The notes under the pieces are model-generated. The model worked only from the letters and a program-made list of their open reading frames with translations, ran no database searches and was not told where the DNA came from. The position numbers and the translations under genes are program-made. Below are positions 1 to 64,000 of a stretch of 64,000 bases of DNA, one piece after another (position 1 is the first letter of the stretch; the number at the start of each line of letters is the position of its first letter). Origin of the DNA: Rhizobium sp. LC145 (GTDB lineage Bacteria > Pseudomonadota > Alphaproteobacteria > Rhizobiales > Rhizobiaceae); the NCBI RefSeq assembly GCF_001005825.1, contig NZ_LBHV01000009.1:1-64000 (forward strand), read 5' to 3'.

Positions 1-1
1 C

Positions 2-106
2 TACATTGCCGCCATAGCAGCAGCGAATGGTCTTGCAATCGCCACTCGCGACACAAGCCCGTTCGAGGCTGCTGGGTTGAAGGTGATCAATCCCTGGTCC
101 CGATAA
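2..106 (+). CDS. VapC-type PIN-domain toxin, C-terminal end only
   Basis: An open frame enters from the left edge and stops at 104-106. Its 34 residues (AAIAAANGLAIATRD, then a segment ending NPW and SR) match the end of VapC-family PIN ribonucleases, where the last acidic residue of the active site lies in the ATRD-type motif. Known family role: Mg2+-dependent endoribonuclease toxin paired with a small antitoxin. Whether the upstream part is intact, and whether an antitoxin precedes it, cannot be seen. A separate, inactive Phd/VapC remnant lies on the other strand at 1994-2423. Confidence 0.7.
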   Translation, partial: YIAAIAAANGLAIATRDTSPFEAAGLKVINPWSR

Positions 107-113
107 CGACAGT

Positions 114-356
114 GTGGATCCAGGTGTCGTAGGTTCGCATCCGTTCAAGAGCTGGGATATCCTTCTCGAAGGATGGGTGATGCACACGCCTGAGGTCGAC
201 ACCATCGACTATGGTGCGCTCGCCGCGATTTACCGTCATGTCGAAAACAACTTCAGGGTGGGCGTCGGCTATAACTTCGGCCGTTTCTCCGATGACCTGA
301 GAGACCTCACCCCCGACGATCAGGGCGTCTTCCTCAATCTCGTCGGGAAATTTTGA
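114..356 (+). pseudogene. C-terminal fragment of an outer-membrane beta-barrel protein
   Basis: The 80-residue frame has no convincing start (only a GTG at 114, seven bases after the VapC stop). Its last 50 residues look like the final strands of an OmpA-like or autotransporter-like barrel: alternating hydrophobic positions, GVGYNFGRFSDDLRDLT, and a terminal phenylalanine (VGKF), the usual outer-membrane assembly signal. Similar tails close very large rhizobial surface proteins. With no signal peptide and a length far below any barrel, this is read as a relic left by a deletion or rearrangement. A hairpin at 365-391 follows it. It could in principle be an independent small protein, but nothing supports that. 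Confidence 0.55.
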
Positions 357-364
357 GCTGAAAC

Positions 365-391
365 ATGCTTCCCGCCGTCGCCGGGAAGCAT
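365..391. terminator. Hairpin after the barrel fragment
   Basis: A perfect 10-bp stem (ATGCTTCCCG with CGGGAAGCAT) closes a 7-base loop. It is followed on the plus strand by CTTCATTT rather than a clean T-tract, so termination is plausible but not certain. It was probably the terminator of the original full-length barrel gene. Confidence 0.5.
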
Positions 392-650
392 CTTCATTTC
401 AGGGGACACTACCACGCCGGATGAAAGTACGCGACAGGTAGCCGGCTGCGGCGGTGGGCATGATTGCGTCGGCTCTGCCCGCAAAAATCCCGATCCGTTA
501 CAGAGCTGACGGAGATCTGTGGGATATTTGCCATGCGATAACCTCAAGGTGTGCGCATGCGAAAATTAGTAATGGTTTTAGCTACCGGGCGTTGCTAACG
601 TTTCTATGCCGCTTGGGGGCGGCTTGTTGTGGGGCGGGTTATTCATTGAA

Positions 651-1508
651 ATGTACAGAGATCTTGCAGACGCTGGTCTGCTGAGGCATGTGCCCGACGA
701 CGTCGGGCCGCGGAAGATGGCGTTTCGGGGTGGCGCGGTTCATTGGCGACAGCCACCGGGATCGCAGGAATTCCCCTCAACCGGACACAGTATCGCAATC
801 ATGCTGGCCGGCTCACCCAAATTCAGCTTCGCATTCGAATCCGAGCCCTATCGAACCTTCGATGTCACACCCGGCATGATCGCAGTCCGACCGTTTGGAG
901 TAGAGGGGAAAGCCAACTGGTCGTCCACCACTGACGGCGTTGTTATTGCAATCTCGGCCGAAAGCATGCTCGAGCTTGCTGGCCAGGAGTTCGATCGCCC
1001 GGAAGTCAATTTGAGACCGGTTTCTTATACTGCCGACAACACGGCCTTGCAGTTCGCCAAAATGATAAAGGCGGAACTGAATCGGCCCGATCATTCGAAC
1101 GAACTCTATCTCGACTCCCTCATAACAGTGCTGGGTGTTCACGTGCTTCGCAACTATTCGAATGCCGGAAAGCCGGAAAAGGTGGGCAAGGGTGGCCTTT
1201 CGGCGGCCGCTGCCACCAGGATCAGGGATTATCTGCACGAGCATTTCAGCCGGAAGCTGACCACGTCGGAGCTCGCCGCCATCTGCGGTCTTTCGCCGGG
1301 GCATTTCACACAGGCTTTCTCCAAAACTTTTGGCTGCCCGCCTTATCGCTACGTCCTGGAACGTCGTCTCGACTTTGCGGAAAAACTGCTCTCCGAAACG
1401 ACGATGCCGGTGGCGGAGGTGGCGTTTCTGAGCGGGTTCTCAAGCCAAAGCCATCTCACGAATATGATGAAGACCCATAGGCATAAAACTCCCAGCCAGT
1501 TGCGTTAG
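651..1508 (+). CDS. AraC-family transcriptional regulator
   Basis: The 285-residue protein has an AraC-type double helix-turn-helix at its C-terminus (about residues 181-285): the first helix pair around LTTSELAAICGLSPGHFTQAF and the conserved VAEVAFLSGFSSQSHLT segment of the second HTH. The N-terminal 170 residues look like the effector or dimerisation half but show no specific ligand signature. An in-frame ATG at 606 would add 15 glycine-rich residues with no ribosome site, so 651 is preferred. No divergent partner is adjacent: debris lies upstream and a small zinc-ribbon gene downstream. The target is unknown. Confidence 0.85.
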   Translation: MYRDLADAGLLRHVPDDVGPRKMAFRGGAVHWRQPPGSQEFPSTGHSIAIMLAGSPKFSFAFESEPYRTFDVTPGMIAVRPFGVEGKANWSSTTDGVVIAISAESMLELAGQEFDRPEVNLRPVSYTADNTALQFAKMIKAELNRPDHSNELYLDSLITVLGVHVLRNYSNAGKPEKVGKGGLSAAAATRIRDYLHEHFSRKLTTSELAAICGLSPGHFTQAFSKTFGCPPYRYVLERRLDFAEKLLSETTMPVAEVAFLSGFSSQSHLTNMMKTHRHKTPSQLR

Positions 1509-1561
1509 CGGCCCGCCGGAACCTTACATCCCGCCAGATTCAAGCAGCTCCGCCCCGCGTC

Positions 1562-1576
1562 CCCCCGAGCCGGGGG
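1562..1576. terminator. Possible GC-rich hairpin after the AraC gene
   Basis: CCCCCG and CGGGGG pair across a 3-base loop, 54 bases after the AraC stop. A TTTTT run follows 14 bases later, which is too far for a classical intrinsic terminator. Offered only as a weak candidate. Confidence 0.25.
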
Positions 1577-1628
1577 CATTCCTGTCGAACTTTTTCCTCC
1601 CTTGGCATTCCCGACGAAGCTTCTACTT

Positions 1629-1680
1629 AGCTGGAGCAATGGCCGTTCAAATGACCATTTTAACGCCCATTGCTCCAGCT
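1629..1680. repeat. Perfect 14-bp inverted repeat
   Basis: AGCTGGAGCAATGG at 1629-1642 is exactly mirrored by CCATTGCTCCAGCT at 1667-1680, with a 24-base AT-richer spacer. It sits about 80 bases before the start of the small zinc-ribbon gene and 120 bases after the AraC stop. There is no T-tract, and the arms and loop are long for a terminator. It could be an operator, a cruciform or the ends of a tiny mobile element. No target-site duplication was recognised. Confidence 0.6.
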
Positions 1681-1757
1681 ATCCCCCAAAAGGGGTAGCT
1701 CGCGTTCGGCACCCTTTCGTGCAATATAGATTGGGAACAAAGAGGAGAGGAACAGGT

Positions 1758-2003
1758 ATGGCAAAGCCAACCTGGATATGCGCAGGGTGCGACGTACAGT
1801 TTACGACGCGCAAGATCGATGAGTGGCGTGTCCTGCGCGTCGAGATTACATCGATCGGTGAGACATCGCGTCTGAATGAGGCATTTGAACTATGCCCAGA
1901 CTGCCAGCAGCGCATCGTAAGACTTGCCGATCCTCGAAACTGGCCCCGGCAAGGCCCCGAGTCCGCGGATGATGAACCCCAGATCGTTACGCTTCAGCCA
2001 TGA
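1758..2003 (+). CDS. Small zinc-ribbon-like protein, unknown function
   Basis: This 81-residue protein starts at an ATG preceded by a purine-rich ribosome site (GAGGAGAGG, about 8 bases upstream). It carries two CxxC knuckles (CAGC near residue 8 and CPDC near residue 47) spaced as in a zinc ribbon, then a polar Pro/Glu/Asp-rich tail without predicted structure. An upstream in-frame ATG at 1602 would run through the inverted repeat and is rejected. The 3' end overlaps the truncated VapC frame on the other strand by 10 bases. No enzyme or binding partner is recognisable. Confidence 0.65.
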   Translation: MAKPTWICAGCDVQFTTRKIDEWRVLRVEITSIGETSRLNEAFELCPDCQQRIVRLADPRNWPRQGPESADDEPQIVTLQP

Positions 2004-2161
2004 CGATCTGCTAAGCGCAAAGACGCCTGATCAACGGCAGGCGAGGAGCGCGGGAAGGTATCCACCACGGTTAGGGCGCATCTTAGCCATTCCACAACGC
2101 GAACTTCAGGGCGGGGCCTTGCCACCTCTGACCAAACGCTGGTGTCGAGCAGAAGTCTCAC
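1994..2161 (-). pseudogene. Truncated VapC-type toxin
   Basis: A GTG at 2161 overlaps the antitoxin stop (GTGA), the usual VapBC-type coupling. The first 28 residues (RLLLDTSVWSEVARPRPEVRVV) match the N-terminus of PIN-domain toxins including the first catalytic Asp. The similarity then breaks and a stop follows at residue 56, so roughly two thirds of the toxin (about 140 residues) is missing. With the frameshifted antitoxin upstream, this is a decayed module. Confidence 0.7.
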
Positions 2162-2423
2162 AGCGGCAGGTCACGTGGTTCGTCGCATTGGCGCTCAAGG
2201 TCCAGGTCTGCGCCGCGTAGTGGTGATTCCATCAGAAATTCTGCAAGTGTACCCTTGCATGCGATCTTCCTCTGCCACTCTTGGGCCGAGACCACGACGA
2301 CGCTTGGCTTCCATTTCGGATAATCGTCTGCGGCGCGGACTGCGCACGTTCGATGATCTCAGGTAGTTTTGCTTTCGCGCGGGCGTCGGTCCAGCTTTCA
2401 TCGTTATGCGTCGACGCCTGCAT
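2158..2423 (-). pseudogene. Frameshifted Phd/YefM-type antitoxin
   Basis: A strong ribosome site (AGGAG) precedes the ATG at 2423. The first 30-odd residues contain SWTDARAKAKLPEIIERAQ and end at IIRNG, a clear Phd/YefM DNA-binding domain. After IIRNG the family continuation (KPSVVVVSAQEWQRK, then a C-terminal toxin-binding tail ending DLPL) is found in the next frame, so one base is missing in the glycine codon near 2307. The frame in use instead ends at 2232. This antitoxin cannot make its C-terminal toxin-neutralising half, consistent with the truncated toxin next to it. Confidence 0.75.
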
Positions 2424-2581
2424 TCTTCTTCTCCTGACTAGAATGACCATTGTGACGATATAAGCCGGAATCGGCCGAGCTGTAAGTCGTTCAACGATAG
2501 GGCGGGAAGTTCAAAGCCCAGCTGCTTTCGTGAGATTGACAAAGCCTCTTGGTGTCTTTGTGCACTCCTGTTATAGAGATG

Positions 2582-2610
2582 GTATGATGGAGTGATTGTC
2601 ATAATATGTC
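2582..2610. promoter_or_regulatory. Candidate operator upstream of the FadR-type regulator
   Basis: GTATGATG (2582-2589) and GTCATAATATGTC (2598-2610) resemble elements in the intergenic region downstream of the gene (GTATGATG and GACATTATGTC at 3402-3433). A GntR-family protein binding both would give autoregulation plus control of the importer. Inferred from shared words only. Confidence 0.4.
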
Positions 2611-2634
2611 TATTCCAGATCTCCCGGAGGGCTT

Positions 2635-3387
2635 ATGGCAGTCGCTGAACCAAAAACCTTTCGTCGTTCCTTGTCTTCCCAGGCTGCCGAAGCTCTCAGG
2701 AGCCAAATCGAGGCGGGCTATTATGCTCCAGGCGACAAGTTGCCTACCGAGCCGGCTCTTGTTGGCCGTTTCGGGTTCAGTCGCACGGTGATCAGGGAAG
2801 CGATTGCGGCTTTGCGGGCGGATGGTCTGGTGGAATCCCGGCAGGGAGCGGGCGTCTTCGTGTTGGGGCCGAGCCAGTCGGATGGCGGCTTGAAACTGTT
2901 CACCGGCAGAACCTGCAAAATCTCCGACATCATCGAGGAACTGGAATTCAGGATAGGCATCGAGGTGGAGGCGGCCGGCTTGGCTGCGCTCAGAAGTTCG
3001 CCAGCTCAGGAGGCCGAGATTCAGGCTCAGGTGGACCGTTTCGCGGCACTGGCGTCGCAGAACCTGCCAACGGACGACGCGGACTTCCAATTCCATATGG
3101 CGATTGCGGCAGCCTCCAATAATGGCCGGTTTCGCGCCTTTCTCGAGCATGTGGGGCGAAGAATGATCCCTCGCGTCAAGTTTCGGTCGGCTATGGGCGG
3201 CGTCGAACCGCTACCAAACCGTGACGAACCGATTCTTGATGAGCATCGGGAGATTGGCGAGGCCATTCTTGTCCGGGACCCGGACAGGGCGCGCGAGGCG
3301 ATGCGGCGCCATCTAGTGACCGGTATCGAGCGGTATCGAGCGTTGAGGAATTCGCGCGACGATGGCGGAGGCGCCCTAAAGGGTTGA
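2635..3387 (+). CDS. GntR-family regulator, FadR subfamily (FCD ligand domain)
   Basis: The 250-residue protein has an N-terminal winged HTH (about residues 10-75, with GDKLPTEPALVGRFGFSRTVIREAI) and a C-terminal all-helical FCD domain (about 90-225). The FCD metal-ligand pattern is visible: DADFQFH, then LDEH, then RRHLV. FCD regulators usually sense small carboxylates or sugar acids and repress a neighbouring catabolic or transport operon. The ATG at 2635 follows a GGAGG site. The gene lies directly upstream of a peptide-type ABC importer on the same strand, with palindromic DNA between, so it probably controls that importer. The ligand is not predictable. Confidence 0.9.
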   Translation: MAVAEPKTFRRSLSSQAAEALRSQIEAGYYAPGDKLPTEPALVGRFGFSRTVIREAIAALRADGLVESRQGAGVFVLGPSQSDGGLKLFTGRTCKISDIIEELEFRIGIEVEAAGLAALRSSPAQEAEIQAQVDRFAALASQNLPTDDADFQFHMAIAAASNNGRFRAFLEHVGRRMIPRVKFRSAMGGVEPLPNRDEPILDEHREIGEAILVRDPDRAREAMRRHLVTGIERYRALRNSRDDGGGALKG

Positions 3388-3401
3388 CTCATCCTTATAG
3401 T

Positions 3402-3433
3402 CATCATACGACATTATGTCAGTATGTATGATG
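3402..3433. promoter_or_regulatory. Nested palindromes, likely operator for the FadR-type regulator
   Basis: CATCATAC (3402-3409) and GTATGATG (3426-3433) form an 8-bp inverted repeat. Inside it lies an 11-bp palindrome, GACATTATGTC (3410-3420). It sits about 245 bases ahead of the importer start codon and just after the regulator gene, the expected place for an operator at the importer promoter. Confidence 0.55.
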
Positions 3434-3675
3434 TCGTTGAAGGGCTGGTTGCCGCTCAATAAATTAAATGGCGCATAAACCTTCAGCGGCGGTGGCCAGA
3501 AGCATATCGGGAGGCTGTGTGGTTCACGGAACACGGCCATCGGTACGGCTGCCTTGGCAAGTCAGAGGTTGGAGGAAGTAGGAGATGCTACGCGCCGATT
3601 GGGGCGCTCTGGATCTGCAGGCGGAGCTTCCGCCCGCATTTGAAATCATCGAGTTGTACAATCGGGAGGAGTGCA

Positions 3676-5184
3676 ATGAGAAAAATGAGCATCCGCGTCG
3701 TCGCCGGCGCTGTGTTTTTGGGGGCATCTGCAGCGCTAGCTGCGGCTCAACCAGCATCCGAAGTGCGCATCGTATTGCCGGAGCAGCCGGCAAACCTGGA
3801 GCCATGCGGCACGATCATCACCAATGTCGGCCAGATACTGAGCCAGAATGTGGTCGAACCCTTGACGGTCATCGACCCGACCAGCGGTCAGCCGCAACCG
3901 AGGCTGGCGACCGAATGGAGCCAGGTCGATCCGAACACCTGGCATTTGAAGCTGCGAGATAGCGTGAAATTTCACGACGGTACGGACCTTAACGCCGAAG
4001 CGGTGGTGTTTTCCATCGAGCGCATGACCGGCGGCAAGGTAACCTGCAGCAATATCGCCAAGTTCGGTGATGCCAAGTTGACGGTCACGGCCGTCGACGA
4101 CCGGACGGTCGAGATCAAGTCGGACAAGCCACAGCCGATCTTGCCGACGCTTTTGAGCGTCGTCATGGTGGTGTCACCGAAGACGCCCGCTGACAAAGCA
4201 GTCAACGATCCGATCGGCACAGGTCCTTACAAACTCACTACCTTCTCACCCCAAACGGTGGTGTTGGAAGCCTTCGACGGCTATTGGGGTGAAGATCCGG
4301 ATATAACCAAGGCCACCTATGTTTGGAGATCGGAATCTTCGATCCGCGCAGCCATGGTTGAAACCGGTGAGGCGGATTTGACGCCATCCATCGCCATCCA
4401 GGATGCCAATAATCCCCAAACGGACTTCGCCTATCTGAACTCGGAGACCACGGCGATTCGGATCGACACCGATTTCGCTCCCCTTAACGATGTCCGCATT
4501 CGCAAGGCTCTCAATCTTGCGATCGACTGGGAAGGGCTTGCGCAGCTATTCGGTGACGACGTCAAGCGTGCCTCGCAAATGGTGGTGCCCGGCATCAACG
4601 GCCACAATAGCGAATTTGAGCCCTGGGCCTACGATCCGGAACAGGCCAAGGCGTTGATCGCGGAAGCCCGCGCCGCCGGCGTGCCTGTCGATACCGAAAT
4701 CGAACTGATCGGGCGCAACGGCATCTATCCCAATGGGGCGGAAGCCATGGAAGCCATGATGGCCATGTGGCAGGAAGCCGGTTTGAACGTTAAATTGACG
4801 ATGCTCGACGTGGCAGATTGGCTGAGATACCTGCAAAAGCCATTCCCCGAGGGGCGCGGTCCCAATCTGCTGCAGATGATGCACGACAACAACAAGGGCG
4901 ATGCCGCCTTTACCGTGCCCATCTTCTATCACTCCAACGGCAGCTATTCGACACTCCACGATCCGGCGCTCGATCAGGAAGTCGATGCTGCAATGGCGGC
5001 GACGGGTGAGGACCGCACGGCCAAATTCAAGGCGCTGTTTGCAAAGGTACGCAACGACGTCGTGGCAGACATACCGATGTTCCACATGATCGGATATACG
5101 CGCGTCGGCCCACGGCTTGACTGGAAGCCGGATATTACCACGAACAGCGAGATTCCGCTCGCCAACATAGCCTTGAAAGATTGA
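3676..5184 (+). CDS. ABC importer substrate-binding protein (family 5, peptide/opine type)
   Basis: This 502-residue exported protein has a Sec signal (MRKMSIRVVAGAVFLGASA, cleavage near ALA) and the family 5 solute-binding fold of DppA/OppA proteins: LRDSVKFHDGTDLNAEAVVFSIER, GTGPYKL and VRIRKALNLAIDWEGLAQ. The ATG at 3676 follows GGGAGGAG. An upstream in-frame ATG at 3517 lacks a ribosome site and would bury the signal peptide. It feeds the two permeases and double ATPase that follow. A hairpin just after the gene may raise its mRNA level above that of the membrane components. The substrate may be a dipeptide, opine, or oligosaccharide; sequence alone does not decide. Confidence 0.92.
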   Translation: MRKMSIRVVAGAVFLGASAALAAAQPASEVRIVLPEQPANLEPCGTIITNVGQILSQNVVEPLTVIDPTSGQPQPRLATEWSQVDPNTWHLKLRDSVKFHDGTDLNAEAVVFSIERMTGGKVTCSNIAKFGDAKLTVTAVDDRTVEIKSDKPQPILPTLLSVVMVVSPKTPADKAVNDPIGTGPYKLTTFSPQTVVLEAFDGYWGEDPDITKATYVWRSESSIRAAMVETGEADLTPSIAIQDANNPQTDFAYLNSETTAIRIDTDFAPLNDVRIRKALNLAIDWEGLAQLFGDDVKRASQMVVPGINGHNSEFEPWAYDPEQAKALIAEARAAGVPVDTEIELIGRNGIYPNGAEAMEAMMAMWQEAGLNVKLTMLDVADWLRYLQKPFPEGRGPNLLQMMHDNNKGDAAFTVPIFYHSNGSYSTLHDPALDQEVDAAMAATGEDRTAKFKALFAKVRNDVVADIPMFHMIGYTRVGPRLDWKPDITTNSEIPLANIALKD

Positions 5185-5191
5185 CGAAGCA

Positions 5192-5216
5192 GACGCGGGA
5201 GTGGCGATCCCGCGTC
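5192..5216 (+). terminator. Intercistronic hairpin after the binding-protein gene
   Basis: GACGCGGGA and TCCCGCGTC form a perfect 9-bp stem with a 7-base loop, eight bases after the stop codon, followed by GTTCTTTCC. This position is typical of a hairpin that partly terminates or protects the binding-protein transcript. Confidence 0.55.
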
Positions 5217-5253
5217 GTTCTTTCCTCAGATGACAAATACCTAGGGGCGTTGA

Positions 5254-6168
5254 ATGCTCAGTTATCTCGGGCGGCGGTCGTTCCACAGCCTTGTTTCAGT
5301 CCTTGGCCTGCTGACCCTCGTCTTCTTTCTCACCAGATTGACGGGAGACCCTTCCGCCCTCTATCTGCCGCTCGATTCAAGCATCGAAGCAAGGACGGCA
5401 TTCGCGCGGCTGAACGGATTGGATCAGCCTATCTACTGGCAGTTCCTGCAGTATCTGAAGGACCTGCTGGATCTGGACTTCGGCCAATCACTGCGCCAAA
5501 ACCGCTCGGCCATGGAAGTCGCGCTCGAGGCGTTTCCTCAAACGCTGAAACTGGCCTTCGTCGCAATGACCCTGTCGACGCTGCTTGCCGTGCTCGTCGG
5601 CTCTCTTGCCGCCGCTCGTCCCGGCAGCCGTTTCGACAGGATTGCCAGCATCGTGTCGTTGGGAGGGGCAAGCGCGCCCGACTTTTGGATCGCCATTGTC
5701 GGGATATTGATCTTTGCTGTCGGCTTCGAACTGTTGCCTACCTCCGGCACCGGCGGGTTTGCCTATTGGGTGATGCCGGTCTTCGTCCTGATGCTGCGGC
5801 CGTTTGGACTGCTTGTACAGGTGGTTCGGGGAACGATGCTCTCGGCCCTTGCCTCACCATACATCCGGACGGCGCATGCGAAGGGTATGGCGCGGCGGAA
5901 GATCATCTTTGGTCACGCACTACGAAATTCGCTGCTGCCGGTGATCACGGTTGCCGGAGACCTGGCGACCGGTTTGATTAACGGGGCTGTCGTGGTCGAG
6001 ACTATCTTCGGTTGGCCGGGCATCGGCAAATTGATGATCGACTCCATCATCCAGCGGGACTTTGCTGTCGTGCAATCGACCATCCTCGTGACCGCCATCG
6101 CGATCTTCGTCCTGAACATAGCGATCGACCTTCTTTACGCAGCTCTCGATCCCCGTATCCGTTACTAA
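5254..6168 (+). CDS. ABC importer permease, DppB/OppB type
   Basis: The 304-residue inner-membrane protein has an N-terminal membrane segment (SLVSVLGLLTLVFFLTRLTG) followed by a periplasmic loop and a BPD_transp_1 core of about five further helices. The EAA coupling loop is visible near residue 205 (RTAHAKGMARRKIIFGHALR). It forms the translocation pore with the next gene product. The gene starts 69 bases after the binding protein and ends 10 bases before the second permease, so the four genes form one operon. Confidence 0.93.
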   Translation: MLSYLGRRSFHSLVSVLGLLTLVFFLTRLTGDPSALYLPLDSSIEARTAFARLNGLDQPIYWQFLQYLKDLLDLDFGQSLRQNRSAMEVALEAFPQTLKLAFVAMTLSTLLAVLVGSLAAARPGSRFDRIASIVSLGGASAPDFWIAIVGILIFAVGFELLPTSGTGGFAYWVMPVFVLMLRPFGLLVQVVRGTMLSALASPYIRTAHAKGMARRKIIFGHALRNSLLPVITVAGDLATGLINGAVVVETIFGWPGIGKLMIDSIIQRDFAVVQSTILVTAIAIFVLNIAIDLLYAALDPRIRY

Positions 6169-6178
6169 GGCTGAGATC

Positions 6179-7093
6179 ATGGCTCTTGACGCACCTATGA
6201 CCAGACCGAAAAGCCGCCTGCAGGTCGTCCTGATCTATTTGATGCGGGACAAATTCGCCCTGGCATCGGCTCTTTTTCTGGTCCTGCTGATATCATTGGC
6301 CATCTTCGGTCCTCTGTGGGTCGGTGATGAGGCCGGCCGGCTGGGTTTGCGCCAACGCAATCTGCCTCCGTTCGATTTCGAGCAGGGATGGCTCTATGTC
6401 CTGGGCGCCGATACACTCGGACGGCCGATCCTGGCGCGACTTATTGTTGGAGCCCAGAATACCTTGGCGATTGCCGCGGCTGCTGTCGTCTGCTCGATGA
6501 CGATCGGCGGCGCCCTTGGCCTCCTCGCCGGATATTCCGAACGCTGGTACAGTCAGTTGATCATGCGTTTGGCGGATATCGTGATGAGCTTCCCGTCTCT
6601 CCTGCTGGCTCTGATCGTGCTCTATACCCTGGGGCCAAGTATCATCAATCTGGTGATCGTGCTGGCCATTACCCGTGTGCCGATCTATCTGAGGACGTGT
6701 CGGGCAGAAGTGCTCGAGTTGCGCGAGCGAATGTTCGTAAGCGCTGCCCGATCGATGGGGGCGGGCTCCGGGCGCATCCTCTTTAGGCATATCTCTCCTT
6801 TGGTTCTGCCGACGCTGATGACAATCGCCGCTGTCGATTTCGCAACGGTTATCCTGGCGGAGTCGGCGCTGAGCTTTCTCGGCCTCGGCATTCAGCCACC
6901 GGATTTCACCTGGGGCGCCATGGTGGCCAATGGCCGGGGTTATCTCACCACGGCGTGGTGGATCGCATTCTGGCCGGGGCTTGCCATCATGCTCACCACG
7001 CTCTCGCTCAACATCCTGGCGAGCTGGGCCCGCATGGTTGCCGATCCACAACAGCGTTGGCGCGTTCAGGCATTGAGAAAGGCGGCTCGATGA
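6179..7093 (+). CDS. ABC importer permease, DppC/OppC type
   Basis: This 304-residue inner-membrane protein has the DppC layout: a short cytoplasmic N-terminus, one membrane segment (ALASALFLVLLISLAIFGPL), a periplasmic loop with YVLGADTLGRPILARLIVGA, and a transport domain with the EAA loop AARSMGAGSGRILFRHI. It pairs with the preceding permease. The stop overlaps the ATPase start by ATGA, implying coupled translation. Confidence 0.93.
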   Translation: MALDAPMTRPKSRLQVVLIYLMRDKFALASALFLVLLISLAIFGPLWVGDEAGRLGLRQRNLPPFDFEQGWLYVLGADTLGRPILARLIVGAQNTLAIAAAAVVCSMTIGGALGLLAGYSERWYSQLIMRLADIVMSFPSLLLALIVLYTLGPSIINLVIVLAITRVPIYLRTCRAEVLELRERMFVSAARSMGAGSGRILFRHISPLVLPTLMTIAAVDFATVILAESALSFLGLGIQPPDFTWGAMVANGRGYLTTAWWIAFWPGLAIMLTTLSLNILASWARMVADPQQRWRVQALRKAAR

Positions 7094-8769
7094 GCGCAGC
7101 ACGCGACATCATTCTGGACCTCAAGGGCCTGACGGTCGATTTCCTCTCGGAGGAGGAGCCGGTCCGAGCAGTGGATTCAGTTTCCTTCCAGGTTCGCAGG
7201 GGCGAAACACTTGTCATTCTTGGGGAAAGCGGCTCCGGTAAGAGCGTCAGTACCGGCACCATTATGGGACTGATCGATTGTCCTCCCGGCGATATCGTCG
7301 CAGGAACCTGCAGTTTCGACGGCATGGATTTGATGTGCCTGGACGCCGAAATGCGAAGGGATCTCAATGGTCGACGCATCGCAATGATCTTCCAGGACCC
7401 GCTCGCCTATCTCAACCCCGTCTACACGGTTGGCAGGCAGATCGCGGAGGTCTTCGAGAGCCATGGTGACGCGGGTGAGGGAAGCGTTCGGGAGCGAGTG
7501 GTGAAATTGCTCGAACGGGTTGGTATCCCGGACGCTCGAAAGCGTGCCGATTTTTACCCGCATCAGTTTTCGGGCGGCCAGCGGCAACGGGTGATGATCG
7601 CCATGGCCATCGCGCTGAAGCCCGATATCCTGATTGCGGACGAACCGACCACGGCGCTCGACGTGAGCGTTCAGGCCCAGATTCTCGATCTGCTGCGTGA
7701 TCTTCAGCGTGAGACCGGAATGGCGATAATCATGATCACGCACGATCTCGAAGTTGCGGCGGCCATGGCTGACCGTGTCATCGTGATGAATGCCGGCAAG
7801 ATCGTCGAGGCGGGGAAAGCGGAGAATGTCTTCCAGGAGCCGAAACATCCCTACACCCGTCGGCTGATTGAAGCGGTACCGCATAGCCGACCAGCGGTGG
7901 AACGGCGGCGATCCGCCATACAAGGTGAACCGCTTCTGCGGGTGAAGCACCTGAGCAAGCATTATCTGCTGAAGGCTGGTTTTTTTGCGGAAAAACGGGA
8001 ATTCCGAGCCGTTGACGATGTCAACTTTACGCTTCGTCGCGGCGAGACCCTTGGCATCGTCGGTGAGTCGGGTTCCGGTAAATCCAGTATCGCACGAATG
8101 CTGCTGCGGCTGAACGAGCCCACGGCTGGTAAGGCATTCTTCGCGGGAGAGGATATTTTCAAGCTCGAAGGACCGGCGCTCGGCAGGTTCCGGCGACGAG
8201 TGCAGATGGTGTTCCAGGATCCCTTCGGTTCGATGAACCCACGAATGGATGTCCGGACCATTATTTCGGAACCGTGGGCGATTCATCCCGACATTCTTCC
8301 ACGCGCGCAGTGGGCCGGCAGGGTCGTCGAGCTGCTTGAACTGGTCGGCCTCAAGCCGGACCATGCAAACCGGTATCCGCACCAGTTCTCCGGAGGACAG
8401 CGTCAACGCATCGCCATTGCACGGGCTTTGGCCAGCGACCCGGAGATGATCGTCTGTGATGAGGCGGTCTCCGCGCTGGATGTTTCGATTCAGATGCAGG
8501 TGGTCGAGCTTCTTGCCGATCTTCAACGGCGCCTGGGTTTGGCCTATATCTTCATCACGCACGACCTGCCGATTGTCCGTCACTTTGCCGACCGAATTCT
8601 TGTCATGAAGCAGGGAAGGGTTGTCGAGGAGAATGAGACCGAAGCGCTGTTTGCGTCCCCGCAGCACGAATATACCCAGGCGCTGCTGCAATCGGTTCCA
8701 AGGCCAAAGTGGTTGCGGGGTGACGCGGCGCTTCAAAGTACGTCCGAGGGCGCCATACAGCAGGGGTGA
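7090..8769 (+). CDS. ABC importer double ATPase (DppD-DppF fusion)
   Basis: The 559-residue protein contains two complete nucleotide-binding domains. Domain 1 (about 8-255) has Walker A GESGSGKS, signature [14 protein letters not shown] and Walker [12 protein letters not shown]. Domain 2 (about 278-525) has [23 protein letters not shown] and [11 protein letters not shown], where DEA replaces the common DEP after the catalytic glutamate. The oligopeptide-importer C-terminal extension ([24 protein letters not shown]) follows each. ATG at 7090 overlaps the permease stop; an earlier ATG at 6955 lies inside the permease. It energises this operon's importer from the cytoplasm. Confidence 0.93.
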
Positions 8770-8779
8770 CCCGAAAAAC

Positions 8780-8808
8780 TTGCCATATGGCAAAAACTCT
8801 CCTATTTT
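8780..8808 (+). promoter_or_regulatory. Promoter with embedded operator for the Xre/RES toxin-antitoxin operon
   Basis: A perfect 14-bp palindrome, TTGCCATATGGCAA (8780-8793), contains a -35-like TTGCCA (8780-8785). Exactly 17 bases downstream lies TATTTT (8803-8808) as the -10. A further half-site, TTGCCAT, overlaps the start codon at 8824-8830. Antitoxins of this class usually repress their own promoter, so this palindrome is the expected binding site. Confidence 0.65.
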
Positions 8809-8828
8809 ATGCCGAAAGGAGATTTGCC

Positions 8829-9239
8829 ATGTTGCAGGAAATCCCGCGCACGGAAGCCGTTCCGGATATTCCGCAGATCACCACTCGCGAGGCGGAGGCG
8901 ATGGTACGCGCGGTTATCAGGCTTTTTGAAAAATGGCAGGTATCCGACGCAGACGCCCGCGAGATACTCGGAGGGCTTGCCGCTCGCACCTATGCCCGGT
9001 GGAAAGCCGGTGAGCTCGGGCGCATCGACCGTGATCTCGCCACGCGTCTTTCACTGCTCATGGGTATCCACAAGGGGCTCCGCTATCTCTTTTCAGATCC
9101 GGAGCGAGGTTACACTTGGGTGAAGAAGCCGAACCAGGCCTTTGGCGGCCGCACCCCGGTCGAGGTCATGGCGCAAGGGGATATCTTCTCGTTGGCCCGT
9201 GTGCGAGCCTATCTTGATGCGGAGCGTGGCGGCTGGTGA
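8829..9239 (+). CDS. Xre/MbcA/ParS-family antitoxin of a RES-type module
   Basis: The 136-residue protein has a helical N-terminal DNA-binding half (EAMVRAVIRLFEKWQVSDADAREILGG, then RTYARWKAG) and a C-terminal MbcA/ParS toxin-binding half (LSLLMGIHKGLRYLF, then PNQAFGGRTPVEVMAQG). Such antitoxins neutralise RES-domain NAD-consuming toxins and autorepress. The ATG at 8829 follows AAGGAG by eight bases; an upstream GTG at 8766 would overlap the operator and is rejected. The toxin gene starts within its stop codon (GTGA), the typical arrangement. Confidence 0.88.
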   Translation: MLQEIPRTEAVPDIPQITTREAEAMVRAVIRLFEKWQVSDADAREILGGLAARTYARWKAGELGRIDRDLATRLSLLMGIHKGLRYLFSDPERGYTWVKKPNQAFGGRTPVEVMAQGDIFSLARVRAYLDAERGGW

Positions 9240-9928
9240 ACGATCGCCTTTCGGTCGTCCGCGTCCAGTGGCCCAAGGCCTGCCGGATCATCCGCTCCAT
9301 CCACCCGCCCATCGACCTTTTCGAGGATATCGCCGAACCCCAGGATTGGGAGGCGCTGGTTTCGGCGGAATCGAAGACCAATCCGCGCATCTGGGATCAT
9401 ATCGGCAGGCTCGATCTGGTGCCGGCGGAACGGCGTGTAAGCGGGCCGGGCGCCAGCTACCTTATGGCTCCGTTCGTCCATATCAGCACCGATCGGCCAG
9501 GGCGATTCACCGACGGTACCTATGGGGTCTATAGTGCCGGCGATCGGGAGGAGGTGGCCATTCGGGAGGTGGCTCATCACCATGGAAGGGCAATGGCAAA
9601 CAGTGGTGAGGAACCGGGATGGACTTCGCAATTCCGCATGCTGATCAACCGGCTCGATCTCGACCTGCATGATGCAAGGCCGCATAGCCAGTATCACGAT
9701 CCGGATTCCTACAAGTCTTCGCAAGCATTGGGGCGGAGCCTGAGGGCTGGAGGAGCCAACGGCATCATCTATCGCAGTGTGCGCTGTCTGGATGGCGAAT
9801 GCGTCGCGATCTTCTGGCCGGATCTCATGGATATTCCGGTGCAGGCGGATCATTTCGATTTTCATTGGGATGGAAGGCGGGTCGACAAGGTGCGCAATTG
9901 CCGGACCAATGCGATCTTCGCTCTTTAA
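9236..9928 (+). CDS. RES-domain toxin (NAD-degrading or ADP-ribosyl-transferring family)
   Basis: The 230-residue protein carries a RES domain over about residues 20-215. Characteristic pieces are the early Arg (KACRIIRSIHPP), a Tyr and Glu region (GTYGVYSAGDREEVAIREVAHH) and the C-terminal NGIIYRSVRCLDGECVAIFWPD block with the family serine. Known homologues deplete NAD+ or modify target enzymes. It starts at a GTG overlapping the antitoxin stop. All expected motifs are present, so it is probably active. recX begins three bases after its stop. Confidence 0.88.
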   Translation: MNDRLSVVRVQWPKACRIIRSIHPPIDLFEDIAEPQDWEALVSAESKTNPRIWDHIGRLDLVPAERRVSGPGASYLMAPFVHISTDRPGRFTDGTYGVYSAGDREEVAIREVAHHHGRAMANSGEEPGWTSQFRMLINRLDLDLHDARPHSQYHDPDSYKSSQALGRSLRAGGANGIIYRSVRCLDGECVAIFWPDLMDIPVQADHFDFHWDGRRVDKVRNCRTNAIFAL

Positions 9929-9931
9929 CTC

Positions 9932-10531
9932 ATGCCGGCGCTCAACGATTCAGCCGTTTCGGAGTGTAGTTTGGACTTGGATGAAGAGACGCAGCAATCC
10001 GATGTGCCTACGGCGCGGATGTTCACATGGGCGCGCAACTCGGCGATCTACCGCCTTGAGCGCCGAATGCACACGGAAAAGCAGCTGTTCGACGGCGTTG
10101 CCCGCAAGGCACGAGAGAAATTCGACCCGATCAGCGAAGCCCAGGTAAAGGCATTGGCTGATTTCGCCGTGCAGTTTGCCTATGACAACAGGGCATTGGA
10201 CGACAACGCCTATGCTGAAATCAGCACTCGAAGTGGCATGCGAGGCGGTAAGTCGAAGCGCGCGATCGCGCAGAAACTGTCGCAAAAGGGTGTTGCAAGG
10301 ACCACGATCGCCGCTGCCGTTGCGGACGCGGACGACCTCTATGCGGCGGTTGTCCTTGCCCGCAAGCGCGCCCTCGGGCCGTTCCGAAAGGCCGATCTCG
10401 ATGAAAAACGCAAGGCAAAGGAGCTTTCCGCCTTTGCCAGGGCGGGGTTCGGCTTCGAGATCGGCAGGAAGGTTTTCGAGATGTCGCTCGAGGATGCCGA
10501 AGAAGCGTTAGCTGCGGTCAGGAGCGTTTAA
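9932..10531 (+). CDS. recX: RecX-family regulator of RecA
   Basis: This 199-residue protein is built of the three-helix repeats of RecX. Visible signatures are AIYRLERRMHTEKQLFDGV, FAYDNRALDDNAYAEI and GKSKRAIAQKLSQKGVARTTI. RecX binds RecA filaments and limits strand exchange during DNA repair. The gene follows the RES toxin by only three bases, so it may be read through from the toxin-antitoxin promoter. The 3' end overlaps the convergent haemoglobin gene by 14 bases. No recA is in view, as is common in alphaproteobacteria. Confidence 0.88.
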   Translation: MPALNDSAVSECSLDLDEETQQSDVPTARMFTWARNSAIYRLERRMHTEKQLFDGVARKAREKFDPISEAQVKALADFAVQFAYDNRALDDNAYAEISTRSGMRGGKSKRAIAQKLSQKGVARTTIAAAVADADDLYAAVVLARKRALGPFRKADLDEKRKAKELSAFARAGFGFEIGRKVFEMSLEDAEEALAAVRSV

Positions 10532-10985
10532 GGGCCGGATCGTCGAGCGCCGGATTGTAGAAAAGCGAAAGTGTCAGGCTTCTGGCGATACGCTCTGCTG
10601 TCGCCATGAACCAGGCCTTTGCCTCTTTGTTCGGGGCGATATCGTCGAGCGTCGCAGCAAACAGTTCGAGCCATTTCGGAAAAAGCTCGGGCGTCATGTT
10701 GGCAATGCCGAGATGGGCCTGAACCGGCTTGCCGCCATAGGCGCCGTTGCGGAAAGCCACGGCGGACCAGAAGCTCTTCATCTTCTCCATATGCTCGGGC
10801 CAGCGTCCCGAAAGCCTTGCGTCAAAGACGGGTCCGAGTTCCGGATGCGATAGTACGCGGCCATAAAACGTTTCGACCAGCAAGCCGATGAAGGCTTCAT
10901 CAATGCCGATCGCCATCATCTCCGCATCTGCGCGTTCGCGGATCCCAGCGACATGGGCGGCGCGGCCCTGCAGTTCATTGTTCAT
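10518..10985 (-). CDS. Group III truncated haemoglobin
   Basis: The 155-residue protein matches group III truncated haemoglobins: LVETFYGRVLSHPELGPVFDARLSG, FWSAVAFRNGAYGGKPVQAH (with the candidate proximal His in VQAHLGI) and LFPKWLELFAATLDDI. Known members bind O2 or NO; physiological roles are poorly fixed, with NO detoxification and microaerobic metabolism proposed. An N-terminal stretch of about 25 residues precedes the globin fold. It is transcribed convergently with recX. No FNR/NnrR-type site was recognised upstream. Confidence 0.85.
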   Translation of the reverse strand: MNNELQGRAAHVAGIRERADAEMMAIGIDEAFIGLLVETFYGRVLSHPELGPVFDARLSGRWPEHMEKMKSFWSAVAFRNGAYGGKPVQAHLGIANMTPELFPKWLELFAATLDDIAPNKEAKAWFMATAERIARSLTLSLFYNPALDDPALKRS

Positions 10986-11159
10986 TTCATACCCCGTGCT
11001 CTGCTGCTCTCATATAGTCGTGGCGGGCGTCGTGCCCAAGGCCGAACCGAGCAATTCCCGAGGTGTATCGAGGTGGCAAGCGTCTTTCCCGGCCTGCCTT
11101 CCCCATGTTCTTAGATCAGCCTTTCTGGAGCAGTCTCTGCGATCCACCGCCTTCGTTGC

Positions 11160-11356
11160 CGGTTCGATGATGACGGCGGAGAACATGGTGCCTTCGCTTT
11201 CCGCTACCCGGTCGTCCATGCGGGCGGCGGGCGTAAGATCGGCCGAGCTGGTCCCGCAGATGCTTGCCGGCCGTCCCAGCGGAAGAGATTCGTGAGCTCT
11301 GGCCCGTGGAGCTCATCTTGCGGGAATCCACCGCGCCCGCACCCGTCGAGGCGTGA
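11160..11356 (+). pseudogene. C-terminal remnant of a LacI-family repressor, frameshifted
   Basis: In one frame the text VPSLSATRSSMRAAGVRS is followed by AELVPQMLAGRP, and after a one-base shift near 11277 it continues EEIRELWPVELILREST and ends APAPVEA at 11354-11356. This is the standard LacI-family ending (PLTT-R-P, MGR-AAELL, LAGRP, ELI-RESTA). No DNA-binding domain or start was found upstream, so only the last 65 residues or so survive. It lies tail-to-tail with the MalK-type ATPase gene and may be the former regulator of that importer. The rest of the gap (10986-11159) holds nothing recognisable. Confidence 0.7.
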
Positions 11357-11383
11357 GAAACGGCCTTGGGTCGATCTTTTTGA

Positions 11384-12469
11384 CTAGGCCAGCTTGGCTC
11401 GGCTGACAGTGTCGTCGGTGAGACGCCTTTCGCTTGCCGCATCGAAGAAGTGAAGGTTCGGCGATGCAATCGAAATGGGAATTTGCTGCCCTGGCTCGAA
11501 GTCAACGCGATCATTGACGACGCAGGTGATTTCGATGCCTCCGATCTCGGCGAGGACATACGTCTCGGCGCCGGTCGGTTCGATGACCTTCACAACCGCC
11601 GCTGTGCCTCCTTCAGCATTGACGATCACGTTCTGCGGACGAATGCCGATAACGACTTCGCCAGCGTGTCCGCTTGGAACGGCCGGAAGCGCCAGACGTT
11701 CGCCTCCCGGCAGGCGCATCGATTGCCCCTCTATAGTGCCCTTAAGGAAATTCATCGACGGCGAGCCGAGAAACCCCGCCACGAACATGTTGGCGGGACG
11801 ATCGTAGAGTTCGAGCGGAGTACCGATCTGCTCGACACGGCCTCCGCGCAAGACCACGATCCGGTCGGCCATTGTCATGGCCTCGATCTGGTCGTGGGTG
11901 ACATAGATAATCGTCGAGCCCAGTCTCTGGTGGAGCGCCTTGATTTCCCCCCGCATCTGCACGCGCAGCTTGGCGTCCAGGTTCGAAAGCGGCTCATCGA
12001 AGAGAAAAACGTCAGGATCGCGAACAATGGCGCGCCCCATGGCGACACGCTGCCTCTGACCGCCGGACAGTTGCGAGGGCTTTCGCTGCAGGAGCGACGT
12101 CAGGCCAAGAACTTCCGCCGCCTCGGCCACCTTCTTCTGTATCTCGGCCTTCTTCACGCCAGAAATCTCCAGCGAGAAGCCCATATTCTGCGCAACCGTC
12201 ATCTGCGGATAGAGCGCGTAGTTTTGAAACACCATCGCAATGTTGCGATCCTTCGGGGAGAGCGCGTTCACGATACGGTTCCCGATACTGATCCGCCCGT
12301 CGGAAATGTCCTCAAGTCCGGCGATCATTCGCAGAAGTGTGGATTTCCCGCAGCCGGAGGGGCCGACCAGAATGAGAAACTCTCCATCCGTGATGTCGAT
12401 GGATACGTTCTGGATCACGTCCAGTGCGCCGAAGCTCTTGCGCAGATTGGAGACCTGAACCGGTGCCAT
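11384..12469 (-). CDS. Sugar ABC importer ATPase, MalK/UgpC type
   Basis: The 361-residue protein has Walker A GPSGCGKSTLL (about residue 38), signature [14 protein letters not shown], Walker B VFLFDEPLSNLD and H-loop YVTHDQ, followed by the C-terminal OB/TOBE regulatory region (about 235-361). This is the CUT1 importer ATPase type that works as a homodimer with two separate permeases. ATG at 12469 follows GAGGAG. The gene is last in the operon of binding protein, two permeases and apiosidase-like enzyme, 11 bases after the latter. Confidence 0.93.
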   Translation of the reverse strand: MAPVQVSNLRKSFGALDVIQNVSIDITDGEFLILVGPSGCGKSTLLRMIAGLEDISDGRISIGNRIVNALSPKDRNIAMVFQNYALYPQMTVAQNMGFSLEISGVKKAEIQKKVAEAAEVLGLTSLLQRKPSQLSGGQRQRVAMGRAIVRDPDVFLFDEPLSNLDAKLRVQMRGEIKALHQRLGSTIIYVTHDQIEAMTMADRIVVLRGGRVEQIGTPLELYDRPANMFVAGFLGSPSMNFLKGTIEGQSMRLPGGERLALPAVPSGHAGEVVIGIRPQNVIVNAEGGTAAVVKVIEPTGAETYVLAEIGGIEITCVVNDRVDFEPGQQIPISIASPNLHFFDAASERRLTDDTVSRAKLA

Positions 12470-12480
12470 GCTGCAACTCC

Positions 12481-13998
12481 TCAATGCTTCTTGCGGGGAC
12501 GCACTCGTACCGCGAGATACGGCTTGCCCGGCAGTTTCAATCCAAACGCCGCCGCGAACTGGTTGGTGATGTGCGATCCTCCGGTAATGCGCTGCGGATG
12601 GACTTTCGGAAGTGCCGCCTTCTCCAGCGGCGTGATCGTCATATTCCAGACGTCGATCAGATCAATGTCCCATTCGCCGTCTTCCTCGGGCAGGCCAAGC
12701 GCCCACTCCACCGGCTGATGCTCGGAAAAATAGATATACCGCACATCACCGTCGCGGACTGCCGAGACGCGCTTGAACGGCGTGCCCCGTTCGAGCAGCG
12801 GGGTCAATCCGTTGACGGCATCCTCTTCGAGCAACCGGCGCAGGAATGCGATCCGGGGTGGCGCATCCCCGCGGAGCGTGCCGCCCTTTGCCCACCAGAG
12901 TTCGTCATTCTCGTGCATGAAGGTTTCACCATGGCCGATATAGCCGCCGCGGCAAAGCGTCAGCCAATACCGGTTGACCAGCTCATGGCCGTGGATATTG
13001 CCCCACTCCTTGGGAATGTTGCCCTCATATTCCGGTTCGTCATTGATAACCGGCTTGCCGTAGGCCTGACGCCAATCGAGAGTTTTCTTGACATCCCAGT
13101 TCTGGATGCAGACGTGGTCGACCCATGGCTTGCGGTGATCGTAATTCTTGTCCACGTCACCGTTGTGGATCGATTTTGGATGGCGAAGCGGATCGCCCTC
13201 CTCGATGATCTGGAAGAACCGGTCCCAGCGCTCCATCGGCTTGGTGTCCAGCAGGAAATCATATTCGTTCGCAAGTGACCACCAGACGTTTCGATAGGCG
13301 GCGATGCGGGCGACGATATAGCGGAGATAGCGGAAGTCCTGCTCCTCGGTCATGGTGCAATAGCCCCATCGGTCGTAGGGATGGAAGAGGATGATATCCG
13401 CTTCGATGCCCATTTCCATTAGACGTCCGATCTGCGTCTCGAAGTGCCGGAAGCTTTCGAAGTTCGGCCGATCCATGTCGTGGCTGCCGTCGGCGCGCTT
13501 CTCGTAGATGTCGTGCAGCGGTTCGTTGGTGTTGTAGATGTAGTCCTTGGGAAAAACTCCCATGCGGATCTTATTGAACGGCGCTGTCTTCAGGGTCTCA
13601 AGCGTCTGCTCTTGCAGTTCCATCGTCTGATGGGTCCAGGCATAGCAGGTCGTTCCGAAAGGAAGATAAGGCTTGCCGTCGGCATAAGCGAAATGAAACT
13701 GGTTGCGGACCCTGACAGGTCCATGGACCCCGTTCCTGGCTGGTCCGACCGACAGCGTCCCCTGGAGCCCGGAAAGCTCATTGGCGCTGGATGCGGTCAC
13801 GAACCGCCATTCCCCTTCCGTGTCAGGGCAGAAACGCACCTTGTAGACACCGTCTCCGTCATAGAAGCCGGGCACTTTTATCTCACGGTTGTCGAGCGAG
13901 AATGTCGCGCCGAACGAAATGTCGAGATAGGGGTTGCCACTGGAAGGACCAGTTGCTGAAAATTCGAAAACGTCCCAGCGGCTTCGTTGCTCAGCCAT
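12481..13998 (-). CDS. Apiosidase-like glycoside hydrolase (DUF5060-DUF4038-DUF5605)
   Basis: The 505-residue protein has an N-terminal beta-sandwich of DUF5060 type (about 5-70, ending DTEGEWRFVTAS), a central TIM barrel of the DUF4038/apiosidase family (about 95-400) and a C-terminal DUF5605-like beta domain (about 425-500). The barrel shows FGTTCYAWTHQ, then WWSLANEYDF (candidate acid/base) and VINDEPEYEG (candidate nucleophile). There is no signal peptide, so it acts in the cytoplasm on an imported glycoside. Characterised members of this fold (GH140) release D-apiose from rhamnogalacturonan II side chains. It sits inside a CUT1 importer operon next to an apiose-type catabolic operon. Exact linkage specificity is unknown. 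Confidence 0.8.
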   Translation of the reverse strand: MAEQRSRWDVFEFSATGPSSGNPYLDISFGATFSLDNREIKVPGFYDGDGVYKVRFCPDTEGEWRFVTASSANELSGLQGTLSVGPARNGVHGPVRVRNQFHFAYADGKPYLPFGTTCYAWTHQTMELQEQTLETLKTAPFNKIRMGVFPKDYIYNTNEPLHDIYEKRADGSHDMDRPNFESFRHFETQIGRLMEMGIEADIILFHPYDRWGYCTMTEEQDFRYLRYIVARIAAYRNVWWSLANEYDFLLDTKPMERWDRFFQIIEEGDPLRHPKSIHNGDVDKNYDHRKPWVDHVCIQNWDVKKTLDWRQAYGKPVINDEPEYEGNIPKEWGNIHGHELVNRYWLTLCRGGYIGHGETFMHENDELWWAKGGTLRGDAPPRIAFLRRLLEEDAVNGLTPLLERGTPFKRVSAVRDGDVRYIYFSEHQPVEWALGLPEEDGEWDIDLIDVWNMTITPLEKAALPKVHPQRITGGSHITNQFAAAFGLKLPGKPYLAVRVRPRKKH

Positions 13999-14025
13999 AG
14001 TTCACTCCTCAATATGCTATGATGT

Positions 14026-14901
14026 TCAGCCCTTGACGGCGCCCGATGTCAGGCCGCTGACGAAGTACCTCTGGAAGATCATGTAGACGACGACGGCAGG
14101 GAATACGGTCATGGCGATGGCTGCGTTCAACTGGCCGTAGTCGGTCGAGAACTGTCCCTGGAAGGACATGAGCCCCAGCGGCAGCGTCCACATGTTGCGA
14201 TCCTGAAGCAGGACCAATGCCATGGCGAACTCGTTCCAGGTGGAGACAAAATCCAGGATGAGCAGAGCCGCCAGGACCGGCAGGGAAATCGGCAGGAAGA
14301 TCCTGCGGAAAACGGTCAGATGCGAGGCACCGTCGATGAGCGCCGCTTCCGACAATTCCTTCGGGACCGCTTTGAAGAAGCCGTGCAGGATGAAGACCTG
14401 ATAGGGAACCCCGAACGCCAGGTAGGGCAGGATGACACCCGGATAAGTGTCGATGAGCCCGAAACCGTTCACCAGCGTAAAAATCGGTGCCAGCATGACC
14501 TGAAACGGGATCATGGCGCCGAACAGAAAGAACAGCAGGAGCAGCTTGCTGAACCGCAGTTTAATCCGCGCCAGCGCATAAGCGGCCATTGCCGAGAACA
14601 TCAGCCCCAGCGGGACCTTGATGACGGTGATGATGGCGCTGTTTCGGAATGTCGTTGCGAAATTGCCGCGCTCCCAGGCGCCGGAGAAATTGCTCCAGGC
14701 CACGGTCTCGGGCGGCGTGAAGGCATTGGTCGCCATAATCTCTGCATTGGATTTCAGCGCCGTGAAGGCGATGAGCACGACCGGGGCAACCCAAAGCAGG
14801 GCAAAGACGACCAGCACCAGCCATAGAAGGATGAGGAAGGGATCCCGCCGGCGCTTTATCTCAACCGTATCGGTTTCAAGATGCGTTGTCATAACCGTCA
14901 T
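14026..14901 (-). CDS. Sugar ABC importer permease, MalG type
   Basis: The 291-residue inner-membrane protein has six predicted helices, starting with FLILLWLVLVVFALLWVAPV, and the CUT1 EAA coupling loop EAALIDGASHLTVFRRIFLP near residue 190. It pairs with the MalF-type protein encoded immediately upstream; start and preceding stop overlap (ATGA). The apiosidase-like gene follows after 27 bases. Confidence 0.93.
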   Translation of the reverse strand: MTVMTTHLETDTVEIKRRRDPFLILLWLVLVVFALLWVAPVVLIAFTALKSNAEIMATNAFTPPETVAWSNFSGAWERGNFATTFRNSAIITVIKVPLGLMFSAMAAYALARIKLRFSKLLLLFFLFGAMIPFQVMLAPIFTLVNGFGLIDTYPGVILPYLAFGVPYQVFILHGFFKAVPKELSEAALIDGASHLTVFRRIFLPISLPVLAALLILDFVSTWNEFAMALVLLQDRNMWTLPLGLMSFQGQFSTDYGQLNAAIAMTVFPAVVVYMIFQRYFVSGLTSGAVKG

Positions 14902-15797
14902 TCGGCGGCTCCTTCATCGCGTTGCGACCAGCGCAGATAGGGGACGACGATCGTCAGGGTGACCAAGAGGAGAATGACCGAGATGGCGGAGCCCCGGCCG
15001 AAATCGAAGATCTGCATCGATTGCATGAACGCCCACAGCGCGAGCATCTGGGTCGATTGTGCCGGTCCACCACCGGTCATCCCATAAACGATATCGAAGG
15101 CCTTCAAGGACGAAATGGTCGACAGGACGAGGACGATCGCCAGCGTGACGCGTAGAGCGGGCAGCGTTACATGCCGGAAGACCTGCCACCGGTTGGCGCC
15201 GTCGATGCGCGCCGCTTCTACGAGCGAGCGGTCGACCCCCTGCAGGCCAGCCAGGAAAAGCACCATGGAAAAGCCGACATATTGCCAGGTGTAGGCGACG
15301 AACATGGAATAGAGGGCGATCTCACGGTCGCCGAGCCAGTCTTGGATCCAGGCCTGGAGGCTCAGACTTGTCAGTACCTGATTGAAAAGCCCGAAAAAAG
15401 GATCGTACATCCACCGCCACATCGTTGCGACCGCAATCGGCGCGATGATGACCGGAAGATAGTAGATCGCGCGCATCGGCACGCGACCGAAAAGCTGCTC
15501 GTTCAATCCGAGCGCGAGCAGAAGGCCGATCGTGGGCGGAAAGATGACCGCCAGGATCGTCCAGGTTATCGTGTTGCGCAGCGCAACCCAGAAGACGGTG
15601 TCGCTGGTCAGAATGTAGCGATAGTTTTCAAGACCGACCCACTCCCGTTGGGGGTCGAGACCGTTCCAATGCTGAAAGCTCAGGATGACGACCTCGATCA
15701 TCGGCCAGATCGCGAACGTCGCATAGACGGCGAAGGCAGGACCGATCAACATGAGAGCTTGAGTCCGTGGGGACTGCATGGCTTTCGATTTCAACAT
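14898..15797 (-). CDS. Sugar ABC importer permease, MalF type
   Basis: The 299-residue protein has six helices (first: LMLIGPAFAVYATFAIWPMI) and the EAA loop EAARIDGANRWQVFRHVTLP near residue 210. ATG at 15797 gives a short cytoplasmic tail typical of the family. An upstream ATG at 15857 would add 20 residues with no ribosome site, and 15779 is a third option. The gene follows the binding-protein gene by 92 bases. Confidence 0.9.
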   Translation of the reverse strand: MLKSKAMQSPRTQALMLIGPAFAVYATFAIWPMIEVVILSFQHWNGLDPQREWVGLENYRYILTSDTVFWVALRNTITWTILAVIFPPTIGLLLALGLNEQLFGRVPMRAIYYLPVIIAPIAVATMWRWMYDPFFGLFNQVLTSLSLQAWIQDWLGDREIALYSMFVAYTWQYVGFSMVLFLAGLQGVDRSLVEAARIDGANRWQVFRHVTLPALRVTLAIVLVLSTISSLKAFDIVYGMTGGGPAQSTQMLALWAFMQSMQIFDFGRGSAISVILLLVTLTIVVPYLRWSQRDEGAAE

Positions 15798-15889
15798 GAG
15801 AGTTCCGCTTGTCCAAATCCCCGATCCCGCGTGCGGGTAGCGGTCTCCGCGCCGCATGTTGGACGCGCAGACGTCAGGTCGTAGCCAGC

Positions 15890-17128
15890 TTACTTGCGGT
15901 TACCGATGAAGGTCTGCATCGCGCCGGCCGCAGCTTGCGGCTCGAGCCTGCCGGCGGCGACGTCGTTGATGACGCGGAAATATTCTGTCGTGACATCCAG
16001 GGGAAAGGCCTGATCGCCGTTGACGAAGGTGCCCGTCGCCTCCGCGAAGATTTCCGTCCATTCCTTATGCATGGCGGATGCGTCGTCCTTGAGCTTGACC
16101 TCCTTGTTCACGGAAAGAGCTCCGAAGACGCCCGCGATTTCAGTCTGGAACTCGGTGGAGGTGAAAGAGTCGATGAATTCCGCCGCCAGATCAGGCTTGC
16201 TGGTTTTGGATGAGATGTAGAAATACTCGGCGAAACCATAGAGGCGACCTGTGCCGTTCGGGAACGGAAAGACCCCGTAATCGTCGAGGTTGCCGCCTTC
16301 CTTGATCTGGGACACCAGCCAGTCGCCCTCGAGCATCATCGCCGCGCGCTTCGCCAGGAACAGGGTGAAGGATTGCTTCTGATCGACACCCATGAATGGT
16401 GACAGGATGTAATTCTGCCCCCACATCTGCATCTCGGCGAACGCTTTGGTCGCGCACTCCGTCTTGCTCCAGTCTGCCTGCAGCGATTTCAGTTGGTCGT
16501 GCAGCTCCGCGCCGCATGTGGTCTCCAGGAGCTCGTCCATCAGACGCATGAGATGCCAGTTGACGGAACCCCCGAACGTGAAGGCTGGAATGCCCGCTTC
16601 CTTCAGCTTCTTTGCGGCCTCGACGAGTTCCTCATAGCTCTTGGGTTCTTCGGTGATGCCGGCCTGCTCGAACATGGCTTTGTTATAGTAGAGACCCTCG
16701 CCGGAGAAGCGGAAGGGCACGCCATGTTTGCCGGATCCATAGCTGCTTGCAAAGGCAAGAGAGGGGGCGGTCAGGCGGTTGTCCCAGCCATATTGGGAAT
16801 AATAGGGCGTCAGGTCCCTGCTCAGGCCAGCCTTGACGTATTCACCGCCAAGACCAAGCCCGGCCCAGCTCATGTAGACATCGGGTCCCTTGTCGGAACC
16901 AGCGGCGACCCGCAACGCAGTCTTGTGTTCGTCGACGCCGCGCTGAACGATTTCAACATTCACGTCGGGATGCGATTTTTCGAAGCGCTCCGCAGCGGTC
17001 TGCAGCGCTTTGACCTGGGATTCGGCGGAATAGCTGATGATCCAGACCGTCAGATCTTCAGCCTGTGCCGTCCCTGTGGTGGCGATGGCGAGCGCGGATA
17101 CAGCCAGTAGCCTCTTCAAAGTCTTCAC
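15890..17128 (-). CDS. Sugar ABC importer binding protein, family 1 (MalE/UgpB type)
   Basis: The 412-residue exported protein has a Sec signal (VKTLKRLLAVSALAIATTG, cleavage near AQA) and the family 1 solute-binding fold: ERFEKSHPDVNVEIVQRGVDEHK, VPFRFSGEGLYYNKAMFEQAG, and MMLEGDWLVSQIKEGG. The start is a GTG at 17128 behind GGAGGAGATC; the in-frame ATG at 17155 would add nine residues ahead of the signal. Family 1 proteins usually bind oligosaccharides or glycosides, which fits an apioside feeding the cytoplasmic apiosidase-like enzyme of the same operon. Confidence 0.9.
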   Translation of the reverse strand: MKTLKRLLAVSALAIATTGTAQAEDLTVWIISYSAESQVKALQTAAERFEKSHPDVNVEIVQRGVDEHKTALRVAAGSDKGPDVYMSWAGLGLGGEYVKAGLSRDLTPYYSQYGWDNRLTAPSLAFASSYGSGKHGVPFRFSGEGLYYNKAMFEQAGITEEPKSYEELVEAAKKLKEAGIPAFTFGGSVNWHLMRLMDELLETTCGAELHDQLKSLQADWSKTECATKAFAEMQMWGQNYILSPFMGVDQKQSFTLFLAKRAAMMLEGDWLVSQIKEGGNLDDYGVFPFPNGTGRLYGFAEYFYISSKTSKPDLAAEFIDSFTSTEFQTEIAGVFGALSVNKEVKLKDDASAMHKEWTEIFAEATGTFVNGDQAFPLDVTTEYFRVINDVAAGRLEPQAAAGAMQTFIGNRK

Positions 17129-17181
17129 GTGGATCTCCTCCCGTAGATCGTACAAGCCTTCGCGAGAGACTATTCAGATAT

Positions 17182-17220
17182 TTTTGTTTGATGTCAAATT
17201 CTTTCGAATGATTTTGTTTG
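17182..17220. promoter_or_regulatory. Direct repeats in the MalE-type promoter region
   Basis: TTTTGTTTG occurs at 17182-17190 and again at 17212-17220, exactly 30 bp apart (three helical turns), with ATTCTTTCGAAT between them. CTTTCG is also the core of the inverted sites at 22727-22901 in the other operon. This suggests one DeoR-type repressor for both. The rest of the 404-base gap (17129-17532) holds no gene that could be recognised. Confidence 0.45.
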
Positions 17221-17532
17221 GCGCCGAAAATGCCAGCGTCGGCCTCGTATTTCCCCGAGACTCATTTCGCTTCGATATCGATAGTTTCGTGAATTGCGAG
17301 CTGGGTAACTCACCGTGGAGCAGCAAAATGCCGTCGCGCTGCGGCAAGCAGCACGAAAAACGGGTGCCAGGCAGCAATCACCGGATTGATCTCATAAGCA
17401 TGCCGTCAGCTTGGCTCATCCGCACTTGGGAATGGTCCAACCTCCGTGCTGGGCACAGCGGAATTCGGCCTCTGCTTGAATGCAATTCTCAAGCAGGGTG
17501 CAAGGAGAGCATGCAGTTGGGGGTGATAGGCG

Positions 17533-18342
17533 CTACTTTGCTATCAATATTTCTATGCCGCGCTTTTCGAATTCCTTTGCATCCCGGTCGGCGATGCCAT
17601 CGTCCGTGATGAACGAATTGATGACGTCGAGCGAGCCGAGGCGCGTGAACGACGACCGGTTGATCTTCGTGGAGTCAGCGACGAGATAGACGTGTGCCGC
17701 AGCCTTGATCATCGCTTCCTTGAGCTGAAGGTCCGCGAAGCTCGGATAGGTCAGTCCGGCATCGAGGGCGACACCGGCGGTCGCCAAAAACAGTTTGCCG
17801 GCAAAGATGTTGCGGAAATACTCGACTGATTTGTCACCGGAGAGCGAAAGCGTCGGCGATTTGAATTGGCCGCCCGGCATATGCACTGCCATCGTTGGCA
17901 CGGATCCCAGTATGATGGCGATGTTCAAGGCGTTGGTGATCACCGTGAGGTCGCGCCGATTGGTCAGCCGCGTGGCGATTTCGGTTGTCGTTGTTCCGGC
18001 GTCGAGGATCAGCGTCTCGCCGTCCTTCACCAGGCTTGCTGCAAGAGCCCCAATCCGGCGCTTCTTGTCCATGTTCTCCTGGTGGTGGAGCGTCATGCTT
18101 CCCGCTTGAGGCGGGGCGGTGTTGAGATAGGCGCCGCCGTGCTCGCGGGTGATGAACCCGTCGTTTTCGAGTCTTTCCAGATCTTGCCGGATTGTCGCTT
18201 CAGATACGCGGAAGGCGCTGGCCAACTCCCGGACGCGGGCGGAACCTTCCTCCTGGAGCCATTCGAGAATACGGCGGCGTCTTGGCTCGGACAGGAGTCC
18301 GACCATCGAGTCTGGGGTAGCCTGCTCGTATTTCGCTTCCAT
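17533..18342 (-). CDS. DeoR-family transcriptional repressor
   Basis: The 269-residue protein has an N-terminal DeoR HTH (about 15-70: EPRRRRILEWLQEEGSARVRELA, then SEATIRQDLERLENDGFITREHGGAYL) and a C-terminal sugar-phosphate sensor (about 85-250) with the DAGTTTTEIA and DKSVEYFRNIFAGKLFLATAGVA blocks. DeoR proteins release DNA on binding a phosphorylated sugar intermediate. The start at 18342 is chosen over 18372 because the shorter form matches family length. It is the last gene of the RbsABC-type operon and faces the MalEFGK-type operon promoter, so it likely controls both; the kinase product of this island is a plausible inducer. Confidence 0.9.
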   Translation of the reverse strand: MEAKYEQATPDSMVGLLSEPRRRRILEWLQEEGSARVRELASAFRVSEATIRQDLERLENDGFITREHGGAYLNTAPPQAGSMTLHHQENMDKKRRIGALAASLVKDGETLILDAGTTTTEIATRLTNRRDLTVITNALNIAIILGSVPTMAVHMPGGQFKSPTLSLSGDKSVEYFRNIFAGKLFLATAGVALDAGLTYPSFADLQLKEAMIKAAAHVYLVADSTKINRSSFTRLGSLDVINSFITDDGIADRDAKEFEKRGIEILIAK

Positions 18343-18438
18343 AGGGACCTGCCTGAACTGAAAGAATCGCAATTACTCGAAAATCTTCGGTTCCCTTTCC
18401 ATAATATCCTTACAGCAACCCTGTGAAGCTTCAAATGC

Positions 18439-19515
18439 TCAATTGACCTGCTGTTGCAGGACAACACGTGCCTGAAGCTTCTGCTGAATTTGGTCGACGA
18501 CGACGGCGGCGATAATGACGACGCCCTTGATCACCGTCTGCCAGAATGAAGAGACGCCCATCATGATGAGGCCGTCGGCGAGAATACCGATCACGAAGGC
18601 GCCGACGATCGTCCCTGCGATGCGTCCGCGGCCACCCGACATGGACGTGCCGCCGAGAACGGCCGCGGCGATCGCGTTCAGCTCGAAGGTTTCGCCGGAT
18701 GCCGGATGGCTTGCCTGCAACTGAGAAGAGATGATCAATCCGACCAGCGCCGCACAAATCCCCGAGAACATGTACACGAACAGCTTTGTCCGATCGACGT
18801 TGACGCCGGAGAGGGCGGCACCCCGTTCATTACCCCCGACGGCATAGATATGACGCCCCAGCGGCGTGCGCGTTGCGAGATAGGCCGCAAGAAGAGCCAC
18901 GATCGCCATGATCCAGACGGATAGGGGAAAGCCGAGGAAACTGCCGGAGCCGATGAGCCGAAAGGTATCGGAACCATATTCCGGATTGCCGGCCAGGTTC
19001 GGAAAGGTACGACCCTCCGAAAAGAGAAGTGCTGCGCCGCGCGCAACATAGAGCGTACCGAGCGTTGCGATGAAGGGCGCAACGTTGAGCTTCGTGATCA
19101 ACAGGCCGTTGATCAGCCCGATAAAGACGCCGACCAGCAGGACGAGAAAACATATCTCGATCGTGTTGAACTGGATACTGTATCCAATACCGATGAAGCC
19201 AAGGTCGATGCCGTATAGCACGAGATAGCCGGCCACCATGGCGCAAAGGCCGACGATGGAACCAACCGAAAGATCGATGCCGCCGGCGATGATGACGAAG
19301 GTCATTCCAATCGCGAGCAGGGCATTCAGCGCGACATGCTTCGAGATGATCAGCATGTTGGCGCCCGTCAGGAAGTTGGGCGCGTAAATGGCGAAGAACC
19401 CGAAAACCAGGATCAAGGCAACGAATGTACGCATGTGCAAAAGCAGCAGAAGTCCGGACGTCTTCGATCCACCGGGTACCGTTTTCTCGCTGCTCACCGT
19501 GTTGATGCTGCTCAT
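18439..19515 (-). CDS. Sugar ABC importer permease, RbsC type
   Basis: The 358-residue inner-membrane protein belongs to the CUT2 permease family: AIGMTFVIIAGGIDLSVGS, APFIATLGTLYVARG and LGGTSMSGGRGRIAGT are the diagnostic blocks, within eight to ten predicted helices. A longer polar N-terminus (about 25 residues) precedes the first helix. The start overlaps the end of the ATPase gene by four bases. It imports a monosaccharide with the ATPase and binding protein encoded upstream. Confidence 0.93.
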   Translation of the reverse strand: MSSINTVSSEKTVPGGSKTSGLLLLLHMRTFVALILVFGFFAIYAPNFLTGANMLIISKHVALNALLAIGMTFVIIAGGIDLSVGSIVGLCAMVAGYLVLYGIDLGFIGIGYSIQFNTIEICFLVLLVGVFIGLINGLLITKLNVAPFIATLGTLYVARGAALLFSEGRTFPNLAGNPEYGSDTFRLIGSGSFLGFPLSVWIMAIVALLAAYLATRTPLGRHIYAVGGNERGAALSGVNVDRTKLFVYMFSGICAALVGLIISSQLQASHPASGETFELNAIAAAVLGGTSMSGGRGRIAGTIVGAFVIGILADGLIMMGVSSFWQTVIKGVVIIAAVVVDQIQQKLQARVVLQQQVN

Positions 19516-21041
19516 TGAATTGCAACCCTGTTGAAATTGGGCGTTGCCGCGGACACTACGTCGGACGCATTGGCGCCGGCCGGAAACTCTCCGGTCAGTC
19601 TGCCATTGGCCATCACCAAAATACGGTCAGACAAGGCGAGAACCTCGTCCAGATCCGAGGTCACGAAGAGGATGCCAAGACCGCTGGCTGCCAGACGGCG
19701 CATGGCGCGAAAGATCTCGGCCTTCGCTCCGATATCGATGCCACGCGAGGGCTCGTCCATCAGGAGGATGCGTGGTTTCGTCATCAGCGCCTTCCCGATC
19801 ACGACCTTCTGTTGATTGCCTCCCGAAAGACTGGAGACAGGATGTTCAAGGCTGGCGACCTTAATCGCCATCTGTTTTACGGATTCGGCGGCCTTGAGAG
19901 CCTCTGCCCGCAGACTGAGGTGCAGGATGCGCGTGAAGTCGCGCAGCGACGAAAGCGTCAGGTTCTCCCGGATCGTCATGATCTGAACCAGGCCGTCACG
20001 CTTGCGGTCTTCGGGAATGAGGGCGAGACCTTTGCGAATGCGGCCGGACACGCTTTTCTCGCGGACCACTTGGCCTCCAATGAAGATGCGCCCGGAGGAA
20101 TTGGGATGCTGGGCCATGACGCATTCAAGGAGTTCCGAACGGCCTGCGCCCATCAATCCATAGAGCCCGACGATCTCCCCATTGCGGACGGAGAGCGAGA
20201 CATGATCGACCGCGTAACCGCCGGCGGCACGGGGCAGGCAGATTTCCTCGACCCGGAAAACCTCGTCGCCCAGCTCGTGTTGTACCGTTTTTGGGAAGTC
20301 CTTGGAGGCGCTGCCGATCATGTTGGTGACGATCCAGGGGATGTCGACACCCTCCATCGACCGCGAACCTGTAACTACTCCGTCACGCAGCACCGTGATG
20401 TAGTCACCGATGCGGATCAACTCCTCCAGGCGGTGCGAGATATAGACGATGCCGACGCCCTGCCGCTTCAGGTCCTCAATCACCCGGAACAGAACCTCAA
20501 CCTCGGCTGCCGACAGCGCGGAGGTCGGTTCATCAAGAATAAGAATGCGCGCATTTTCCGCCAGAGCCTTGGCGATTTCGACGATCTGCTGCTGCCCTAT
20601 TCGCAGATTTCCAAGCGGCGTATCCGGATCGATATCCTGCTCGAGGCGCTTCATTAGCGCACGGGCGGCTGCGGTTTGAGCGCTCTTGTTGATGTGCACC
20701 CCTGCGAACGTCTTCTCATGGCCAACGAAGATATTCTCGGCCACAGTCATGTTGGGAAAGAGGTTAAGCTCCTGAAAGACGATGCCCACGCCATGCCGGG
20801 CAGCGTCGTTCTTGTCGGCGAAAACCACTGGTTCACCATCGAGGAGAATCGTGCCGCCATTGAGCTGCTCGACACCGGCGATCACCTTCATAAGCGTCGA
20901 CTTGCCCGCGCCGTTCTCGCCAACCAGGACGTTCACAGCGCCCATGCGCAGATCGAAATCGACGCTCTTGAGCGCCTGCGTGCCAGGATAGATTTTTGAG
21001 CCGTTGCGGATTGACAGACCGACCGGGTGGGCCTCGTTCAT
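19512..21041 (-). CDS. Sugar ABC importer double ATPase, RbsA type
   Basis: The 509-residue protein has two fused ABC domains as in RbsA/XylG. Domain 1 (about 8-245) has Walker A GENGAGKSTL and Walker B ILILDEPTSALS. Domain 2 (about 260-500) has a degenerate Walker A (GLMGAGRSELLE) as normal for the family, signature LSGGNQQKVVIGKAL and ILLMDEPSRGID. Start overlaps the DUF2291 stop (ATGA). It drives pentose-class uptake with the neighbouring permease. Confidence 0.93.
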   Translation of the reverse strand: MNEAHPVGLSIRNGSKIYPGTQALKSVDFDLRMGAVNVLVGENGAGKSTLMKVIAGVEQLNGGTILLDGEPVVFADKNDAARHGVGIVFQELNLFPNMTVAENIFVGHEKTFAGVHINKSAQTAAARALMKRLEQDIDPDTPLGNLRIGQQQIVEIAKALAENARILILDEPTSALSAAEVEVLFRVIEDLKRQGVGIVYISHRLEELIRIGDYITVLRDGVVTGSRSMEGVDIPWIVTNMIGSASKDFPKTVQHELGDEVFRVEEICLPRAAGGYAVDHVSLSVRNGEIVGLYGLMGAGRSELLECVMAQHPNSSGRIFIGGQVVREKSVSGRIRKGLALIPEDRKRDGLVQIMTIRENLTLSSLRDFTRILHLSLRAEALKAAESVKQMAIKVASLEHPVSSLSGGNQQKVVIGKALMTKPRILLMDEPSRGIDIGAKAEIFRAMRRLAASGLGILFVTSDLDEVLALSDRILVMANGRLTGEFPAGANASDVVSAATPNFNRVAIQ

Positions 21042-21661
21042 GGCGCAACCTCGATGGATACCGGCATAATGGTCGGCTTCTCGCTGGCGGAGCGTATCAC
21101 GGCGGCGCCGAGGAAGTTCAGGCGTTTGCCTTTCAGGGCGATATCGGGTCCGAAAAGCTTGGAAACCGCCTTGTCGTTCAAGGCGCGGCCGAGCTTCGCG
21201 TACTCGATCTGATCCCGGAAGGTTGAAAAATCGTAGAGATTGGTCGTATCGCGCAGCGCGGTTCCCTTGACCACCGGCCCGAGCTGGAGCGTCGCATCCG
21301 CCTGCCCGTCACCATCGAGGTCGATAGCCGCTACCGCGGCCTTGGAAGCGCGATTTTCATCCACCACGGTGGCCGTACCCTTGACGGGAAAGTTCCAGCC
21401 GCCGCCTGCGCCACCGACACGCATACCGTATTGTCCGCCTGCTTCATCGAGGCCACGTGCAATCGCCTCTTGCAAAGCTGTGAGCTCGACGGCCTTCTCC
21501 TTGAGCGCGGGGACGAGCTTTGCCTCGAATGTCGTCTCCACGAGCTCGGCAATCGGGTCGACGGGCGCACCTCCTTCGCCTTGGTTGGTCTTCACCAGCT
21601 TGCAGCTGGCAAGCGATATGCAGGCGAGCACGCTTGCAGCGAGCAGAGTTCTCATCTTCAT
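21038..21661 (-). CDS. DUF2291-family lipoprotein
   Basis: The 207-residue protein begins with a lipoprotein signal (LLAASVLACISLASCKLV, lipobox LASC) and continues as a DUF2291 protein with VDPIAELVETTFEAKLVPALK and YDFSTFRDQIEYAKLGRALND. It would be anchored in the periplasm. DUF2291 genes are repeatedly found in RbsABC-type operons, often between binding protein and ATPase, as here; an accessory role in uptake is inferred but no biochemical function is established. Confidence 0.85.
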   Translation of the reverse strand: MKMRTLLAASVLACISLASCKLVKTNQGEGGAPVDPIAELVETTFEAKLVPALKEKAVELTALQEAIARGLDEAGGQYGMRVGGAGGGWNFPVKGTATVVDENRASKAAVAAIDLDGDGQADATLQLGPVVKGTALRDTTNLYDFSTFRDQIEYAKLGRALNDKAVSKLFGPDIALKGKRLNFLGAAVIRSASEKPTIMPVSIEVAP

Positions 21662-21689
21662 GACGTGTCGACTTTATCTGGTTAGAAAC

Positions 21690-21717
21690 CCACCCGGACC
21701 GTTGGTGGTCCGGGTGG
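21690..21717 (-). terminator. Strong intercistronic hairpin after the RbsB-type gene
   Basis: An 11-bp perfect stem (CCACCCGGACC with GGTCCGGGTGG) closes a 6-base loop, 12 bases after the binding-protein stop on the minus strand, followed by GTTTCTAACC. It probably sets higher expression of the binding protein than of the downstream importer genes. Confidence 0.6.
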
Positions 21718-21729
21718 CGCTTTCGCTGC

Positions 21730-22683
<954 letters not shown>

Positions 22684-22726
22684 TTAACGAACCCACCCTC
22701 CAGTGGTTTTCATATTCTATCGATTG

Positions 22727-22901
22727 CTTTCGTTTCCTGTCAATATTCTTTTAATCTAGGTCGATTTATGCGCCGCATAGAAGGTGGAAAATTGGCGTGC
22801 GGCGGCGCATACACGAGGCTAGAGTGCGTGGAATTGGCCGCGAGGGGAAAAACTTCTTGAACCCAGTCATGATACATGCGATGAAACGCAACAAACGAAA
22901 G
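22727..22901. promoter_or_regulatory. Divergent control region with paired CTTTCGTTT / AAACGAAAG sites
   Basis: CTTTCGTTT (22727-22735) lies 56 bases before the binding-protein start, and its exact complement AAACGAAAG (22893-22901) lies on the isomerase side. Similarity extends to AAACGAAAG-N2-ATC on both. ACGAAA-type words are common in rhizobial DeoR-family operators. The pair would let the linked DeoR protein repress both directions. The rest of the 431-base gap (22672-23102) holds no gene; a GGAGGA site precedes the isomerase start. Confidence 0.55.
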
Positions 22902-23102
22902 AGATCAAAAGTATTCAAAAGGCGGCTTTTTTTGAGAACGCGGCCTTAGGAGGAGATGTGCCGGCTCGTAGCAACTGCCTGAGCTTGCCGCGGCAGTGCA
23001 CTGGAGGAAGCTTGGGCCGAGCTCAATCGCGCCACTGCAGTTCTCCGCTCCTGCCGTCGGTGCCTTGTCCTTTCCAATAACTGAGTCAAATGGAGGAACC
23101 TT

Positions 23103-24083
23103 ATGACCACCCCACGTTTCGGCGCCGGAATCTGGCACTTTGCCACCTACCTCGACCGCTACGCCACTGACGGTTATGGCATCCCGCGGAGCGTCATCGA
23201 GGCCATAGACCTTGCCGGTCAGGTCCGGGACCTTTCGGTGGTCGACATCAATTATCCTTTTTTCGGCGGCGACTTCTCCAATGCCCAGATCAAGGAGGCG
23301 CTGGATCGCAACAAGCTCGGTGTCATCGGCATCACGCCGGAAATCTACACGCGTGAATTCGTCAAGGGCTCCTTCACGAATCCCGATGCGGGCGTCCGCC
23401 GTCGCACCCATGAGCTGGTGACCGAAGCCTGCGATCAGGTTCGCTATTTCGGCGCCGACTACGTGAAGCTGTGGCCGGGGCAGGACGGCTGGGATTATCC
23501 CTTCCAGGTCGACTACGGCACACTTTGGAAGCATTCGCTGGATGGAGTTGGCCAGCTCGCCAGTGAGAACCCGGATCTTAAATTTGTCATCGAGTACAAG
23601 CCGCGCGAGCCGCGGGTGCGAATGAGTTTCGGTTCTGTCGCTCGCACGCTTCTTGGCATCGAGAAGATTGGGTTGCCCAATGTCGGCATCCTGCTCGACT
23701 TCGGCCACGCCATCATGGGCGGTGAATCGGCTGCCGACAGCGCTCAGCTCGCGATCGACTATGGGCGGCTGTTCGGCATGGATGTCAACGACAACTATCG
23801 CTCCTGGGACGACGACCTGGTTGCCGGCAGCCTGCACCCGATCGAGATCTTCGAGTTTTTCCACGTGCTTCGGAAGAACAAGTGGGAGGGCGTGTGGCAA
23901 CTTGATCAGTTCCCCTTCCGCGAGGACAGCGTCGCCACCGCCAATCACGCCATCGACTTTCTCAAGGCTGCAGCGAAAGGTCTCGATGCATTGGACGTGG
24001 ATGCGCTCAAGGAGGCGCAAAGCCGCCATGACGCGATTGGCGCGCTGAAGATCGCTCAGAAAGCCCTGTTCGGGGCGATGTAG
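23103..24083 (+). CDS. TIM-barrel sugar isomerase, probable D-apiose isomerase
   Basis: The 326-residue protein is an AP-endonuclease-2-like TIM barrel of the xylose/rhamnose isomerase type. Candidate metal ligands lie in FVIEYKPREPR (Glu), GILLDFGHA (Asp, His), GMDVNDNYRSWDDDL and WQLDQFPF. Translation starts at an ATG behind GGAGGAA. It heads the plus-strand operon of isomerase, split transketolase and FGGY kinase. In the published D-apiose transketolase pathway an isomerase converts D-apiose to D-apulose; this gene fits that step. Family assignment is firm, the substrate is inferred from context. Confidence 0.75.
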   Translation: MTTPRFGAGIWHFATYLDRYATDGYGIPRSVIEAIDLAGQVRDLSVVDINYPFFGGDFSNAQIKEALDRNKLGVIGITPEIYTREFVKGSFTNPDAGVRRRTHELVTEACDQVRYFGADYVKLWPGQDGWDYPFQVDYGTLWKHSLDGVGQLASENPDLKFVIEYKPREPRVRMSFGSVARTLLGIEKIGLPNVGILLDFGHAIMGGESAADSAQLAIDYGRLFGMDVNDNYRSWDDDLVAGSLHPIEIFEFFHVLRKNKWEGVWQLDQFPFREDSVATANHAIDFLKAAAKGLDALDVDALKEAQSRHDAIGALKIAQKALFGAM

Positions 24084-24130
24084 GCGCGGGAAACGGCAGG
24101 AGCCAGATCGGCATTGAAAGGCCTATTACC

Positions 24131-24952
24131 ATGTTGAAGAACGATATCGTCGACACGATCAGGCAGAAAGCCTTGTGGATGCGCCGCCGCGCCTTCACCA
24201 TGGTGTTCGATGCACAGCTCGGGCATCCGGGTGGGGATTTCTCGGCGATCGACATCATCGCAACACTCTATTTCGGCGTCATGCACTATGACCCGAGGAA
24301 GCCGGATATGCCGGAGCGGGACCGCTTCATCATGTCGAAGGGACACGCAACCGGTGCGCTCTATACCGCCCTTTGCGCCGCCGGTTATTATCCGGAAGAC
24401 TGGCTGGCCACCTATATGCAGCCGAACTCGAAGCTGAACGGCCATCCGAACCGCAACTATCTCCCGGGCGTGGAAACCAATACCGGCCCGCTTGGTCACG
24501 GCATGCCCGTCGGTGTCGGCATAGCGATTGCCGGACAGTTGACCAACAGCGATTATCGCACCTTTGTCCTGACCGGTGATGGTGAGTTGCAGGAAGGCTC
24601 GAACTGGGAAGCGGCAATGACTGCCGGCCACCGCAAGCTCTGTAATTTCACGCTGATCGTCGATCGCAATCGGCTGCAACAGGGGATGGGGACGGAGGAG
24701 ACAAATGGTCTCGATCCTCTGGACGACAAGTTCCGCGCTTTCGGATGGGATGTGAAAACCGTCGATGGCCATGACGTGCAAGCGTTGCTGGACGTGCTAT
24801 CGACGCCGCCCAGCGGACGGTCGAAGCCGCTCTGCGTGATTGCCAATACCGTCAAGGGCAAGGGCGTGTCGTTCATGGAAAACAAGGCTTCGTGGCATCA
24901 TGGGGTGCCGAATGCGGACCAATTTGAAACGGCAATGAAGGAACTGGTGTGA
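24131..24952 (+). CDS. Transketolase N-terminal subunit, probable apulose-4-phosphate transketolase subunit A
   Basis: The 273-residue protein is the thiamine-diphosphate half of a split transketolase: LGHPGGDFSAIDIIATLYFG, SKGHATGALYTAL, ETNTGPLGHGMPVGVGIA and the ThDP-Mg2+ motif GDGELQEGSNWEAA with VDRNRLQQ. It must pair with the next product to form one active enzyme. In D-apiose catabolism the two-subunit enzyme transfers a ketol unit from D-apulose 4-phosphate to glyceraldehyde 3-phosphate, giving xylulose 5-phosphate and dihydroxyacetone phosphate. A general pentose-phosphate role is less likely given the linkage to a dedicated importer and kinase. Confidence 0.85.
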   Translation: MLKNDIVDTIRQKALWMRRRAFTMVFDAQLGHPGGDFSAIDIIATLYFGVMHYDPRKPDMPERDRFIMSKGHATGALYTALCAAGYYPEDWLATYMQPNSKLNGHPNRNYLPGVETNTGPLGHGMPVGVGIAIAGQLTNSDYRTFVLTGDGELQEGSNWEAAMTAGHRKLCNFTLIVDRNRLQQGMGTEETNGLDPLDDKFRAFGWDVKTVDGHDVQALLDVLSTPPSGRSKPLCVIANTVKGKGVSFMENKASWHHGVPNADQFETAMKELV

Positions 24953-25914
24953 TGGCCGCGCCCGCTGTAAAACACGAAGGCACCCACGATTGTCGTGACG
25001 CCTGGGCGCGCACGCTCGAAGAGCTTGCGGCGCAAGATCCACGCATTGTCGCCGTCGTCAACGATTCCGTCGGCTCGTCGAAGCTTGGGGGCTTTCAGAA
25101 GAAGTATCCGGACCGCCTGGTCAATGTCGGCATTGCCGAGCAGAACATGGTCGGTGTCGGGGCAGGTCTTGCCAATGGCGGTCGGATCCCCTTCGTCTCC
25201 GCCGCTTCCTGCTTCCTGACGGGCCGTGCGCTCGAACAGCTGAAGGCGGACATCGCCTATGCCAAATTCAACGTCAAGCTCATCGGCCAATCATCCGGCG
25301 TCGCATATGGCGAACTGGGGCCGACCCATCACTCTATCGAGGACTTCGCTTGGCTTCGACCACTGGGCAGCATCACCGTTGTCGTTCCCGCAGATTCTTG
25401 GGAAACGGTCGAGGCTGTCAAATGGGCCGCCGTCCACGACGGTCCTGTCTATATCCGGTTGAGCCGCATGCCGGTGCCGGATATTGCCGTTCCAGACCGT
25501 GTATTCCGGCCTGGCAAAGCTGAACTCGTTCGCGAGGGCAGTGATGTGACCATCATAGCCTGCGGCACCATGGTTCACCTGGCGGTCGCGGCGGCGGCCG
25601 AACTGGAGGCAGGAGACATCTCGGCACGTGTCTTGAACATGGCCACTATCTCCCCTCTCGACGAATCGGCCGTCTTGGCCGCAGCGCGCGAAACGGGGGC
25701 AATCGTCACGGTCGAGGAGGCCAGCATCCATGGAGGCCTCGGCGGTGCCGTTGCCGAACATACGGCGGGCAATCTGCCGGTTCCGGTCGAGCGGATGGGG
25801 TTTCCGGGCTTCGTTCCGACCGGGTCGGTGGAATGGCTGTTCGAGCATTTCGGCCTAACGGCCGCCGGCATCGCCAGAACGGCCCGGAAGGCGATCGGGC
25901 GCAAACGCGGATGA
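24952..25914 (+). CDS. Transketolase C-terminal subunit, probable apulose-4-phosphate transketolase subunit B
   Basis: The 320-residue protein contains the pyrimidine-binding domain (RIVAVVNDSVGSSKLGGF, VGIAEQNMVGVGAGLA with the catalytic Glu that protonates ThDP) and the C-terminal transketolase domain (VTIIACGTMVHLAVAAAAELE). ATG at 24952 overlaps the stop of subunit A by one base; a GTG at 24949 is an alternative. Translation is therefore coupled with the partner subunit. The downstream kinase gene overlaps its stop by four bases. Confidence 0.85.
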   Translation: MAAPAVKHEGTHDCRDAWARTLEELAAQDPRIVAVVNDSVGSSKLGGFQKKYPDRLVNVGIAEQNMVGVGAGLANGGRIPFVSAASCFLTGRALEQLKADIAYAKFNVKLIGQSSGVAYGELGPTHHSIEDFAWLRPLGSITVVVPADSWETVEAVKWAAVHDGPVYIRLSRMPVPDIAVPDRVFRPGKAELVREGSDVTIIACGTMVHLAVAAAAELEAGDISARVLNMATISPLDESAVLAAARETGAIVTVEEASIHGGLGGAVAEHTAGNLPVPVERMGFPGFVPTGSVEWLFEHFGLTAAGIARTARKAIGRKRG

Positions 25915-27377
25915 GTGGCGGGTATGTCATCGCCATCGACCAGGGCACGACCAACACGAAAGCCATTCTGGTCGATGCCGCCGGCGGCTTGGTTGCCAAG
26001 GCTTCGGCGCCTTTGAGGTCTCATTATCCTCGCCCGGGATGGGCTGAGCAGTCCGCCGAAGATATCTGGACCAGTGTTCAGACCGCGATTGCCGATCTCG
26101 TCCGGTGCGGTACCTTCGAGATCGAAGGACTTGCAATCGCCAACCAGCGCGAGACGCTCGTCGTCTGGGACGCAAAAACAGGCAACCCAATCGCGCCGGC
26201 AATTCTCTGGCAGTGCCGGCGCACCACTCCGGCATGCGAAGCACTGATCGCCAATGGCGCGAACACGCGCGTAGTGGAAGCGACTGGCCTTTCCATCAAT
26301 GCCCTGTTTCCGGCCTCCAAGCTGGCTTGGATCCTGCAAAACGTGTCCGAGGCTGCGCCGCTCGCCGCGCAAGGTCGGCTCCGTGCCGGTACGGTCGACA
26401 GCTGGCTCCTGTACAAGCTGACCGGCGGAGCGATATTTTCCACGGACCATTCAAACGCCTCGCGTACGCAGCTTTTCCACACGGGCAACCTTCAATGGGA
26501 TGAGAGCCTTTGCGACCTATTCGAGGTGCCGTTATCGGTATTGCCGGAGGTAAGACCATCCGACAGCCGCTTCGGTGAGGTGGCGGAAGGGACAACGGCG
26601 CTCAAGGGCGGGGTCCCAATTCTCGCCATGATGGGCGATAGCCATGCCGCCCTTTATGGCCATGGCGTCCGCGCGCCGGGCCTGGTCAAGGCCACCTATG
26701 GCACCGGCTCCTCGCTGATGACCCTCACATCAAGCCGCGTGCTGTCGCATAGCGGGCTCTCCAGCACGATCGCCTGGAGCGACAAGAACGGAGTAGCCTA
26801 TGCGCTGGAAGGCAATATCACCGTATCCGCTCAGGCGGCCGCCTTCGCCGCCGATGTGCTCGGGCTTGCCGATGCCGGCGCTCTTTCCGACCTCGCGCAG
26901 ACGGTAGCGGATTCGGCTGGGGTCGTCTTCGTACCGGCCCTTGCGGGGCTCGGTGCTCCCCATTGGAATGACAGGGTATCGGGTACAATCTCCGGCATGA
27001 CGCTGGCCACGACCCGGGCTCACATCGCTCGTGCAACCTTCGATGCCATAGCGCTGCAGGTGAGCGATGTGTTCCTGGCAATGGAGAAAGACATAGGCGC
27101 GCAACTGCATGGCCTGCTGGCCGATGGCGGTGCATCCGCAAACGACTTTCTCATGCAATTGCAGGCAGATGTTCTTGATCGCTCCGTCACGCGCAGCGGC
27201 GCGGCCGAGGTGGGGGCTCTCGGTGCCGCAGCAATGGTGTTGACCGGTTTGGGAGAGCCTTCGTCTTTATCCAATATGCGGCAGGAGCTGTTTGAACCTC
27301 GCCAGGATTCGGCCGCGTGGCGTTCGCAAGTCATTCGGAACTGGCGATCGCTGCTGGCACTGCTGACGGCGGCTTGA
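25911..27377 (+). CDS. FGGY-family carbohydrate kinase, probable apulose kinase
   Basis: The 488-residue protein has both FGGY domains: N-terminal IAIDQGTTNTKAILVD with PGWAEQSAEDIW, and C-terminal PALAGLGAPHWNDR, GMTLATTRAHIARATFDAIA and LLADGGASANDFLMQLQADVL. It phosphorylates a ketose or polyol with ATP in the cytoplasm. The family resembles glycerol and xylulose kinases, but its place after the isomerase and transketolase genes suggests it makes D-apulose 4-phosphate. The ATG at 25911 overlaps the transketolase stop (ATGA); an earlier ATG at 25833 lies inside that gene. Confidence 0.85.
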   Translation: MSGGYVIAIDQGTTNTKAILVDAAGGLVAKASAPLRSHYPRPGWAEQSAEDIWTSVQTAIADLVRCGTFEIEGLAIANQRETLVVWDAKTGNPIAPAILWQCRRTTPACEALIANGANTRVVEATGLSINALFPASKLAWILQNVSEAAPLAAQGRLRAGTVDSWLLYKLTGGAIFSTDHSNASRTQLFHTGNLQWDESLCDLFEVPLSVLPEVRPSDSRFGEVAEGTTALKGGVPILAMMGDSHAALYGHGVRAPGLVKATYGTGSSLMTLTSSRVLSHSGLSSTIAWSDKNGVAYALEGNITVSAQAAAFAADVLGLADAGALSDLAQTVADSAGVVFVPALAGLGAPHWNDRVSGTISGMTLATTRAHIARATFDAIALQVSDVFLAMEKDIGAQLHGLLADGGASANDFLMQLQADVLDRSVTRSGAAEVGALGAAAMVLTGLGEPSSLSNMRQELFEPRQDSAAWRSQVIRNWRSLLALLTAA

Positions 27378-27525
27378 AGCTATTGCTGCCCAAGGAAGCG
27401 ATGTCGCCGCAGTCCATCGAAAATCGGGCATGCAAAACATGATTGTGTAACTCATATTTTTCTGTGCTATTCGCAACCTGAAGCGTATAGAGCTGACTCG
27501 TTGCAATACACGGCGATCTGATTTC

Positions 27526-28038
27526 ATGGGCATGGAAAGGGACGACAGACGTAACGGCCTCTACGCCACGCATCGCGCCTCTTTGATTTCCTATGCCGCA
27601 TCCTTCGTCGGTTCGAGAGATGAAGCGGAAGAAATCGTCCAGGAGGCGTTTTCGAAGCTTTCCGCGGAAAACCTCGATTGCGTGGAGACCCCGAGCGCAT
27701 ATCTTCGGCGGGTCGTCAGAAATCTCGCACTCAACAGGCGCCGACGGCAAAGATACGAGCTGGCACAGGCCACCGAACATGCGCCTGAGTGGATTCAGCC
27801 TCTCAAAGTTCCCACGCCGGAGCAGGAAGCTGTTTTCAACGATCAGGTGAGGATCATCGCGCAGGCGCTAAGCGAATTCCCTCACCAGACGCGTGTCATT
27901 GTCGAAATGCACCGGTTCGATGGATACACGCTCCAGGAGATTGCCGATCGTCTCGACCTGTCGGTAACGACGGTGCATAGAACCCTGACATCCGCGATGA
28001 GCCAGTTGACCAAACGGTTGACCAGGCACCTTACATGA
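27526..28038 (+). CDS. ECF sigma factor of the FecI/HasI type
   Basis: The 170-residue protein has sigma region 2 (LYATHRASLISYAASFVGSRDEAEEIVQEAF, about 12-45) and region 4 (FPHQTRVIVEMHRFDGYTLQEIADRL, about 120-160, with the recognition helix DLSVTTVHRTLTSAM). There is no sigma 1.1 or region 3, as in extracytoplasmic-function factors. It precedes a FecR-type anti-sigma and a HasR-like receptor, the classic cell-surface signalling order. It should direct RNA polymerase to the two GGAAAA-N14-TTGTC promoters at 28049 and 29186. No such site was seen ahead of its own gene, so it is probably controlled by iron rather than by itself. Confidence 0.9.
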   Translation: MGMERDDRRNGLYATHRASLISYAASFVGSRDEAEEIVQEAFSKLSAENLDCVETPSAYLRRVVRNLALNRRRRQRYELAQATEHAPEWIQPLKVPTPEQEAVFNDQVRIIAQALSEFPHQTRVIVEMHRFDGYTLQEIADRLDLSVTTVHRTLTSAMSQLTKRLTRHLT

Positions 28039-28048
28039 CCGGACAGGT

Positions 28049-28075
28049 GGAAAAAACGCCCGAGCTATTTGTCTA
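28049..28075 (+). promoter_or_regulatory. FecI-type promoter upstream of the anti-sigma gene
   Basis: GGAAAA (28049-28054), a 14-base spacer, then TTGTCTA (28069-28075). Layout and hexamers are the same as at 29186-29212 before the receptor gene and resemble the fecA promoter of Escherichia coli (GGAAAA, then TTGTC). It lies 41 bases before the likely start at 28117. Confidence 0.7.
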
Positions 28076-28116
28076 ATTGGTTACAAACAAAATCTGTTCG
28101 CCGAGGCAAAGAGTGC

Positions 28117-29133
28117 ATGAAGCCGACTGTCCCGCATGAAAATGACATCGATGCCATCAGAGAAGAAGCGGCAAGGTGGCTGATCGACCTCCAGTCACCG
28201 GACTGTCGTGACTTCGATGGCCTGAATGCCTGGCTGGACCGCTCGCCCGAGCACCGGCGGGTGTGGGAAGAAACCCGCCTCATGTGGCAAGCCCTCGGCG
28301 CGGCGCCGTTGCACTATAAACGGATCAGCGCGCCTCGTTCCCCCACTGCCGACAAGGCCAGTCCGTCATCGCCGCATGCAAGGAAGAAGGCGATCAAGGG
28401 CTTTACCCGGAGGATGCTCGTTGGAGGGATAACGTCGGCCCTTCTCTGTTTTGCGGCGTTCCTGGTGGTTCCTCGCTTGGCGATCGAATGGCAGGCCGAT
28501 TATCTGACGACGACGGCCGAAACCCGCTCGATCGCTCTCGAAGACGGCAGCACGGTTCAACTGGGGGCCTCTTCGGCAATCCGGACGGATTTTTCTGGAG
28601 GATACCGGAAGGTTACCCTGCTCGAGGGGGAAGCCTTTTTCGATGTGGCCCACGATGAGGCACGTCCATTCATTGTCGATGCTTCCGAGGTGAAGATAGA
28701 GGTGCTGGGCACCGCGTTCGATGTTCGGCTGGGAGAAGGGCAAACCGATATCGGTCTTGCACGGGGTTCAATTCGCGCTTCCGTCCATTCCGGAAAGACC
28801 ACGGCGACGCAGACACTGTCTGCGGGCAATCTGCTGATCGTCGACAGGCAAACGGGGAAAATGTCGGTCGATCAGGTCTCCGCGGATGACATCGGGGTCT
28901 GGCGCGCGGGACGGCTGTTGGTGGCAAATTCCACTATCGGTGAAGTCGTGGCCGAGATTCAGCGTTATCACCCGGCATGGATCCTTATGCCCGACAGAGG
29001 GCTGGCGGCTTCACGCGTCACCGGTGTTTACGACCTGTCGGAGCCCGACAAGGCACTGCGGGCGCTGGTCAGCGCGCATGGAGGAAAGGTCCGGGATATT
29101 TCTTCCGCGATCCGGATGATCACGCGGCTATGA
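28117..29133 (+). CDS. FecR/HasS-type anti-sigma regulator
   Basis: The 338-residue single-pass membrane protein has a cytoplasmic N-terminal sigma-binding domain (EEAARWLIDLQSPD, LNAWLDRSPEHRRVWEETRLMW), one membrane helix near residues 92-112 (LVGGITSALLCFAAFLVV) and a periplasmic FecR domain (TTTAETRSIALEDGSTVQLGAS, GEAFFDVAHDEARPFIVDA) plus a C-terminal STN-contact region. It would hold the sigma factor until the loaded receptor signals through its STN domain. The ATG at 28117 is preferred over 28069, which lies inside the promoter. Confidence 0.88.
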   Translation: MKPTVPHENDIDAIREEAARWLIDLQSPDCRDFDGLNAWLDRSPEHRRVWEETRLMWQALGAAPLHYKRISAPRSPTADKASPSSPHARKKAIKGFTRRMLVGGITSALLCFAAFLVVPRLAIEWQADYLTTTAETRSIALEDGSTVQLGASSAIRTDFSGGYRKVTLLEGEAFFDVAHDEARPFIVDASEVKIEVLGTAFDVRLGEGQTDIGLARGSIRASVHSGKTTATQTLSAGNLLIVDRQTGKMSVDQVSADDIGVWRAGRLLVANSTIGEVVAEIQRYHPAWILMPDRGLAASRVTGVYDLSEPDKALRALVSAHGGKVRDISSAIRMITRL

Positions 29134-29185
29134 TCAACTTCAACATGATCGGAATCAGCTTTTTCGAATTTCGGAGAAAAACATC

Positions 29186-29212
29186 GGAAAAAATCCTTCG
29201 CCAGTTTGTCTA
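29186..29212 (+). promoter_or_regulatory. FecI-type promoter upstream of the HasR-like receptor
   Basis: GGAAAA (29186-29191), 14 bases, TTGTCTA (29206-29212), followed 50 bases later by the receptor start. The spacer is unrelated to that at 28055-28068, while both boxes are identical, which argues for selection on a shared sigma factor. Confidence 0.72.
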
Positions 29213-29261
29213 GTTTCTGGAAGCGCCTGATTGGGGGCGCCTTTGGAGATTGCAGGACGAA

Positions 29262-31991
29262 ATGACTGGTGGGGCATTGGGTTTGGTGCGAGGGGTTCGC
29301 ACCGGAGCGTTTTTATGGGGTACGACCGCGCTGGCGATACTGCTGGGTGCAGGGATCGGCTATGCGCAACAGGGTGACGCCGGGTCATCCCAGGCACAGA
29401 CAGATCAAGGCGCGCGGCGTTTCGATATTCCTTCGCTGCCGATATTGAGCGCCATCAGCGCCTTCAATCGGCAGTCCGGTCTTCAGATAACCCTGCCGGC
29501 CGGCGTCGGCTCTAATATCAGAACCAACCCCGTCAAGGGCAGTTATCGTCCGGAAATCGCCTTGGAGCGAATGTTCGTGGGAACGGGCGTTTCCTACCAG
29601 ATCGGCGACGTCGATCAGGCGATTCTAAGCTCGTCCGTGACGGGCTCGGATGATGCGGCAACCACACTGCCCACGATCGTCGTCAGGGGCAAAACCGGTC
29701 GCAATGCCAATGGAGGTCCGGGCTATCAAGGCACGCCGGATTGGGTTTACGGAGAACCCCGAAGCGTCAGTGTCGTCTCCAGAGAGGCAATCGAGAACAA
29801 TCCCGCGACGCGCAGCGCCTCCGACGCACTCGATAATGTTGCCGGCGTTATCACCAATCGTGCGGAAGGACAAAAACCGGGTATCGCTGTCAACATACGC
29901 GGTCTTCAGGACATGAGCCGGATCACGACCAGCATCGATGGCGCCAGGCAGAATTTCCAGCGATCCGGCCATGGCGGATATCAGCAGACGTTTGTCGACA
30001 CTGCCTTCATTCGCTCCATCGAAGTGGAAAAGGGCGCGGTCAGGGGCGTCGGCGGGGCGGGTTCGCTCGGAGGTCTCGTCGATTTCCGATCGGTCGGCGT
30101 GGACGATATCCTGGAATCTGGCAAGGACATTGGCGCGGAGATCGAGGCGGGCACCGGCACCAACGCATACAATTTCGTTGGTTCGGCCATCGGTGCGGTG
30201 CGCCTGTCGGACACGTTCTCGCTGCTCGGTGGCGTCGCTATCCGCAACATCGGCGACTACAAGATCGGTAGCCATGGCGAAATCGCGTCACTGCTGCCGG
30301 GCCTGACGGTGGTCGATGACGATGTGCTCTTTTCGCGCCGCGAGATACTCAACACGCTTCTCAAGGCCGAATGGGAGATCACCGACGACCTGACCTTTCA
30401 GGGGTCCTGGATGCATTACAAGGCTACGGGAGCCACCGGCGGCTATGGTGGCATAGTCGGGGGACTGCGAACCAACGAACAGGACTATTTCAACGATACG
30501 TTCACGGCGACTTGGGACTACGATCCTGAGTCGGAGTTGGTCAATGCCAGACTGCGGCTCTGGTACAACGACACGGTGAACGACGAGAAACGGGATTACG
30601 GCACCGGTACCACGGACGATTACTCCTACGGAATGGAAAGCTTCGGTGGCAGCCTTGAGAACACCAGCCGCCTCACCTTGCCTTTCGGCGATCTGGCGCT
30701 TCACTACGGCGTCGAGGGATACCAGGACAACGGCAATACCAGGAGCCTGACGATCCCGGCAGCCGATATCGGATATGACGGTGCGTGGGGCCTGCGCGGC
30801 GCCAACCCGCCGGGCAAACGCCTGATGGCCAGCGGCTTCACCAGCGCCACCTTGCAGCACGAGGACTGGCTGACCCTGACGGGCGGCTTGCGCTATGATT
30901 ATTATCGCTTGCGGGGTTCAACGGTTGTCCACAATCAAAGAACCGTCGTAACACCCCGCAATTGCGTGCGATGGCAGGATATCGATTCAGACGGTACGCC
31001 CGATCCGAACGGGCTTTGGGTGAGCCCGGATGGTTCGACCTTGCTGGATGGTGCCGTTCCCAATCCCGGTCCCGGATGGGAATTCGCAACGCCGGCTTGT
31101 GAAGAGTGGGACTCTCCCTCTGATGGCTTTGAGACCGTGTATGACGCTTTTCCGGTCGAGGTCGACAAGTCGGGGGGCGCATGGCTGCCTTCCGCCACGA
31201 TCGCGGTTAAACCCTTCGAATGGTTGCAACCGTTCGTCAGCTATTCGCGCAGCTATCGCCCGCCCGCGGTTTTTGAAGCGCTCATCTCGGGTGGGCATCC
31301 GGGGCTGCCGTTCGAGAACACACCCAATCCGGACCTGAAGCCGGAAAAGGGCGAAACCTGGGAGCTGGGCGTCAATATCTCGCAGGATGCCGTTTTCACA
31401 GCGGACGATGCCTTCCGGATGAAAGCCGTCTATTTCCGCAGGAATATCGAGGACTACATCTCGATGGGTTACCGGTATTTCGAGCCGGCCGGGCGATATT
31501 ATACGAGCAGCGTCAATCTCGACGGCACGACGAAGATGAGTGGCCTCGAGATTGAGGCCAGCTACGATCTTGGCTATGTCTATTTCGGCGGCTCTTACAC
31601 GAACGTCGATACGGATTGGGCCGACACCTATACGATCGACGGACCCGACGCGGGATTCGGCAATACGCCGCGTCCCACCGTTCTCTACCTGCCACCCCGC
31701 GAAAAGTTCACCCTCGATGCCGGCATACGCCTGTTCGATGAGCGGCTCGTGCTTGGCGCGCGCGTCAATCACGTGAGTGAAACGGAGACCGGGTTCGGCC
31801 AGCTCAGTGGCTACACCAATGCGGCCTACACGACCTACGACCTCTATGGGTCCTTCGATGTAACCCCGCAAGCCAAGCTGCGGTTCGGTGTCTCCAACCT
31901 GACGGACGAGCGATACGTTCCCTCGCTCGGCATCCAATCCTACCCTGCGGCGGGCCGAACCTTCACTGCATCGCTGAAAATGAACTTCTGA
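29262..31991 (+). CDS. hasR: TonB-dependent haem/haemophore receptor with signalling domain (HasR-like)
   Basis: The 909-residue protein has a signal peptide (GAFLWGTTALAILLGAG), an STN signalling domain (about 50-120: RRFDIPSLPILSAISAFNRQSG, ALERMFVGTGVSYQ), a plug (about 150-260: VVSREAIENNPATRSASDALDN, GIAVNIRGLQDMSRI) and a barrel ending in LKMNF with terminal Phe. STN plus the adjacent sigma/anti-sigma pair marks a transducing receptor. The haemophore gene downstream and the TonB-dependent haem receptor style of the plug identify it as HasR-like. ATG at 29262 follows AGGACGA; a TTG at 29250 is the alternative. Ligand is probably haem delivered by the linked HasA. Confidence 0.85.
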   Translation: MTGGALGLVRGVRTGAFLWGTTALAILLGAGIGYAQQGDAGSSQAQTDQGARRFDIPSLPILSAISAFNRQSGLQITLPAGVGSNIRTNPVKGSYRPEIALERMFVGTGVSYQIGDVDQAILSSSVTGSDDAATTLPTIVVRGKTGRNANGGPGYQGTPDWVYGEPRSVSVVSREAIENNPATRSASDALDNVAGVITNRAEGQKPGIAVNIRGLQDMSRITTSIDGARQNFQRSGHGGYQQTFVDTAFIRSIEVEKGAVRGVGGAGSLGGLVDFRSVGVDDILESGKDIGAEIEAGTGTNAYNFVGSAIGAVRLSDTFSLLGGVAIRNIGDYKIGSHGEIASLLPGLTVVDDDVLFSRREILNTLLKAEWEITDDLTFQGSWMHYKATGATGGYGGIVGGLRTNEQDYFNDTFTATWDYDPESELVNARLRLWYNDTVNDEKRDYGTGTTDDYSYGMESFGGSLENTSRLTLPFGDLALHYGVEGYQDNGNTRSLTIPAADIGYDGAWGLRGANPPGKRLMASGFTSATLQHEDWLTLTGGLRYDYYRLRGSTVVHNQRTVVTPRNCVRWQDIDSDGTPDPNGLWVSPDGSTLLDGAVPNPGPGWEFATPACEEWDSPSDGFETVYDAFPVEVDKSGGAWLPSATIAVKPFEWLQPFVSYSRSYRPPAVFEALISGGHPGLPFENTPNPDLKPEKGETWELGVNISQDAVFTADDAFRMKAVYFRRNIEDYISMGYRYFEPAGRYYTSSVNLDGTTKMSGLEIEASYDLGYVYFGGSYTNVDTDWADTYTIDGPDAGFGNTPRPTVLYLPPREKFTLDAGIRLFDERLVLGARVNHVSETETGFGQLSGYTNAAYTTYDLYGSFDVTPQAKLRFGVSNLTDERYVPSLGIQSYPAAGRTFTASLKMNF

Positions 31992-32081
31992 CGCGGTGCA
32001 AACGAGACATTCGCGGCGGAGCCGCCGTGAAACCCAGGTTCGCCAAGTTGGCGGGCAATCCAGAAAACTAAGGAGATGAAC

Positions 32082-32864
32082 ATGGTTGCGACTATCAATC
32101 TCACTGTGGCCAATCGTGATCTGGTTGGCTATTTCACTAATTGGACAGCTAACTTCGGTTACAACGGCAATGGTGAATTCAGCCCGAGCTTCGCGGCTGC
32201 AACGCAGTGGGCAGCCGGAAATGTAGCCGGCACGACCAACAGCGGCGTCATCATGAACGGCAACTTCGCCTATGTACCTCCGGGCGGTTTTACCGGCACG
32301 GTGAACAACCTGCAGTTCGGCACGGATCTCAACGGCTCGACCGCTTCGGGCTTCAGCCTTGCGACCGCCGGCCTCACCGTCCAGATCGGCGATGCCCCGA
32401 ACGCAGCGCTCAACGGTGCGATCTATTCGCTCTCGCATGGCGGTAGCTTCACCGGCGTCACGGCGCCGAGTGGCAACGCGCAGCCGGGCCTCTACGACTA
32501 TTTCGGTCAAGTCGGCACGGTTCAGAACGGAACGGCCCTGGCCGACCGCCTCTACAGCTTCGACGGAAACGATGATCTCAATGGCGGCGCCGGAAGGGAT
32601 ACCTTCGTCTTCGATCGGGATATTGCCGGCTCGCTTGCATCATCGATCGGCAATGACAGCGTTTCCGGCTTCGTTGCCGGCGCCAATGGCGATTTCATCG
32701 ACCTTTCCGGCCTCGCCAGCACGGCTTTCGACACTTATGCGGAAGTCCTTGCGGCATCTTCGCAGGTTGGCGCCAATACCGTCATCGATTTTGGAGGGCT
32801 TGGAACGATCACGCTTGAAGGCGTGAACAGGTCCGCTCTGACCTCCGGCAATTTCGTCTTCTAA
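32082..32864 (+). CDS. hasA: HasA-like secreted haemophore with RTX-like C-terminal region
   Basis: The 260-residue protein has no Sec signal. The first 130 residues resemble haemophore HasA (VANRDLVGYFTNWTANFG, then GNFAYVPPGG with Tyr64 in place of the haem-binding Tyr75, and a following NNLQFGTDL block). The last 105 residues resemble the RTX/M10 serralysin-type C-terminal domain (DGNDDLNGGAGRDTFVF, FIDLSGLAS) and end in NFVF, a type I secretion signal. ATG at 32082 has AAGGAG six bases upstream; 32076 is too close. Only one His (119) is present, so the His32-type ligand of Serratia HasA is missing. It would scavenge extracellular haem for HasR. Confidence 0.78.
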   Translation: MVATINLTVANRDLVGYFTNWTANFGYNGNGEFSPSFAAATQWAAGNVAGTTNSGVIMNGNFAYVPPGGFTGTVNNLQFGTDLNGSTASGFSLATAGLTVQIGDAPNAALNGAIYSLSHGGSFTGVTAPSGNAQPGLYDYFGQVGTVQNGTALADRLYSFDGNDDLNGGAGRDTFVFDRDIAGSLASSIGNDSVSGFVAGANGDFIDLSGLASTAFDTYAEVLAASSQVGANTVIDFGGLGTITLEGVNRSALTSGNFVF

Positions 32865-32877
32865 GGGAACGAAATTC

Positions 32878-34716
32878 TTGGTCACCACACCAAAGAAGGC
32901 GTCGCCGCAGCTTAGGGCTGCGGCGGTCGTCCCGACGGCCAGAGCGGCGATCACGGGCGTAGCGTTGATCAGCGGCGTTGTAAACCTGCTGGCGCTGACC
33001 TCGCCCTTGTTCATGCTGCAGGTCTATGACCGCGTGCTCGCGAGCCGGAGCATTCCTACCCTTATCGGCCTGGCTGTCTTGGCTCTTATTCTTTACCTCG
33101 TGCAGGCGGGCCTCGACATCATTCGTTCACGCATCCTGCTGAGGATCGGGGAGAGCTTCGATCACCAGCTTTCGGGCCGCATCCACGAGGCAGTGCTCCG
33201 CCTGCCCCTTGAGACGAAAATGCCCGGCGACGGGCTTCAGCCCCTGCGGGATCTCGATAATGTGCGAGGCTTCCTTTCCGGGCAGGGACCTGCGGCTTTC
33301 TTCGATCTTCCCTGGATGCCGTTTTATCTCGCCATCTGCTTTGCGTTCCATTTCTGGATCGGCGTGACGGCCTCGGTTGGTGCCATTGCGCTGATTACGA
33401 TGACAGCCTTGACCGATTTTCTTTCCCGGACCCCGATCCGCGAGGCAACAAGGCATGGGATGGTGAGGAGTGCCGCCATGGAGGCGGGTCGCCGAAACGC
33501 GGAAGTCGTCCGCGCGCTTGGCCTTCAGGAGCGCCTTTCGATGCGGTGGCGGCAGGTGAATGCGGCATATCTCGCCTCCAACCGAAGGGCGGGCGATGTG
33601 GCGGGTCAGTTTGGAGCGGTTTCCCGCTCGCTTCGCCTCATCCTTCAATCCGCCATCCTCGGTGTGGGGGCATGGCTCGTCGTCGAGCAGCAGGTGACGG
33701 CAGGCGTCATGATTGCCAGTTCGATCATGATGGGCCGTGCGCTGGCGCCCGTGGATCTGGCGATCGGGAGCTGGAAGCCGTTCCTCATGGCACGTCAGAG
33801 CTGGGACCGGTTGAGCGGCCTGCTTTCGATGATGCCGGAAACGCCTGCGGTCATGGCGCTTCCCGCCCCGACTGAAAGTCTGACGGTCGAAAACCTGACG
33901 ATCGTTCCGCCCGGTTCGGCGAAGATACCGACTATCGCGGGGGTGAGCTTTTCCTTGTGGGCAGGTAGCGCGGTCGGCGTCATCGGACCAAGCGGTTCCG
34001 GCAAGTCGACGCTCAGCCGGGTGATCGTGGGCGCCTGGTCACCCGTTGGCGGAAAAGTGCGGCTCGATGGGGCAAGCCTCGACCAATGGGACCGTGACGC
34101 TCTTGGAAAGCATATCGGATATCTTCCGCAAGGGGTGGAGCTGTTCGAGGGAACCATCGGTGAGAACATCTCACGCTTTGATCAAGACGCCGATCCGCAA
34201 GCCATCGTGGAAGCCGCGAGGGCAGCGGAAGCCCACGAATTGATCCTGCGTTTCGAAAAGGGTTATGAAACGGAAATCGGCGAAGCGGGGTCGATGCTTT
34301 CCGCCGGGCAGCGACAGCGCATCGGCCTGGCTCGGGCCCTTTATGGCAATCCCTTTCTCGTTGTCCTGGATGAGCCGAATGCGAATCTCGATGCCGAAGG
34401 AGAAGCTGCGGTCGTGAAAGCCATTGCGGCGATTCGGGCGCGCAACGGGATCGCAGTCGTCGTGGCCCATCGCCCAAGTGCCCTGGGTTCGGTCGATCTC
34501 GTGCTGATGATCGACAATGGGCGAATGGCGGCGTTTGGCCCCAAGGATGAGGTTCTTTCCCGCGTTTTGAAAGCGCGCTCGCGCGGTGTAGGGGGTGCCG
34601 GGGAGAGCCACCCCTTTCAGGCGAGCGGCCGCACGATCACGCCCTTTCGGGTAGTGGCAGCGTCGTCGGAGATCACATCGGCGGCGAGCAAGGATGGCAG
34701 CGATGTTGAACAGTAA
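32878..34716 (+). CDS. hasD: Type I secretion ABC exporter (HasD/PrtD family)
   Basis: The 612-residue inner-membrane protein joins a membrane domain of about six helices (residues 30-300, opening ITGVALISGVVNLLALTSPLFMLQVYDRV) to one ATPase domain (about 335-560: Walker A GPSGSGKSTL, signature LSAGQRQRIGLARAL, Walker B LVVLDEPNANLD). It belongs to the PrtD/HasD group that exports RTX proteases and HasA. The start is taken as TTG at 32878, since the next ATG falls inside the first helix. Only 13 bases separate it from the haemophore gene, its likely cargo. Confidence 0.9.
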   Translation: MVTTPKKASPQLRAAAVVPTARAAITGVALISGVVNLLALTSPLFMLQVYDRVLASRSIPTLIGLAVLALILYLVQAGLDIIRSRILLRIGESFDHQLSGRIHEAVLRLPLETKMPGDGLQPLRDLDNVRGFLSGQGPAAFFDLPWMPFYLAICFAFHFWIGVTASVGAIALITMTALTDFLSRTPIREATRHGMVRSAAMEAGRRNAEVVRALGLQERLSMRWRQVNAAYLASNRRAGDVAGQFGAVSRSLRLILQSAILGVGAWLVVEQQVTAGVMIASSIMMGRALAPVDLAIGSWKPFLMARQSWDRLSGLLSMMPETPAVMALPAPTESLTVENLTIVPPGSAKIPTIAGVSFSLWAGSAVGVIGPSGSGKSTLSRVIVGAWSPVGGKVRLDGASLDQWDRDALGKHIGYLPQGVELFEGTIGENISRFDQDADPQAIVEAARAAEAHELILRFEKGYETEIGEAGSMLSAGQRQRIGLARALYGNPFLVVLDEPNANLDAEGEAAVVKAIAAIRARNGIAVVVAHRPSALGSVDLVLMIDNGRMAAFGPKDEVLSRVLKARSRGVGGAGESHPFQASGRTITPFRVVAASSEITSAASKDGSDVEQ

Positions 34717-36013
34717 AGCGGACCCCGTCTCACGATCGATCCACCAACACCTTTTCGCGGGACTTGTGGTCGGGATTGCCTTGATCTTCGGCGCAGGCGC
34801 CTGGGCTTCGACAACCCATCTCGCGGGGGCCGTCATGGCTTCGGGCCATTTCGTGGTCGACTCCTACGTCAAGCGAATACAGCATCCGACAGGTGGGGTC
34901 GTCGGAGAAATTCTCGTTCGCGAGGGGCAACGCGTCGCTGCCGGAGAGGTTCTGATGCGCCTCGATGCCACCCAGACGCGAGCCAATCTCGCCATCGTGA
35001 CCAAGCGTCTGGATGAACTCAATGCCCGGCTTGCCCGGCTGGAGGCCGAACGGGATGATCTTGCGACAATCAGCTTTCCGGCTTCGCTTCTGCAACGTCG
35101 AGGTAACAGCGATGTCGACCTGGTCCTGCAAAGCGAGGAGCGTCTGTTCGAGTTCCGCAGGAAGTCCAGGGAAGGAAACAAGTCGCAACTGCTCGAACGG
35201 ATCACGCAGTTCGAGCACGAAATTGCAGGTCTCAAGGCGCAGGAGCTTGCCTATGACCGCGGGCTCAAGGTACTTGAGGCGGAGATCGCCTCGCTTCGCG
35301 CGCTTCATGAAAAAGGCATCGTCTCGGTTCAGCGTCTGAACGGGTTGGAAACACAGGCGGCAACATTCGGCGGCGAGCGGGGCGAAAAGATCGCATTTCA
35401 GGCACAGGCCGCCGGCCGCATCTCGGAAACGAAACTCCAGATCGCCCAGATCGATCAGGACCTGAAGACGGAAGTCGGCCGGGAGCTACGGGAAGTGCAG
35501 GGACAGATTGGCGAGTTCGTCGAGCGAAAGATAGCTGCTGAAGATCAATTGAGGCGCATCGATATCCCGGCACCGCAGGAGGGGACGGTGCATGAGCTGA
35601 CGGTCCACACCATCGGCGGCGTGATTTCGCCGGCAGATGTGATCATGTCCATTGTTCCCGAGAGCGACAAGCTGGCGCTCGAGGTCCGCATCCTTCCCCA
35701 GGATATTGATCAGATCACGGTCGGTCAAAAGGCGGTCGTCAGGATGTCTGCCTTCAATCAGCGTACGACACCAGAGCTGAACGGCACGGTGACGCGTGTT
35801 GCAGCCGACCTGACGGAAGACCCCCGCACCGGCTTTTCCTATTATCTTGTGCGGCTCTTGCTTCCTGCTGATGAACTGCTGCGGCTGGATGGCCTGGTAC
35901 TGGTTCCCGGAATGCCGGCAGAGGCCTTCATTCAAACCGGCGAGCGCACGGCTCTCTCCTATCTGGCAAAGCCGCTTTCAGATCAGATCAGACGCGCATT
36001 CCGCGAGGAATAA
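34694..36013 (+). CDS. hasE: Type I secretion periplasmic adaptor (HasE/PrtE, HlyD family)
   Basis: The 439-residue protein has one N-terminal membrane anchor (LFAGLVVGIALIFGAGAWA), a first lipoyl half (IQHPTGGVVGEILVREGQRV), a long coiled coil (about 95-285) and the C-terminal beta-barrel with APQEGTVHELTVHTIGGVI. It bridges the ABC exporter to an outer-membrane TolC channel, which is not encoded here. The gene overlaps the exporter gene by 23 bases. ATG at 34703 is an alternative start. Confidence 0.9.
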   Translation: MAAMLNSKADPVSRSIHQHLFAGLVVGIALIFGAGAWASTTHLAGAVMASGHFVVDSYVKRIQHPTGGVVGEILVREGQRVAAGEVLMRLDATQTRANLAIVTKRLDELNARLARLEAERDDLATISFPASLLQRRGNSDVDLVLQSEERLFEFRRKSREGNKSQLLERITQFEHEIAGLKAQELAYDRGLKVLEAEIASLRALHEKGIVSVQRLNGLETQAATFGGERGEKIAFQAQAAGRISETKLQIAQIDQDLKTEVGRELREVQGQIGEFVERKIAAEDQLRRIDIPAPQEGTVHELTVHTIGGVISPADVIMSIVPESDKLALEVRILPQDIDQITVGQKAVVRMSAFNQRTTPELNGTVTRVAADLTEDPRTGFSYYLVRLLLPADELLRLDGLVLVPGMPAEAFIQTGERTALSYLAKPLSDQIRRAFREE

Positions 36014-36040
36014 TTCCTAGCCAGCCGCGGGCTCAATCGG

Positions 36041-36098
36041 TTACCTCATCAGCTCGCTCATCCGTCTGACACTCGTCCAGGACGGAAATGCATTGCCG
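36041..36098 (-). pseudogene. Short remnant of a LysR-gene 3' end
   Basis: About 60 bases read, on the minus strand, ISVLDE, a one-base slip, then RRMSELMR and a stop. This closely resembles the last residues of the LysR protein ending at 42719 (ISVLDDIISRMAELMRQLN), and the DNA of the two tails lines up well by eye. It is too short to function and is read as a scar of a duplicated or deleted regulator gene. Confidence 0.5.
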
Positions 36099-36109
36099 TT
36101 CTAATGAAG

Positions 36110-36131
36110 GGATGGGTCTCGGAACCCATCC
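36110..36131. terminator. Hairpin between convergent adaptor and exported-protein genes
   Basis: GGATGGGT and ACCCATCC form an 8-bp stem with a 6-base loop, extendable by AAGG/CCTT across a one-base bulge. It could stop transcription from both sides; neither side has a long T-tract. Confidence 0.45.
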
Positions 36132-36164
36132 CCTTGAGAAGAGCAAGAACGGCAAGGTTGCCAA

Positions 36165-36464
36165 TCACCAATCTCGCCACCGGCGTTCTCGCCAGCCATG
36201 CTCGTGCCGATGGTGGCGGTGAGGGCGGTCGTAATGCCATCCGCGTGGGCGGTCCCATCCATAATGACGTCGCGGCGGCGGCCGCCAACGGTTCGGCCGG
36301 CACTCGCCCCACCGGTTCAGGTGCCATCCTCGACCGCATGCCCAATCGACGTTCACGATAGGAGACGCCGATGGAACGTTTATCCCGCCGAGCGGCATGG
36401 CATTCACGCCGGTACCTAGCAGTGAGCCGATCAGCAGGGTGGCAGCAATGATGATCTTTCGCAT
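36165..36464 (-). CDS. Small exported protein with GCG_CRPN-type motif
   Basis: The 99-residue protein has a Sec signal (KIIIAATLLIGSLLGTGVNA) followed by CGRGWHLNRWGECRPN, the motif that defines the GCG_CRPN family of short exported proteins, and then a tail very rich in Arg, His, Trp and Pro. Such proteins are common in Rhizobiales and have no known function; the His-rich tail could bind metal, which is inference. It is convergent with the type I adaptor gene. Confidence 0.7.
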   Translation of the reverse strand: MRKIIIAATLLIGSLLGTGVNAMPLGGINVPSASPIVNVDWACGRGWHLNRWGECRPNRWRPPPRRHYGWDRPRGWHYDRPHRHHRHEHGWRERRWRDW

Positions 36465-36570
36465 GTCAATGCCTCCTCTAACGAAGACATTTAGCGCCCG
36501 TGTCGCTGAATGATGGCTGAAGTCCTCGTTCAGCTTTGCGAAAGATTTCGATGGGAGCTATTGGGCCCGC

Positions 36571-36942
36571 TCACCAATCACGTGGACGCTCTCTGACGTC
36601 ATCTCGCCGGCTCCGATCGTCCGATGGGGAGCCTTGCAGCCTGTCAAGCACTTGCAGAAGCGAGTCTGCGCATTCTTTCGTCGTCTCGCCCTCCGCACAA
36701 CGCAGATCGATCGAGGTTCGGCCGGTCTCGATCCGAAAACGCGCGCCTCGTTCTCGTGGTGATGGATGCATTCGCCAATCGCTCCCATTCATCTCGGGAG
36801 CACCCGCTGGTGATGGAGCTGGCGGGGAGCGGTCGTCCTCTGTCTGTGGCGGAGGGCTCGGCGGGGTGTTGGGAGTTTGGGCTAAAGACGCACCGCTGGA
36901 TACAGCTAGGGCGACGGTTGTCGCAATGAGCGGAAATTTCAT
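36571..36942 (-). CDS. Small exported proline-rich protein, unknown function
   Basis: The 123-residue protein starts with a Sec signal (MKFPLIATTVALAVSSGASLA), then a Pro-rich spacer (about 22-50), and a short region with IDLRCAEGETTKECADSLLQVLDRLQ containing two Cys that could form a disulphide. The tail is Arg/Asp-rich. No domain is recognised. Confidence 0.55.
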   Translation of the reverse strand: MKFPLIATTVALAVSSGASLAQTPNTPPSPPPQTEDDRSPPAPSPAGAPEMNGSDWRMHPSPRERGARFRIETGRTSIDLRCAEGETTKECADSLLQVLDRLQGSPSDDRSRRDDVRERPRDW

Positions 36943-37002
36943 GGGATGGCCTCCGGTTACAGATGGCCAACAAACCTCGGTGCAGAAGGGTTTGTTCCTC
37001 GG

Positions 37003-37233
37003 TTAACCGTCTACCGCCAATTCCGCCGATGCCAATGCCATCTCGAAACGCTCGCGGGCGAGATCAGGGCTGCCACGTCCATCGAGTGCGGCAAGGATTG
37101 CTTCTGAGGCTGCCATGAAATGTGAATCTTTCAGAAGTGGCCAGCTCGATGTCATAAAATCGTAGGCGTTGAGCGGTCCCATGATCATGATTTCCCCAAC
37201 CCGAACAGGCCGGTCCCAGAACAAAGTTGTCAT
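37003..37233 (-). CDS. DUF982 protein
   Basis: The 76-residue protein fits DUF982: an opening FWDRPVRVGEI strand, DAYDFMTSSWP-like segment (here NAYDFMTSSWPLL), HFMAASEAILAALDGRGS and ARERFEMALASAEL. The family is abundant in rhizobia and uncharacterised. ATG at 37233 is preferred to 37263 by comparison with family length. A second DUF982 gene lies at 39557. Confidence 0.7.
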   Translation of the reverse strand: MTTLFWDRPVRVGEIMIMGPLNAYDFMTSSWPLLKDSHFMAASEAILAALDGRGSPDLARERFEMALASAELAVDG

Positions 37234-37419
37234 GTGCTTCCCATCACTGCCTAGCAGCGGCACAGTGGCATCTATGATATGCCGAGTCCAGCAATAGCCG
37301 GCGGTGCTGGGCTTTTACAGGCCGCTGATATCATAATTATCGGTCGCAGCCGTCAGTGCCTGCCCGGCAGCTTTGCCCTCCCAATACGGGAGGAACCACG
37401 CGCCTCGGTCGCTTTCGCT

Positions 37420-37659
37420 TCATCCCTTGGTGGCGGCAGTGAGTCCGTGCCTGTCTGGCCGGATTGCTGAGAATTGGCCACGGGACCACATCACCAGTCG
37501 CAACCGGCTTTCAATTTCTTGTCCGGTCCTATGAGGATAGCGCTCGTGCAGGCGCGCAGCGATCTGACCGAGGTTCGTCTCACAGGCTCCGTCCGGTAAA
37601 AAACGATCAGCTTCTGCATTGATCGCTCCCATCAACTGCTCATCGCGTCCAGTTTTCAT
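37420..37659 (-). CDS. Small hypothetical protein
   Basis: The 79-residue protein starts at an ATG behind a textbook ribosome site (AGGAGG, 7 bases), which is the main support for it. The sequence is helical and charged (MGAINAEADRFLP, IAARLHERYPHRTGQEIESRLRLVM). It resembles no family I know. Upstream ATG at 37728 adds an unlikely basic leader. The 325 bases between this start and the SDR gene hold only the terminator at 37936. Confidence 0.5.
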   Translation of the reverse strand: MKTGRDEQLMGAINAEADRFLPDGACETNLGQIAARLHERYPHRTGQEIESRLRLVMWSRGQFSAIRPDRHGLTAATKG

Positions 37660-37935
37660 TCCGTGACCTCCTGAGACCATAAGGCGAAGGAATTTGCCAC
37701 GGTTACGCTGTGCCGTTAATACGGCCAAAAGGCTGATATTGTTATTAAGTGCCTCGCACAGGCGCCGTTGGCTATTATCACCGCTACAGTCTCAAAGCAG
37801 GGTAAGAGGCCAGCTATCTCGGTAGGCCGCGAACCCATAAACGGCTGAGATTTGGGTGGCTTCCCGCCGGTCAGCTTTCAAAGGGTCAGTGCCGAAGCTG
37901 CCATTGGGTAGTCGGCTTTCTCAGAAAACGATCGA

Positions 37936-37963
37936 GAAACGAGACACGCCGCGATCTCGTTTC
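37936..37963 (-). terminator. Intrinsic terminator of the SDR gene
   Basis: GAAACGAGA and TCTCGTTTC form a perfect 9-bp stem with a 10-base loop, 21 bases after the SDR stop on the minus strand, and TCGATCGTTTTC follows with a short T run. Confidence 0.6.
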
Positions 37964-37984
37964 CCTTTCAGAACTCCCGCCGTT

Positions 37985-38731
37985 TCACCATCTCTTCTGA
38001 ACTAAGTCGCCAGATGCCGAGCAGGCGTAAAAGCCTGCCGAGGGGCCGAACGCGTGCGTCGTCGCCAAGGCAACGGCCGGGCGAGCACCCTCATCGGGCG
38101 AATGGCCGGGTCCGTTCCCCGTCATGTCGGTGGATGTCAGACCCGGGTCCACCGCATTCACTTTTATCCCTTCTGGGTCCAGCTCCTTGGCTAGCTTTAC
38201 CGTAAGCATGTTCAGCGCCGTCTTCGAAGCGCAGTATCCACCGAAGCCGACCGTCCAGGTTTCGCTCCGCATGTCTAAGGCATCGCCGAGTGAACTCAAG
38301 CCACTGCTCATCATCACGATCCGCGCCGCTTCGGACTTGCGCAGCAGCGGCAGGAAAGCTTGCGTCACCCGAAGGACGCCGAACACGTTGGTCTCAAACA
38401 TTTGCCTGATCTCATCGATCGATTCCTCGGCCAGGGAAGGAGGCTGGCTGGACATGACACCGGCGTTGTTGACCAGCACGTCCAGTTTGCCGGCCTCGCG
38501 CTCTATGGTCGTGACGGCACCAGCCACGCTGGCGTCGCTCGTGACGTCGAGTTGCACTGCGCGAATGTCGATACCTAAATTGCGCAACCCACGTGCTGCG
38601 GCGTCGCCTTTCTGCAAGTCTCGACATCCCAGCCAGATCGAGTGACCGTTTGCGCCGAGCTGGCGCGCAATCGCGAGACCAATGCCTTTATTCGCACCGG
38701 TAACAAGCGCTGTGAGTGGTGTGCGAGTCAT
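37985..38731 (-). CDS. Short-chain dehydrogenase/reductase
   Basis: The 248-residue protein has the classical SDR fold: cofactor motif TGANKGIG at residues 11-18, NNAGV near 89, active-site Ser in IVMMSSGLSS and the YCASK catalytic Tyr/Lys pair, then NAVDPGLTSTDM. The Arg at the end of the second strand (GCRDL) suggests NADPH. Substrate unknown. A MarR-family gene is encoded 54 bases upstream on the same strand with a palindrome between, so it is probably a stress- or phenolic-inducible reductase. Confidence 0.88.
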   Translation of the reverse strand: MTRTPLTALVTGANKGIGLAIARQLGANGHSIWLGCRDLQKGDAAARGLRNLGIDIRAVQLDVTSDASVAGAVTTIEREAGKLDVLVNNAGVMSSQPPSLAEESIDEIRQMFETNVFGVLRVTQAFLPLLRKSEAARIVMMSSGLSSLGDALDMRSETWTVGFGGYCASKTALNMLTVKLAKELDPEGIKVNAVDPGLTSTDMTGNGPGHSPDEGARPAVALATTHAFGPSAGFYACSASGDLVQKRW

Positions 38732-38765
38732 GATGATTTCCCTGCTCGTTTCGACCGCAGAGAAA

Positions 38766-38784
38766 TACTACGATTTTCGTAATA
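38766..38784. promoter_or_regulatory. Candidate MarR operator between the MarR and SDR genes
   Basis: The 19-bp segment TACTACGATTTTCGTAATA is an imperfect palindrome (14 of 19 positions symmetric, core TACGA/TCGTA). It ends just before the MarR stop and lies 35 bases ahead of the SDR start. Size and symmetry suit a MarR dimer. Confidence 0.5.
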
Positions 38785-38785
38785 T

Positions 38786-39235
38786 TCAACCTTCGTAGTC
38801 TGCAATTCTTTGCGTCAGGCGGACAAATTCGGCCCGCTCTGCAGCATCAAGTGATTCAAGCATCGCGCGACAAGCATCGTGATATCCCGCCATATAGCCT
38901 GCGACTGCTTCCTTCCCTTTCGGGGTTACCGTCAGCGCAACGGACCGTCGGTTCGCCTCGGGTCGCTGCCGCCTAATCATTTCCCTACGGACCAACCGGT
39001 CGGCGGAGGAAGACATCGTCGTAAGCGCGACTTGGAGGTTTCGGGCAACATCCCCTAAGGTGCAATCAGGATGCTCACTGACGAATAGGAGGGCCTGAAC
39101 GTCGAGTGCGTTGAGCGAATTTTCCATCGCCGCCGCGGCCTCGGCAACTTTGAAGCGACGGGTGAACCGTTCAAAAGCGAGGGTGAGTTGTTCAATTTGT
39201 TCAGGCGTCGGTTTTGTCATTCCTTTTTTAAGCAT
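38786..39235 (-). CDS. MarR-family transcriptional regulator
   Basis: The 149-residue protein has a MarR winged helix: LNALDVQALLFVSEHPDCTLGDVARNLQVALTTMSSSADRLVRR and the wing RRQRPEANRRSVALTVTPKGKEAV, flanked by dimerisation helices. The start at 39235 is chosen by family length and a GGGAAG site; in-frame ATGs at 39220, 39259 and 39406 exist. It probably represses the downstream SDR gene. No ligand is evident. Confidence 0.82.
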   Translation of the reverse strand: MLKKGMTKPTPEQIEQLTLAFERFTRRFKVAEAAAAMENSLNALDVQALLFVSEHPDCTLGDVARNLQVALTTMSSSADRLVRREMIRRQRPEANRRSVALTVTPKGKEAVAGYMAGYHDACRAMLESLDAAERAEFVRLTQRIADYEG

Positions 39236-39556
39236 TTCCGCTTCCCGAACGTAAGTCATCACCGAACGGACAGACGGTAATGAACGCGTTTCTCCCCGGG
39301 AGTTCACCGATCGATAATCGCGCGAGCGTGTGAAAACTGCTCCTGATCCAGCGTGAGGAAAAGCGTGGCCCGTTATTGGATGCGACATTGAGAGCGTCCT
39401 GTTCACCCCGCCAGTGGAATGGGCCGAATGTAGAGTTCATCACGCTCGATGCTCTCGTTTGGATTGGCTTTATCGGGGCATCTTGAATGCCCGTTGCGCG
39501 ATTCCGATATCCTTTGATGCTTGTTTTCATCCGGTTGTCCACTGAAGGAGGAAGAC

Positions 39557-39865
39557 ATGAACATTCCGGATATTCCTTGGAGAGCTCCCGTCAAAGTTCG
39601 GCTGCAGTGCGGTCTGGAACGCACTTTTCTCAGCGTTCACGATGCTCTCGACTTCCTTGAGACCGAATGGCCACTCCGTCGCGGGGAGCGCTATGAGCGC
39701 GCAGTCCGAAAATGCGGTGCCGCATTGCGTCGAATGGTTCCTGCTGAAATGGCGCGCGAAGCCTTTATCGCTGCGTGCTTGGAAGCCGGCATGCCGATGA
39801 TTGTGACGGGAGCAATGAGCTTTCACCCCGCATCAGTTATGCCGGCCCGCCAGGCGTCAGCGTAG
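39557..39865 (+). CDS. DUF982 protein
   Basis: The 102-residue protein is a longer DUF982 member: VKVRLQCGLERTFLSVHDALDFLETEWPLRRGERYERAVRKCGAALRR and MAREAFIAACLEAGM. The ATG at 39557 follows GGAGGAAGAC. It is related to, but clearly different from, the DUF982 gene at 37003. A hairpin at 39874 follows the stop by eight bases. Confidence 0.75.
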   Translation: MNIPDIPWRAPVKVRLQCGLERTFLSVHDALDFLETEWPLRRGERYERAVRKCGAALRRMVPAEMAREAFIAACLEAGMPMIVTGAMSFHPASVMPARQASA

Positions 39866-39873
39866 CTTTAAAG

Positions 39874-39896
39874 CCCCCTTCAAGGTCGAAAGGGGG
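39874..39896 (+). terminator. Hairpin after the DUF982 gene
   Basis: CCCCCTT and AAGGGGG form a 7-bp stem with a 9-base loop just after the stop codon at 39865. No strong T-tract follows. It separates two convergent genes. Confidence 0.5.
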
Positions 39897-39976
39897 TGCA
39901 GTTCACTGCTGATGGTTCGGTCTGAATGACCCAGAGGCGGTGCGGAGCGGTCACCGCCTCCTGCCTGTGATTGTGA

Positions 39977-40486
39977 TCAACACCAAGACTCGCGGCGTCC
40001 CGACCAGGTGCGAGCCAAGCCTTCCTCAACGAGGACATCGCCCAAGCTTCTTCCGTGACGTATGAGAACACGCAGCTTGCGGCCGTACTGATCTTCGTCA
40101 CGTCCTTGCCAGGTTCGCATCTCGAAAGGCCCACTATTCACCAGTTCGACAAAGCGTGCGGTAGCCTTGTCACCCAATGCCTTCTCGTCGGCGCATTGTG
40201 GTTGCGACACCTCTGGAGTGTCGACGTCAGCGACCCGGACCTTATCTGCTCCGACGTAGAGGGTGTCCCCATCAACGACGCAGTCCCGCTTGACCGCGCC
40301 ACACCTTTGGAAACCCGCTGCCTGCGCTGGAGTGCCGGTGAGAGCGAAGTAAATATAGGTCGCTGCGAAGGCTGCCATGATTGCAAGAACAAGGAGCAAG
40401 CGCTTAAGCCACGGTGGCACTTGCCTCGGCTGCTTCGGTGGTTTCGGTTTCTGGAACTTAATGATGTTGTCGCTCACTGCTTGCAT
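39977..40486 (-). CDS. Membrane-anchored staphylococcal-nuclease-like protein
   Basis: The 169-residue protein has an N-terminal proline/lysine-rich stretch, one membrane helix (about 27-50: LKRLLLVLAIMAAFAATYIYF) and an SNase-like OB-fold domain (about 65-160). Active-site landmarks are present: VDGDTLYVG (Asp), VRVADVDTPE (Arg-type loop), GRKLRVLIRHGRSLGDVLVEEGLA. The nuclease domain would face the periplasm. Such genes are common on rhizobial replicons; role unknown. Confidence 0.78.
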   Translation of the reverse strand: MQAVSDNIIKFQKPKPPKQPRQVPPWLKRLLLVLAIMAAFAATYIYFALTGTPAQAAGFQRCGAVKRDCVVDGDTLYVGADKVRVADVDTPEVSQPQCADEKALGDKATARFVELVNSGPFEMRTWQGRDEDQYGRKLRVLIRHGRSLGDVLVEEGLARTWSGRRESWC

Positions 40487-40624
40487 CTCGCTGTCGTTAA
40501 TCGCCGGGCGTTGCGCACCCTAGTGAGTATCTGAATGATCCCCATGAGGGGAAGGGGCTCGGACTTTGATTCATAGCGGCGATCGACGCTCGGCCATTCT
40601 GGTGGTCATGGCGGGGCTCATTTT

Positions 40625-40757
40625 TTAAGTACAGTCCAAACCATTGAGGTGTGCAGCACAGATTGCGGCGGTGGTTTCTTGCGGCACCTTCACACGCTCG
40701 ACCAGCCACGCCAGTTCTTCGACGGTGATTTCGATGTAGGGTTTTTCCGAAAATATG
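40625..40757 (-). pseudogene. Remnant of an unidentified conserved gene
   Basis: On the minus strand the frame reads SEKPYIEITVEELAWLVERV and continues as a plausible helical protein to HLNGLDCT and a stop at 40625-40627. No start codon precedes it before an upstream stop, and the hipBA control region begins here. I recognise it only as protein-like; it is probably the cut-off 3' end of an older gene. Confidence 0.3.
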
Positions 40758-40874
40758 CAGAAAACTACATGTAACAGGCGTATCTATGCATTATTCGACA
40801 TAGGTAGTTGCGGGTGCATCAGTTATGCACTATTATACATAGAATATGGGGTTGCATGCAGAATTCGACATAAA
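40754..40874. promoter_or_regulatory. Four operator repeats and promoter of hipBA
   Basis: Four 20-bp sites start at 40754, 40785, 40824 and 40855 (spacings 31, 39, 31). Consensus is TATG-N10-CATA; the second and third sites are perfect at both ends, the first and last each deviate by one base. The layout recalls E. coli HipB sites (TATCC-N8-GGATA). A promoter (TTGCGG at 40808, 17-bp spacer, TATTAT at 40831) has its -10 inside the third site, so HipB binding would block it. Confidence 0.7.
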
Positions 40875-40875
40875 T

Positions 40876-41472
40876 ATGAACTACGAAGCACAGAAGATCA
40901 TCAAGGCTCTGCGCGAGGCGCGCCTTGCCAAAGGTATGAGGCAGACCGAGTTAAGCAAGCTGTCGGGCGTGCCGCAGGCTCAAATTTCAAGGATTGAGGC
41001 AAGCGGCGTTGATATTCGGCTGTCGAGCCTCGCAGCCCTAACGCACGCCCTTGACCTAGAAGTCGCGCTCGTTCCCCGCAAGGCCGTACCTGCCGTAAAA
41101 TCCATCACGCGCCAGACCTCCGAACATCCGCCTGTCCAGCCCGCTGCCATCGGCAAGGAACTGCAACGTGTTCAGGAGGCAATCCGTGCGATGCAGGTCA
41201 AGATACCCGAAATTCCCAATCTGGACGCCTTGCGCAAAGCTCACGCTGCGATAAAGCCGCTGAAGATCGACATGAGTTTTTTGCAGCCCCTGCGCGAGCT
41301 TCGGACTACGCTGGAGCGAATACAAAGATCACAAAAAGATTGGGCCAAGATCGCGGAAGTCGCGCGAAGCATGACGCATCTCCGCAATCAGATTATCCAC
41401 ACACGTCCGTCACCGGAAATTCAGGATGGGCCGCGCCCCGCCTACACGCTGGACGATGATGACGATGCCTGA
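40876..41472 (+). CDS. hipB: HipB-type antitoxin with extended C-terminus
   Basis: The 198-residue protein has an XRE helix-turn-helix at about residues 5-60 (REARLAKGMRQTELSKLSGVPQAQISRIE). The remaining 135 residues are a helical, charged extension (KELQRVQEAIRAMQVKI, LQPLRELRTTLERIQR) ending in an acidic DDDDDA tail. Typical HipB is about 90 residues, so the extension is unusual. ATG at 40876 is chosen because all four operators then lie upstream. The gene overlaps hipA by eight bases. Confidence 0.8.
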   Translation: MNYEAQKIIKALREARLAKGMRQTELSKLSGVPQAQISRIEASGVDIRLSSLAALTHALDLEVALVPRKAVPAVKSITRQTSEHPPVQPAAIGKELQRVQEAIRAMQVKIPEIPNLDALRKAHAAIKPLKIDMSFLQPLRELRTTLERIQRSQKDWAKIAEVARSMTHLRNQIIHTRPSPEIQDGPRPAYTLDDDDDA

Positions 41473-42700
41473 CGTTTCCGTTCTAAAAATACGCCTGCAC
41501 GGCCAAGAGATCGGCACCATCACCTATGTTGGCGGCGAGAAGACACTGTTTGCCTTCAATGACGGCTATATTGAAAATCCTGACAAGCCGACGCTCGGCC
41601 TGCGGTTCAAGGATCAGTTCGGGGAGCTGCTCACGGATTTCCGCCCCTACAAGATCAAGCTGATGCCATTCTTCTCCAACCTTCTCCCGGAAGGGCATTT
41701 GCGCAAATACCTTGCCGCGAAGGCGGATATCCATGCTGATCGCGAGTTCTTTTTGTTATGGGTACTCGGGCAGGATTTGGCAGGAGCGATTAGCGTAGAA
41801 CCCGCCGATGGCAAGGCATGGCCGGAAGACGCACACCAGAAGCTCGATGAAGACGCTGTTCAGGCGGTAAGGGAAGACGCCTTGCGGTTTTCGCTGGCGG
41901 GGGTGCAACTCAAGTTTTCGGCCGTGAACGACGCAAGCGCAGGGCTGATCATTCCGGACAGCGGCGTTGGCGGTGACTGGATTGTGAAACTTCCCTCACG
42001 GGAGTTTGCTCATGTTCCCGAAAACGAATTCTCGATGATGACGCTGGCCAGAATGGTCGGCATGGACGTACCGGCGATTGATCTGGTCGATGTAAGTTCG
42101 ATCCGCAATCTGCCGGACGGCATCGAACGGCTTGGCCCCAAGGCATTCATCATTGAGCGGTTCGACCGCATGGAGGATGGCGGCGCGGTTCACATTGAGG
42201 ATTTTGCGCAGGTCTTCGACGTGTATCCCGAAGACAAATACAAGAAGGCAAGCTTGCGCAATCTCGCCTCGGTTATCGCAGCCGAGTCGGATCACGCCGA
42301 CGTAGCCGAGTTCATCCGCAGGGTGACATTCAATGTCCTGATCGGGAACGGCGACATGCATCTGAAAAACTGGTCACTGATCTATCCCGATCAACGCCAT
42401 GCCCGACTATCACCCGCATATGATTTCGTCTCAACGATTCCATATATATCGAATGACAAGTCGGCCCTGACGTTCAGCCGAACAAAGGATTTTACCGGAT
42501 ACACGCTCGATGAGCTTGAGCACCTGGCGGCGAAGGCCGCGTTGCCGCGCAAGCTCGTTATAGGCACGGCAGAGGAAACGGTGGCTTTGTTCATGGAGCA
42601 ATGGGGCAAGGAAAAAGGCCACTTGCCGATGGATAGCACGGTGACGGAAACCATCGACAAGCACCTTGCAACGCTGCCCATTGTGACAGGTGCAAACTGA
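41465..42700 (+). CDS. hipA: HipA-type serine/threonine kinase toxin
   Basis: The 411-residue protein has the HipA N-subdomain (IRLHGQEIGTITYVGGEKTLFAFNDGYI) and kinase core. Visible motifs: FSLAGVQLKFSAV (the Ser-containing regulatory loop region), GGDWIVKLPS (ATP-binding Lys), NVLIGNGDMHLKNWSL (catalytic Asp) and SPAYDFVS (metal-binding Asp). E. coli HipA phosphorylates glutamyl-tRNA synthetase; the target here is unknown. All catalytic residues are present, so it is likely active and dependent on the overlapping antitoxin. Confidence 0.9.
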   Translation: MPDVSVLKIRLHGQEIGTITYVGGEKTLFAFNDGYIENPDKPTLGLRFKDQFGELLTDFRPYKIKLMPFFSNLLPEGHLRKYLAAKADIHADREFFLLWVLGQDLAGAISVEPADGKAWPEDAHQKLDEDAVQAVREDALRFSLAGVQLKFSAVNDASAGLIIPDSGVGGDWIVKLPSREFAHVPENEFSMMTLARMVGMDVPAIDLVDVSSIRNLPDGIERLGPKAFIIERFDRMEDGGAVHIEDFAQVFDVYPEDKYKKASLRNLASVIAAESDHADVAEFIRRVTFNVLIGNGDMHLKNWSLIYPDQRHARLSPAYDFVSTIPYISNDKSALTFSRTKDFTGYTLDELEHLAAKAALPRKLVIGTAEETVALFMEQWGKEKGHLPMDSTVTETIDKHLATLPIVTGAN

Positions 42701-42718
42701 TACACGGAGTGCGCTGGC

Positions 42719-43612
42719 TCAATTGAGCTGCCTCATCAGTTCGGCCATCCGGCTGATGATGTCGTCGAGGACGGAGATGCGTTGTCCGCCGGACGGACGA
42801 ATGGCGAAGTAAGATACGTCGATGCGTGGCTCAAAGGGGATTGTCACGACTTCAGCTCCGGAGGCTCGGATGCTCGTCTGGTCGACAATTCCCACTCCCA
42901 TCCCGGAAGCGGCGAAATAGCAGCAGTTCAGCATCGAGGTTTCCATCGTGGATACCGGCGGGTGGTCTTCGTGCGAGAAGGCGCGGTCGAGCGTCAACCT
43001 CAGGGGTGAATTCCGGCCGGGGATGAGTACACGTTCGTCCTGGAGGTCGGCCGGCGAGATGGCGCTTCGCGACGCCAGTCGATGGCCGGGAGCCATCGCC
43101 GCCACCGCGTGCGAACTGTGCAGCAGAACCGCATTCTTGTCGGCCATGCGCGGCGAACTGAACACGAAGCCGAGGTCATAGCGGTTCTTCTCGACCATAT
43201 CCCAGATATGGCGGCTATTTTCGACATCGATGACCAGCGGCAGATCCAGCCGGTCTCCGACGACATCGATGATGGCCTGATGAAGAAAGGGCCTCACGAG
43301 CGACGTCACGCTCGCGATGCGCAAAACAATATTCTTATGTTTTCGGATGTCGTCGGCCGCCTGGGCGATCTGGTCCAGGCCGAGATAGAGGCGCTCGACC
43401 TCACGAAAAAGCTGGGCGGCTTCCGCGGTGGGTACCAGGCGCGTGCCCTGCCTTTCGAAGAGAATGATCTGAACGGCATCTTCCAGATCGCGGATCAGCC
43501 GACTGACGGCCGGCTGCGTGACGTTCATGACGTCGGCTGCCGCGGTAATCCCGCCTGTCATCATCACGCTTCGAAACGCTTCCATCTGGCGTGGTTTCAA
43601 GCGCACTTCCAC
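42719..43612 (-). CDS. LysR-family transcriptional regulator
   Basis: The 297-residue protein has an N-terminal LysR HTH (MEAFRSVMMTGGITAAADVMNVTQPAVSRLIRDLEDAVQIILFER) and a two-lobed effector domain (about 90-290). It is divergent from the importer operon starting at 43738, the standard layout for its target. The 125-base intergenic region has AT-rich text but no site I can name. It ends 18 bases from the convergent hipA stop. Confidence 0.9.
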   Translation of the reverse strand: MEVRLKPRQMEAFRSVMMTGGITAAADVMNVTQPAVSRLIRDLEDAVQIILFERQGTRLVPTAEAAQLFREVERLYLGLDQIAQAADDIRKHKNIVLRIASVTSLVRPFLHQAIIDVVGDRLDLPLVIDVENSRHIWDMVEKNRYDLGFVFSSPRMADKNAVLLHSSHAVAAMAPGHRLASRSAISPADLQDERVLIPGRNSPLRLTLDRAFSHEDHPPVSTMETSMLNCCYFAASGMGVGIVDQTSIRASGAEVVTIPFEPRIDVSYFAIRPSGGQRISVLDDIISRMAELMRQLN

Positions 43613-43737
43613 TTATCTCCATAACATTTGAGCATGAAGGGAGTACTAAATGCAATTTTTCTTTGCTGAGTGAAAGGGGTATTCGACCATTAACCGCGAG
43701 GAGAGCGCGGATCCCAAAACATGGAGGAGCCCTGTTT

Positions 43738-45288
43738 ATGAAACTCTTTGCCCTTTCCGCCGCTTTGGCCGCTTCCGTCTTCGCCGCACCGCTTGCAGTC
43801 CACGCAGAGGATCTGACCGTCGGTCTCGCCGCGTCCACGACGTCCATGGACCCGCAGTTTTATGTGGTCGGCCCCAACAGCGCGATGGCGCGCAACATCT
43901 TCGATGGCCTCGTCAATCAGGACGCCAAGCAGCAGATTCAGCCGGCGCTTGCCATCTCCTGGAAGACGATCGACGAGACGACCTGGGAATTCAAGCTGCG
44001 CCCGGACGTCAAATTCCATGACGGCAGCGATTTCACGGCCGACGACGTCGTGGCCAGTATCAAGCGCATCCCGCTCGCATCGACCAACAGCCCAAGTTCG
44101 TTTGCGGCCTATGTGAAGGCGATCACCGAAGTGACGGCGGTTGACCCGCTGACGGTTCGCATCAAGACCGACGGCCCCACGCCGCTGCTCCTCAACAATC
44201 TCAGCCGCATCGCCATCCTTCCGGCGGAGATGGAAAAGACGACGACGGAAGAGATGAATTCCGGCAAGGGCGTCATCGGCACGGGTCCCTTCAAATTCGC
44301 CTCCTGGACACCGGACGATAACGTCGTTGTCGAGCGCAATGACGGTTATTGGGGCGAGAAGCCCGCTTGGGACAAGGTTACCTTCCGGGTTTTCAAGAAT
44401 AGCAGCGCTCGCGTGGCCGCCATTCTCGCCGGGGATGTCGATATGATCGAGAGCATTCCGACCGCCGATACCCGCAGGCTTCAAGCATCCGACAAGCTGA
44501 AAGTCGTCAATGTCGCGGGCAACCGCATCATGTATCTGCACATGGATCAGGACCGGGAGGAATCGCCGTTCGCCAAGGGGCCGGACGGCAAGAACCCGCT
44601 TCTGAAGCCGGAAGTCCGCCGTGCGCTTTCGCTTTCGATCAATCGTGAGGCGCTTGTCGACCGGATCATGGATGGGCAGGGCGTACCGGCCGGCCAGGTC
44701 GTTCCGGAGGGCTATTTCGGCTACGATCCGGCGATCAAGGTCGATCCCTACGATCCGAACAAGGCCAAGCAGCTGCTTGCCGATGCGGGTTATCCGGACG
44801 GTTTCTCGCTGACCTTTCATGCCTCGAACGACCGCTATCCGAACGATTCCAAGGTGGCGCAGGCGATCGGTCAGTTCTTCAGCCGCATCGGCATCAAGAC
44901 GGAAGTGGCGACGCTTCCCGGCAGCGTCTATTTCACCCGCGCTTCCGCGCTTGAATTCAGCTTCATCATGGGTGGCGCCGCCGTCGAAACCGGCGAAGCT
45001 TCCGGCGTACTTGGGCCTATCCTGGAGACCTATGGCGAGAAAGCGGGGCAGGGCAACCGCGGCCGTTATTCCAATCCGGAGTTCGACAAGGCTTTGAGCG
45101 ATGCCCGTCGCACGCTGGACGATGTCAAGCGCGAGGAACAGCTGAGGAAGGCGACGGAAATCGCCATGACCGATCTCGGCGTCATTCCGGTCTTCTATCT
45201 GGCCAATACCTGGGCGGTCAAAAATGGCCTTTCGTACGAGGGCCGTTCGGACGGTTACACGCTTCCCTACTACGTGAAGCCGAACTAA
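43738..45288 (+). CDS. ABC importer substrate-binding protein (family 5)
   Basis: The 516-residue exported protein has a Sec signal ([18 protein letters not shown], cleavage near VHA) and the DppA/OppA-type fold: [56 protein letters not shown] at 43738 follows TGGAGGAG; an earlier ATG at 43591 lacks a site and a signal peptide. It heads an eight-gene unit containing nucleoside hydrolases and ribokinase, so its cargo is probably a nucleoside-like or ribosylated compound rather than a plain peptide. Confidence 0.9.
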
Positions 45289-45307
45289 TCGCGGGAGGAC
45301 GTCCACC

Positions 45308-46189
45308 ATGTCTTTCAGCGGCGTGTTTCCCTACCTCGTTTCGCCGATCGATCACTCCGGCGCGGTCATGGAAGGCGTGCTGACGGATTTGGTGGATCAC
45401 CTCGTTCAGACGGGTGTCCATGGCCTGACGCCGCTCGGCAGTACCGGTGAATTTGCCTATCTCTCCCAGGAGCAGCGGCGTCACGTCGTCGACACGGTGA
45501 TCTCGGCCAGTCGTGGCCGGGTTCCCGTCGTTGCCGGCGTGGCGTCGACGTCAACGAGCGATGCCGTCGCGCAGACGGAATATATGATTGAGTCGGGAGC
45601 CGACGGCATTCTGGCGGTCCTGGAGGCCTATTTCCCGATCGGCGACGAGGGTGTCGAAGCTTACTTCACGGCGATTGCCAAGGCTGCGAAGGGGCGTCCG
45701 GTCGTTCTTTATACCAATCCCCAGTTTCAGCGCTCGGACCTGACATTGCCGGTCATCGAGCGTCTGAGCCATATTGAGAACATCCGTTATATCAAGGACG
45801 CTTCCACGAATACTGGTCGTCTGCTTTCCATCATCGAGCGGACGCGGGGCCGGATGGAGGTGTTCGCTGCCTCCGCCCATATTCCCGCCTGCGTGATGAT
45901 GATCGGCGGGGTCGGCTGGATGGCGGGCCCAGCCTGCATCGTGCCGCGCCAGAGCATCGCCCTTTACGAGGCTGCGAAGGCAGGCGACTGGGCGAGAGCC
46001 ATGGAGCTTCAGCGGCCCCTTTGGCGGGTCAACGAAATCTTCGCGAAATATTCGATCGCGGGATGCATCAAGACGGCGCTCGACCTGCAAGGCTTTCCGG
46101 TCGGAGCGCCGATCGTGCCGCAATCGCCGCTCGGCGAAGTCGCCCGTGCTGAAATCAGCGCGGTGCTGCGCGATGTCGGCGCGCTTTGA
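45308..46189 (+). CDS. DapA-family aldolase/synthase, substrate unknown
   Basis: The 293-residue protein is a Schiff-base TIM barrel of the dihydrodipicolinate synthase/N-acetylneuraminate lyase family. [10 protein letters not shown] is the carboxylate-binding loop, Tyr in VLYTNPQF is the proton relay and RYIKDAS holds the Schiff-base Lys. The Arg that contacts pyruvate-type substrates in true DapA (usual SRTG) is displaced (FQRSDL). A lysine biosynthesis role is unlikely: the gene lies in a transport-catabolic operon between the binding protein and two nucleoside hydrolases. It probably cleaves or forms a 2-oxo acid derived from the imported compound. Confidence 0.82.
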
Positions 46190-46228
46190 ACTGTCAATTT
46201 CCCGATCGATACATCAGGCAACCATAGA

Positions 46229-47188
46229 ATGACTGCAATTCCGATCATCATCGACTGCGATCCCGGTATCGACGACACGATCGCGCTTCTGACCGCCTTC
46301 GTCTCGGCCGAACTCGAAATCCTCGGCATCACCCCTGTCTGCGGCAACCAGCCGCTCGATCGGACGGTCCGGAATGCCCTCCAGGTCTGCGAACTCGGCG
46401 ACCGGACCGATATCCCTGTCTATGCCGGTTGTTTCCGGCCGATGTTCCGGGACCCCATTTATGGCCAGTTCCATGGCAAGAACGGGCTCGGCAACACCAC
46501 GCTGCCGGAACCGGTCAAAGTTGCCGAAAGCAAATCGGCGGTCGATTTTCTCATCGATACGCTGACTGCCGCAGCCGTACTGCAAAAGCGCGTCACGATC
46601 TGCTGTCTCGGCCCGATGACCAATCTGGCGGTCGCCTTGCGGATGAAGCCGCAGATCGCCGAAGGCATAGAGCAGGTGGTCATGATGGGCGGGGCCTATC
46701 GCGAGCCCGGCAACCGGACGATCACCTCGGAGTTCAACGTGCTGGCTGATCCGCATGCCGCGCACGTGGTCTTTGCCAGTGGCATAAAAATCGTGGCGCT
46801 CGCGCTCGATGCGACACATCAGGTCATGCTCAAGCCGGAGCACGTTGCGCAGTTTTCCAAGGTCAGCGGACGCATCTCCGAAACCCTAGCGGAGCTGATG
46901 GCGTTCTGGGACCGTAACGATGTCCGTCGTTACGGTTCGCGCGGCGGGCCGCTGCACGATCCGCTCGTGATCGCCTACCTGCTCTCCCCCGATCTCTTCG
47001 AGACGCAACCCGCTCGCGTGTTCGTGGAGCATGAAAGCGAGTTGTGTATGGGACAGACGATCGCCGACTGGTACGGCAAGAGCGGTCTGGAGCCGAATGC
47101 GGAGATCGTCACCCGGGTGGATGCCGACGGCGTGATCGCGCTCTTCCTCGACCGGCTTTCGCGTTATGCCGAGGAGGTCGTGGCATGA
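46229..47188 (+). CDS. Nucleoside hydrolase (first of two)
   Basis: The 319-residue protein has the inosine-uridine hydrolase signature IDCDPGIDDTIALL (Ca2+-binding DxDxxxDD), ICCLGPMTNLAVAL, VVMMGGAY, EFNVLADPHAA and the late PLHDPLVIAYLL with the fourth Ca ligand. It hydrolyses an N-ribosyl bond to ribose and base. The pair with the next gene suggests either two specificities or a heteromer. Stop overlaps the next start (ATGA). Confidence 0.9.
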   Translation: MTAIPIIIDCDPGIDDTIALLTAFVSAELEILGITPVCGNQPLDRTVRNALQVCELGDRTDIPVYAGCFRPMFRDPIYGQFHGKNGLGNTTLPEPVKVAESKSAVDFLIDTLTAAAVLQKRVTICCLGPMTNLAVALRMKPQIAEGIEQVVMMGGAYREPGNRTITSEFNVLADPHAAHVVFASGIKIVALALDATHQVMLKPEHVAQFSKVSGRISETLAELMAFWDRNDVRRYGSRGGPLHDPLVIAYLLSPDLFETQPARVFVEHESELCMGQTIADWYGKSGLEPNAEIVTRVDADGVIALFLDRLSRYAEEVVA

Positions 47189-48162
47189 GCCTTCAGAAGG
47201 TCATCATCGATACGGATCCGGGAGTCGACGATGCCGCCGCCATCCTAATGGCGCTTGCTTCGCCGGAGATCGACCTACTTGGCCTGTCCGTCGTGGCCGG
47301 CAACGTTCCGCTGAGCGATGCGGTCGCGAACGCCTGCAAGGTCGTCGATCTATCGGGCCGTGATGACGTTCCTGTTTATGCGGGCGCGCCGGGTCCGCTG
47401 GTGAGAGACCAGGTCTTCGGCAAATACGCGCGCATCGGCCCGTTCGGCCATGACTTCGTTACCGATGGCAATATCATGCCAGCCGGCGGGCACGCAGTCG
47501 ATTTCATCGTCTGCACGGCGCGCGAAGCGGCCGCAAGCGGGGAGAAGGTGACGATTTGCGCGATCGGGCCGCTCACAAATATTGCGCTTGCCCTGATGCA
47601 GCATCCCGATGTCGCGCGCGGCATCGGCCAGATTGTGTCGATGGGTGGGGCGTTCGCGGCGCTCGGGCACCGTACGCCATGGGCCGAGTTCAACGTCTAT
47701 GCCGATCCGCATGCTGCCGAGATCGTCTATCGATCCGGCGTGCCGGTCGTGGTCATGCCGCTCGACATGACGTTCCAGGCGCTATTCACTCAAAGGCATT
47801 TCGAGCGCTTTGCCGAGCAGGGCGGGCCGGCCGGCGCCGCGCTTTTCAAACTGTTCACCACCTTCGATCGTAGTGATGTCGACCGCTTCGGACGTCCGGG
47901 CGGCCCCATTCACGATGCCACGACGATTGCCTGGCTCATCCGGCCCGATCTTTTCAAAAGTCGAAAGGCCACCGTCGGCGTACAGGTCACTGGCTTCACG
48001 AAAGGCTATACCTACGCCGATTTCCACCAAAAGATGAACCTTGCTGCCAAGGCGACCATCGTCACCGATGTCGATGAAGAAGGGTTCATCAACCTGATGG
48101 TCGAGCGGATATCGCGCTATGGGCGCGTTGCTCCGCCCGACGCCCAATCGCTGGGAGGCTGA
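47185..48162 (+). CDS. Nucleoside hydrolase (second of two)
   Basis: The 325-residue protein has the same fold: IDTDPGVDDAAAIL, VTICAIGPLTNIALAL, IVSMGGAF, AEFNVYADPHAA and GPIHDATTIAWLI. It differs clearly from its neighbour in the substrate loops, so this is not a recent duplication. ATG at 47185 overlaps the preceding stop; an earlier ATG at 47044 lies inside the first hydrolase. Its ribose product would go to the ribokinase encoded at the end of the operon. Confidence 0.9.
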   Translation: MSLQKVIIDTDPGVDDAAAILMALASPEIDLLGLSVVAGNVPLSDAVANACKVVDLSGRDDVPVYAGAPGPLVRDQVFGKYARIGPFGHDFVTDGNIMPAGGHAVDFIVCTAREAAASGEKVTICAIGPLTNIALALMQHPDVARGIGQIVSMGGAFAALGHRTPWAEFNVYADPHAAEIVYRSGVPVVVMPLDMTFQALFTQRHFERFAEQGGPAGAALFKLFTTFDRSDVDRFGRPGGPIHDATTIAWLIRPDLFKSRKATVGVQVTGFTKGYTYADFHQKMNLAAKATIVTDVDEEGFINLMVERISRYGRVAPPDAQSLGG

Positions 48163-48167
48163 TATCT

Positions 48168-49142
48168 ATGAGCGGTTATCTGTTGAGCCGGTCGATACAG
48201 ACTGTTCTGACCTTGCTTGTGATGTCGGTTCTGGTTTTCGTCGGCCTTTATCTGGTCGGCAATCCGGTCGACGTCCTCTTGAGCCCGACGGCAACGCCGG
48301 CCGAGCGCCTTCAGGTTATCCAGTCCTTCGGCCTCGATAAACCCGTCTGGGAGCAATACTGGCTTTTCCTGACGCGGGCGCTTTCCGGTGATCTGGGCAA
48401 TTCCTTCGTCTTCAACCAGCCGGCGCTGACCCTGATCCTCAACCGCATGCCGGCGACGCTGGAGCTTGCCTTTGTCGCGCTGGTTATGGCGCTGATCGTC
48501 GGAATTCCGCTCGGCGTTTATGCCGGCCTGAAGCCGAAGGGATTGATCTCGAAATCGATCATGACCTTCTCGATCCTCGGTTTCAGCCTGCCGACCTTCT
48601 GGATCGGCCTGGTGATGATCATGCTGTTCAGCGTGCATTTCGGCTGGCTGCCGGCTTCTGGACGCGGCGATACCGTGCCGGTCTTCGGTGTTCCGGTGAG
48701 CCTCCTCACGCTGGATGGCCTTTCCCATCTCCTGCTGCCCGCATTCAACCTGGCGCTGTTCAAAATCTCCCTCGTCATCCGCCTCACCCGCGCCGGGGTG
48801 ATGGAAACGATGCAGCTCGATTTCGTGCGTTTCGCCAGGGCCAAGGGGCTTCCGGAGCGCCGCATCGTCCTGGTCCATGTTCTCAGGAATACGCTGATCC
48901 CGCTGATTACCGTGATTGGTCTCGAGCTCGGATCGCTGATCGCCTTCGCCGTCGTTACCGAGACGATCTTCGCCTGGCCCGGCATGGGCAAGCTGATCAT
49001 AGACGCCATCGGCGTTCTCGATCGCCCGGTCATCCTGGCCTACCTGATGATCACCGTCGTGATGTTCAGCATCATCAACCTGCTTGTCGACATTCTGTAT
49101 TCGATCGTCGATCCGCGCGTTCGACTTGAGGGGAATTCGTGA
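48168..49142 (+). CDS. ABC importer permease, DppB type
   Basis: The 324-residue inner-membrane protein opens with a helix (TVLTLLVMSVLVFVGLYLVG), has a periplasmic loop with PVWEQYWLFLTRALSGDLGNSF, and an EAA loop near residue 222 (RFARAKGLPERRIVLVHVLR). It starts five bases after the nucleoside hydrolase and overlaps the next permease by one base. Confidence 0.92.
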   Translation: MSGYLLSRSIQTVLTLLVMSVLVFVGLYLVGNPVDVLLSPTATPAERLQVIQSFGLDKPVWEQYWLFLTRALSGDLGNSFVFNQPALTLILNRMPATLELAFVALVMALIVGIPLGVYAGLKPKGLISKSIMTFSILGFSLPTFWIGLVMIMLFSVHFGWLPASGRGDTVPVFGVPVSLLTLDGLSHLLLPAFNLALFKISLVIRLTRAGVMETMQLDFVRFARAKGLPERRIVLVHVLRNTLIPLITVIGLELGSLIAFAVVTETIFAWPGMGKLIIDAIGVLDRPVILAYLMITVVMFSIINLLVDILYSIVDPRVRLEGNS

Positions 49143-50080
49143 TGAACCAGGAGACAGGCACGACCAGCTCGGTCCATGTCGGCAACAATCTCGGCAAGCC
49201 GACCGCATCCCGCTCCCCGTTCCGCCAGGCGATCTCGGCCCTGCTGAATGACAAGCTGGCGCTTCTCGGCATCGTTCTGGTGCTGATCTTCGTCGTCGCG
49301 GCAATTCTGGCGCCGGTCATCGCGCCTCAGAACCCCTATGATCTGTCGCAGCTCGATATCCTCGACGGGCGCCTGCCGCCCGGTTCGGAAAGCATGAACG
49401 GGCTGGTCTATGTGATAGGTACCGACGACCAGGGCCGCGATCTTCTGAGCGCCATCCTCTACGGGCTTCGCACGAGCATCCTCGTCGGCATATCGAGCGC
49501 GGCGATCGCGCTGATCATCGGCGCATCGATCGGCCTGATCAGTGCCTATGCGGGCGGTCGCGTCGATTCCGTGCTGATGCGCATCGTTGATATCCAGCTC
49601 AGCTTTCCGGCGATCCTGATCGCGTTGATCTTTCTCGCCATCCTTGGCCAAGGCGTCGATAAGATCATCCTCGCCCTGATCGTCACCCAATGGGCCTACT
49701 ATGCCCGCACCATTCGCGGTTCCGCGCTTGTCGAGCGCAAGCGCGCCTATGTGGATGCGGCCCGCTCCATGGCGCTTCCCGACAGGCGCATCCTCTTCCG
49801 GCACATCCTGCCGAACTGCCTGCCGCCGCTGATCGTCGTGGCCACCATGCGTGTCGCCTATGCCATCATGCTGGAAGCGACGCTCTCCTTCCTGGGCATT
49901 GGCCTGCCGGTGACGGAACCCTCGCTCGGCCTGCTGATCTCGAACGGCTTCGAATATCTTCTCTCCGGGGATTACTGGATCAGCTTCTTCCCCGGTCTTG
50001 CGCTGTTGCTGCTTATCGTCGCGATCAACCTGATCGGTGATGCCCTGCGCGACATCCTCAATCCTCGGCGGGAGGGCTGA
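49142..50080 (+). CDS. ABC importer permease, DppC type
   Basis: The 312-residue protein has a polar N-terminus, a helix (LALLGIVLVLIFVVAAILAPV), the loop YVIGTDDQGRDLLSAILYG and the EAA loop DAARSMALPDRRILFRHILP. ATG at 49142 shares one base with the preceding stop; GTG at 49139 is an alternative. It completes the membrane pore with the DppB-type protein. Confidence 0.92.
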   Translation: MNQETGTTSSVHVGNNLGKPTASRSPFRQAISALLNDKLALLGIVLVLIFVVAAILAPVIAPQNPYDLSQLDILDGRLPPGSESMNGLVYVIGTDDQGRDLLSAILYGLRTSILVGISSAAIALIIGASIGLISAYAGGRVDSVLMRIVDIQLSFPAILIALIFLAILGQGVDKIILALIVTQWAYYARTIRGSALVERKRAYVDAARSMALPDRRILFRHILPNCLPPLIVVATMRVAYAIMLEATLSFLGIGLPVTEPSLGLLISNGFEYLLSGDYWISFFPGLALLLLIVAINLIGDALRDILNPRREG

Positions 50081-50083
50081 GCC

Positions 50084-51889
50084 ATGATCAAACCGACACT
50101 TTCCATATCCAATCTCACCACATCGTTCCGCGTGAACGGCGAGTGGCAGAATGTCGTGCGCGACGTCAGTTTCGACATCGGCGAAAAGGAAACGGTCGCG
50201 GTCGTCGGGGAGTCCGGCTCGGGCAAGAGCGTGACGGCCATGTCGATCATGCGACTGCTCTCTCCGGCCAATTCCCGGGTTACCGGCAGGATCGAATTCG
50301 AGGGGAAAAACCTGCTCGACCTTCCGCTTGGCGATATGCAGTCCATTCGCGGCAACCGCATCGGCATGATCTTCCAAGAGCCGATGACGAGTCTTAATCC
50401 GGTGCTCAAGATCGGTCAGCAGATCACCGAGGTTCTCGTCCAGCACCGCGGCATGTCGGACGCGCAGGCAGAAGCCGAAGCCGTCAGGCTTCTGGAGAAG
50501 GTCCGCATCCCCTCGGCGAGGTCGCGCCTCAACGAATATCCGATGAGCTTCTCCGGAGGCATGCGCCAGCGTGTGGTGATCGCGATTGCGCTTGCCTGCG
50601 ATCCGAAACTCCTGATCGCCGATGAACCGACGACCGCGCTGGACGTCACCATCCAGGCGCAGATTCTGGAATTGATCAAGACGCTGCAGGAGGAAGAGGG
50701 CATGTCTGTCCTCTTCATCACCCACGACATGGGTGTGGTTGCCGAAATTTCCGACCGGACCGTGGTGATGTATCGGGGAGAGGCGGTGGAAAGCGGAACG
50801 ACCCGCGACATTTTCAAAGCCGCGAAACATCCCTATACGCGTGCGCTTCTGTCGGCAGTGCCCCAGCTCGGTTCCATGACGGGAACGGACCGGCCGCTTC
50901 GTTTTCCGCAGGTCGACATGGCGACGGGTGAAATCCAGCCGGTGCAGCAAACCGAGGACACGGTGAAGCTGAACGCCGGCCCGATCCTCAAGGTCGATGA
51001 CTTGGTGACGCGTTTCAATATCAAGAAGGGCTTCCTGCGCAAGACGGTGGGTCGCATTCATGCCGTGGAAGGCGTGTCACTCGAACTGCGGCAGGGTGAG
51101 ACCTTGTCGCTCGTCGGCGAGTCCGGTTGCGGCAAATCCACGACCGGTCGTTCGATCATTCGTCTGACTGATCCGACCGCCGGCGAAATCCGCATTGACG
51201 GAAAGAATGTGCTCGGCGCCGGCAAATCCGAACTGGCCGACATACGCCGTGAGGCGCAGATGATCTTCCAGGACCCGTTCGAAAGCCTCAATCCGCGTAT
51301 CCGCATCGGTGAGGCGATCGCCGAACCTATCATCGCACATGGGCTTGCAAACGCTGCCGAAGCGAAGGAACGTGTTGGGGAATTGCTCGAAAGGGTCGGT
51401 CTCTCGGCTTCGATGGCGAGCCGTTTCCCGCACGAGTTTTCAGGCGGGCAGCGCCAGCGCGTCTGCATCGCAAGAGCCCTGGCGCTCGAGCCGAAGCTGA
51501 TTATCGCCGACGAATCCGTTTCCGCGCTCGACGTTTCCGTCAAGGCGCAGGTCATCAACCTGATGCTCGACCTGCAGGAGAAGTATGGACTCGGTTACCT
51601 GTTCATCTCCCATGACATGGCCGTCGTGGAACGGATCAGTCACCGGGTTGCGGTGATGTATCTCGGGGAGATCGTCGAGGTCGGGCCAAGGCGGGCCGTT
51701 TTCGAAAATCCGCAACACGAATATACGAAGCGCTTGATGGCGGCGGTGCCGATAGCCGATCCGTCGCGACGGCAGACGCGGCGAATTTCCAACGAGGAGA
51801 TCAAGAGCCCGTTCCGTGCGGCCGACTATGTACCTTCGAAGCGCCTCTACCGGGAAGCCGGGGAAGGCCACTTCGTTCAGGTCGCATAG
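50084..51889 (+). CDS. ABC importer double ATPase (DppD-DppF fusion)
   Basis: The 601-residue protein has two ATPase domains. The first (about 5-260) shows [22 protein letters not shown] and [12 protein letters not shown]. The second (about 305-550) shows [24 protein letters not shown] and LIIADESVSALD. A linker of roughly 45 residues and the peptide-importer extensions (HPYTRALLSAVP, HEYTKRLMAAVP) are present. The layout matches the fusion at 7090-8769, but the two importers are otherwise distinct. Confidence 0.93.
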   Translation: MIKPTLSISNLTTSFRVNGEWQNVVRDVSFDIGEKETVAVVGESGSGKSVTAMSIMRLLSPANSRVTGRIEFEGKNLLDLPLGDMQSIRGNRIGMIFQEPMTSLNPVLKIGQQITEVLVQHRGMSDAQAEAEAVRLLEKVRIPSARSRLNEYPMSFSGGMRQRVVIAIALACDPKLLIADEPTTALDVTIQAQILELIKTLQEEEGMSVLFITHDMGVVAEISDRTVVMYRGEAVESGTTRDIFKAAKHPYTRALLSAVPQLGSMTGTDRPLRFPQVDMATGEIQPVQQTEDTVKLNAGPILKVDDLVTRFNIKKGFLRKTVGRIHAVEGVSLELRQGETLSLVGESGCGKSTTGRSIIRLTDPTAGEIRIDGKNVLGAGKSELADIRREAQMIFQDPFESLNPRIRIGEAIAEPIIAHGLANAAEAKERVGELLERVGLSASMASRFPHEFSGGQRQRVCIARALALEPKLIIADESVSALDVSVKAQVINLMLDLQEKYGLGYLFISHDMAVVERISHRVAVMYLGEIVEVGPRRAVFENPQHEYTKRLMAAVPIADPSRRQTRRISNEEIKSPFRAADYVPSKRLYREAGEGHFVQVA

Positions 51890-51903
51890 CAGGAGATCGC
51901 GTG

Positions 51904-52788
51904 ATGATCGTCACCTTCGGTTCGCTCAATGTTGATCTCGTCTTTTCGCTCGAGGCCATGCCGCAGCCTGGCCAAACGCTACTGGCGAAGTGTTTGCGCA
52001 CGGAAGCCGGCGGCAAAGGGGCAAACCAGGCGCTGGCGGCGGCGCGCGACGGAGCTGAAGTGGTGTTCGTTGGCGCGATCGGTCGTGACCCGCTGGCGGA
52101 GATCGCAATTGCGAATCTTGCGACAGTCGCAGATGTCAAACGCGTAAGCCGCGTTTCGGAGCCGACTGGCTGCGCCTCGATTTTCATCGATGCGCAAGGC
52201 CGTAATCTCATTGCTGTCGCGGCCGGCGCCAATCTCGCAGCCTCTGCCGGGTCCGTCGACGATGATCTTTTGCACCGAGCCAATATCGTGCTCATGCAAA
52301 TGGAGAACAATATTGGTGAGACGGAAAGACTCATTCGCCGCGTGCGGGATGCGGGAAAAATGTCGATCCTGAACCTTGCTCCCGCCACCGAGCTTGAGTT
52401 CGACCTGCTTTCGCTTTGCGATCTCATCATCGTCAACGACGATGAGGCTGTTGCCTTGGCTGGCTGGTTTGGATGTGAGCCTTCGGCAGAAGGAATCGCA
52501 CACAGGTTGAACACGGGCGTGCTGCGAACGCTCGGCGAAGACGGGGCTGAAGCCGTCTTCAAGGGGGAGTTTGTCCGGGTCCCCGCCGTCAAAGTCGATG
52601 TCAAGGATACGACCGCGGCGGGAGACTGTTTCGTCGGTGTCCTCGCGGCATGTCTCGACCGTGGTCGGACTCTGAAAGAGGCAATGCAGCGTGCCGTTAT
52701 CGCCGCGGGCATCGCCTGCTTGCGCGCCGGCAGTCAATCGAGCATTCCAACCAGGACCGAGACGGATAGCTTCACGTCGAGTCAATAA
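51904..52788 (+). CDS. PfkB-family sugar kinase, probable ribokinase
   Basis: The 294-residue protein shows the PfkB family signature 1 (AGGKGANQALAAAR, about 35-50) and signature 2 (KDTTAAGDCFVGVLAA, about 238-253, with catalytic Asp and anion hole). Opening SLNVDLVF and CASIFIDAQGRN are ribokinase-like. It would phosphorylate ribose released by the nucleoside hydrolases to ribose 5-phosphate. ATG at 51904 follows AGGAG; GTG at 51901 is possible. Two bases separate its stop from the convergent lipoprotein gene. Confidence 0.88.
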   Translation: MIVTFGSLNVDLVFSLEAMPQPGQTLLAKCLRTEAGGKGANQALAAARDGAEVVFVGAIGRDPLAEIAIANLATVADVKRVSRVSEPTGCASIFIDAQGRNLIAVAAGANLAASAGSVDDDLLHRANIVLMQMENNIGETERLIRRVRDAGKMSILNLAPATELEFDLLSLCDLIIVNDDEAVALAGWFGCEPSAEGIAHRLNTGVLRTLGEDGAEAVFKGEFVRVPAVKVDVKDTTAAGDCFVGVLAACLDRGRTLKEAMQRAVIAAGIACLRAGSQSSIPTRTETDSFTSSQ

Positions 52789-52790
52789 CG

Positions 52791-53927
52791 CTACCGTGGT
52801 GAGTGGATCACACTGCCCGCGATGCGGAATGGACTTGTGACCACCGCGCCAGCCGTGTCGAACACGAAGGCACCGACATCGCCGGCGCCGGAGCGCGTGC
52901 TGTTTTCGAAGGTGGCAAGCTGCGCGCCGAATTTGGCGAGCGATGCATAACGATCGTGTCCCAGCCCATCGGATCCTTGGACGGACGTGATGTCGATTAC
53001 CCGGAGCTTTTCTTTCAGGGCGACCTCCTCGATAAGGGGGTCGTCGATATCCAGACGTCCGACGCGGGCCCGCTCACCGGCGATCAGGCTGGAGGCCGTC
53101 AATGCACGATCGTCTTTCGAGACGAGGAGAGTGATCGGGGTCGCCATCTTGCCGATGTCCTTCAACTGCGATCGGAAGACATCCACGTCGATGTCGGGAG
53201 CGGCCAGGATGACGACCAGCTTTTGAAGGATATCGTCGCGGCGCTGGAGCTTGAGCTGGCGTGCCGCTTCCATGACCAGGAACCCGCCCATGCTATGTCC
53301 GAAGAGGATGATGCGTTTCGGGCTCCTGGAAGCGGCGAGCGATTTCACCAGGTCTGCGAGTTCGCTGCGCGAATACAAGGTCGCGTCGCGATCAGCGACG
53401 TATCCGGCGACCGCGGCAGCCGATGGCCAGGAAAACAGGATAGGCGTGCCCGGAAAATTGGCGTCCGCGGCTATCTGCGCTGTTCTGAATAAAGCCTCCT
53501 GATAGCTGTAGTTATAACCATGAACGAATATTCCGATCGAGCCGTCAAATCGTGCCGAGCGCGCCGCTGCCTGCACGAACGCGTCCTTCGGAAGTTGTTT
53601 GCGCCCGGTCACCACGAATTGGCGCTCCGGATTCGGTCTCGCCGACGGATAGGTGATGGTGGTGCCCTTCCTGTCGGGAGGCACCGAGAACTCGTACTGC
53701 TCGTATGTCAGGTTCTCCGCCCAGGTGCTTCCGTATCCCCCGGTTGTGGCGTCGCGATTCCTGTTGGTTGCGGTCAAGATGGTCACCTGATCCGAGGCGG
53801 CCTTATCCAGATGAACCGGACTGAGGACGCTCGACGAAGGTCTCGTGGCGCAGCCCGCCAGGAACATCATGGCGACGGCGATCACGATGTGAGTTTTTGT
53901 TTTCAAGAGCTCGGCGATCGTAAACAT
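52791..53927 (-). CDS. Lipoprotein alpha/beta hydrolase (DUF900 type)
   Basis: The 378-residue protein has a lipoprotein signal (IVIAVAMMFLAGCATR, lipobox LAGC) and a DUF900-type hydrolase domain (about 65-320): FVHGYNYSYQEALFRTAQIA, ILFSWPSAA and the nucleophile elbow LFGHSMGGFLVMEAAR. Candidate acid and His follow in LAAPDIDVDVF and GLGHDRYAS. It is probably an esterase or lipase attached to the cell envelope. No operon partner; divergent region 53928-54135 holds no gene. Confidence 0.82.
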   Translation of the reverse strand: MFTIAELLKTKTHIVIAVAMMFLAGCATRPSSSVLSPVHLDKAASDQVTILTATNRNRDATTGGYGSTWAENLTYEQYEFSVPPDRKGTTITYPSARPNPERQFVVTGRKQLPKDAFVQAAARSARFDGSIGIFVHGYNYSYQEALFRTAQIAADANFPGTPILFSWPSAAAVAGYVADRDATLYSRSELADLVKSLAASRSPKRIILFGHSMGGFLVMEAARQLKLQRRDDILQKLVVILAAPDIDVDVFRSQLKDIGKMATPITLLVSKDDRALTASSLIAGERARVGRLDIDDPLIEEVALKEKLRVIDITSVQGSDGLGHDRYASLAKFGAQLATFENSTRSGAGDVGAFVFDTAGAVVTSPFRIAGSVIHSPR

Positions 53928-54135
53928 GGAGGCCTTTCTGCTTATGCCGCCGATTCAGTCAAAATTGGGAGCAGTTTAACAAAAGCAAGAGATCTCCATT
54001 TCAGTCTCGCAGCCATTGCCGGTTGAAGTGTGAATGAGCTTGTCCACAACGACCTGCTGAAATGTTCATTTCCTGTTTACCGTTTTGCAACCCGAGGGTG
54101 TCCATGATGAACTTCCGTTGCGAACGGAGGCCCTA

Positions 54136-54530
54136 ATGTTTCGAGTTGTCGATGTGTTTGGACGCAGCATGATCACCTTACCGTCGGGCTGGCAGCGGCA
54201 ATCTGCGTTATGGGTAGTATAGCCTTCTTCCTGGCACTGGAACGCGCCCAGGAATGCCGTGCCGAACGCCGCGCCTCTTGGCTGGGTCTGAGCGGATTGG
54301 CCGGCGGCCTCGGCGTCTGGGGCACGCATTTTGTTGCGATGCTTGCCTATGATGGGGGCCTCTCAATCAGCTTTGCGTTCATGCCGACCGTTTTGTCCGC
54401 CGGGATAGCCATTCTGGGCTTCTGGGAAGCATGCACAGGGCTTCTTCTTTGGCCGTCCCGGTCTGGGGCCGGCTGTCGTCACTGGCAGGTCTCGACCGGG
54501 ACAAGCAGCTTAAGGTTTTGCAAGTCTTGA
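54136..54530 (+). pseudogene. Broken MHYT-domain sensor gene
   Basis: A good ribosome site (GGAGG) precedes ATG at 54136, which begins MFRVVD as MHYT proteins do. After one lost base near 54154 the frame continues WTQHDHLTVGLAAAICVMGS, FLALERAQECRAERRASWLG and GGLGVWGTHFVAMLAYDGG, the first membrane helices of an MHYT sensor with the WGTHFVAML motif. Similarity ends near 54425, well short of the usual six or seven helices and output domain. The segment to 54620 reads KQLKVLQVLNSAQTLAADGL in one frame, unrelated and unidentified. Confidence 0.65.
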
Positions 54531-54623
54531 ACTCGGCCCAGACCTTAGCGGCGGACGGGTTGATCCAGGCGCGCGGGCTGCGGATTGAAGTGGATCAGCA
54601 CGAGAGTACGTCATCTTCGTGGT

Positions 54624-55334
54624 TCATTCGGGCACCAGACCGAGATAGCTTTCCATCAGCGCGGGGTCATGCGAAAGCTCGGCAGCAGGCCCGGAGCGGC
54701 GAACTTCTCCCAGTTCGACCAGATAGCCGTGATCGGCGATTTCCAGAGCGGCGCGTGCGTTCTGCTCGACCAAGAGTATCGAGACGCCGGTTTTTCGCAG
54801 TTCTGAGACGATTTCGAGGATATCGATGACGATCTTCGGAGCAAGGCCCAGACTCGGCTCATCGAGAAGCAGGAGCCGCGGCCGGCTCATCAGGGCGCGG
54901 GCAAGTGCCAGCATCTGGCGTTCGCCGCCCGAAAGCGTGCCGGCGAGTTGTTTGCGCCTCTCGGCAAGCCTCGGAAAGCGCCCATAGACCTCCTCGCGTG
55001 TATCGGCCCGCTCTGCCGCAGAACGAAGGAAGCCGCCGAGATCGATATTGTCCTTCACCGACATGGTGGTAAAGAGTTCGCGCCGTTCCGGTACGAGGCA
55101 CAGGCCGGCGGCGACACGGGCCTCCACCGATGGCGGTATCGGCTTGCCGTCGTAAAGAGCGGTCCCGCTGCTCGGGATCACGCCCATAACGGCATTCAGC
55201 AGCGTCGTTTTTCCCGCACCGTTTGCACCGATCACCGCCACGATGGTGCCGGGAGCCATGGTGAGCGAAATTCCATGGAGAACCGGCGCTCTGCCATAGG
55301 CGACGCGAATGTCCTTCAGTTCGAGAAGATTCAT
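54624..55334 (-). CDS. Branched-chain-type ABC importer ATPase, LivF type
   Basis: The 236-residue protein has Walker [11 protein letters not shown], signature [15 protein letters not shown], Walker [12 protein letters not shown] and the LivF-type ending SYLGL. Start overlaps the preceding LivM-LivG stop (ATGA). With the upstream genes it forms a HAAT-family importer; its linkage to hydroxycinnamate genes suggests aromatic acid uptake, as for CouPSTU-type systems, rather than amino acids. Confidence 0.92.
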
Positions 55335-57106
55335 GCCGCCACCTCGCCAAGATATGCTGCGATGACGGCCGGGTGCTGCCGGACCTCCGCAGGTTTGCCC
55401 TCGGCGATCAGCGTGCCGAAATCAAGCACGACCAGATGGTCCACCAGACCCATGACGAACCCCATGTCGTGTTCGACGAGAAGCACACTGACGCCCTCTT
55501 CCTTGAGCTTCCTCAGAAGAGCGGAAAGTTCCTGCTTTTCGGCGTGCCGAAGGCCGGCAGCAGGTTCATCGAGCAACAGGATTGTCGGATCGAGGCAGAG
55601 AGCCCTAGCGATTTCAAGGATGCGGATCTGGCCAAGCGCCAGGTCGCCGGCGGGGCGGTGCATGTTGGCACCAAGGCCGACGCGCTCGAGTTGACGTGCC
55701 GCTTCGGCAAGAAGTGTTGCCTCTTCCTGCCTTTCCAGATGGAGAAAGCTCTTGAACACGCCCGCAGAACCGCGCAGGTGCGCGCCCAGTGTGACGTTTT
55801 CCAGAACCGACATCGTCGGAAGGATCTTCGCGTGCTGGAACGTCCGGGCAATGCCGTGTTTGGCAATGCGGCGCGGGCTCATGCCCGAAAGCTTCTCTCC
55901 GCCATAGAAAACGCTGCCGCTCGTCAGAGACAGCATTCCCGTGATGAGATTGAATGTCGTGCTCTTGCCCGCGCCGTTCGGTCCAATCAGACCGGCGATC
56001 TGGCCAGCCTTAATCTCGAAACTGACGTCGTTCACGGCGACCAGTCCACCGAACGCCTTTCTGGCCATGTCGATGCGCAACAACGGGGTGCCGACCGCAG
56101 GCATGGTGCGTCGCGGCAGCGAACCTGCCGCCGCAGGCTGGCGGGTCGGTCGCTTCGCAGCGAATTTCAGCACAAGGGGCCACAGGCCGTCTCGTGCGAA
56201 CTGGAGGATTGTGACGAGCAGCGCGCCGAAGACGATCATCTCGAAATTGATCGAGGAGCCGATGAGATCCGGCAGGAAGCGCTGCAGGAGATCCTTGAGG
56301 ATCAGGACGACCCCTGCACCGAAGATAGCGCCCCAGACATGGCCCGCCCCTCCAACCACAGCCATCAGCAGATATTCGATGCCCATGTTGAGACCGAATG
56401 GCGTGGGATTCACCGAGCGCTGCATGTGAGCGTAAAGCCAGCCGGAAAGCGCGGCGACAATGCCGGCCAGGATGAAGACTGTGAGTTTGGCGCGAACGAT
56501 GTCGACGCCAAAGGCTTCCGCCACCTGGCCGCCGCCGCGTAACGCCCGAATGCCGCGACCAACACGGGAATCGAGCAGGTTGCGGGCGCCGATTGCCGTC
56601 GCAATGACAAAAAACCAGATAACATAGTAGATCGACTGGCCACTGAGGAAGCGGTGGCCGGCGAGTTCCAGCGGAGGGATGCCGGAGATGCCGTCGTAGC
56701 GGCCGACCAGTTCGACCTGGCCGAAGAGATAATAGAGGGCAAGTCCCCAGGCGATCGTGCCGAGCGGTAGGAAATGGCCGGAGAGCCGTACGGTGATCAG
56801 CCCGAGCGGCAGCGCCGTGGCGGCGCCGGCGATCAGCGAAAGCGGCAAGGTCGCCCAAGGAGAAAACCCATAGGCCGTCGTCAGCACGGCGGTCGTATAG
56901 GCTCCGAAGCCGCAGAAGGCCGCCTGTCCGAAAGAGGTCATGCCGCCGACGCCAGTCAACAGCACCAGTCCGATCGCCACCAGCGAGGCGAGGCCGATAT
57001 TGTTGAGGAGTGTGATCCAGAAGGGCGGCACCGGCAATAGGGGTACCAGCGCAAGAACGACGATGGCGATCGCGCCGGGCAGGGTGTGCTTGAGATCTGC
57101 CGTCAT
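55331..57106 (-). CDS. ABC importer permease-ATPase fusion, LivM-LivG type
   Basis: The 591-residue protein joins a LivM-type permease (about 1-310; [42 protein letters not shown]) to a LivG-type ATPase (about 345-590; Walker [26 protein letters not shown], Walker [12 protein letters not shown]). These are separate genes in the E. coli prototype. No frameshift or internal stop is present, so the fusion is real in this assembly. ATG at 57106 follows GAGGAGTGAGTG. Confidence 0.92.
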
Positions 57107-57109
57107 CAC

Positions 57110-58144
57110 TCACTCCTCCTCATGCAGGCCGGCGCCGAGCGACAGCCAGATCAATACGGGGATGATCAGCCCGAACACGATGATCTCCTTGAAGCTGCTG
57201 GCGAAGAACGACGTGAAGGATTCGACCATGCCAACGCCGATTGCAGCGATGGCGGTGACGGGGAAGCTCGCGAGACCGCCGATGATGGCGGCCACGAACC
57301 CCTTCAACCCAATCAGGAAACCCGTGTCGTAGTAGATCGTTGTGATCGGCCCGATCAGCACGCCCGAGACTGCGCCGATCGTTGCCGCCAATAAGAATGC
57401 CGTCACGCCCGTGAATTGCGTCGGTACGCCAACGAGCCGTGCACCGAGCCGATTGACCGCGGTTGCGCGGAGTGCCTTGCCGAGCAGTGTTTTCTCGAAG
57501 AAGAGATAGAGGCCGACGATGATCGCGATCGTCGCGCCATAGATCCACAGGCTTTGGGCGGAAACAAGCAAGGGGCCCACCGCAAAACTGCCGGCGGAAA
57601 GGGGACGGGCGCGTAATCCTTCGGCGCCGAAGAAGACCAGGCCCAGTCCCATCATCGCCAGATGGACACCGACAGAGGCGATCAGCAGTACCAGCACGGA
57701 AGCATCCGCAAGCGGACGATAGGCGATGCGATAGACGTAAAACCCCATGGGGGCAATGATGGCGACAGTCAGGAGAGCTTTGACCAGGGACGGAAGCGCG
57801 AGGGGAGCGATGCCAAGCGTTACGGCGTAGATCGCGGCAGGCAGCGCGAGATTGAAGAGGACGCTCCACAAGATTGCAGCAGTGCTTGTCCCGCGTCGCA
57901 TCGTCCAGAGGTCGACCAAAAAGGCAAGTAGACCGAAGCATATAAGCAGCGACGCAGTCGCCGGCACGCGGCCACCGTCGAGGAGAGCAAGGGTCAGCGC
58001 TCCATAAGCGACGAACTCGCCTTGCGGAATGAAGATGACCCGGGTCACCGAAAAGACGAGCACCAGGGCTAGCCCCAAGAGCGCATAGACTGCGCCATTG
58101 GTGAGGCCGTCCTGGATCAGGAAGGTCGCGATCGTTGCATCCAA
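57110..58144 (-). CDS. ABC importer permease, LivH type
   Basis: The 344-residue inner-membrane protein has the LivH features DGLTNGAVYALLGLALVLVF, QGEFVAYGALTLAL, ARLVGVPTQFTGVTAFLLAATIGAVSGVL and GLKGFVAAIIGGLAS within eight or nine helices. It is longer than usual (about 290-310), with extra residues around 75-130. Three bases separate its stop from the fused permease-ATPase start. Confidence 0.92.
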   Translation of the reverse strand: MDATIATFLIQDGLTNGAVYALLGLALVLVFSVTRVIFIPQGEFVAYGALTLALLDGGRVPATASLLICFGLLAFLVDLWTMRRGTSTAAILWSVLFNLALPAAIYAVTLGIAPLALPSLVKALLTVAIIAPMGFYVYRIAYRPLADASVLVLLIASVGVHLAMMGLGLVFFGAEGLRARPLSAGSFAVGPLLVSAQSLWIYGATIAIIVGLYLFFEKTLLGKALRATAVNRLGARLVGVPTQFTGVTAFLLAATIGAVSGVLIGPITTIYYDTGFLIGLKGFVAAIIGGLASFPVTAIAAIGVGMVESFTSFFASSFKEIIVFGLIIPVLIWLSLGAGLHEEE

Positions 58145-58227
58145 TGATAGTCCCTCGCCTTGCTGGTGGCTTCAATCAGGTCCCGCATCCGGAATTCCGG
58201 TTCCCAGGCGCCTTGCTTTGGTACCCC

Positions 58228-59367
58228 TTACTCGATCAACTCAAACTTCCCATCCTTGGCCGTCAGCAGCACCACGGCGCGTTCGTCAAGGCCGAGATGA
58301 TCGTCTGCCTTGTATTCGAAGACGCCCTGGCTGGCCGGGAAGGGACCGCCGGTTTCGATCGCATCGCGAAGCGTATTGCGGAATTCCGATGTGCCGGGCT
58401 TGGCCTTTTCGAGTGCCACCGGTATCGCCTTCTTCAGGATCGCCATGGCATCATGAATGTGAGCCCCGAACTGCGTCCGCGTGCCCGCACCAAACTTGGC
58501 TTCATATGTTGTCACGTAGTCCATGCCGTCCTTCTTGGTTTCGGCGGTATCGGGCTGTGCCTCGGCAACCATCACCGGTCCGGAAGCAAACACGGTATTG
58601 TCGGCCGATGCGCCAGCGATCCTGAGGAAGTCGAAGGTCACCGCGCCATGGGTCTGATAGATGGTGCCTATGAAACCCCGCTCGCGAAGGCCGATCTGCG
58701 GCAGTGCTGCGCCCGTGCCGGATGCGCCGATGAGGACGGCGTCAGGCCGGGCGGCCACGATTTTGAGTACCTGTCCGGAAACGGACGTGTCGGGACGCGC
58801 GTATCGCTCGTCGGCGACCATTTCGAGGCCATATTCGGCGCCGATCGCCTTATACTGGTTGACCCACAGGTCGCCATAGGAGTCGGAAAAGCCGATATAG
58901 CCGAAGGTCTTTGCCCCGTCGGCCCTCATCTTTGCAAAAAGCGTCCTAGCGATAAGGCCCGCGTCCTGCGGCAAGACAAAGGTCCATTTCCCCTTGGAAA
59001 TGTTTGGCGGGACGGGTGAAGCCGAGAAATGCGGGGTGCTGGCCTCGGCGGCCACACCCGCGACCGCAATGGATGCGGGCGTGAGTGCCGATCCGACGAT
59101 CACGTCCACCTTATCGTCATTGACGAAGCGCCGGGCATTGGTCGTGGCGATCGAGGGATCGCCGGCGTCATCCAGCACGATCACCTTCAACTTCTCGCCG
59201 GCTATCTCGGAGGGCCAGAGCTCGACCGAGTTCTTCAGCGGAATGCCGAGCGCCGCCCCCGATCCCGTCGACGAGACCGTGACGCCGATCGTCACATCGG
59301 CGAGCGTCGGGTTCCCAAAGGACAAGGCAAGCGCGCCGGCCGTCCAAATAGCAATGTATTTCGCCAT
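58228..59367 (-). CDS. ABC importer binding protein, LivK type (aromatic acid candidate)
   Basis: The 379-residue exported protein has a Sec signal (YIAIWTAGALALSFGNPTLA) and a family 6 binding fold: TIGVTVSSTGSGAALGIPLKNSV, DDAGDPSIATTNARRFVNDDKVDVIVGS, GKWTFVLPQDAGLIA. ATG at 59367 follows GGGAGGAAG. Related proteins next to hydroxycinnamate genes bind p-coumarate-type acids; context points the same way. The start is 283 bases downstream of the SDR gene, so it may have its own promoter. Confidence 0.88.
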   Translation of the reverse strand: MAKYIAIWTAGALALSFGNPTLADVTIGVTVSSTGSGAALGIPLKNSVELWPSEIAGEKLKVIVLDDAGDPSIATTNARRFVNDDKVDVIVGSALTPASIAVAGVAAEASTPHFSASPVPPNISKGKWTFVLPQDAGLIARTLFAKMRADGAKTFGYIGFSDSYGDLWVNQYKAIGAEYGLEMVADERYARPDTSVSGQVLKIVAARPDAVLIGASGTGAALPQIGLRERGFIGTIYQTHGAVTFDFLRIAGASADNTVFASGPVMVAEAQPDTAETKKDGMDYVTTYEAKFGAGTRTQFGAHIHDAMAILKKAIPVALEKAKPGTSEFRNTLRDAIETGGPFPASQGVFEYKADDHLGLDERAVVLLTAKDGKFELIE

Positions 59368-59414
59368 GTTCTTCCTCCCTTTAAGCCCGAAAAGGGCTAG
59401 CCTTCCGTCACCGA

Positions 59415-59650
59415 TCAGATTGCGGCGCATGCATATTGTTTGAGCGCCGCCGAGATGCCGGGCGACCGCACTAAAGCTGTAATCGCGTTGCGGGCATTTC
59501 CGCTCCGTCGATGGTGGATGCCCGGTATCGCGATTGCCATCTCCTCCTCCGTGGTCCCGGGGTTGAGCGCCTGTATGGCCTCCAACTGCGCATGGCCTGC
59601 AAGAAATCGAAAGTTCCGGCGGCCTGTCCTGCGAAGAGAGACATGTTTCG
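59415..59650 (-). other. Gap between SDR and binding-protein genes, possible coding remnant
   Basis: One minus-strand frame here reads HAQLEAIQALNPGTTEEEMA, then further helical text to ALKQYACAAI and a stop at 59415. It has no start of its own except by running on from a shadow of the SDR gene. It looks protein-like but matches no family I know. It may be the 3' scrap of a lost gene or chance coding in GC-rich DNA. Confidence 0.25.
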
Positions 59651-60412
59651 TCACCGCGGCTGCATGCGCATGGCGCCATCGAGCCGAATGACCTCGCCAT
59701 TTGCGTATTGGTTCTCGATGAGGAAGCGGACCGCATCGGCGTACTCGGCTGGATCGCCGAGCCGCGCTGGATACGGAACGGCGGCGGCAAGGCTTTCCTG
59801 CGTTTCCTGCGGCAACGTGTGGAGCAGCGGGGTCATGAAAATACCGGGTGCAACGGTGTTCACCCGAATACCGAAGCGAGCGACTTCCCGGGCGACCGGC
59901 AGAGCCAGCGAAACGATGCCGCCCTTCGCAGCTGCATAGGCCGCCTGACCGACTTGTCCCTCGAAAGCGGCGATCGATGCGGTGTTGACGATTACGCCGC
60001 GTGTCTTGTCTTCCCTCTCGGAAGCTTGGGCGATGCGTGCGATGGCAAGCCGCATCATGTTGAATGTGCCGATGAGATTGATCCGGATCACCTTTTCGAA
60101 ATCGGCAAGTGGTAGCGGCCCCTCTCGACCGAGCACCCGACCTGCTGTAGCCACGCCTGCGCAATTGACGAGGATGCGCAGTCCGTCGCCGGCCGAAGCC
60201 GCGCGGTCGAGCGCTTCTTCGGCATCCGCCTCGCTGATGACGTCACCGGCAAGCGCCACGCCGCCGATGCCGCGCGCCACCTTTTCGGCCGCTTCGCCAT
60301 TGCGGTCGAAGACATGTACGATTGCTCCGCGAGCTGCCAGCATGCGAGCGGTCGCCTCACCGAGGCCGGAACCGCCGCCGGTCACCAATGCACTCGATCC
60401 TTCGATTCTCAT
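59651..60412 (-). CDS. SDR-family 3-hydroxyacyl-CoA dehydrogenase-like enzyme
   Basis: The 253-residue protein resembles type II 3-hydroxyacyl-CoA dehydrogenase: TGGGSGLGEATARMLAARGA, Asp in HVFDRNG (NAD preference), NCAGVA, VNTASIAAFEGQVGQAAYAAAKGGI with YAAAK, and the PVAREVARFGIRVNTVAPGIF block. It would oxidise the beta-hydroxyacyl-CoA made by the hydratase in the hydroxycinnamate route. Its start overlaps the stop of the CoA-synthetase gene by four bases, so the two are translationally coupled. Confidence 0.87.
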   Translation of the reverse strand: MRIEGSSALVTGGGSGLGEATARMLAARGAIVHVFDRNGEAAEKVARGIGGVALAGDVISEADAEEALDRAASAGDGLRILVNCAGVATAGRVLGREGPLPLADFEKVIRINLIGTFNMMRLAIARIAQASEREDKTRGVIVNTASIAAFEGQVGQAAYAAAKGGIVSLALPVAREVARFGIRVNTVAPGIFMTPLLHTLPQETQESLAAAVPYPARLGDPAEYADAVRFLIENQYANGEVIRLDGAMRMQPR

Positions 60413-62265
60413 GCTGCGAGCTCCTTGCCGGCGTAGATGACATCGGGCGTATCCGAATAGAGCGCCTCGACCAGTTCCCTTCGATGCGCGAGCACTGCAC
60501 GCTGGTTCAGAGAGCCCTTGTCGGTGATCTCGCCCTTTTCGAAGCGCGGTGGCTCCTTCATCAGCAGCATGCGCATCACGCGGGTGGCCGAACCGCTCGC
60601 CTTTCGCTGATGGTCTGCAAGTCTTGCGGCAAGCTCTGCGCGTACACTTGGGTGGACAAGCACAGCTTCGTCGTCCAAATCTGCATCGGGTGGAACGAGC
60701 TCGCGCAGTGCGGGCATAAAGGGGACCGCCAAGGCCCCCAGTTCCGCTCTGTTCTCACCTGTGATGACCATATCACGGATCAATCCGCCGAATTGGTTGA
60801 CGAGCTGCGCGCGCAAAACCCCAACGGCGACCCATGTCCCCGTATTCAGTTTAAAGTTCTCCGCGGTCCGGCCGTCAAAATAGAAGCCCTTGGTCGGATC
60901 GCCGGGGGCGGCGAACTTCAACGCGTCGCCTATTCGATAGAAGCCCTCCTGGTCGAAGGCCTCGGCGGTCAGCTTCGGATTGCGCCAGTAGCCTGGCGTC
61001 ACATTGGGGCCTTTCAGCCGCAGCTCATACTTGCCGTCGATGGGCACAAGCTTCATCGTGACACCCTGGGCTGGGATGCCAACGTTGCCGGGGCCCTGCT
61101 GCGGATCGGTGCAGAAGATCGCAAAGGGGGAAGTTTCCGTTGAACCGAGGCCCGTGCCGAGCGGCACGCGATGGCCAAGCGTCGTCTCGGCGAGCGTGTT
61201 CAGCGCGTCCCAGGTATGCTGTGCCATGCCGGCACCGGCATACATCAGCATCTTCAGGTCTCGGAAGAAGGTGCGGCGCAGCGCCTCGTCCTCGCGCATC
61301 GCCCGCACGAGCATCTCGTAGCCGGCAGGTACGTTGAAATACCAGGTTGGCGAGACCTCCTTGAGATTTGCGACGGTTTCGCCGATCAGTGCCGGTGTTG
61401 GCTTGCCCCTGTCGATATAGAAAGTGCCGCCGTTGTAGATGACGAGATTGAATACCTTGTTGCCGCTTGCGGTATGATTCCAGGGTGCCCAATCGACGAT
61501 CACCGGCGGCTCGCTGCGCAGGTACGAATAGCAGTCGGCGACCATTTCCTGGTTGGAGCACAGCATCCGCTGTGTCTGGATCACTGCCTTCGGCGACCCG
61601 GTTGTACCGGAGGTGAAGAGGAACTTTGCGATCGTATTGGGACCGACGGCCTCGAAGGCCGCATCGACAGACGGGCCTGCACCCGCCTGAAGGAGGCTAT
61701 CGAACCGCACGGCATTGCGACGGTCAGGGACGGGATTGCGCGCCGAGACGAACGGAATGTCAGGGCCGAAGGCCGCATCGACCGCCTCGACGAAAGCCAT
61801 TCCGTCATCGGCGAAGACGAGGCCCGGGGTAATCTGCCGGGCGATATCCTTAAGCTTGTCGAAGTTGGTGGAGAGCGTGCAGTAGGCGGGCGAAAGCGCT
61901 GCCGAAGGAATGCCGACATGCTGGGCGGCAAGCGCCATCAGCGCGTGTTCTATGGAATTGTCGGACAGGATGGCCAGGGGGCTTTCGAGCGAAAGACCGA
62001 AGTCGAGGAGGGACTGCCCGATCCGTCGTATCCGGTCCAGGGCCTCGCCATAGCTGATCTTGCGCCAACCTCCATCCTCCCTGCGCTCCGCCATCCACGG
62101 GCGGTCGGGAGCCACCGAGGCCCAATGGACAAGACGCTCGTTGAGCTTGGCGGGATAGGGCTTGAGCGGATCCTTGCGCCAGATGAGTACGGTGCCATCC
62201 TGGCGGGTCTCCCATTCGAGAACCGGCGCCCACAATTCGACGTCTCGTACAGCCTTCCCCGTCAT
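60409..62265 (-). CDS. fcs: Feruloyl/hydroxycinnamoyl-CoA synthetase
   Basis: The 618-residue protein is an AMP-forming acyl-CoA synthetase of the feruloyl-CoA synthase type. Motifs: FLFTSGTTGSPKAVIQTQRML (P-loop), WAPWNHTASGNKVFN, GLGSTETSPFA, and FYRIGDALKFAAPGDPTKGFYFDGRTAENFKL with the C-terminal catalytic segment. The WRKDPLKPYPAKLNERL N-terminus is typical of Fcs. It activates ferulate, p-coumarate or caffeate with CoA in the cytoplasm and commits them to side-chain shortening. It is divergent from the hydratase gene, sharing a palindromic control region. Confidence 0.9.
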   Translation of the reverse strand: MTGKAVRDVELWAPVLEWETRQDGTVLIWRKDPLKPYPAKLNERLVHWASVAPDRPWMAERREDGGWRKISYGEALDRIRRIGQSLLDFGLSLESPLAILSDNSIEHALMALAAQHVGIPSAALSPAYCTLSTNFDKLKDIARQITPGLVFADDGMAFVEAVDAAFGPDIPFVSARNPVPDRRNAVRFDSLLQAGAGPSVDAAFEAVGPNTIAKFLFTSGTTGSPKAVIQTQRMLCSNQEMVADCYSYLRSEPPVIVDWAPWNHTASGNKVFNLVIYNGGTFYIDRGKPTPALIGETVANLKEVSPTWYFNVPAGYEMLVRAMREDEALRRTFFRDLKMLMYAGAGMAQHTWDALNTLAETTLGHRVPLGTGLGSTETSPFAIFCTDPQQGPGNVGIPAQGVTMKLVPIDGKYELRLKGPNVTPGYWRNPKLTAEAFDQEGFYRIGDALKFAAPGDPTKGFYFDGRTAENFKLNTGTWVAVGVLRAQLVNQFGGLIRDMVITGENRAELGALAVPFMPALRELVPPDADLDDEAVLVHPSVRAELAARLADHQRKASGSATRVMRMLLMKEPPRFEKGEITDKGSLNQRAVLAHRRELVEALYSDTPDVIYAGKELAA

Positions 62266-62328
62266 GACTCCTCCCAGACGTCAATCGCGAGAATTCGAAC
62301 TTTGAGCCGCAACAGCTCCTCCTGAAAT

Positions 62329-62361
62329 TTGTTTACAAGGAAACAATCTCCCTGTAAACAA
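62329..62361. promoter_or_regulatory. Operator in the fcs/hydratase divergent promoter
   Basis: TTGTTTACA (62329-62337) and TGTAAACAA (62353-62361) form a perfect 9-bp inverted repeat 15 bases apart; a second inner repeat pairs TTGTTT with AAACAA (62341-62346). TTGACA at 62367 may be the -35 of the hydratase gene. The MarR-type regulator encoded two genes away is the obvious binder, released by a hydroxycinnamoyl-CoA as in CouR/HcaR-like systems. Confidence 0.65.
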
Positions 62362-62412
62362 TCAAGTTGACAGGCGACGAGGAGAGCCTGACGTAACGGG
62401 AGATCATCGGGC

Positions 62413-63207
62413 ATGGCGGCAGACGGCGCGGAAGGTTTCGTCACCTATGAGTTGAGGGGCGACATCGCGCATATCGGCCTTAATCGCACCGCAAAGCGCA
62501 ATGCAATCAACGACCGTTTCGTCGAGATGATTGCCGAAGCCGCCGCGCGGGCGGAGCGTGAGGCAAAGGCCGTGGTGATCTTCGGCCATGGCGAGCACTT
62601 CTGCGCTGGGCTCGACCTTGCCGAGCACGTGAAAAAGTCGCCGATGGAAGGCGTGCGCGGCTCCCGCCGCTGGCATGCGGTTTTTTCCGGTATCGAGCAT
62701 GGCGCCATCCCCTGGATATCCGCATTGCACGGTGCGGTCATCGGTGGCGGGCTGGAGCTTGCCGCCTCGACTCATATTCGCGTTGCCGATCGATCGGCTT
62801 TCTTTGCACTTCCAGAAGGCCAGCGCGGTATTTTCGTCGGCGGTGGCGGATCGGTCCGTGTGGCACGTCTGACCGGGGTCGCCCGCATGACGGACATGAT
62901 GCTGACGGGAAGGGTGGTTTCCGCCGACGAGGCAGAGCAATGGAATCTCGCGCAATATATCGTGGATCCCGGCGAGGCGCGGGAAAAGGCACATAGTTTG
63001 GCGGAAGCTGCGGCAAGCAACGCCGAGATTTCCAACTACGCGGTCATCAACGCGTTGCCGCGGATCCAGGACATGGCCAAGGAGGATGGCCTGTTCGTCG
63101 AATCTTTCATTGCCTCCTTCACGGCGACCAGTCCGCAGGCGGAGGAGCGACTGCGGGCCTTCCTCGAAAAGCGCGTGGCGCGGGTCAAGGCGCCGGGCTC
63201 AGCCTGA
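62413..63207 (+). CDS. Enoyl-CoA hydratase family protein (hydroxycinnamoyl-CoA hydratase)
   Basis: The 264-residue crotonase-fold protein has the oxyanion-hole blocks HFCAGLDLAEHV and LHGAVIGGGLELAAST and the catalytic-loop FALPEGQRGIFVGGGGSVRVARL. In feruloyl-CoA hydratase-lyases the same fold also cleaves the side chain to an aldehyde. Here a dehydrogenase and an amidohydrolase-type hydrolase are linked, so hydration followed by oxidation is favoured over direct lysis. It is divergent from fcs. Confidence 0.87.
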   Translation: MAADGAEGFVTYELRGDIAHIGLNRTAKRNAINDRFVEMIAEAAARAEREAKAVVIFGHGEHFCAGLDLAEHVKKSPMEGVRGSRRWHAVFSGIEHGAIPWISALHGAVIGGGLELAASTHIRVADRSAFFALPEGQRGIFVGGGGSVRVARLTGVARMTDMMLTGRVVSADEAEQWNLAQYIVDPGEAREKAHSLAEAAASNAEISNYAVINALPRIQDMAKEDGLFVESFIASFTATSPQAEERLRAFLEKRVARVKAPGSA

Positions 63208-63217
63208 GGATAATTCC

Positions 63218-63685
63218 ATGGATATGACCGTCCGCACCAAGGAGGAAGTGGCTCTCGGCCGGCTGGAAGATGCGCCAGGCTTCCTGCTTCGCATGGCTCA
63301 GCTCAAGGTTTACGAACAGTTTTTCGATCAGGTAGGAGATCATCGCATAAAGCCTGGGGAATTTTCCGTCCTTTGGGTCATCTCCTGCAATCCAGGCATC
63401 CGCCAGAGTCTGCTCGGCCAGCGGCTGATGATCAAGCGCGCGCACATGACCAAGCTCATCCGAGCGCTGGAGGAGCAGGAGTTGGTATCCCGGCGTATTC
63501 CCGACGCGGATCGCCGTGCCGTGGAGCTATCCCTGACGACCAAGGGGCGGGCGGCGGTCGAGGCGGCCTCGCAATGGTTCTTCGCTTACGAGCAATCGCT
63601 TGGGGCAAATCTTTCGGCGAGTGAGCGCGAGCGGCTCATCGGGCTCTTGAAGAAATTCATCGGCATCAAGGCAACTGGCCTATGA
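63218..63685 (+). CDS. MarR-family regulator of hydroxycinnamate genes (CouR/HcaR-like)
   Basis: The 155-residue protein has a MarR winged helix (FSVLWVISCNPGIRQSLLGQRLMIKRAHMTKLIRALEEQELVSRR, wing DADRRAVELSLTTKGRA). ATG at 63218 starts 10 bases after the hydratase stop. MarR proteins next to Fcs/hydratase genes in Rhodopseudomonas, Agrobacterium and others respond to the CoA thioester. Its likely site is the repeat at 62329-62361. Confidence 0.87.
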   Translation: MDMTVRTKEEVALGRLEDAPGFLLRMAQLKVYEQFFDQVGDHRIKPGEFSVLWVISCNPGIRQSLLGQRLMIKRAHMTKLIRALEEQELVSRRIPDADRRAVELSLTTKGRAAVEAASQWFFAYEQSLGANLSASERERLIGLLKKFIGIKATGL

Positions 63686-64000
63686 ACCTCCACGAACTGG
63701 TAGCGATCGATATCCACACCCATGCCGAGGAGCCCTGCTGCGGGCCACGCGATGACGGCTATGACGACTTCCAGGCCGGCATGGCGACGTATTTCAAGAA
63801 TCCGGCGGGTCACAAAGGCATGCTGCCAACGGTCGAAGAGACAGCAGCCTATTACCGCGAACGCAAGATCGGCTGCGTCATCTTCCCCGTGGATGCCGAA
63901 CGCGAAACCGGGTTTCGTCGCTACGAGAACGAGGAGGTGGCCAGGATCGCCGCCGAAAACCGCGACATCATGATCCCCTTCGCCTCGATCGACCCCGCCA
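63682..64000 (+). CDS. Amidohydrolase-family protein, N-terminal part (cut by window edge)
   Basis: The frame starts at an ATG overlapping the MarR stop (ATGA) and runs off the window after 106 residues. The opening IDIHTHAEEPCCGPRDDGYDD carries the HxH metal motif of the amidohydrolase superfamily, followed by KIGCVIFPVDAERETGFRRYEN. In the CoA-dependent beta-oxidative deacetylation pathway an amidohydrolase-type protein hydrolyses the 4-hydroxyphenyl-beta-ketoacyl-CoA; position and sequence style fit that role. Confidence 0.75.
   Translation, partial: MNLHELVAIDIHTHAEEPCCGPRDDGYDDFQAGMATYFKNPAGHKGMLPTVEETAAYYRERKIGCVIFPVDAERETGFRRYENEEVARIAAENRDIMIPFASIDPA

Follow-up and report, generated by a model that had tools for sequence, protein, structure and literature searches.

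Apiose occurs in plant cell walls and in many plant glycosides. To our knowledge, the apiosidases with an assigned activity, among those compared here, are GH140 enzymes. A transketolase pathway for D-apiose (ApsI, AplK and AptAB) is described for Pectobacterium and E. coli ST131 in the excerpt of PMC13001218 used here, which cites Carter et al. 2018; according to the same excerpt, the tested strains that carry the E. coli-type cluster grow on D-apiose, SE15 not being among them. We analysed a 64,000-nucleotide stretch of DNA from Rhizobium sp. LC145 (the window), in which counterparts of these enzymes adjoin two importers and a hydrolase (Table 1). Drawing on gene content, homology, recurring neighbourhood, co-occurrence and a shared promoter box, all observed here, we consider it likely that this is an island for D-apiose scavenging with two entry routes, MalEFGK with an intracellular apiosidase for an apioside and RbsABC-DUF2291 for free apiose. 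An earlier note, made from the window alone, had offered this interpretation, which is largely supported.

In the mechanism that we infer for LC145, free D-apiose would enter through RbsABC-DUF2291, and an apiose-bearing glycoside through MalEFGK; in the cytoplasm, the DUF5060-PF13204-DUF5605 hydrolase, a putative retaining apiosidase (Glu/Glu, clan GH-A type), would then cut this glycoside. Both streams would yield D-apiose, to be converted into apulose by ApsI, apulose 4-phosphate by AplK, and xylulose 5-phosphate plus dihydroxyacetone phosphate by AptAB. The DeoR regulator would repress the rbsB, apsI and malE promoters through a common TCGAAAG/AAACGAAAG-type box.

The gene content and layout that the note had described were borne out by the ORF list and a Pfam search of the window, with coordinates and domains agreeing for all named genes. 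The CUT1 importer is complete, with MalE, MalF, MalG and MalK in one operon, and the FGGY kinase and split transketolase form another (24131-27377). Two starts were refined, that of MalE most likely to GTG 17128, preceded by GGGAGGAGAT, and that of the kinase to ATG 25911, overlapping the transketolase stop. Translation of malK may actually begin five codons further in, at an internal ATG that follows GAGGAG.

Table 1 Features of the proposed D-apiose island (window coordinates).
Feature	Coordinates	Strand	Domains and evidence
MalK-type ATPase, proposed glycoside importer	11384..12484	-	PF00005, OB_MalK, TOBE_2
Hydrolase, proposed cytoplasmic (intracellular) apiosidase	12481..13998	-	DUF5060-PF13204-DUF5605
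MalG-type permease	14026..14901	-	PF00528
MalF-type permease (start uncertain)	14898..15857	-	PF00528
MalE-type periplasmic binding protein, proposed apioside receptor	15890..17128	-	PF01547
malE promoter, DeoR-type boxes ATTCGAAAG and TTGACATCAAACAAAAATATCTGAATAGT	17170..17230	-	matrix scans
DeoR-family regulator, proposed repressor of three promoters	17533..18372	-	HTH_DeoR, DeoRC
RbsC-type permease	18439..19515	-	PF02653; 56% identity to E. coli SE15 apiose-cluster permease
RbsA-type ATPase	19512..21041	-	two ABC_tran stretches; 48% to E. coli SE15
DUF2291 lipoprotein-like protein	21038..21661	-	PF10054
RbsB-type predicted D-apiose-binding protein	21730..22671	-	5ibq/4ry0, 511 bits
rbsB promoter, DeoR-type box ATATTGACAGGAAACGAAAGCAATCGATAGA	22716..22746	-	similar in relatives
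apsI-side DeoR-type box array	22882..22912	+	matrix scans
Putative D-apiose isomerase (ApsI-like), xylose-isomerase-like TIM barrel	23103..24083	+	PF01261; 59% identity to 3ktc
Putative apulose-4-phosphate transketolase subunit A (AptA-like), N half	24131..24952	+	PF00456; 44% to E. coli SE15 AptA
Putative apulose-4-phosphate transketolase subunit B (AptB-like), C half	24949..25914	+	PF02779, PF02780; 42% to E. coli SE15 AptB
Putative apulose kinase (AplK-like FGGY)	25911..27377	+	FGGY_N, FGGY_C; 43% to E. coli SE15 AplK

Judged by homology, the free-apiose half of the island is the known route. A PDB sequence search gave as the best solved matches of RbsB the R. etli RHE_PF00037 protein (5ibq/4ry0), and we take 5ibq to be a structure holding D-apiose. 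The RHE_PF00037 gene lies in the p42f oiaX cluster, with oiaX and a Gfo/Idh oxidoreductase gene as neighbours, and RbsB is 79% identical to this protein encoded beside oiaX, consistent with the earlier suggestion that the RbsABC importer takes up free apiose; the predicted structure of RbsB has a pLDDT of 57.8. The isomerase matches 3ktc, presumably the Pectobacterium D-apiose isomerase ApsI, at 425 bits, against 67 bits for its next solved match, a xylose isomerase, and hence does not side with an enzyme of another sugar. Identities to the E. coli SE15 cluster (46% for RbsB; the others in Table 1) likewise agree with the transketolase route named in the note, and the clusters of E. coli SE15, R. 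etli and R. johnstonii contain a DUF2291 gene as well. The RbsABC and transketolase cluster could instead serve a sugar related to D-apiose but different from it, such as a branched polyol: the transketolase subunits are just 42-44% identical to AptAB of SE15, their tree has long branches without a resolved grouping relative to AptB, and Agrobacterium has a similar cluster with SDRs and without DUF2291. In view of the close relationships of the isomerase and RbsB, we regard this as very unlikely.

The hydrolase matches the Pfam PF13204 'Apiosidase' model at 3.4e-17. Among PDB sequences, it matches 4n0r only (BVU_0362 of Bacteroides vulgatus, a 'putative glycoside hydrolase'); the PDB chains of GH140 apiosidases (BT1012, 3kzs/5msy; a mangrove enzyme, 8t9w) matched neither the hydrolase (phmmer, E up to 1) nor a 30-sequence hydrolase profile (E up to 10). 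Because no GH140 PDB chain matched, we rejected the Pfam name as proof of activity, and the family name alone gives weak support. The hydrolase has a TIM-barrel fold, like BT1012, but carries DUF5060 and DUF5605 where the GH140 apiosidases have PF12904. Its family-invariant residue pairs are N244-E245 and D320-E321, suggesting Glu245 and Glu321 as the putative catalytic pair, as opposed to Asp187/Glu284, named for BT1012 in the excerpt of PMC4032388 used here, which gives Asp in 82% and Glu in 17.3% within PF13204. As a further difference from GH140, no signal peptide was seen on inspection by eye of the hydrolase N terminus (MAEQRSRWDVFEFSATG...). The family is large: of 8,000 database candidates scored, 7,962 match the window hydrolase at E up to 1e-20, and most of the matches listed are annotated as 'DUF5060 domain-containing protein' or 'hypothetical'. 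We found no report of activity for this DUF5060-PF13204-DUF5605 family in the open-licence PMC literature.

The best solved match of MalE is a xylo-oligosaccharide-binding protein (3zkk), at just 83.5 bits. The hydrolase and MalEFGK might handle some other plant oligosaccharide, such as a manno- or xylo-oligosaccharide, the two operons adjoining only since plant-sugar genes cluster on replicons of this kind. We consider this improbable, as the hydrolase is linked to two different D-apiose routes, and its linkage to apiose genes extends over several phyla. Transketolase and kinase genes lie close to it in Rhizobium, Martelella, Bradyrhizobium, Lachnospiraceae/Clostridia-type loci and one Flammeovirgaceae (Bacteroidota) MAG; in R. 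leguminosarum GLR17, R. johnstonii 3841 and R. tropici CIAT 899, its neighbours are genes of the oxidative OiaX pathway. In Rhizobium sp. LCM 4573 (L044), the order from apsI to malK is the same for all genes within the compared stretch, with a 97% identical hydrolase. The same genes are rearranged, with an 87% identical hydrolase, in L045, R. smilacinae, Endobacterium cereale and R. wenxiniae, where RbsC and DeoR fall mostly outside the compared stretch; the kinase was not seen in that of Endobacterium cereale.

Linkage of apiose genes to the hydrolase was seen in 16 of the 27 loci of the named collection and in 7 of the 22 regions of the order sample, against 0 of 19 same-contig control regions (p=0.0098), with linkage thresholds fixed after the locus contexts were known, controls scored by the same rule, regions cut by contig ends counted unchanged among the 22, and two of the seven links (L129, L130) consisting of one transketolase half at the region's edge. 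The controls come from 19 of the 22 genomes (G579, G511 and G436 missing) and lie about 100 kb away (50 kb for G496). Counting against the apioside reading, the other 15 order-sample regions lack apiose genes within about 10 kb. Loci scored as unlinked include L047, whose hydrolase is 87% identical in a stretch without apiose genes, and L057, where RbsA, RbsC and DeoR are adjacent. Further evidence against a different oligosaccharide is that 10 of the 15 unlinked genomes encode an RbsB ortholog elsewhere, with TkN (partial in G557) or OiaX within about 11 kb. Overall, D-apiose is the common denominator.

Co-occurrence also speaks against that alternative. Across 397 genomes of the order, with marker scoring partly limited to the best five candidates per genome, apiose-type RbsB was present in 18 of 23 hydrolase-positive and 22 of 374 hydrolase-negative genomes (OR 57.6, p=4.5e-16), compared with 11 of 23 and 79 of 374 for a rhamnose isomerase control (OR 3.4); at least one apiose marker occurred in 21 of the 23. 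At genus level, the hydrolase/RbsB test gave 9/9 versus 6/132, genus g167 being RbsB-positive via genomes other than the hydrolase-bearing G399. In a family sample of 199 genomes, 4 carry close apsI and 9 the hydrolase (a tenth candidate, G136, was dropped as a weak match over 103 residues), the window genome alone having both. By itself, this non-overlap spoke against a link between hydrolase and apiose; it is put in perspective by the other isomerases and the oxidative route that also occur in hydrolase loci.

The promoters carry a DeoR-type box that recurs upstream of rbsB, apsI and malE, again arguing against a different oligosaccharide; DeoR is the candidate box binder. A 24-base matrix trained on the rbsB promoters of seven other loci (relatives), leaving the window out, ranked the window's rbsB, malE and apsI promoters 1, 2 and 3 in 64 kb. 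With a 31-base matrix, the apsI-side site came second and the malE site fourth in the window, and with a box-alone matrix first and sixth of 127,968. These scans were more informative for the operator than pattern searches, in which exact AAACGAAAG sites numbered two against 0.32 expected, the operator 10-mer allowing two mismatches occurred at chance level, and no exact 10-mers were common to the promoter sets at the thresholds used. Taken with the neighbourhoods in other phyla, the OiaX linkage and the co-occurrence, the box upholds a hydrolase-apiose link that the note had drawn from adjacency.

The hydrolase might release apiose as a by-product, the cell profiting mainly from the aglycone or partner sugar (a phenolic or a glucoside, for instance). 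In Aureimonas AU20, the importer-hydrolase operon does adjoin aromatic ring-cleavage genes; however, across 39 compared stretches, with genes picked by a heuristic rather than a gene finder, no recognised partner-sugar or aromatic enzyme appeared in gene clusters of at least five members, and we hold this alternative to be very unlikely. SDR and ROK-family clusters, with substrate unassigned, did appear among these stretches.

We found no intracellular apioside system described in the open-licence PMC literature. Our proposal, which we regard as evenly balanced between right and wrong, is that DUF5060-PF13204-DUF5605 proteins include a new intracellular-apiosidase GH family separate from GH140, which together with the CUT1 importer would form a portable module for different D-apiose routes (ApsI-transketolase, fucose-isomerase-like-transketolase and oxidative OiaX). 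The fucose-isomerase-like protein, encoded in Martelella at L052:3957-5453, is possibly a second kind of D-apiose isomerase. Since no partner-sugar enzyme was seen conserved, the importer's ligand could be a disaccharide made of apiose alone (apiobiose, derived from apiogalacturonan) or else an apioside of a common sugar. If true, this proposal would give a testable activity to a large family with mostly uncharacterised labels, plus a dedicated importer, account for the ability of rhizosphere bacteria, and possibly of gut bacteria, to use apiosides imported whole, and single out a candidate for a new D-apiose isomerase.

Compared with known systems, the island shares its RbsABC-DUF2291 importer, split transketolase and FGGY kinase with the E. 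coli SE15 transketolase cluster, and its apsI-type isomerase with P. carotovorum, as given in the PMC13001218 excerpt. The E. coli cluster differs, in that excerpt, by its two SDR genes and the lack of apsI, and also by the absence of a glycosidase and MalEFGK importer among the annotated genes of the surrounding 40 kb. The oxidative OiaX pathway of R. etli p42f and R. johnstonii pRL12 is alike in RbsB/DUF2291/RbsAC but differs in its catabolic enzymes, and the glycoside importer and hydrolase were not seen in a 30-kb stretch of R. etli CFN42. Like the island, the OiaX loci of R. leguminosarum GLR17, R. johnstonii and R. tropici also carry MalEFG-hydrolase-MalK.

The minus strand of the island carries the run rbsB-DUF2291-rbsA-rbsC-deoR-malE-malF-malG-hydrolase-malK, and genes for the isomerase, transketolase N, transketolase C and FGGY kinase run divergently on the plus strand. 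The hydrolase, composed of DUF5060, PF13204 and DUF5605 domains, begins with MAEQRSRW, and no signal peptide was seen when this N terminus was inspected by eye.

Features of the window and of compared loci (L-numbers)
Feature	Coordinates	Content
Island	window 11384-27377	both divergent runs
Hydrolase	window 12481-13998 (-)
malE start (probable)	window 17128	GTG
Box-like site at deoR start	window 18372	4th in box-alone scan
Kinase start (probable)	window 25911	ATG
Region downstream of kinase	window 27526-36013	ECF sigma factor, FecR-type regulator, TonB-dependent receptor, ABC exporter-type and HlyD-type proteins
Likely nucleoside uptake and cleavage, an import-then-cleave design parallel to the island	window 43591-52788	peptide-type ABC importer, DHDPS-family protein, nucleoside hydrolases (PF01156 in two overlapping frames), PfkB kinase
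Fucose-isomerase-like protein, Martelella radicis	L052:3957-5453	adjoins apiose transketolase and kinase genes
Aureimonas sp. AU20 pAU20b (L087)	192854-198639	importer-hydrolase operon adjoining ring-cleavage and 3-oxoadipate genes
Agrobacterium pAspH13-3a (L134)	465420-475441	related transketolase-kinase-ABC cluster, two SDR genes, sugar-binding regulator, without DUF2291

A scan of named genomes gave 27 hydrolase loci, 16 of which are linked to apiose genes by a rule that accepts, above fixed identity cut-offs, the transketolase halves, ApsI, OiaX, ApsD, RbsB or the neighbouring protein of 620 residues. These include five loci of Rhizobium/Endobacterium type in two arrangements, Bradyrhizobium, two Martelella, two Alphaproteobacteria MAGs (one through RbsB alone) and a Flammeovirgaceae MAG whose kinase lies ~5 kb from the hydrolase. 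Five further linked loci, labelled Lachnospiraceae (two), Clostridia (one) or simply 'bacterium' (two), have an isomerase-like gene, transketolase halves, kinase and hydrolase consecutively. The MalEFG-hydrolase-MalK module also extends the OiaX cluster of R. leguminosarum GLR17 and R. johnstonii 3841, where it is annotated, and of R. tropici CIAT 899, where it is unannotated and was found by tblastn; it was not found within the 30 kb read around the R. etli CFN42 OiaX cluster. That these two different pathways, transketolase and OiaX, both act on D-apiose speaks most strongly for the proposal that the hydrolase would deliver this sugar. RbsB and hydrolase lie 12-13 kb apart in at least eight plasmid records present in both match lists (the best 60 of 237 and the best 60 of 92), and are distant from each other in NZ_CP076854. 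In Endobacterium cereale (L048), unlike in its relatives, the stretch from transketolase C to malE gave no match to the kinase, which may have been lost or may lie elsewhere. Four loci of one genus (L124, L129, L130 and L131; g114) carry the hydrolase in tandem pairs, without MalEFGK matches, close to transketolase and DeoR genes.

Across the order, 23 of 397 genomes carry the hydrolase, 40 an RbsB ortholog (≥73%) and 18 both. RbsB occurs in 18/23 hydrolase-positive versus 22/374 negative genomes (p=4.5e-16, OR 57.6), and the rhamnose isomerase TIGR02629, taken for comparison, in 11/23 versus 79/374 (p=0.0077, OR 3.4), both p values being indicative only because the genomes are related. At genus level the RbsB figures are 9/9 versus 6/132, genus g167 being RbsB-positive through genomes other than the hydrolase-bearing G399. 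TkN (≥60%) or OiaX (≥67%) occurs in 20 of the 23, the only genomes in which they were sought, so that these counts have no baseline; at least one of RbsB, TkN and OiaX is present in 21/23, TkN and OiaX again without baseline.

Linkage was found in 7/22 hydrolase regions (≤20 kb) of the order sample versus 0/19 control regions (p=0.0098), and 10 of 15 genomes with an unlinked hydrolase carry an apiose cluster at another site. Among the unlinked genomes, TkN lies ~7 kb from RbsB in eight (G374, G416, G436, G453, G484, G485, G497, G523), a partial TkN ~7 kb from RbsB in G557, OiaX ~10 kb from RbsB in G478, and a weaker TkN (48%) adjoins RbsB in G369; the markers are on different contigs in G283 and G511, and apiose markers were not found in G399 and G579. 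In a 199-genome family sample, 2/8 hydrolase loci besides the window are linked, and three genomes with ApsI 94-96% identical are without the hydrolase.

A fucose-isomerase-like protein takes the place of ApsI in the two Martelella, an alphaproteobacterial MAG, a same-family genome (L076) and the Flammeovirgaceae MAG. The Martelella radicis protein, the one tested, contains PF02952 and has counterparts in L053, L054, L062 and L076; in the Lachnospiraceae-type loci, the isomerase-like gene encodes a 27% identical relative. Together with this relative, these proteins may represent a second type of D-apiose isomerase.

A promoter matrix was built from the rbsB promoters of seven relatives, with the window left out. 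Across the 64-kb window, its 24-base version gave the rbsB promoter the top score of 36.1 bits, followed by the malE promoter at 14.5 and the apsI side at 8.5; the 31-base version placed the apsI side second and the malE promoter fourth. In 19 control regions, each 20 kb long, the highest scores ranged from -3.1 to 12.6, so the malE promoter stands just modestly above controls. Because the -35 element contributes to the score, the box was scanned alone, and the malE-upstream site then ranked 6th of 127,968 window sites and 1 to 5 in six relatives, which are orthologous and so amount to one observation repeated, not six. We infer that DeoR binds this box.

The gene clusters with at least five members in the 39 compared stretches include neither a second glycosidase nor a recognised enzyme for a partner sugar; SDR and ROK-family clusters without an assigned substrate are present. 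This absence fits an imported ligand that is made of apiose alone or that joins apiose to a common sugar. The Aureimonas locus has no apiose marker within 30 kb and may possibly serve the use of a phenolic apioside. The best 120 of 7,962 hydrolase homologs are named after DUF5060 or DUF4038 or called hypothetical proteins or glycoside hydrolases, and one is labelled 'Alpha-L-rhamnosidase'. Among the open-licence PMC papers listed, none was seen to describe an intracellular apioside system; an earlier mention may exist in subscription papers such as Carter et al. 2018.

On R. etli p42f, RHE_PF00037 neighbours DUF2291, RbsAC, a Gfo/Idh oxidoreductase and oiaX, which bears the annotation 3-oxo-isoapionate-4-phosphate decarboxylase. 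RbsB of the window scores 511 bits against this protein (5ibq, 4ry0), and 5ibq presumably contains D-apiose. The earlier note had assigned the isomerase, split transketolase and FGGY kinase to the D-apiose transketolase route, and the comparisons support this: the isomerase shares 59% identity with 3ktc, which we take to be Pectobacterium ApsI (second-best solved match, a xylose isomerase, 67 bits), and identities to the E. coli SE15 cluster are 56% for RbsC, 48% for RbsA, 46% for RbsB, 44% for AptA, 43% for AplK, 42% for AptB and 26% for DUF2291. For the Agrobacterium cluster the substrate may be D-apiose, the case in E. coli, or else a related polyol. The enzyme steps are named partly after PMC13001218, according to which the tested E. 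coli and E. fergusonii strains with an SE15-type cluster, SE15 itself not among them, grew on D-apiose. Judged by sequence similarity, the free-apiose half of the island is an ordinary member of this known pathway.
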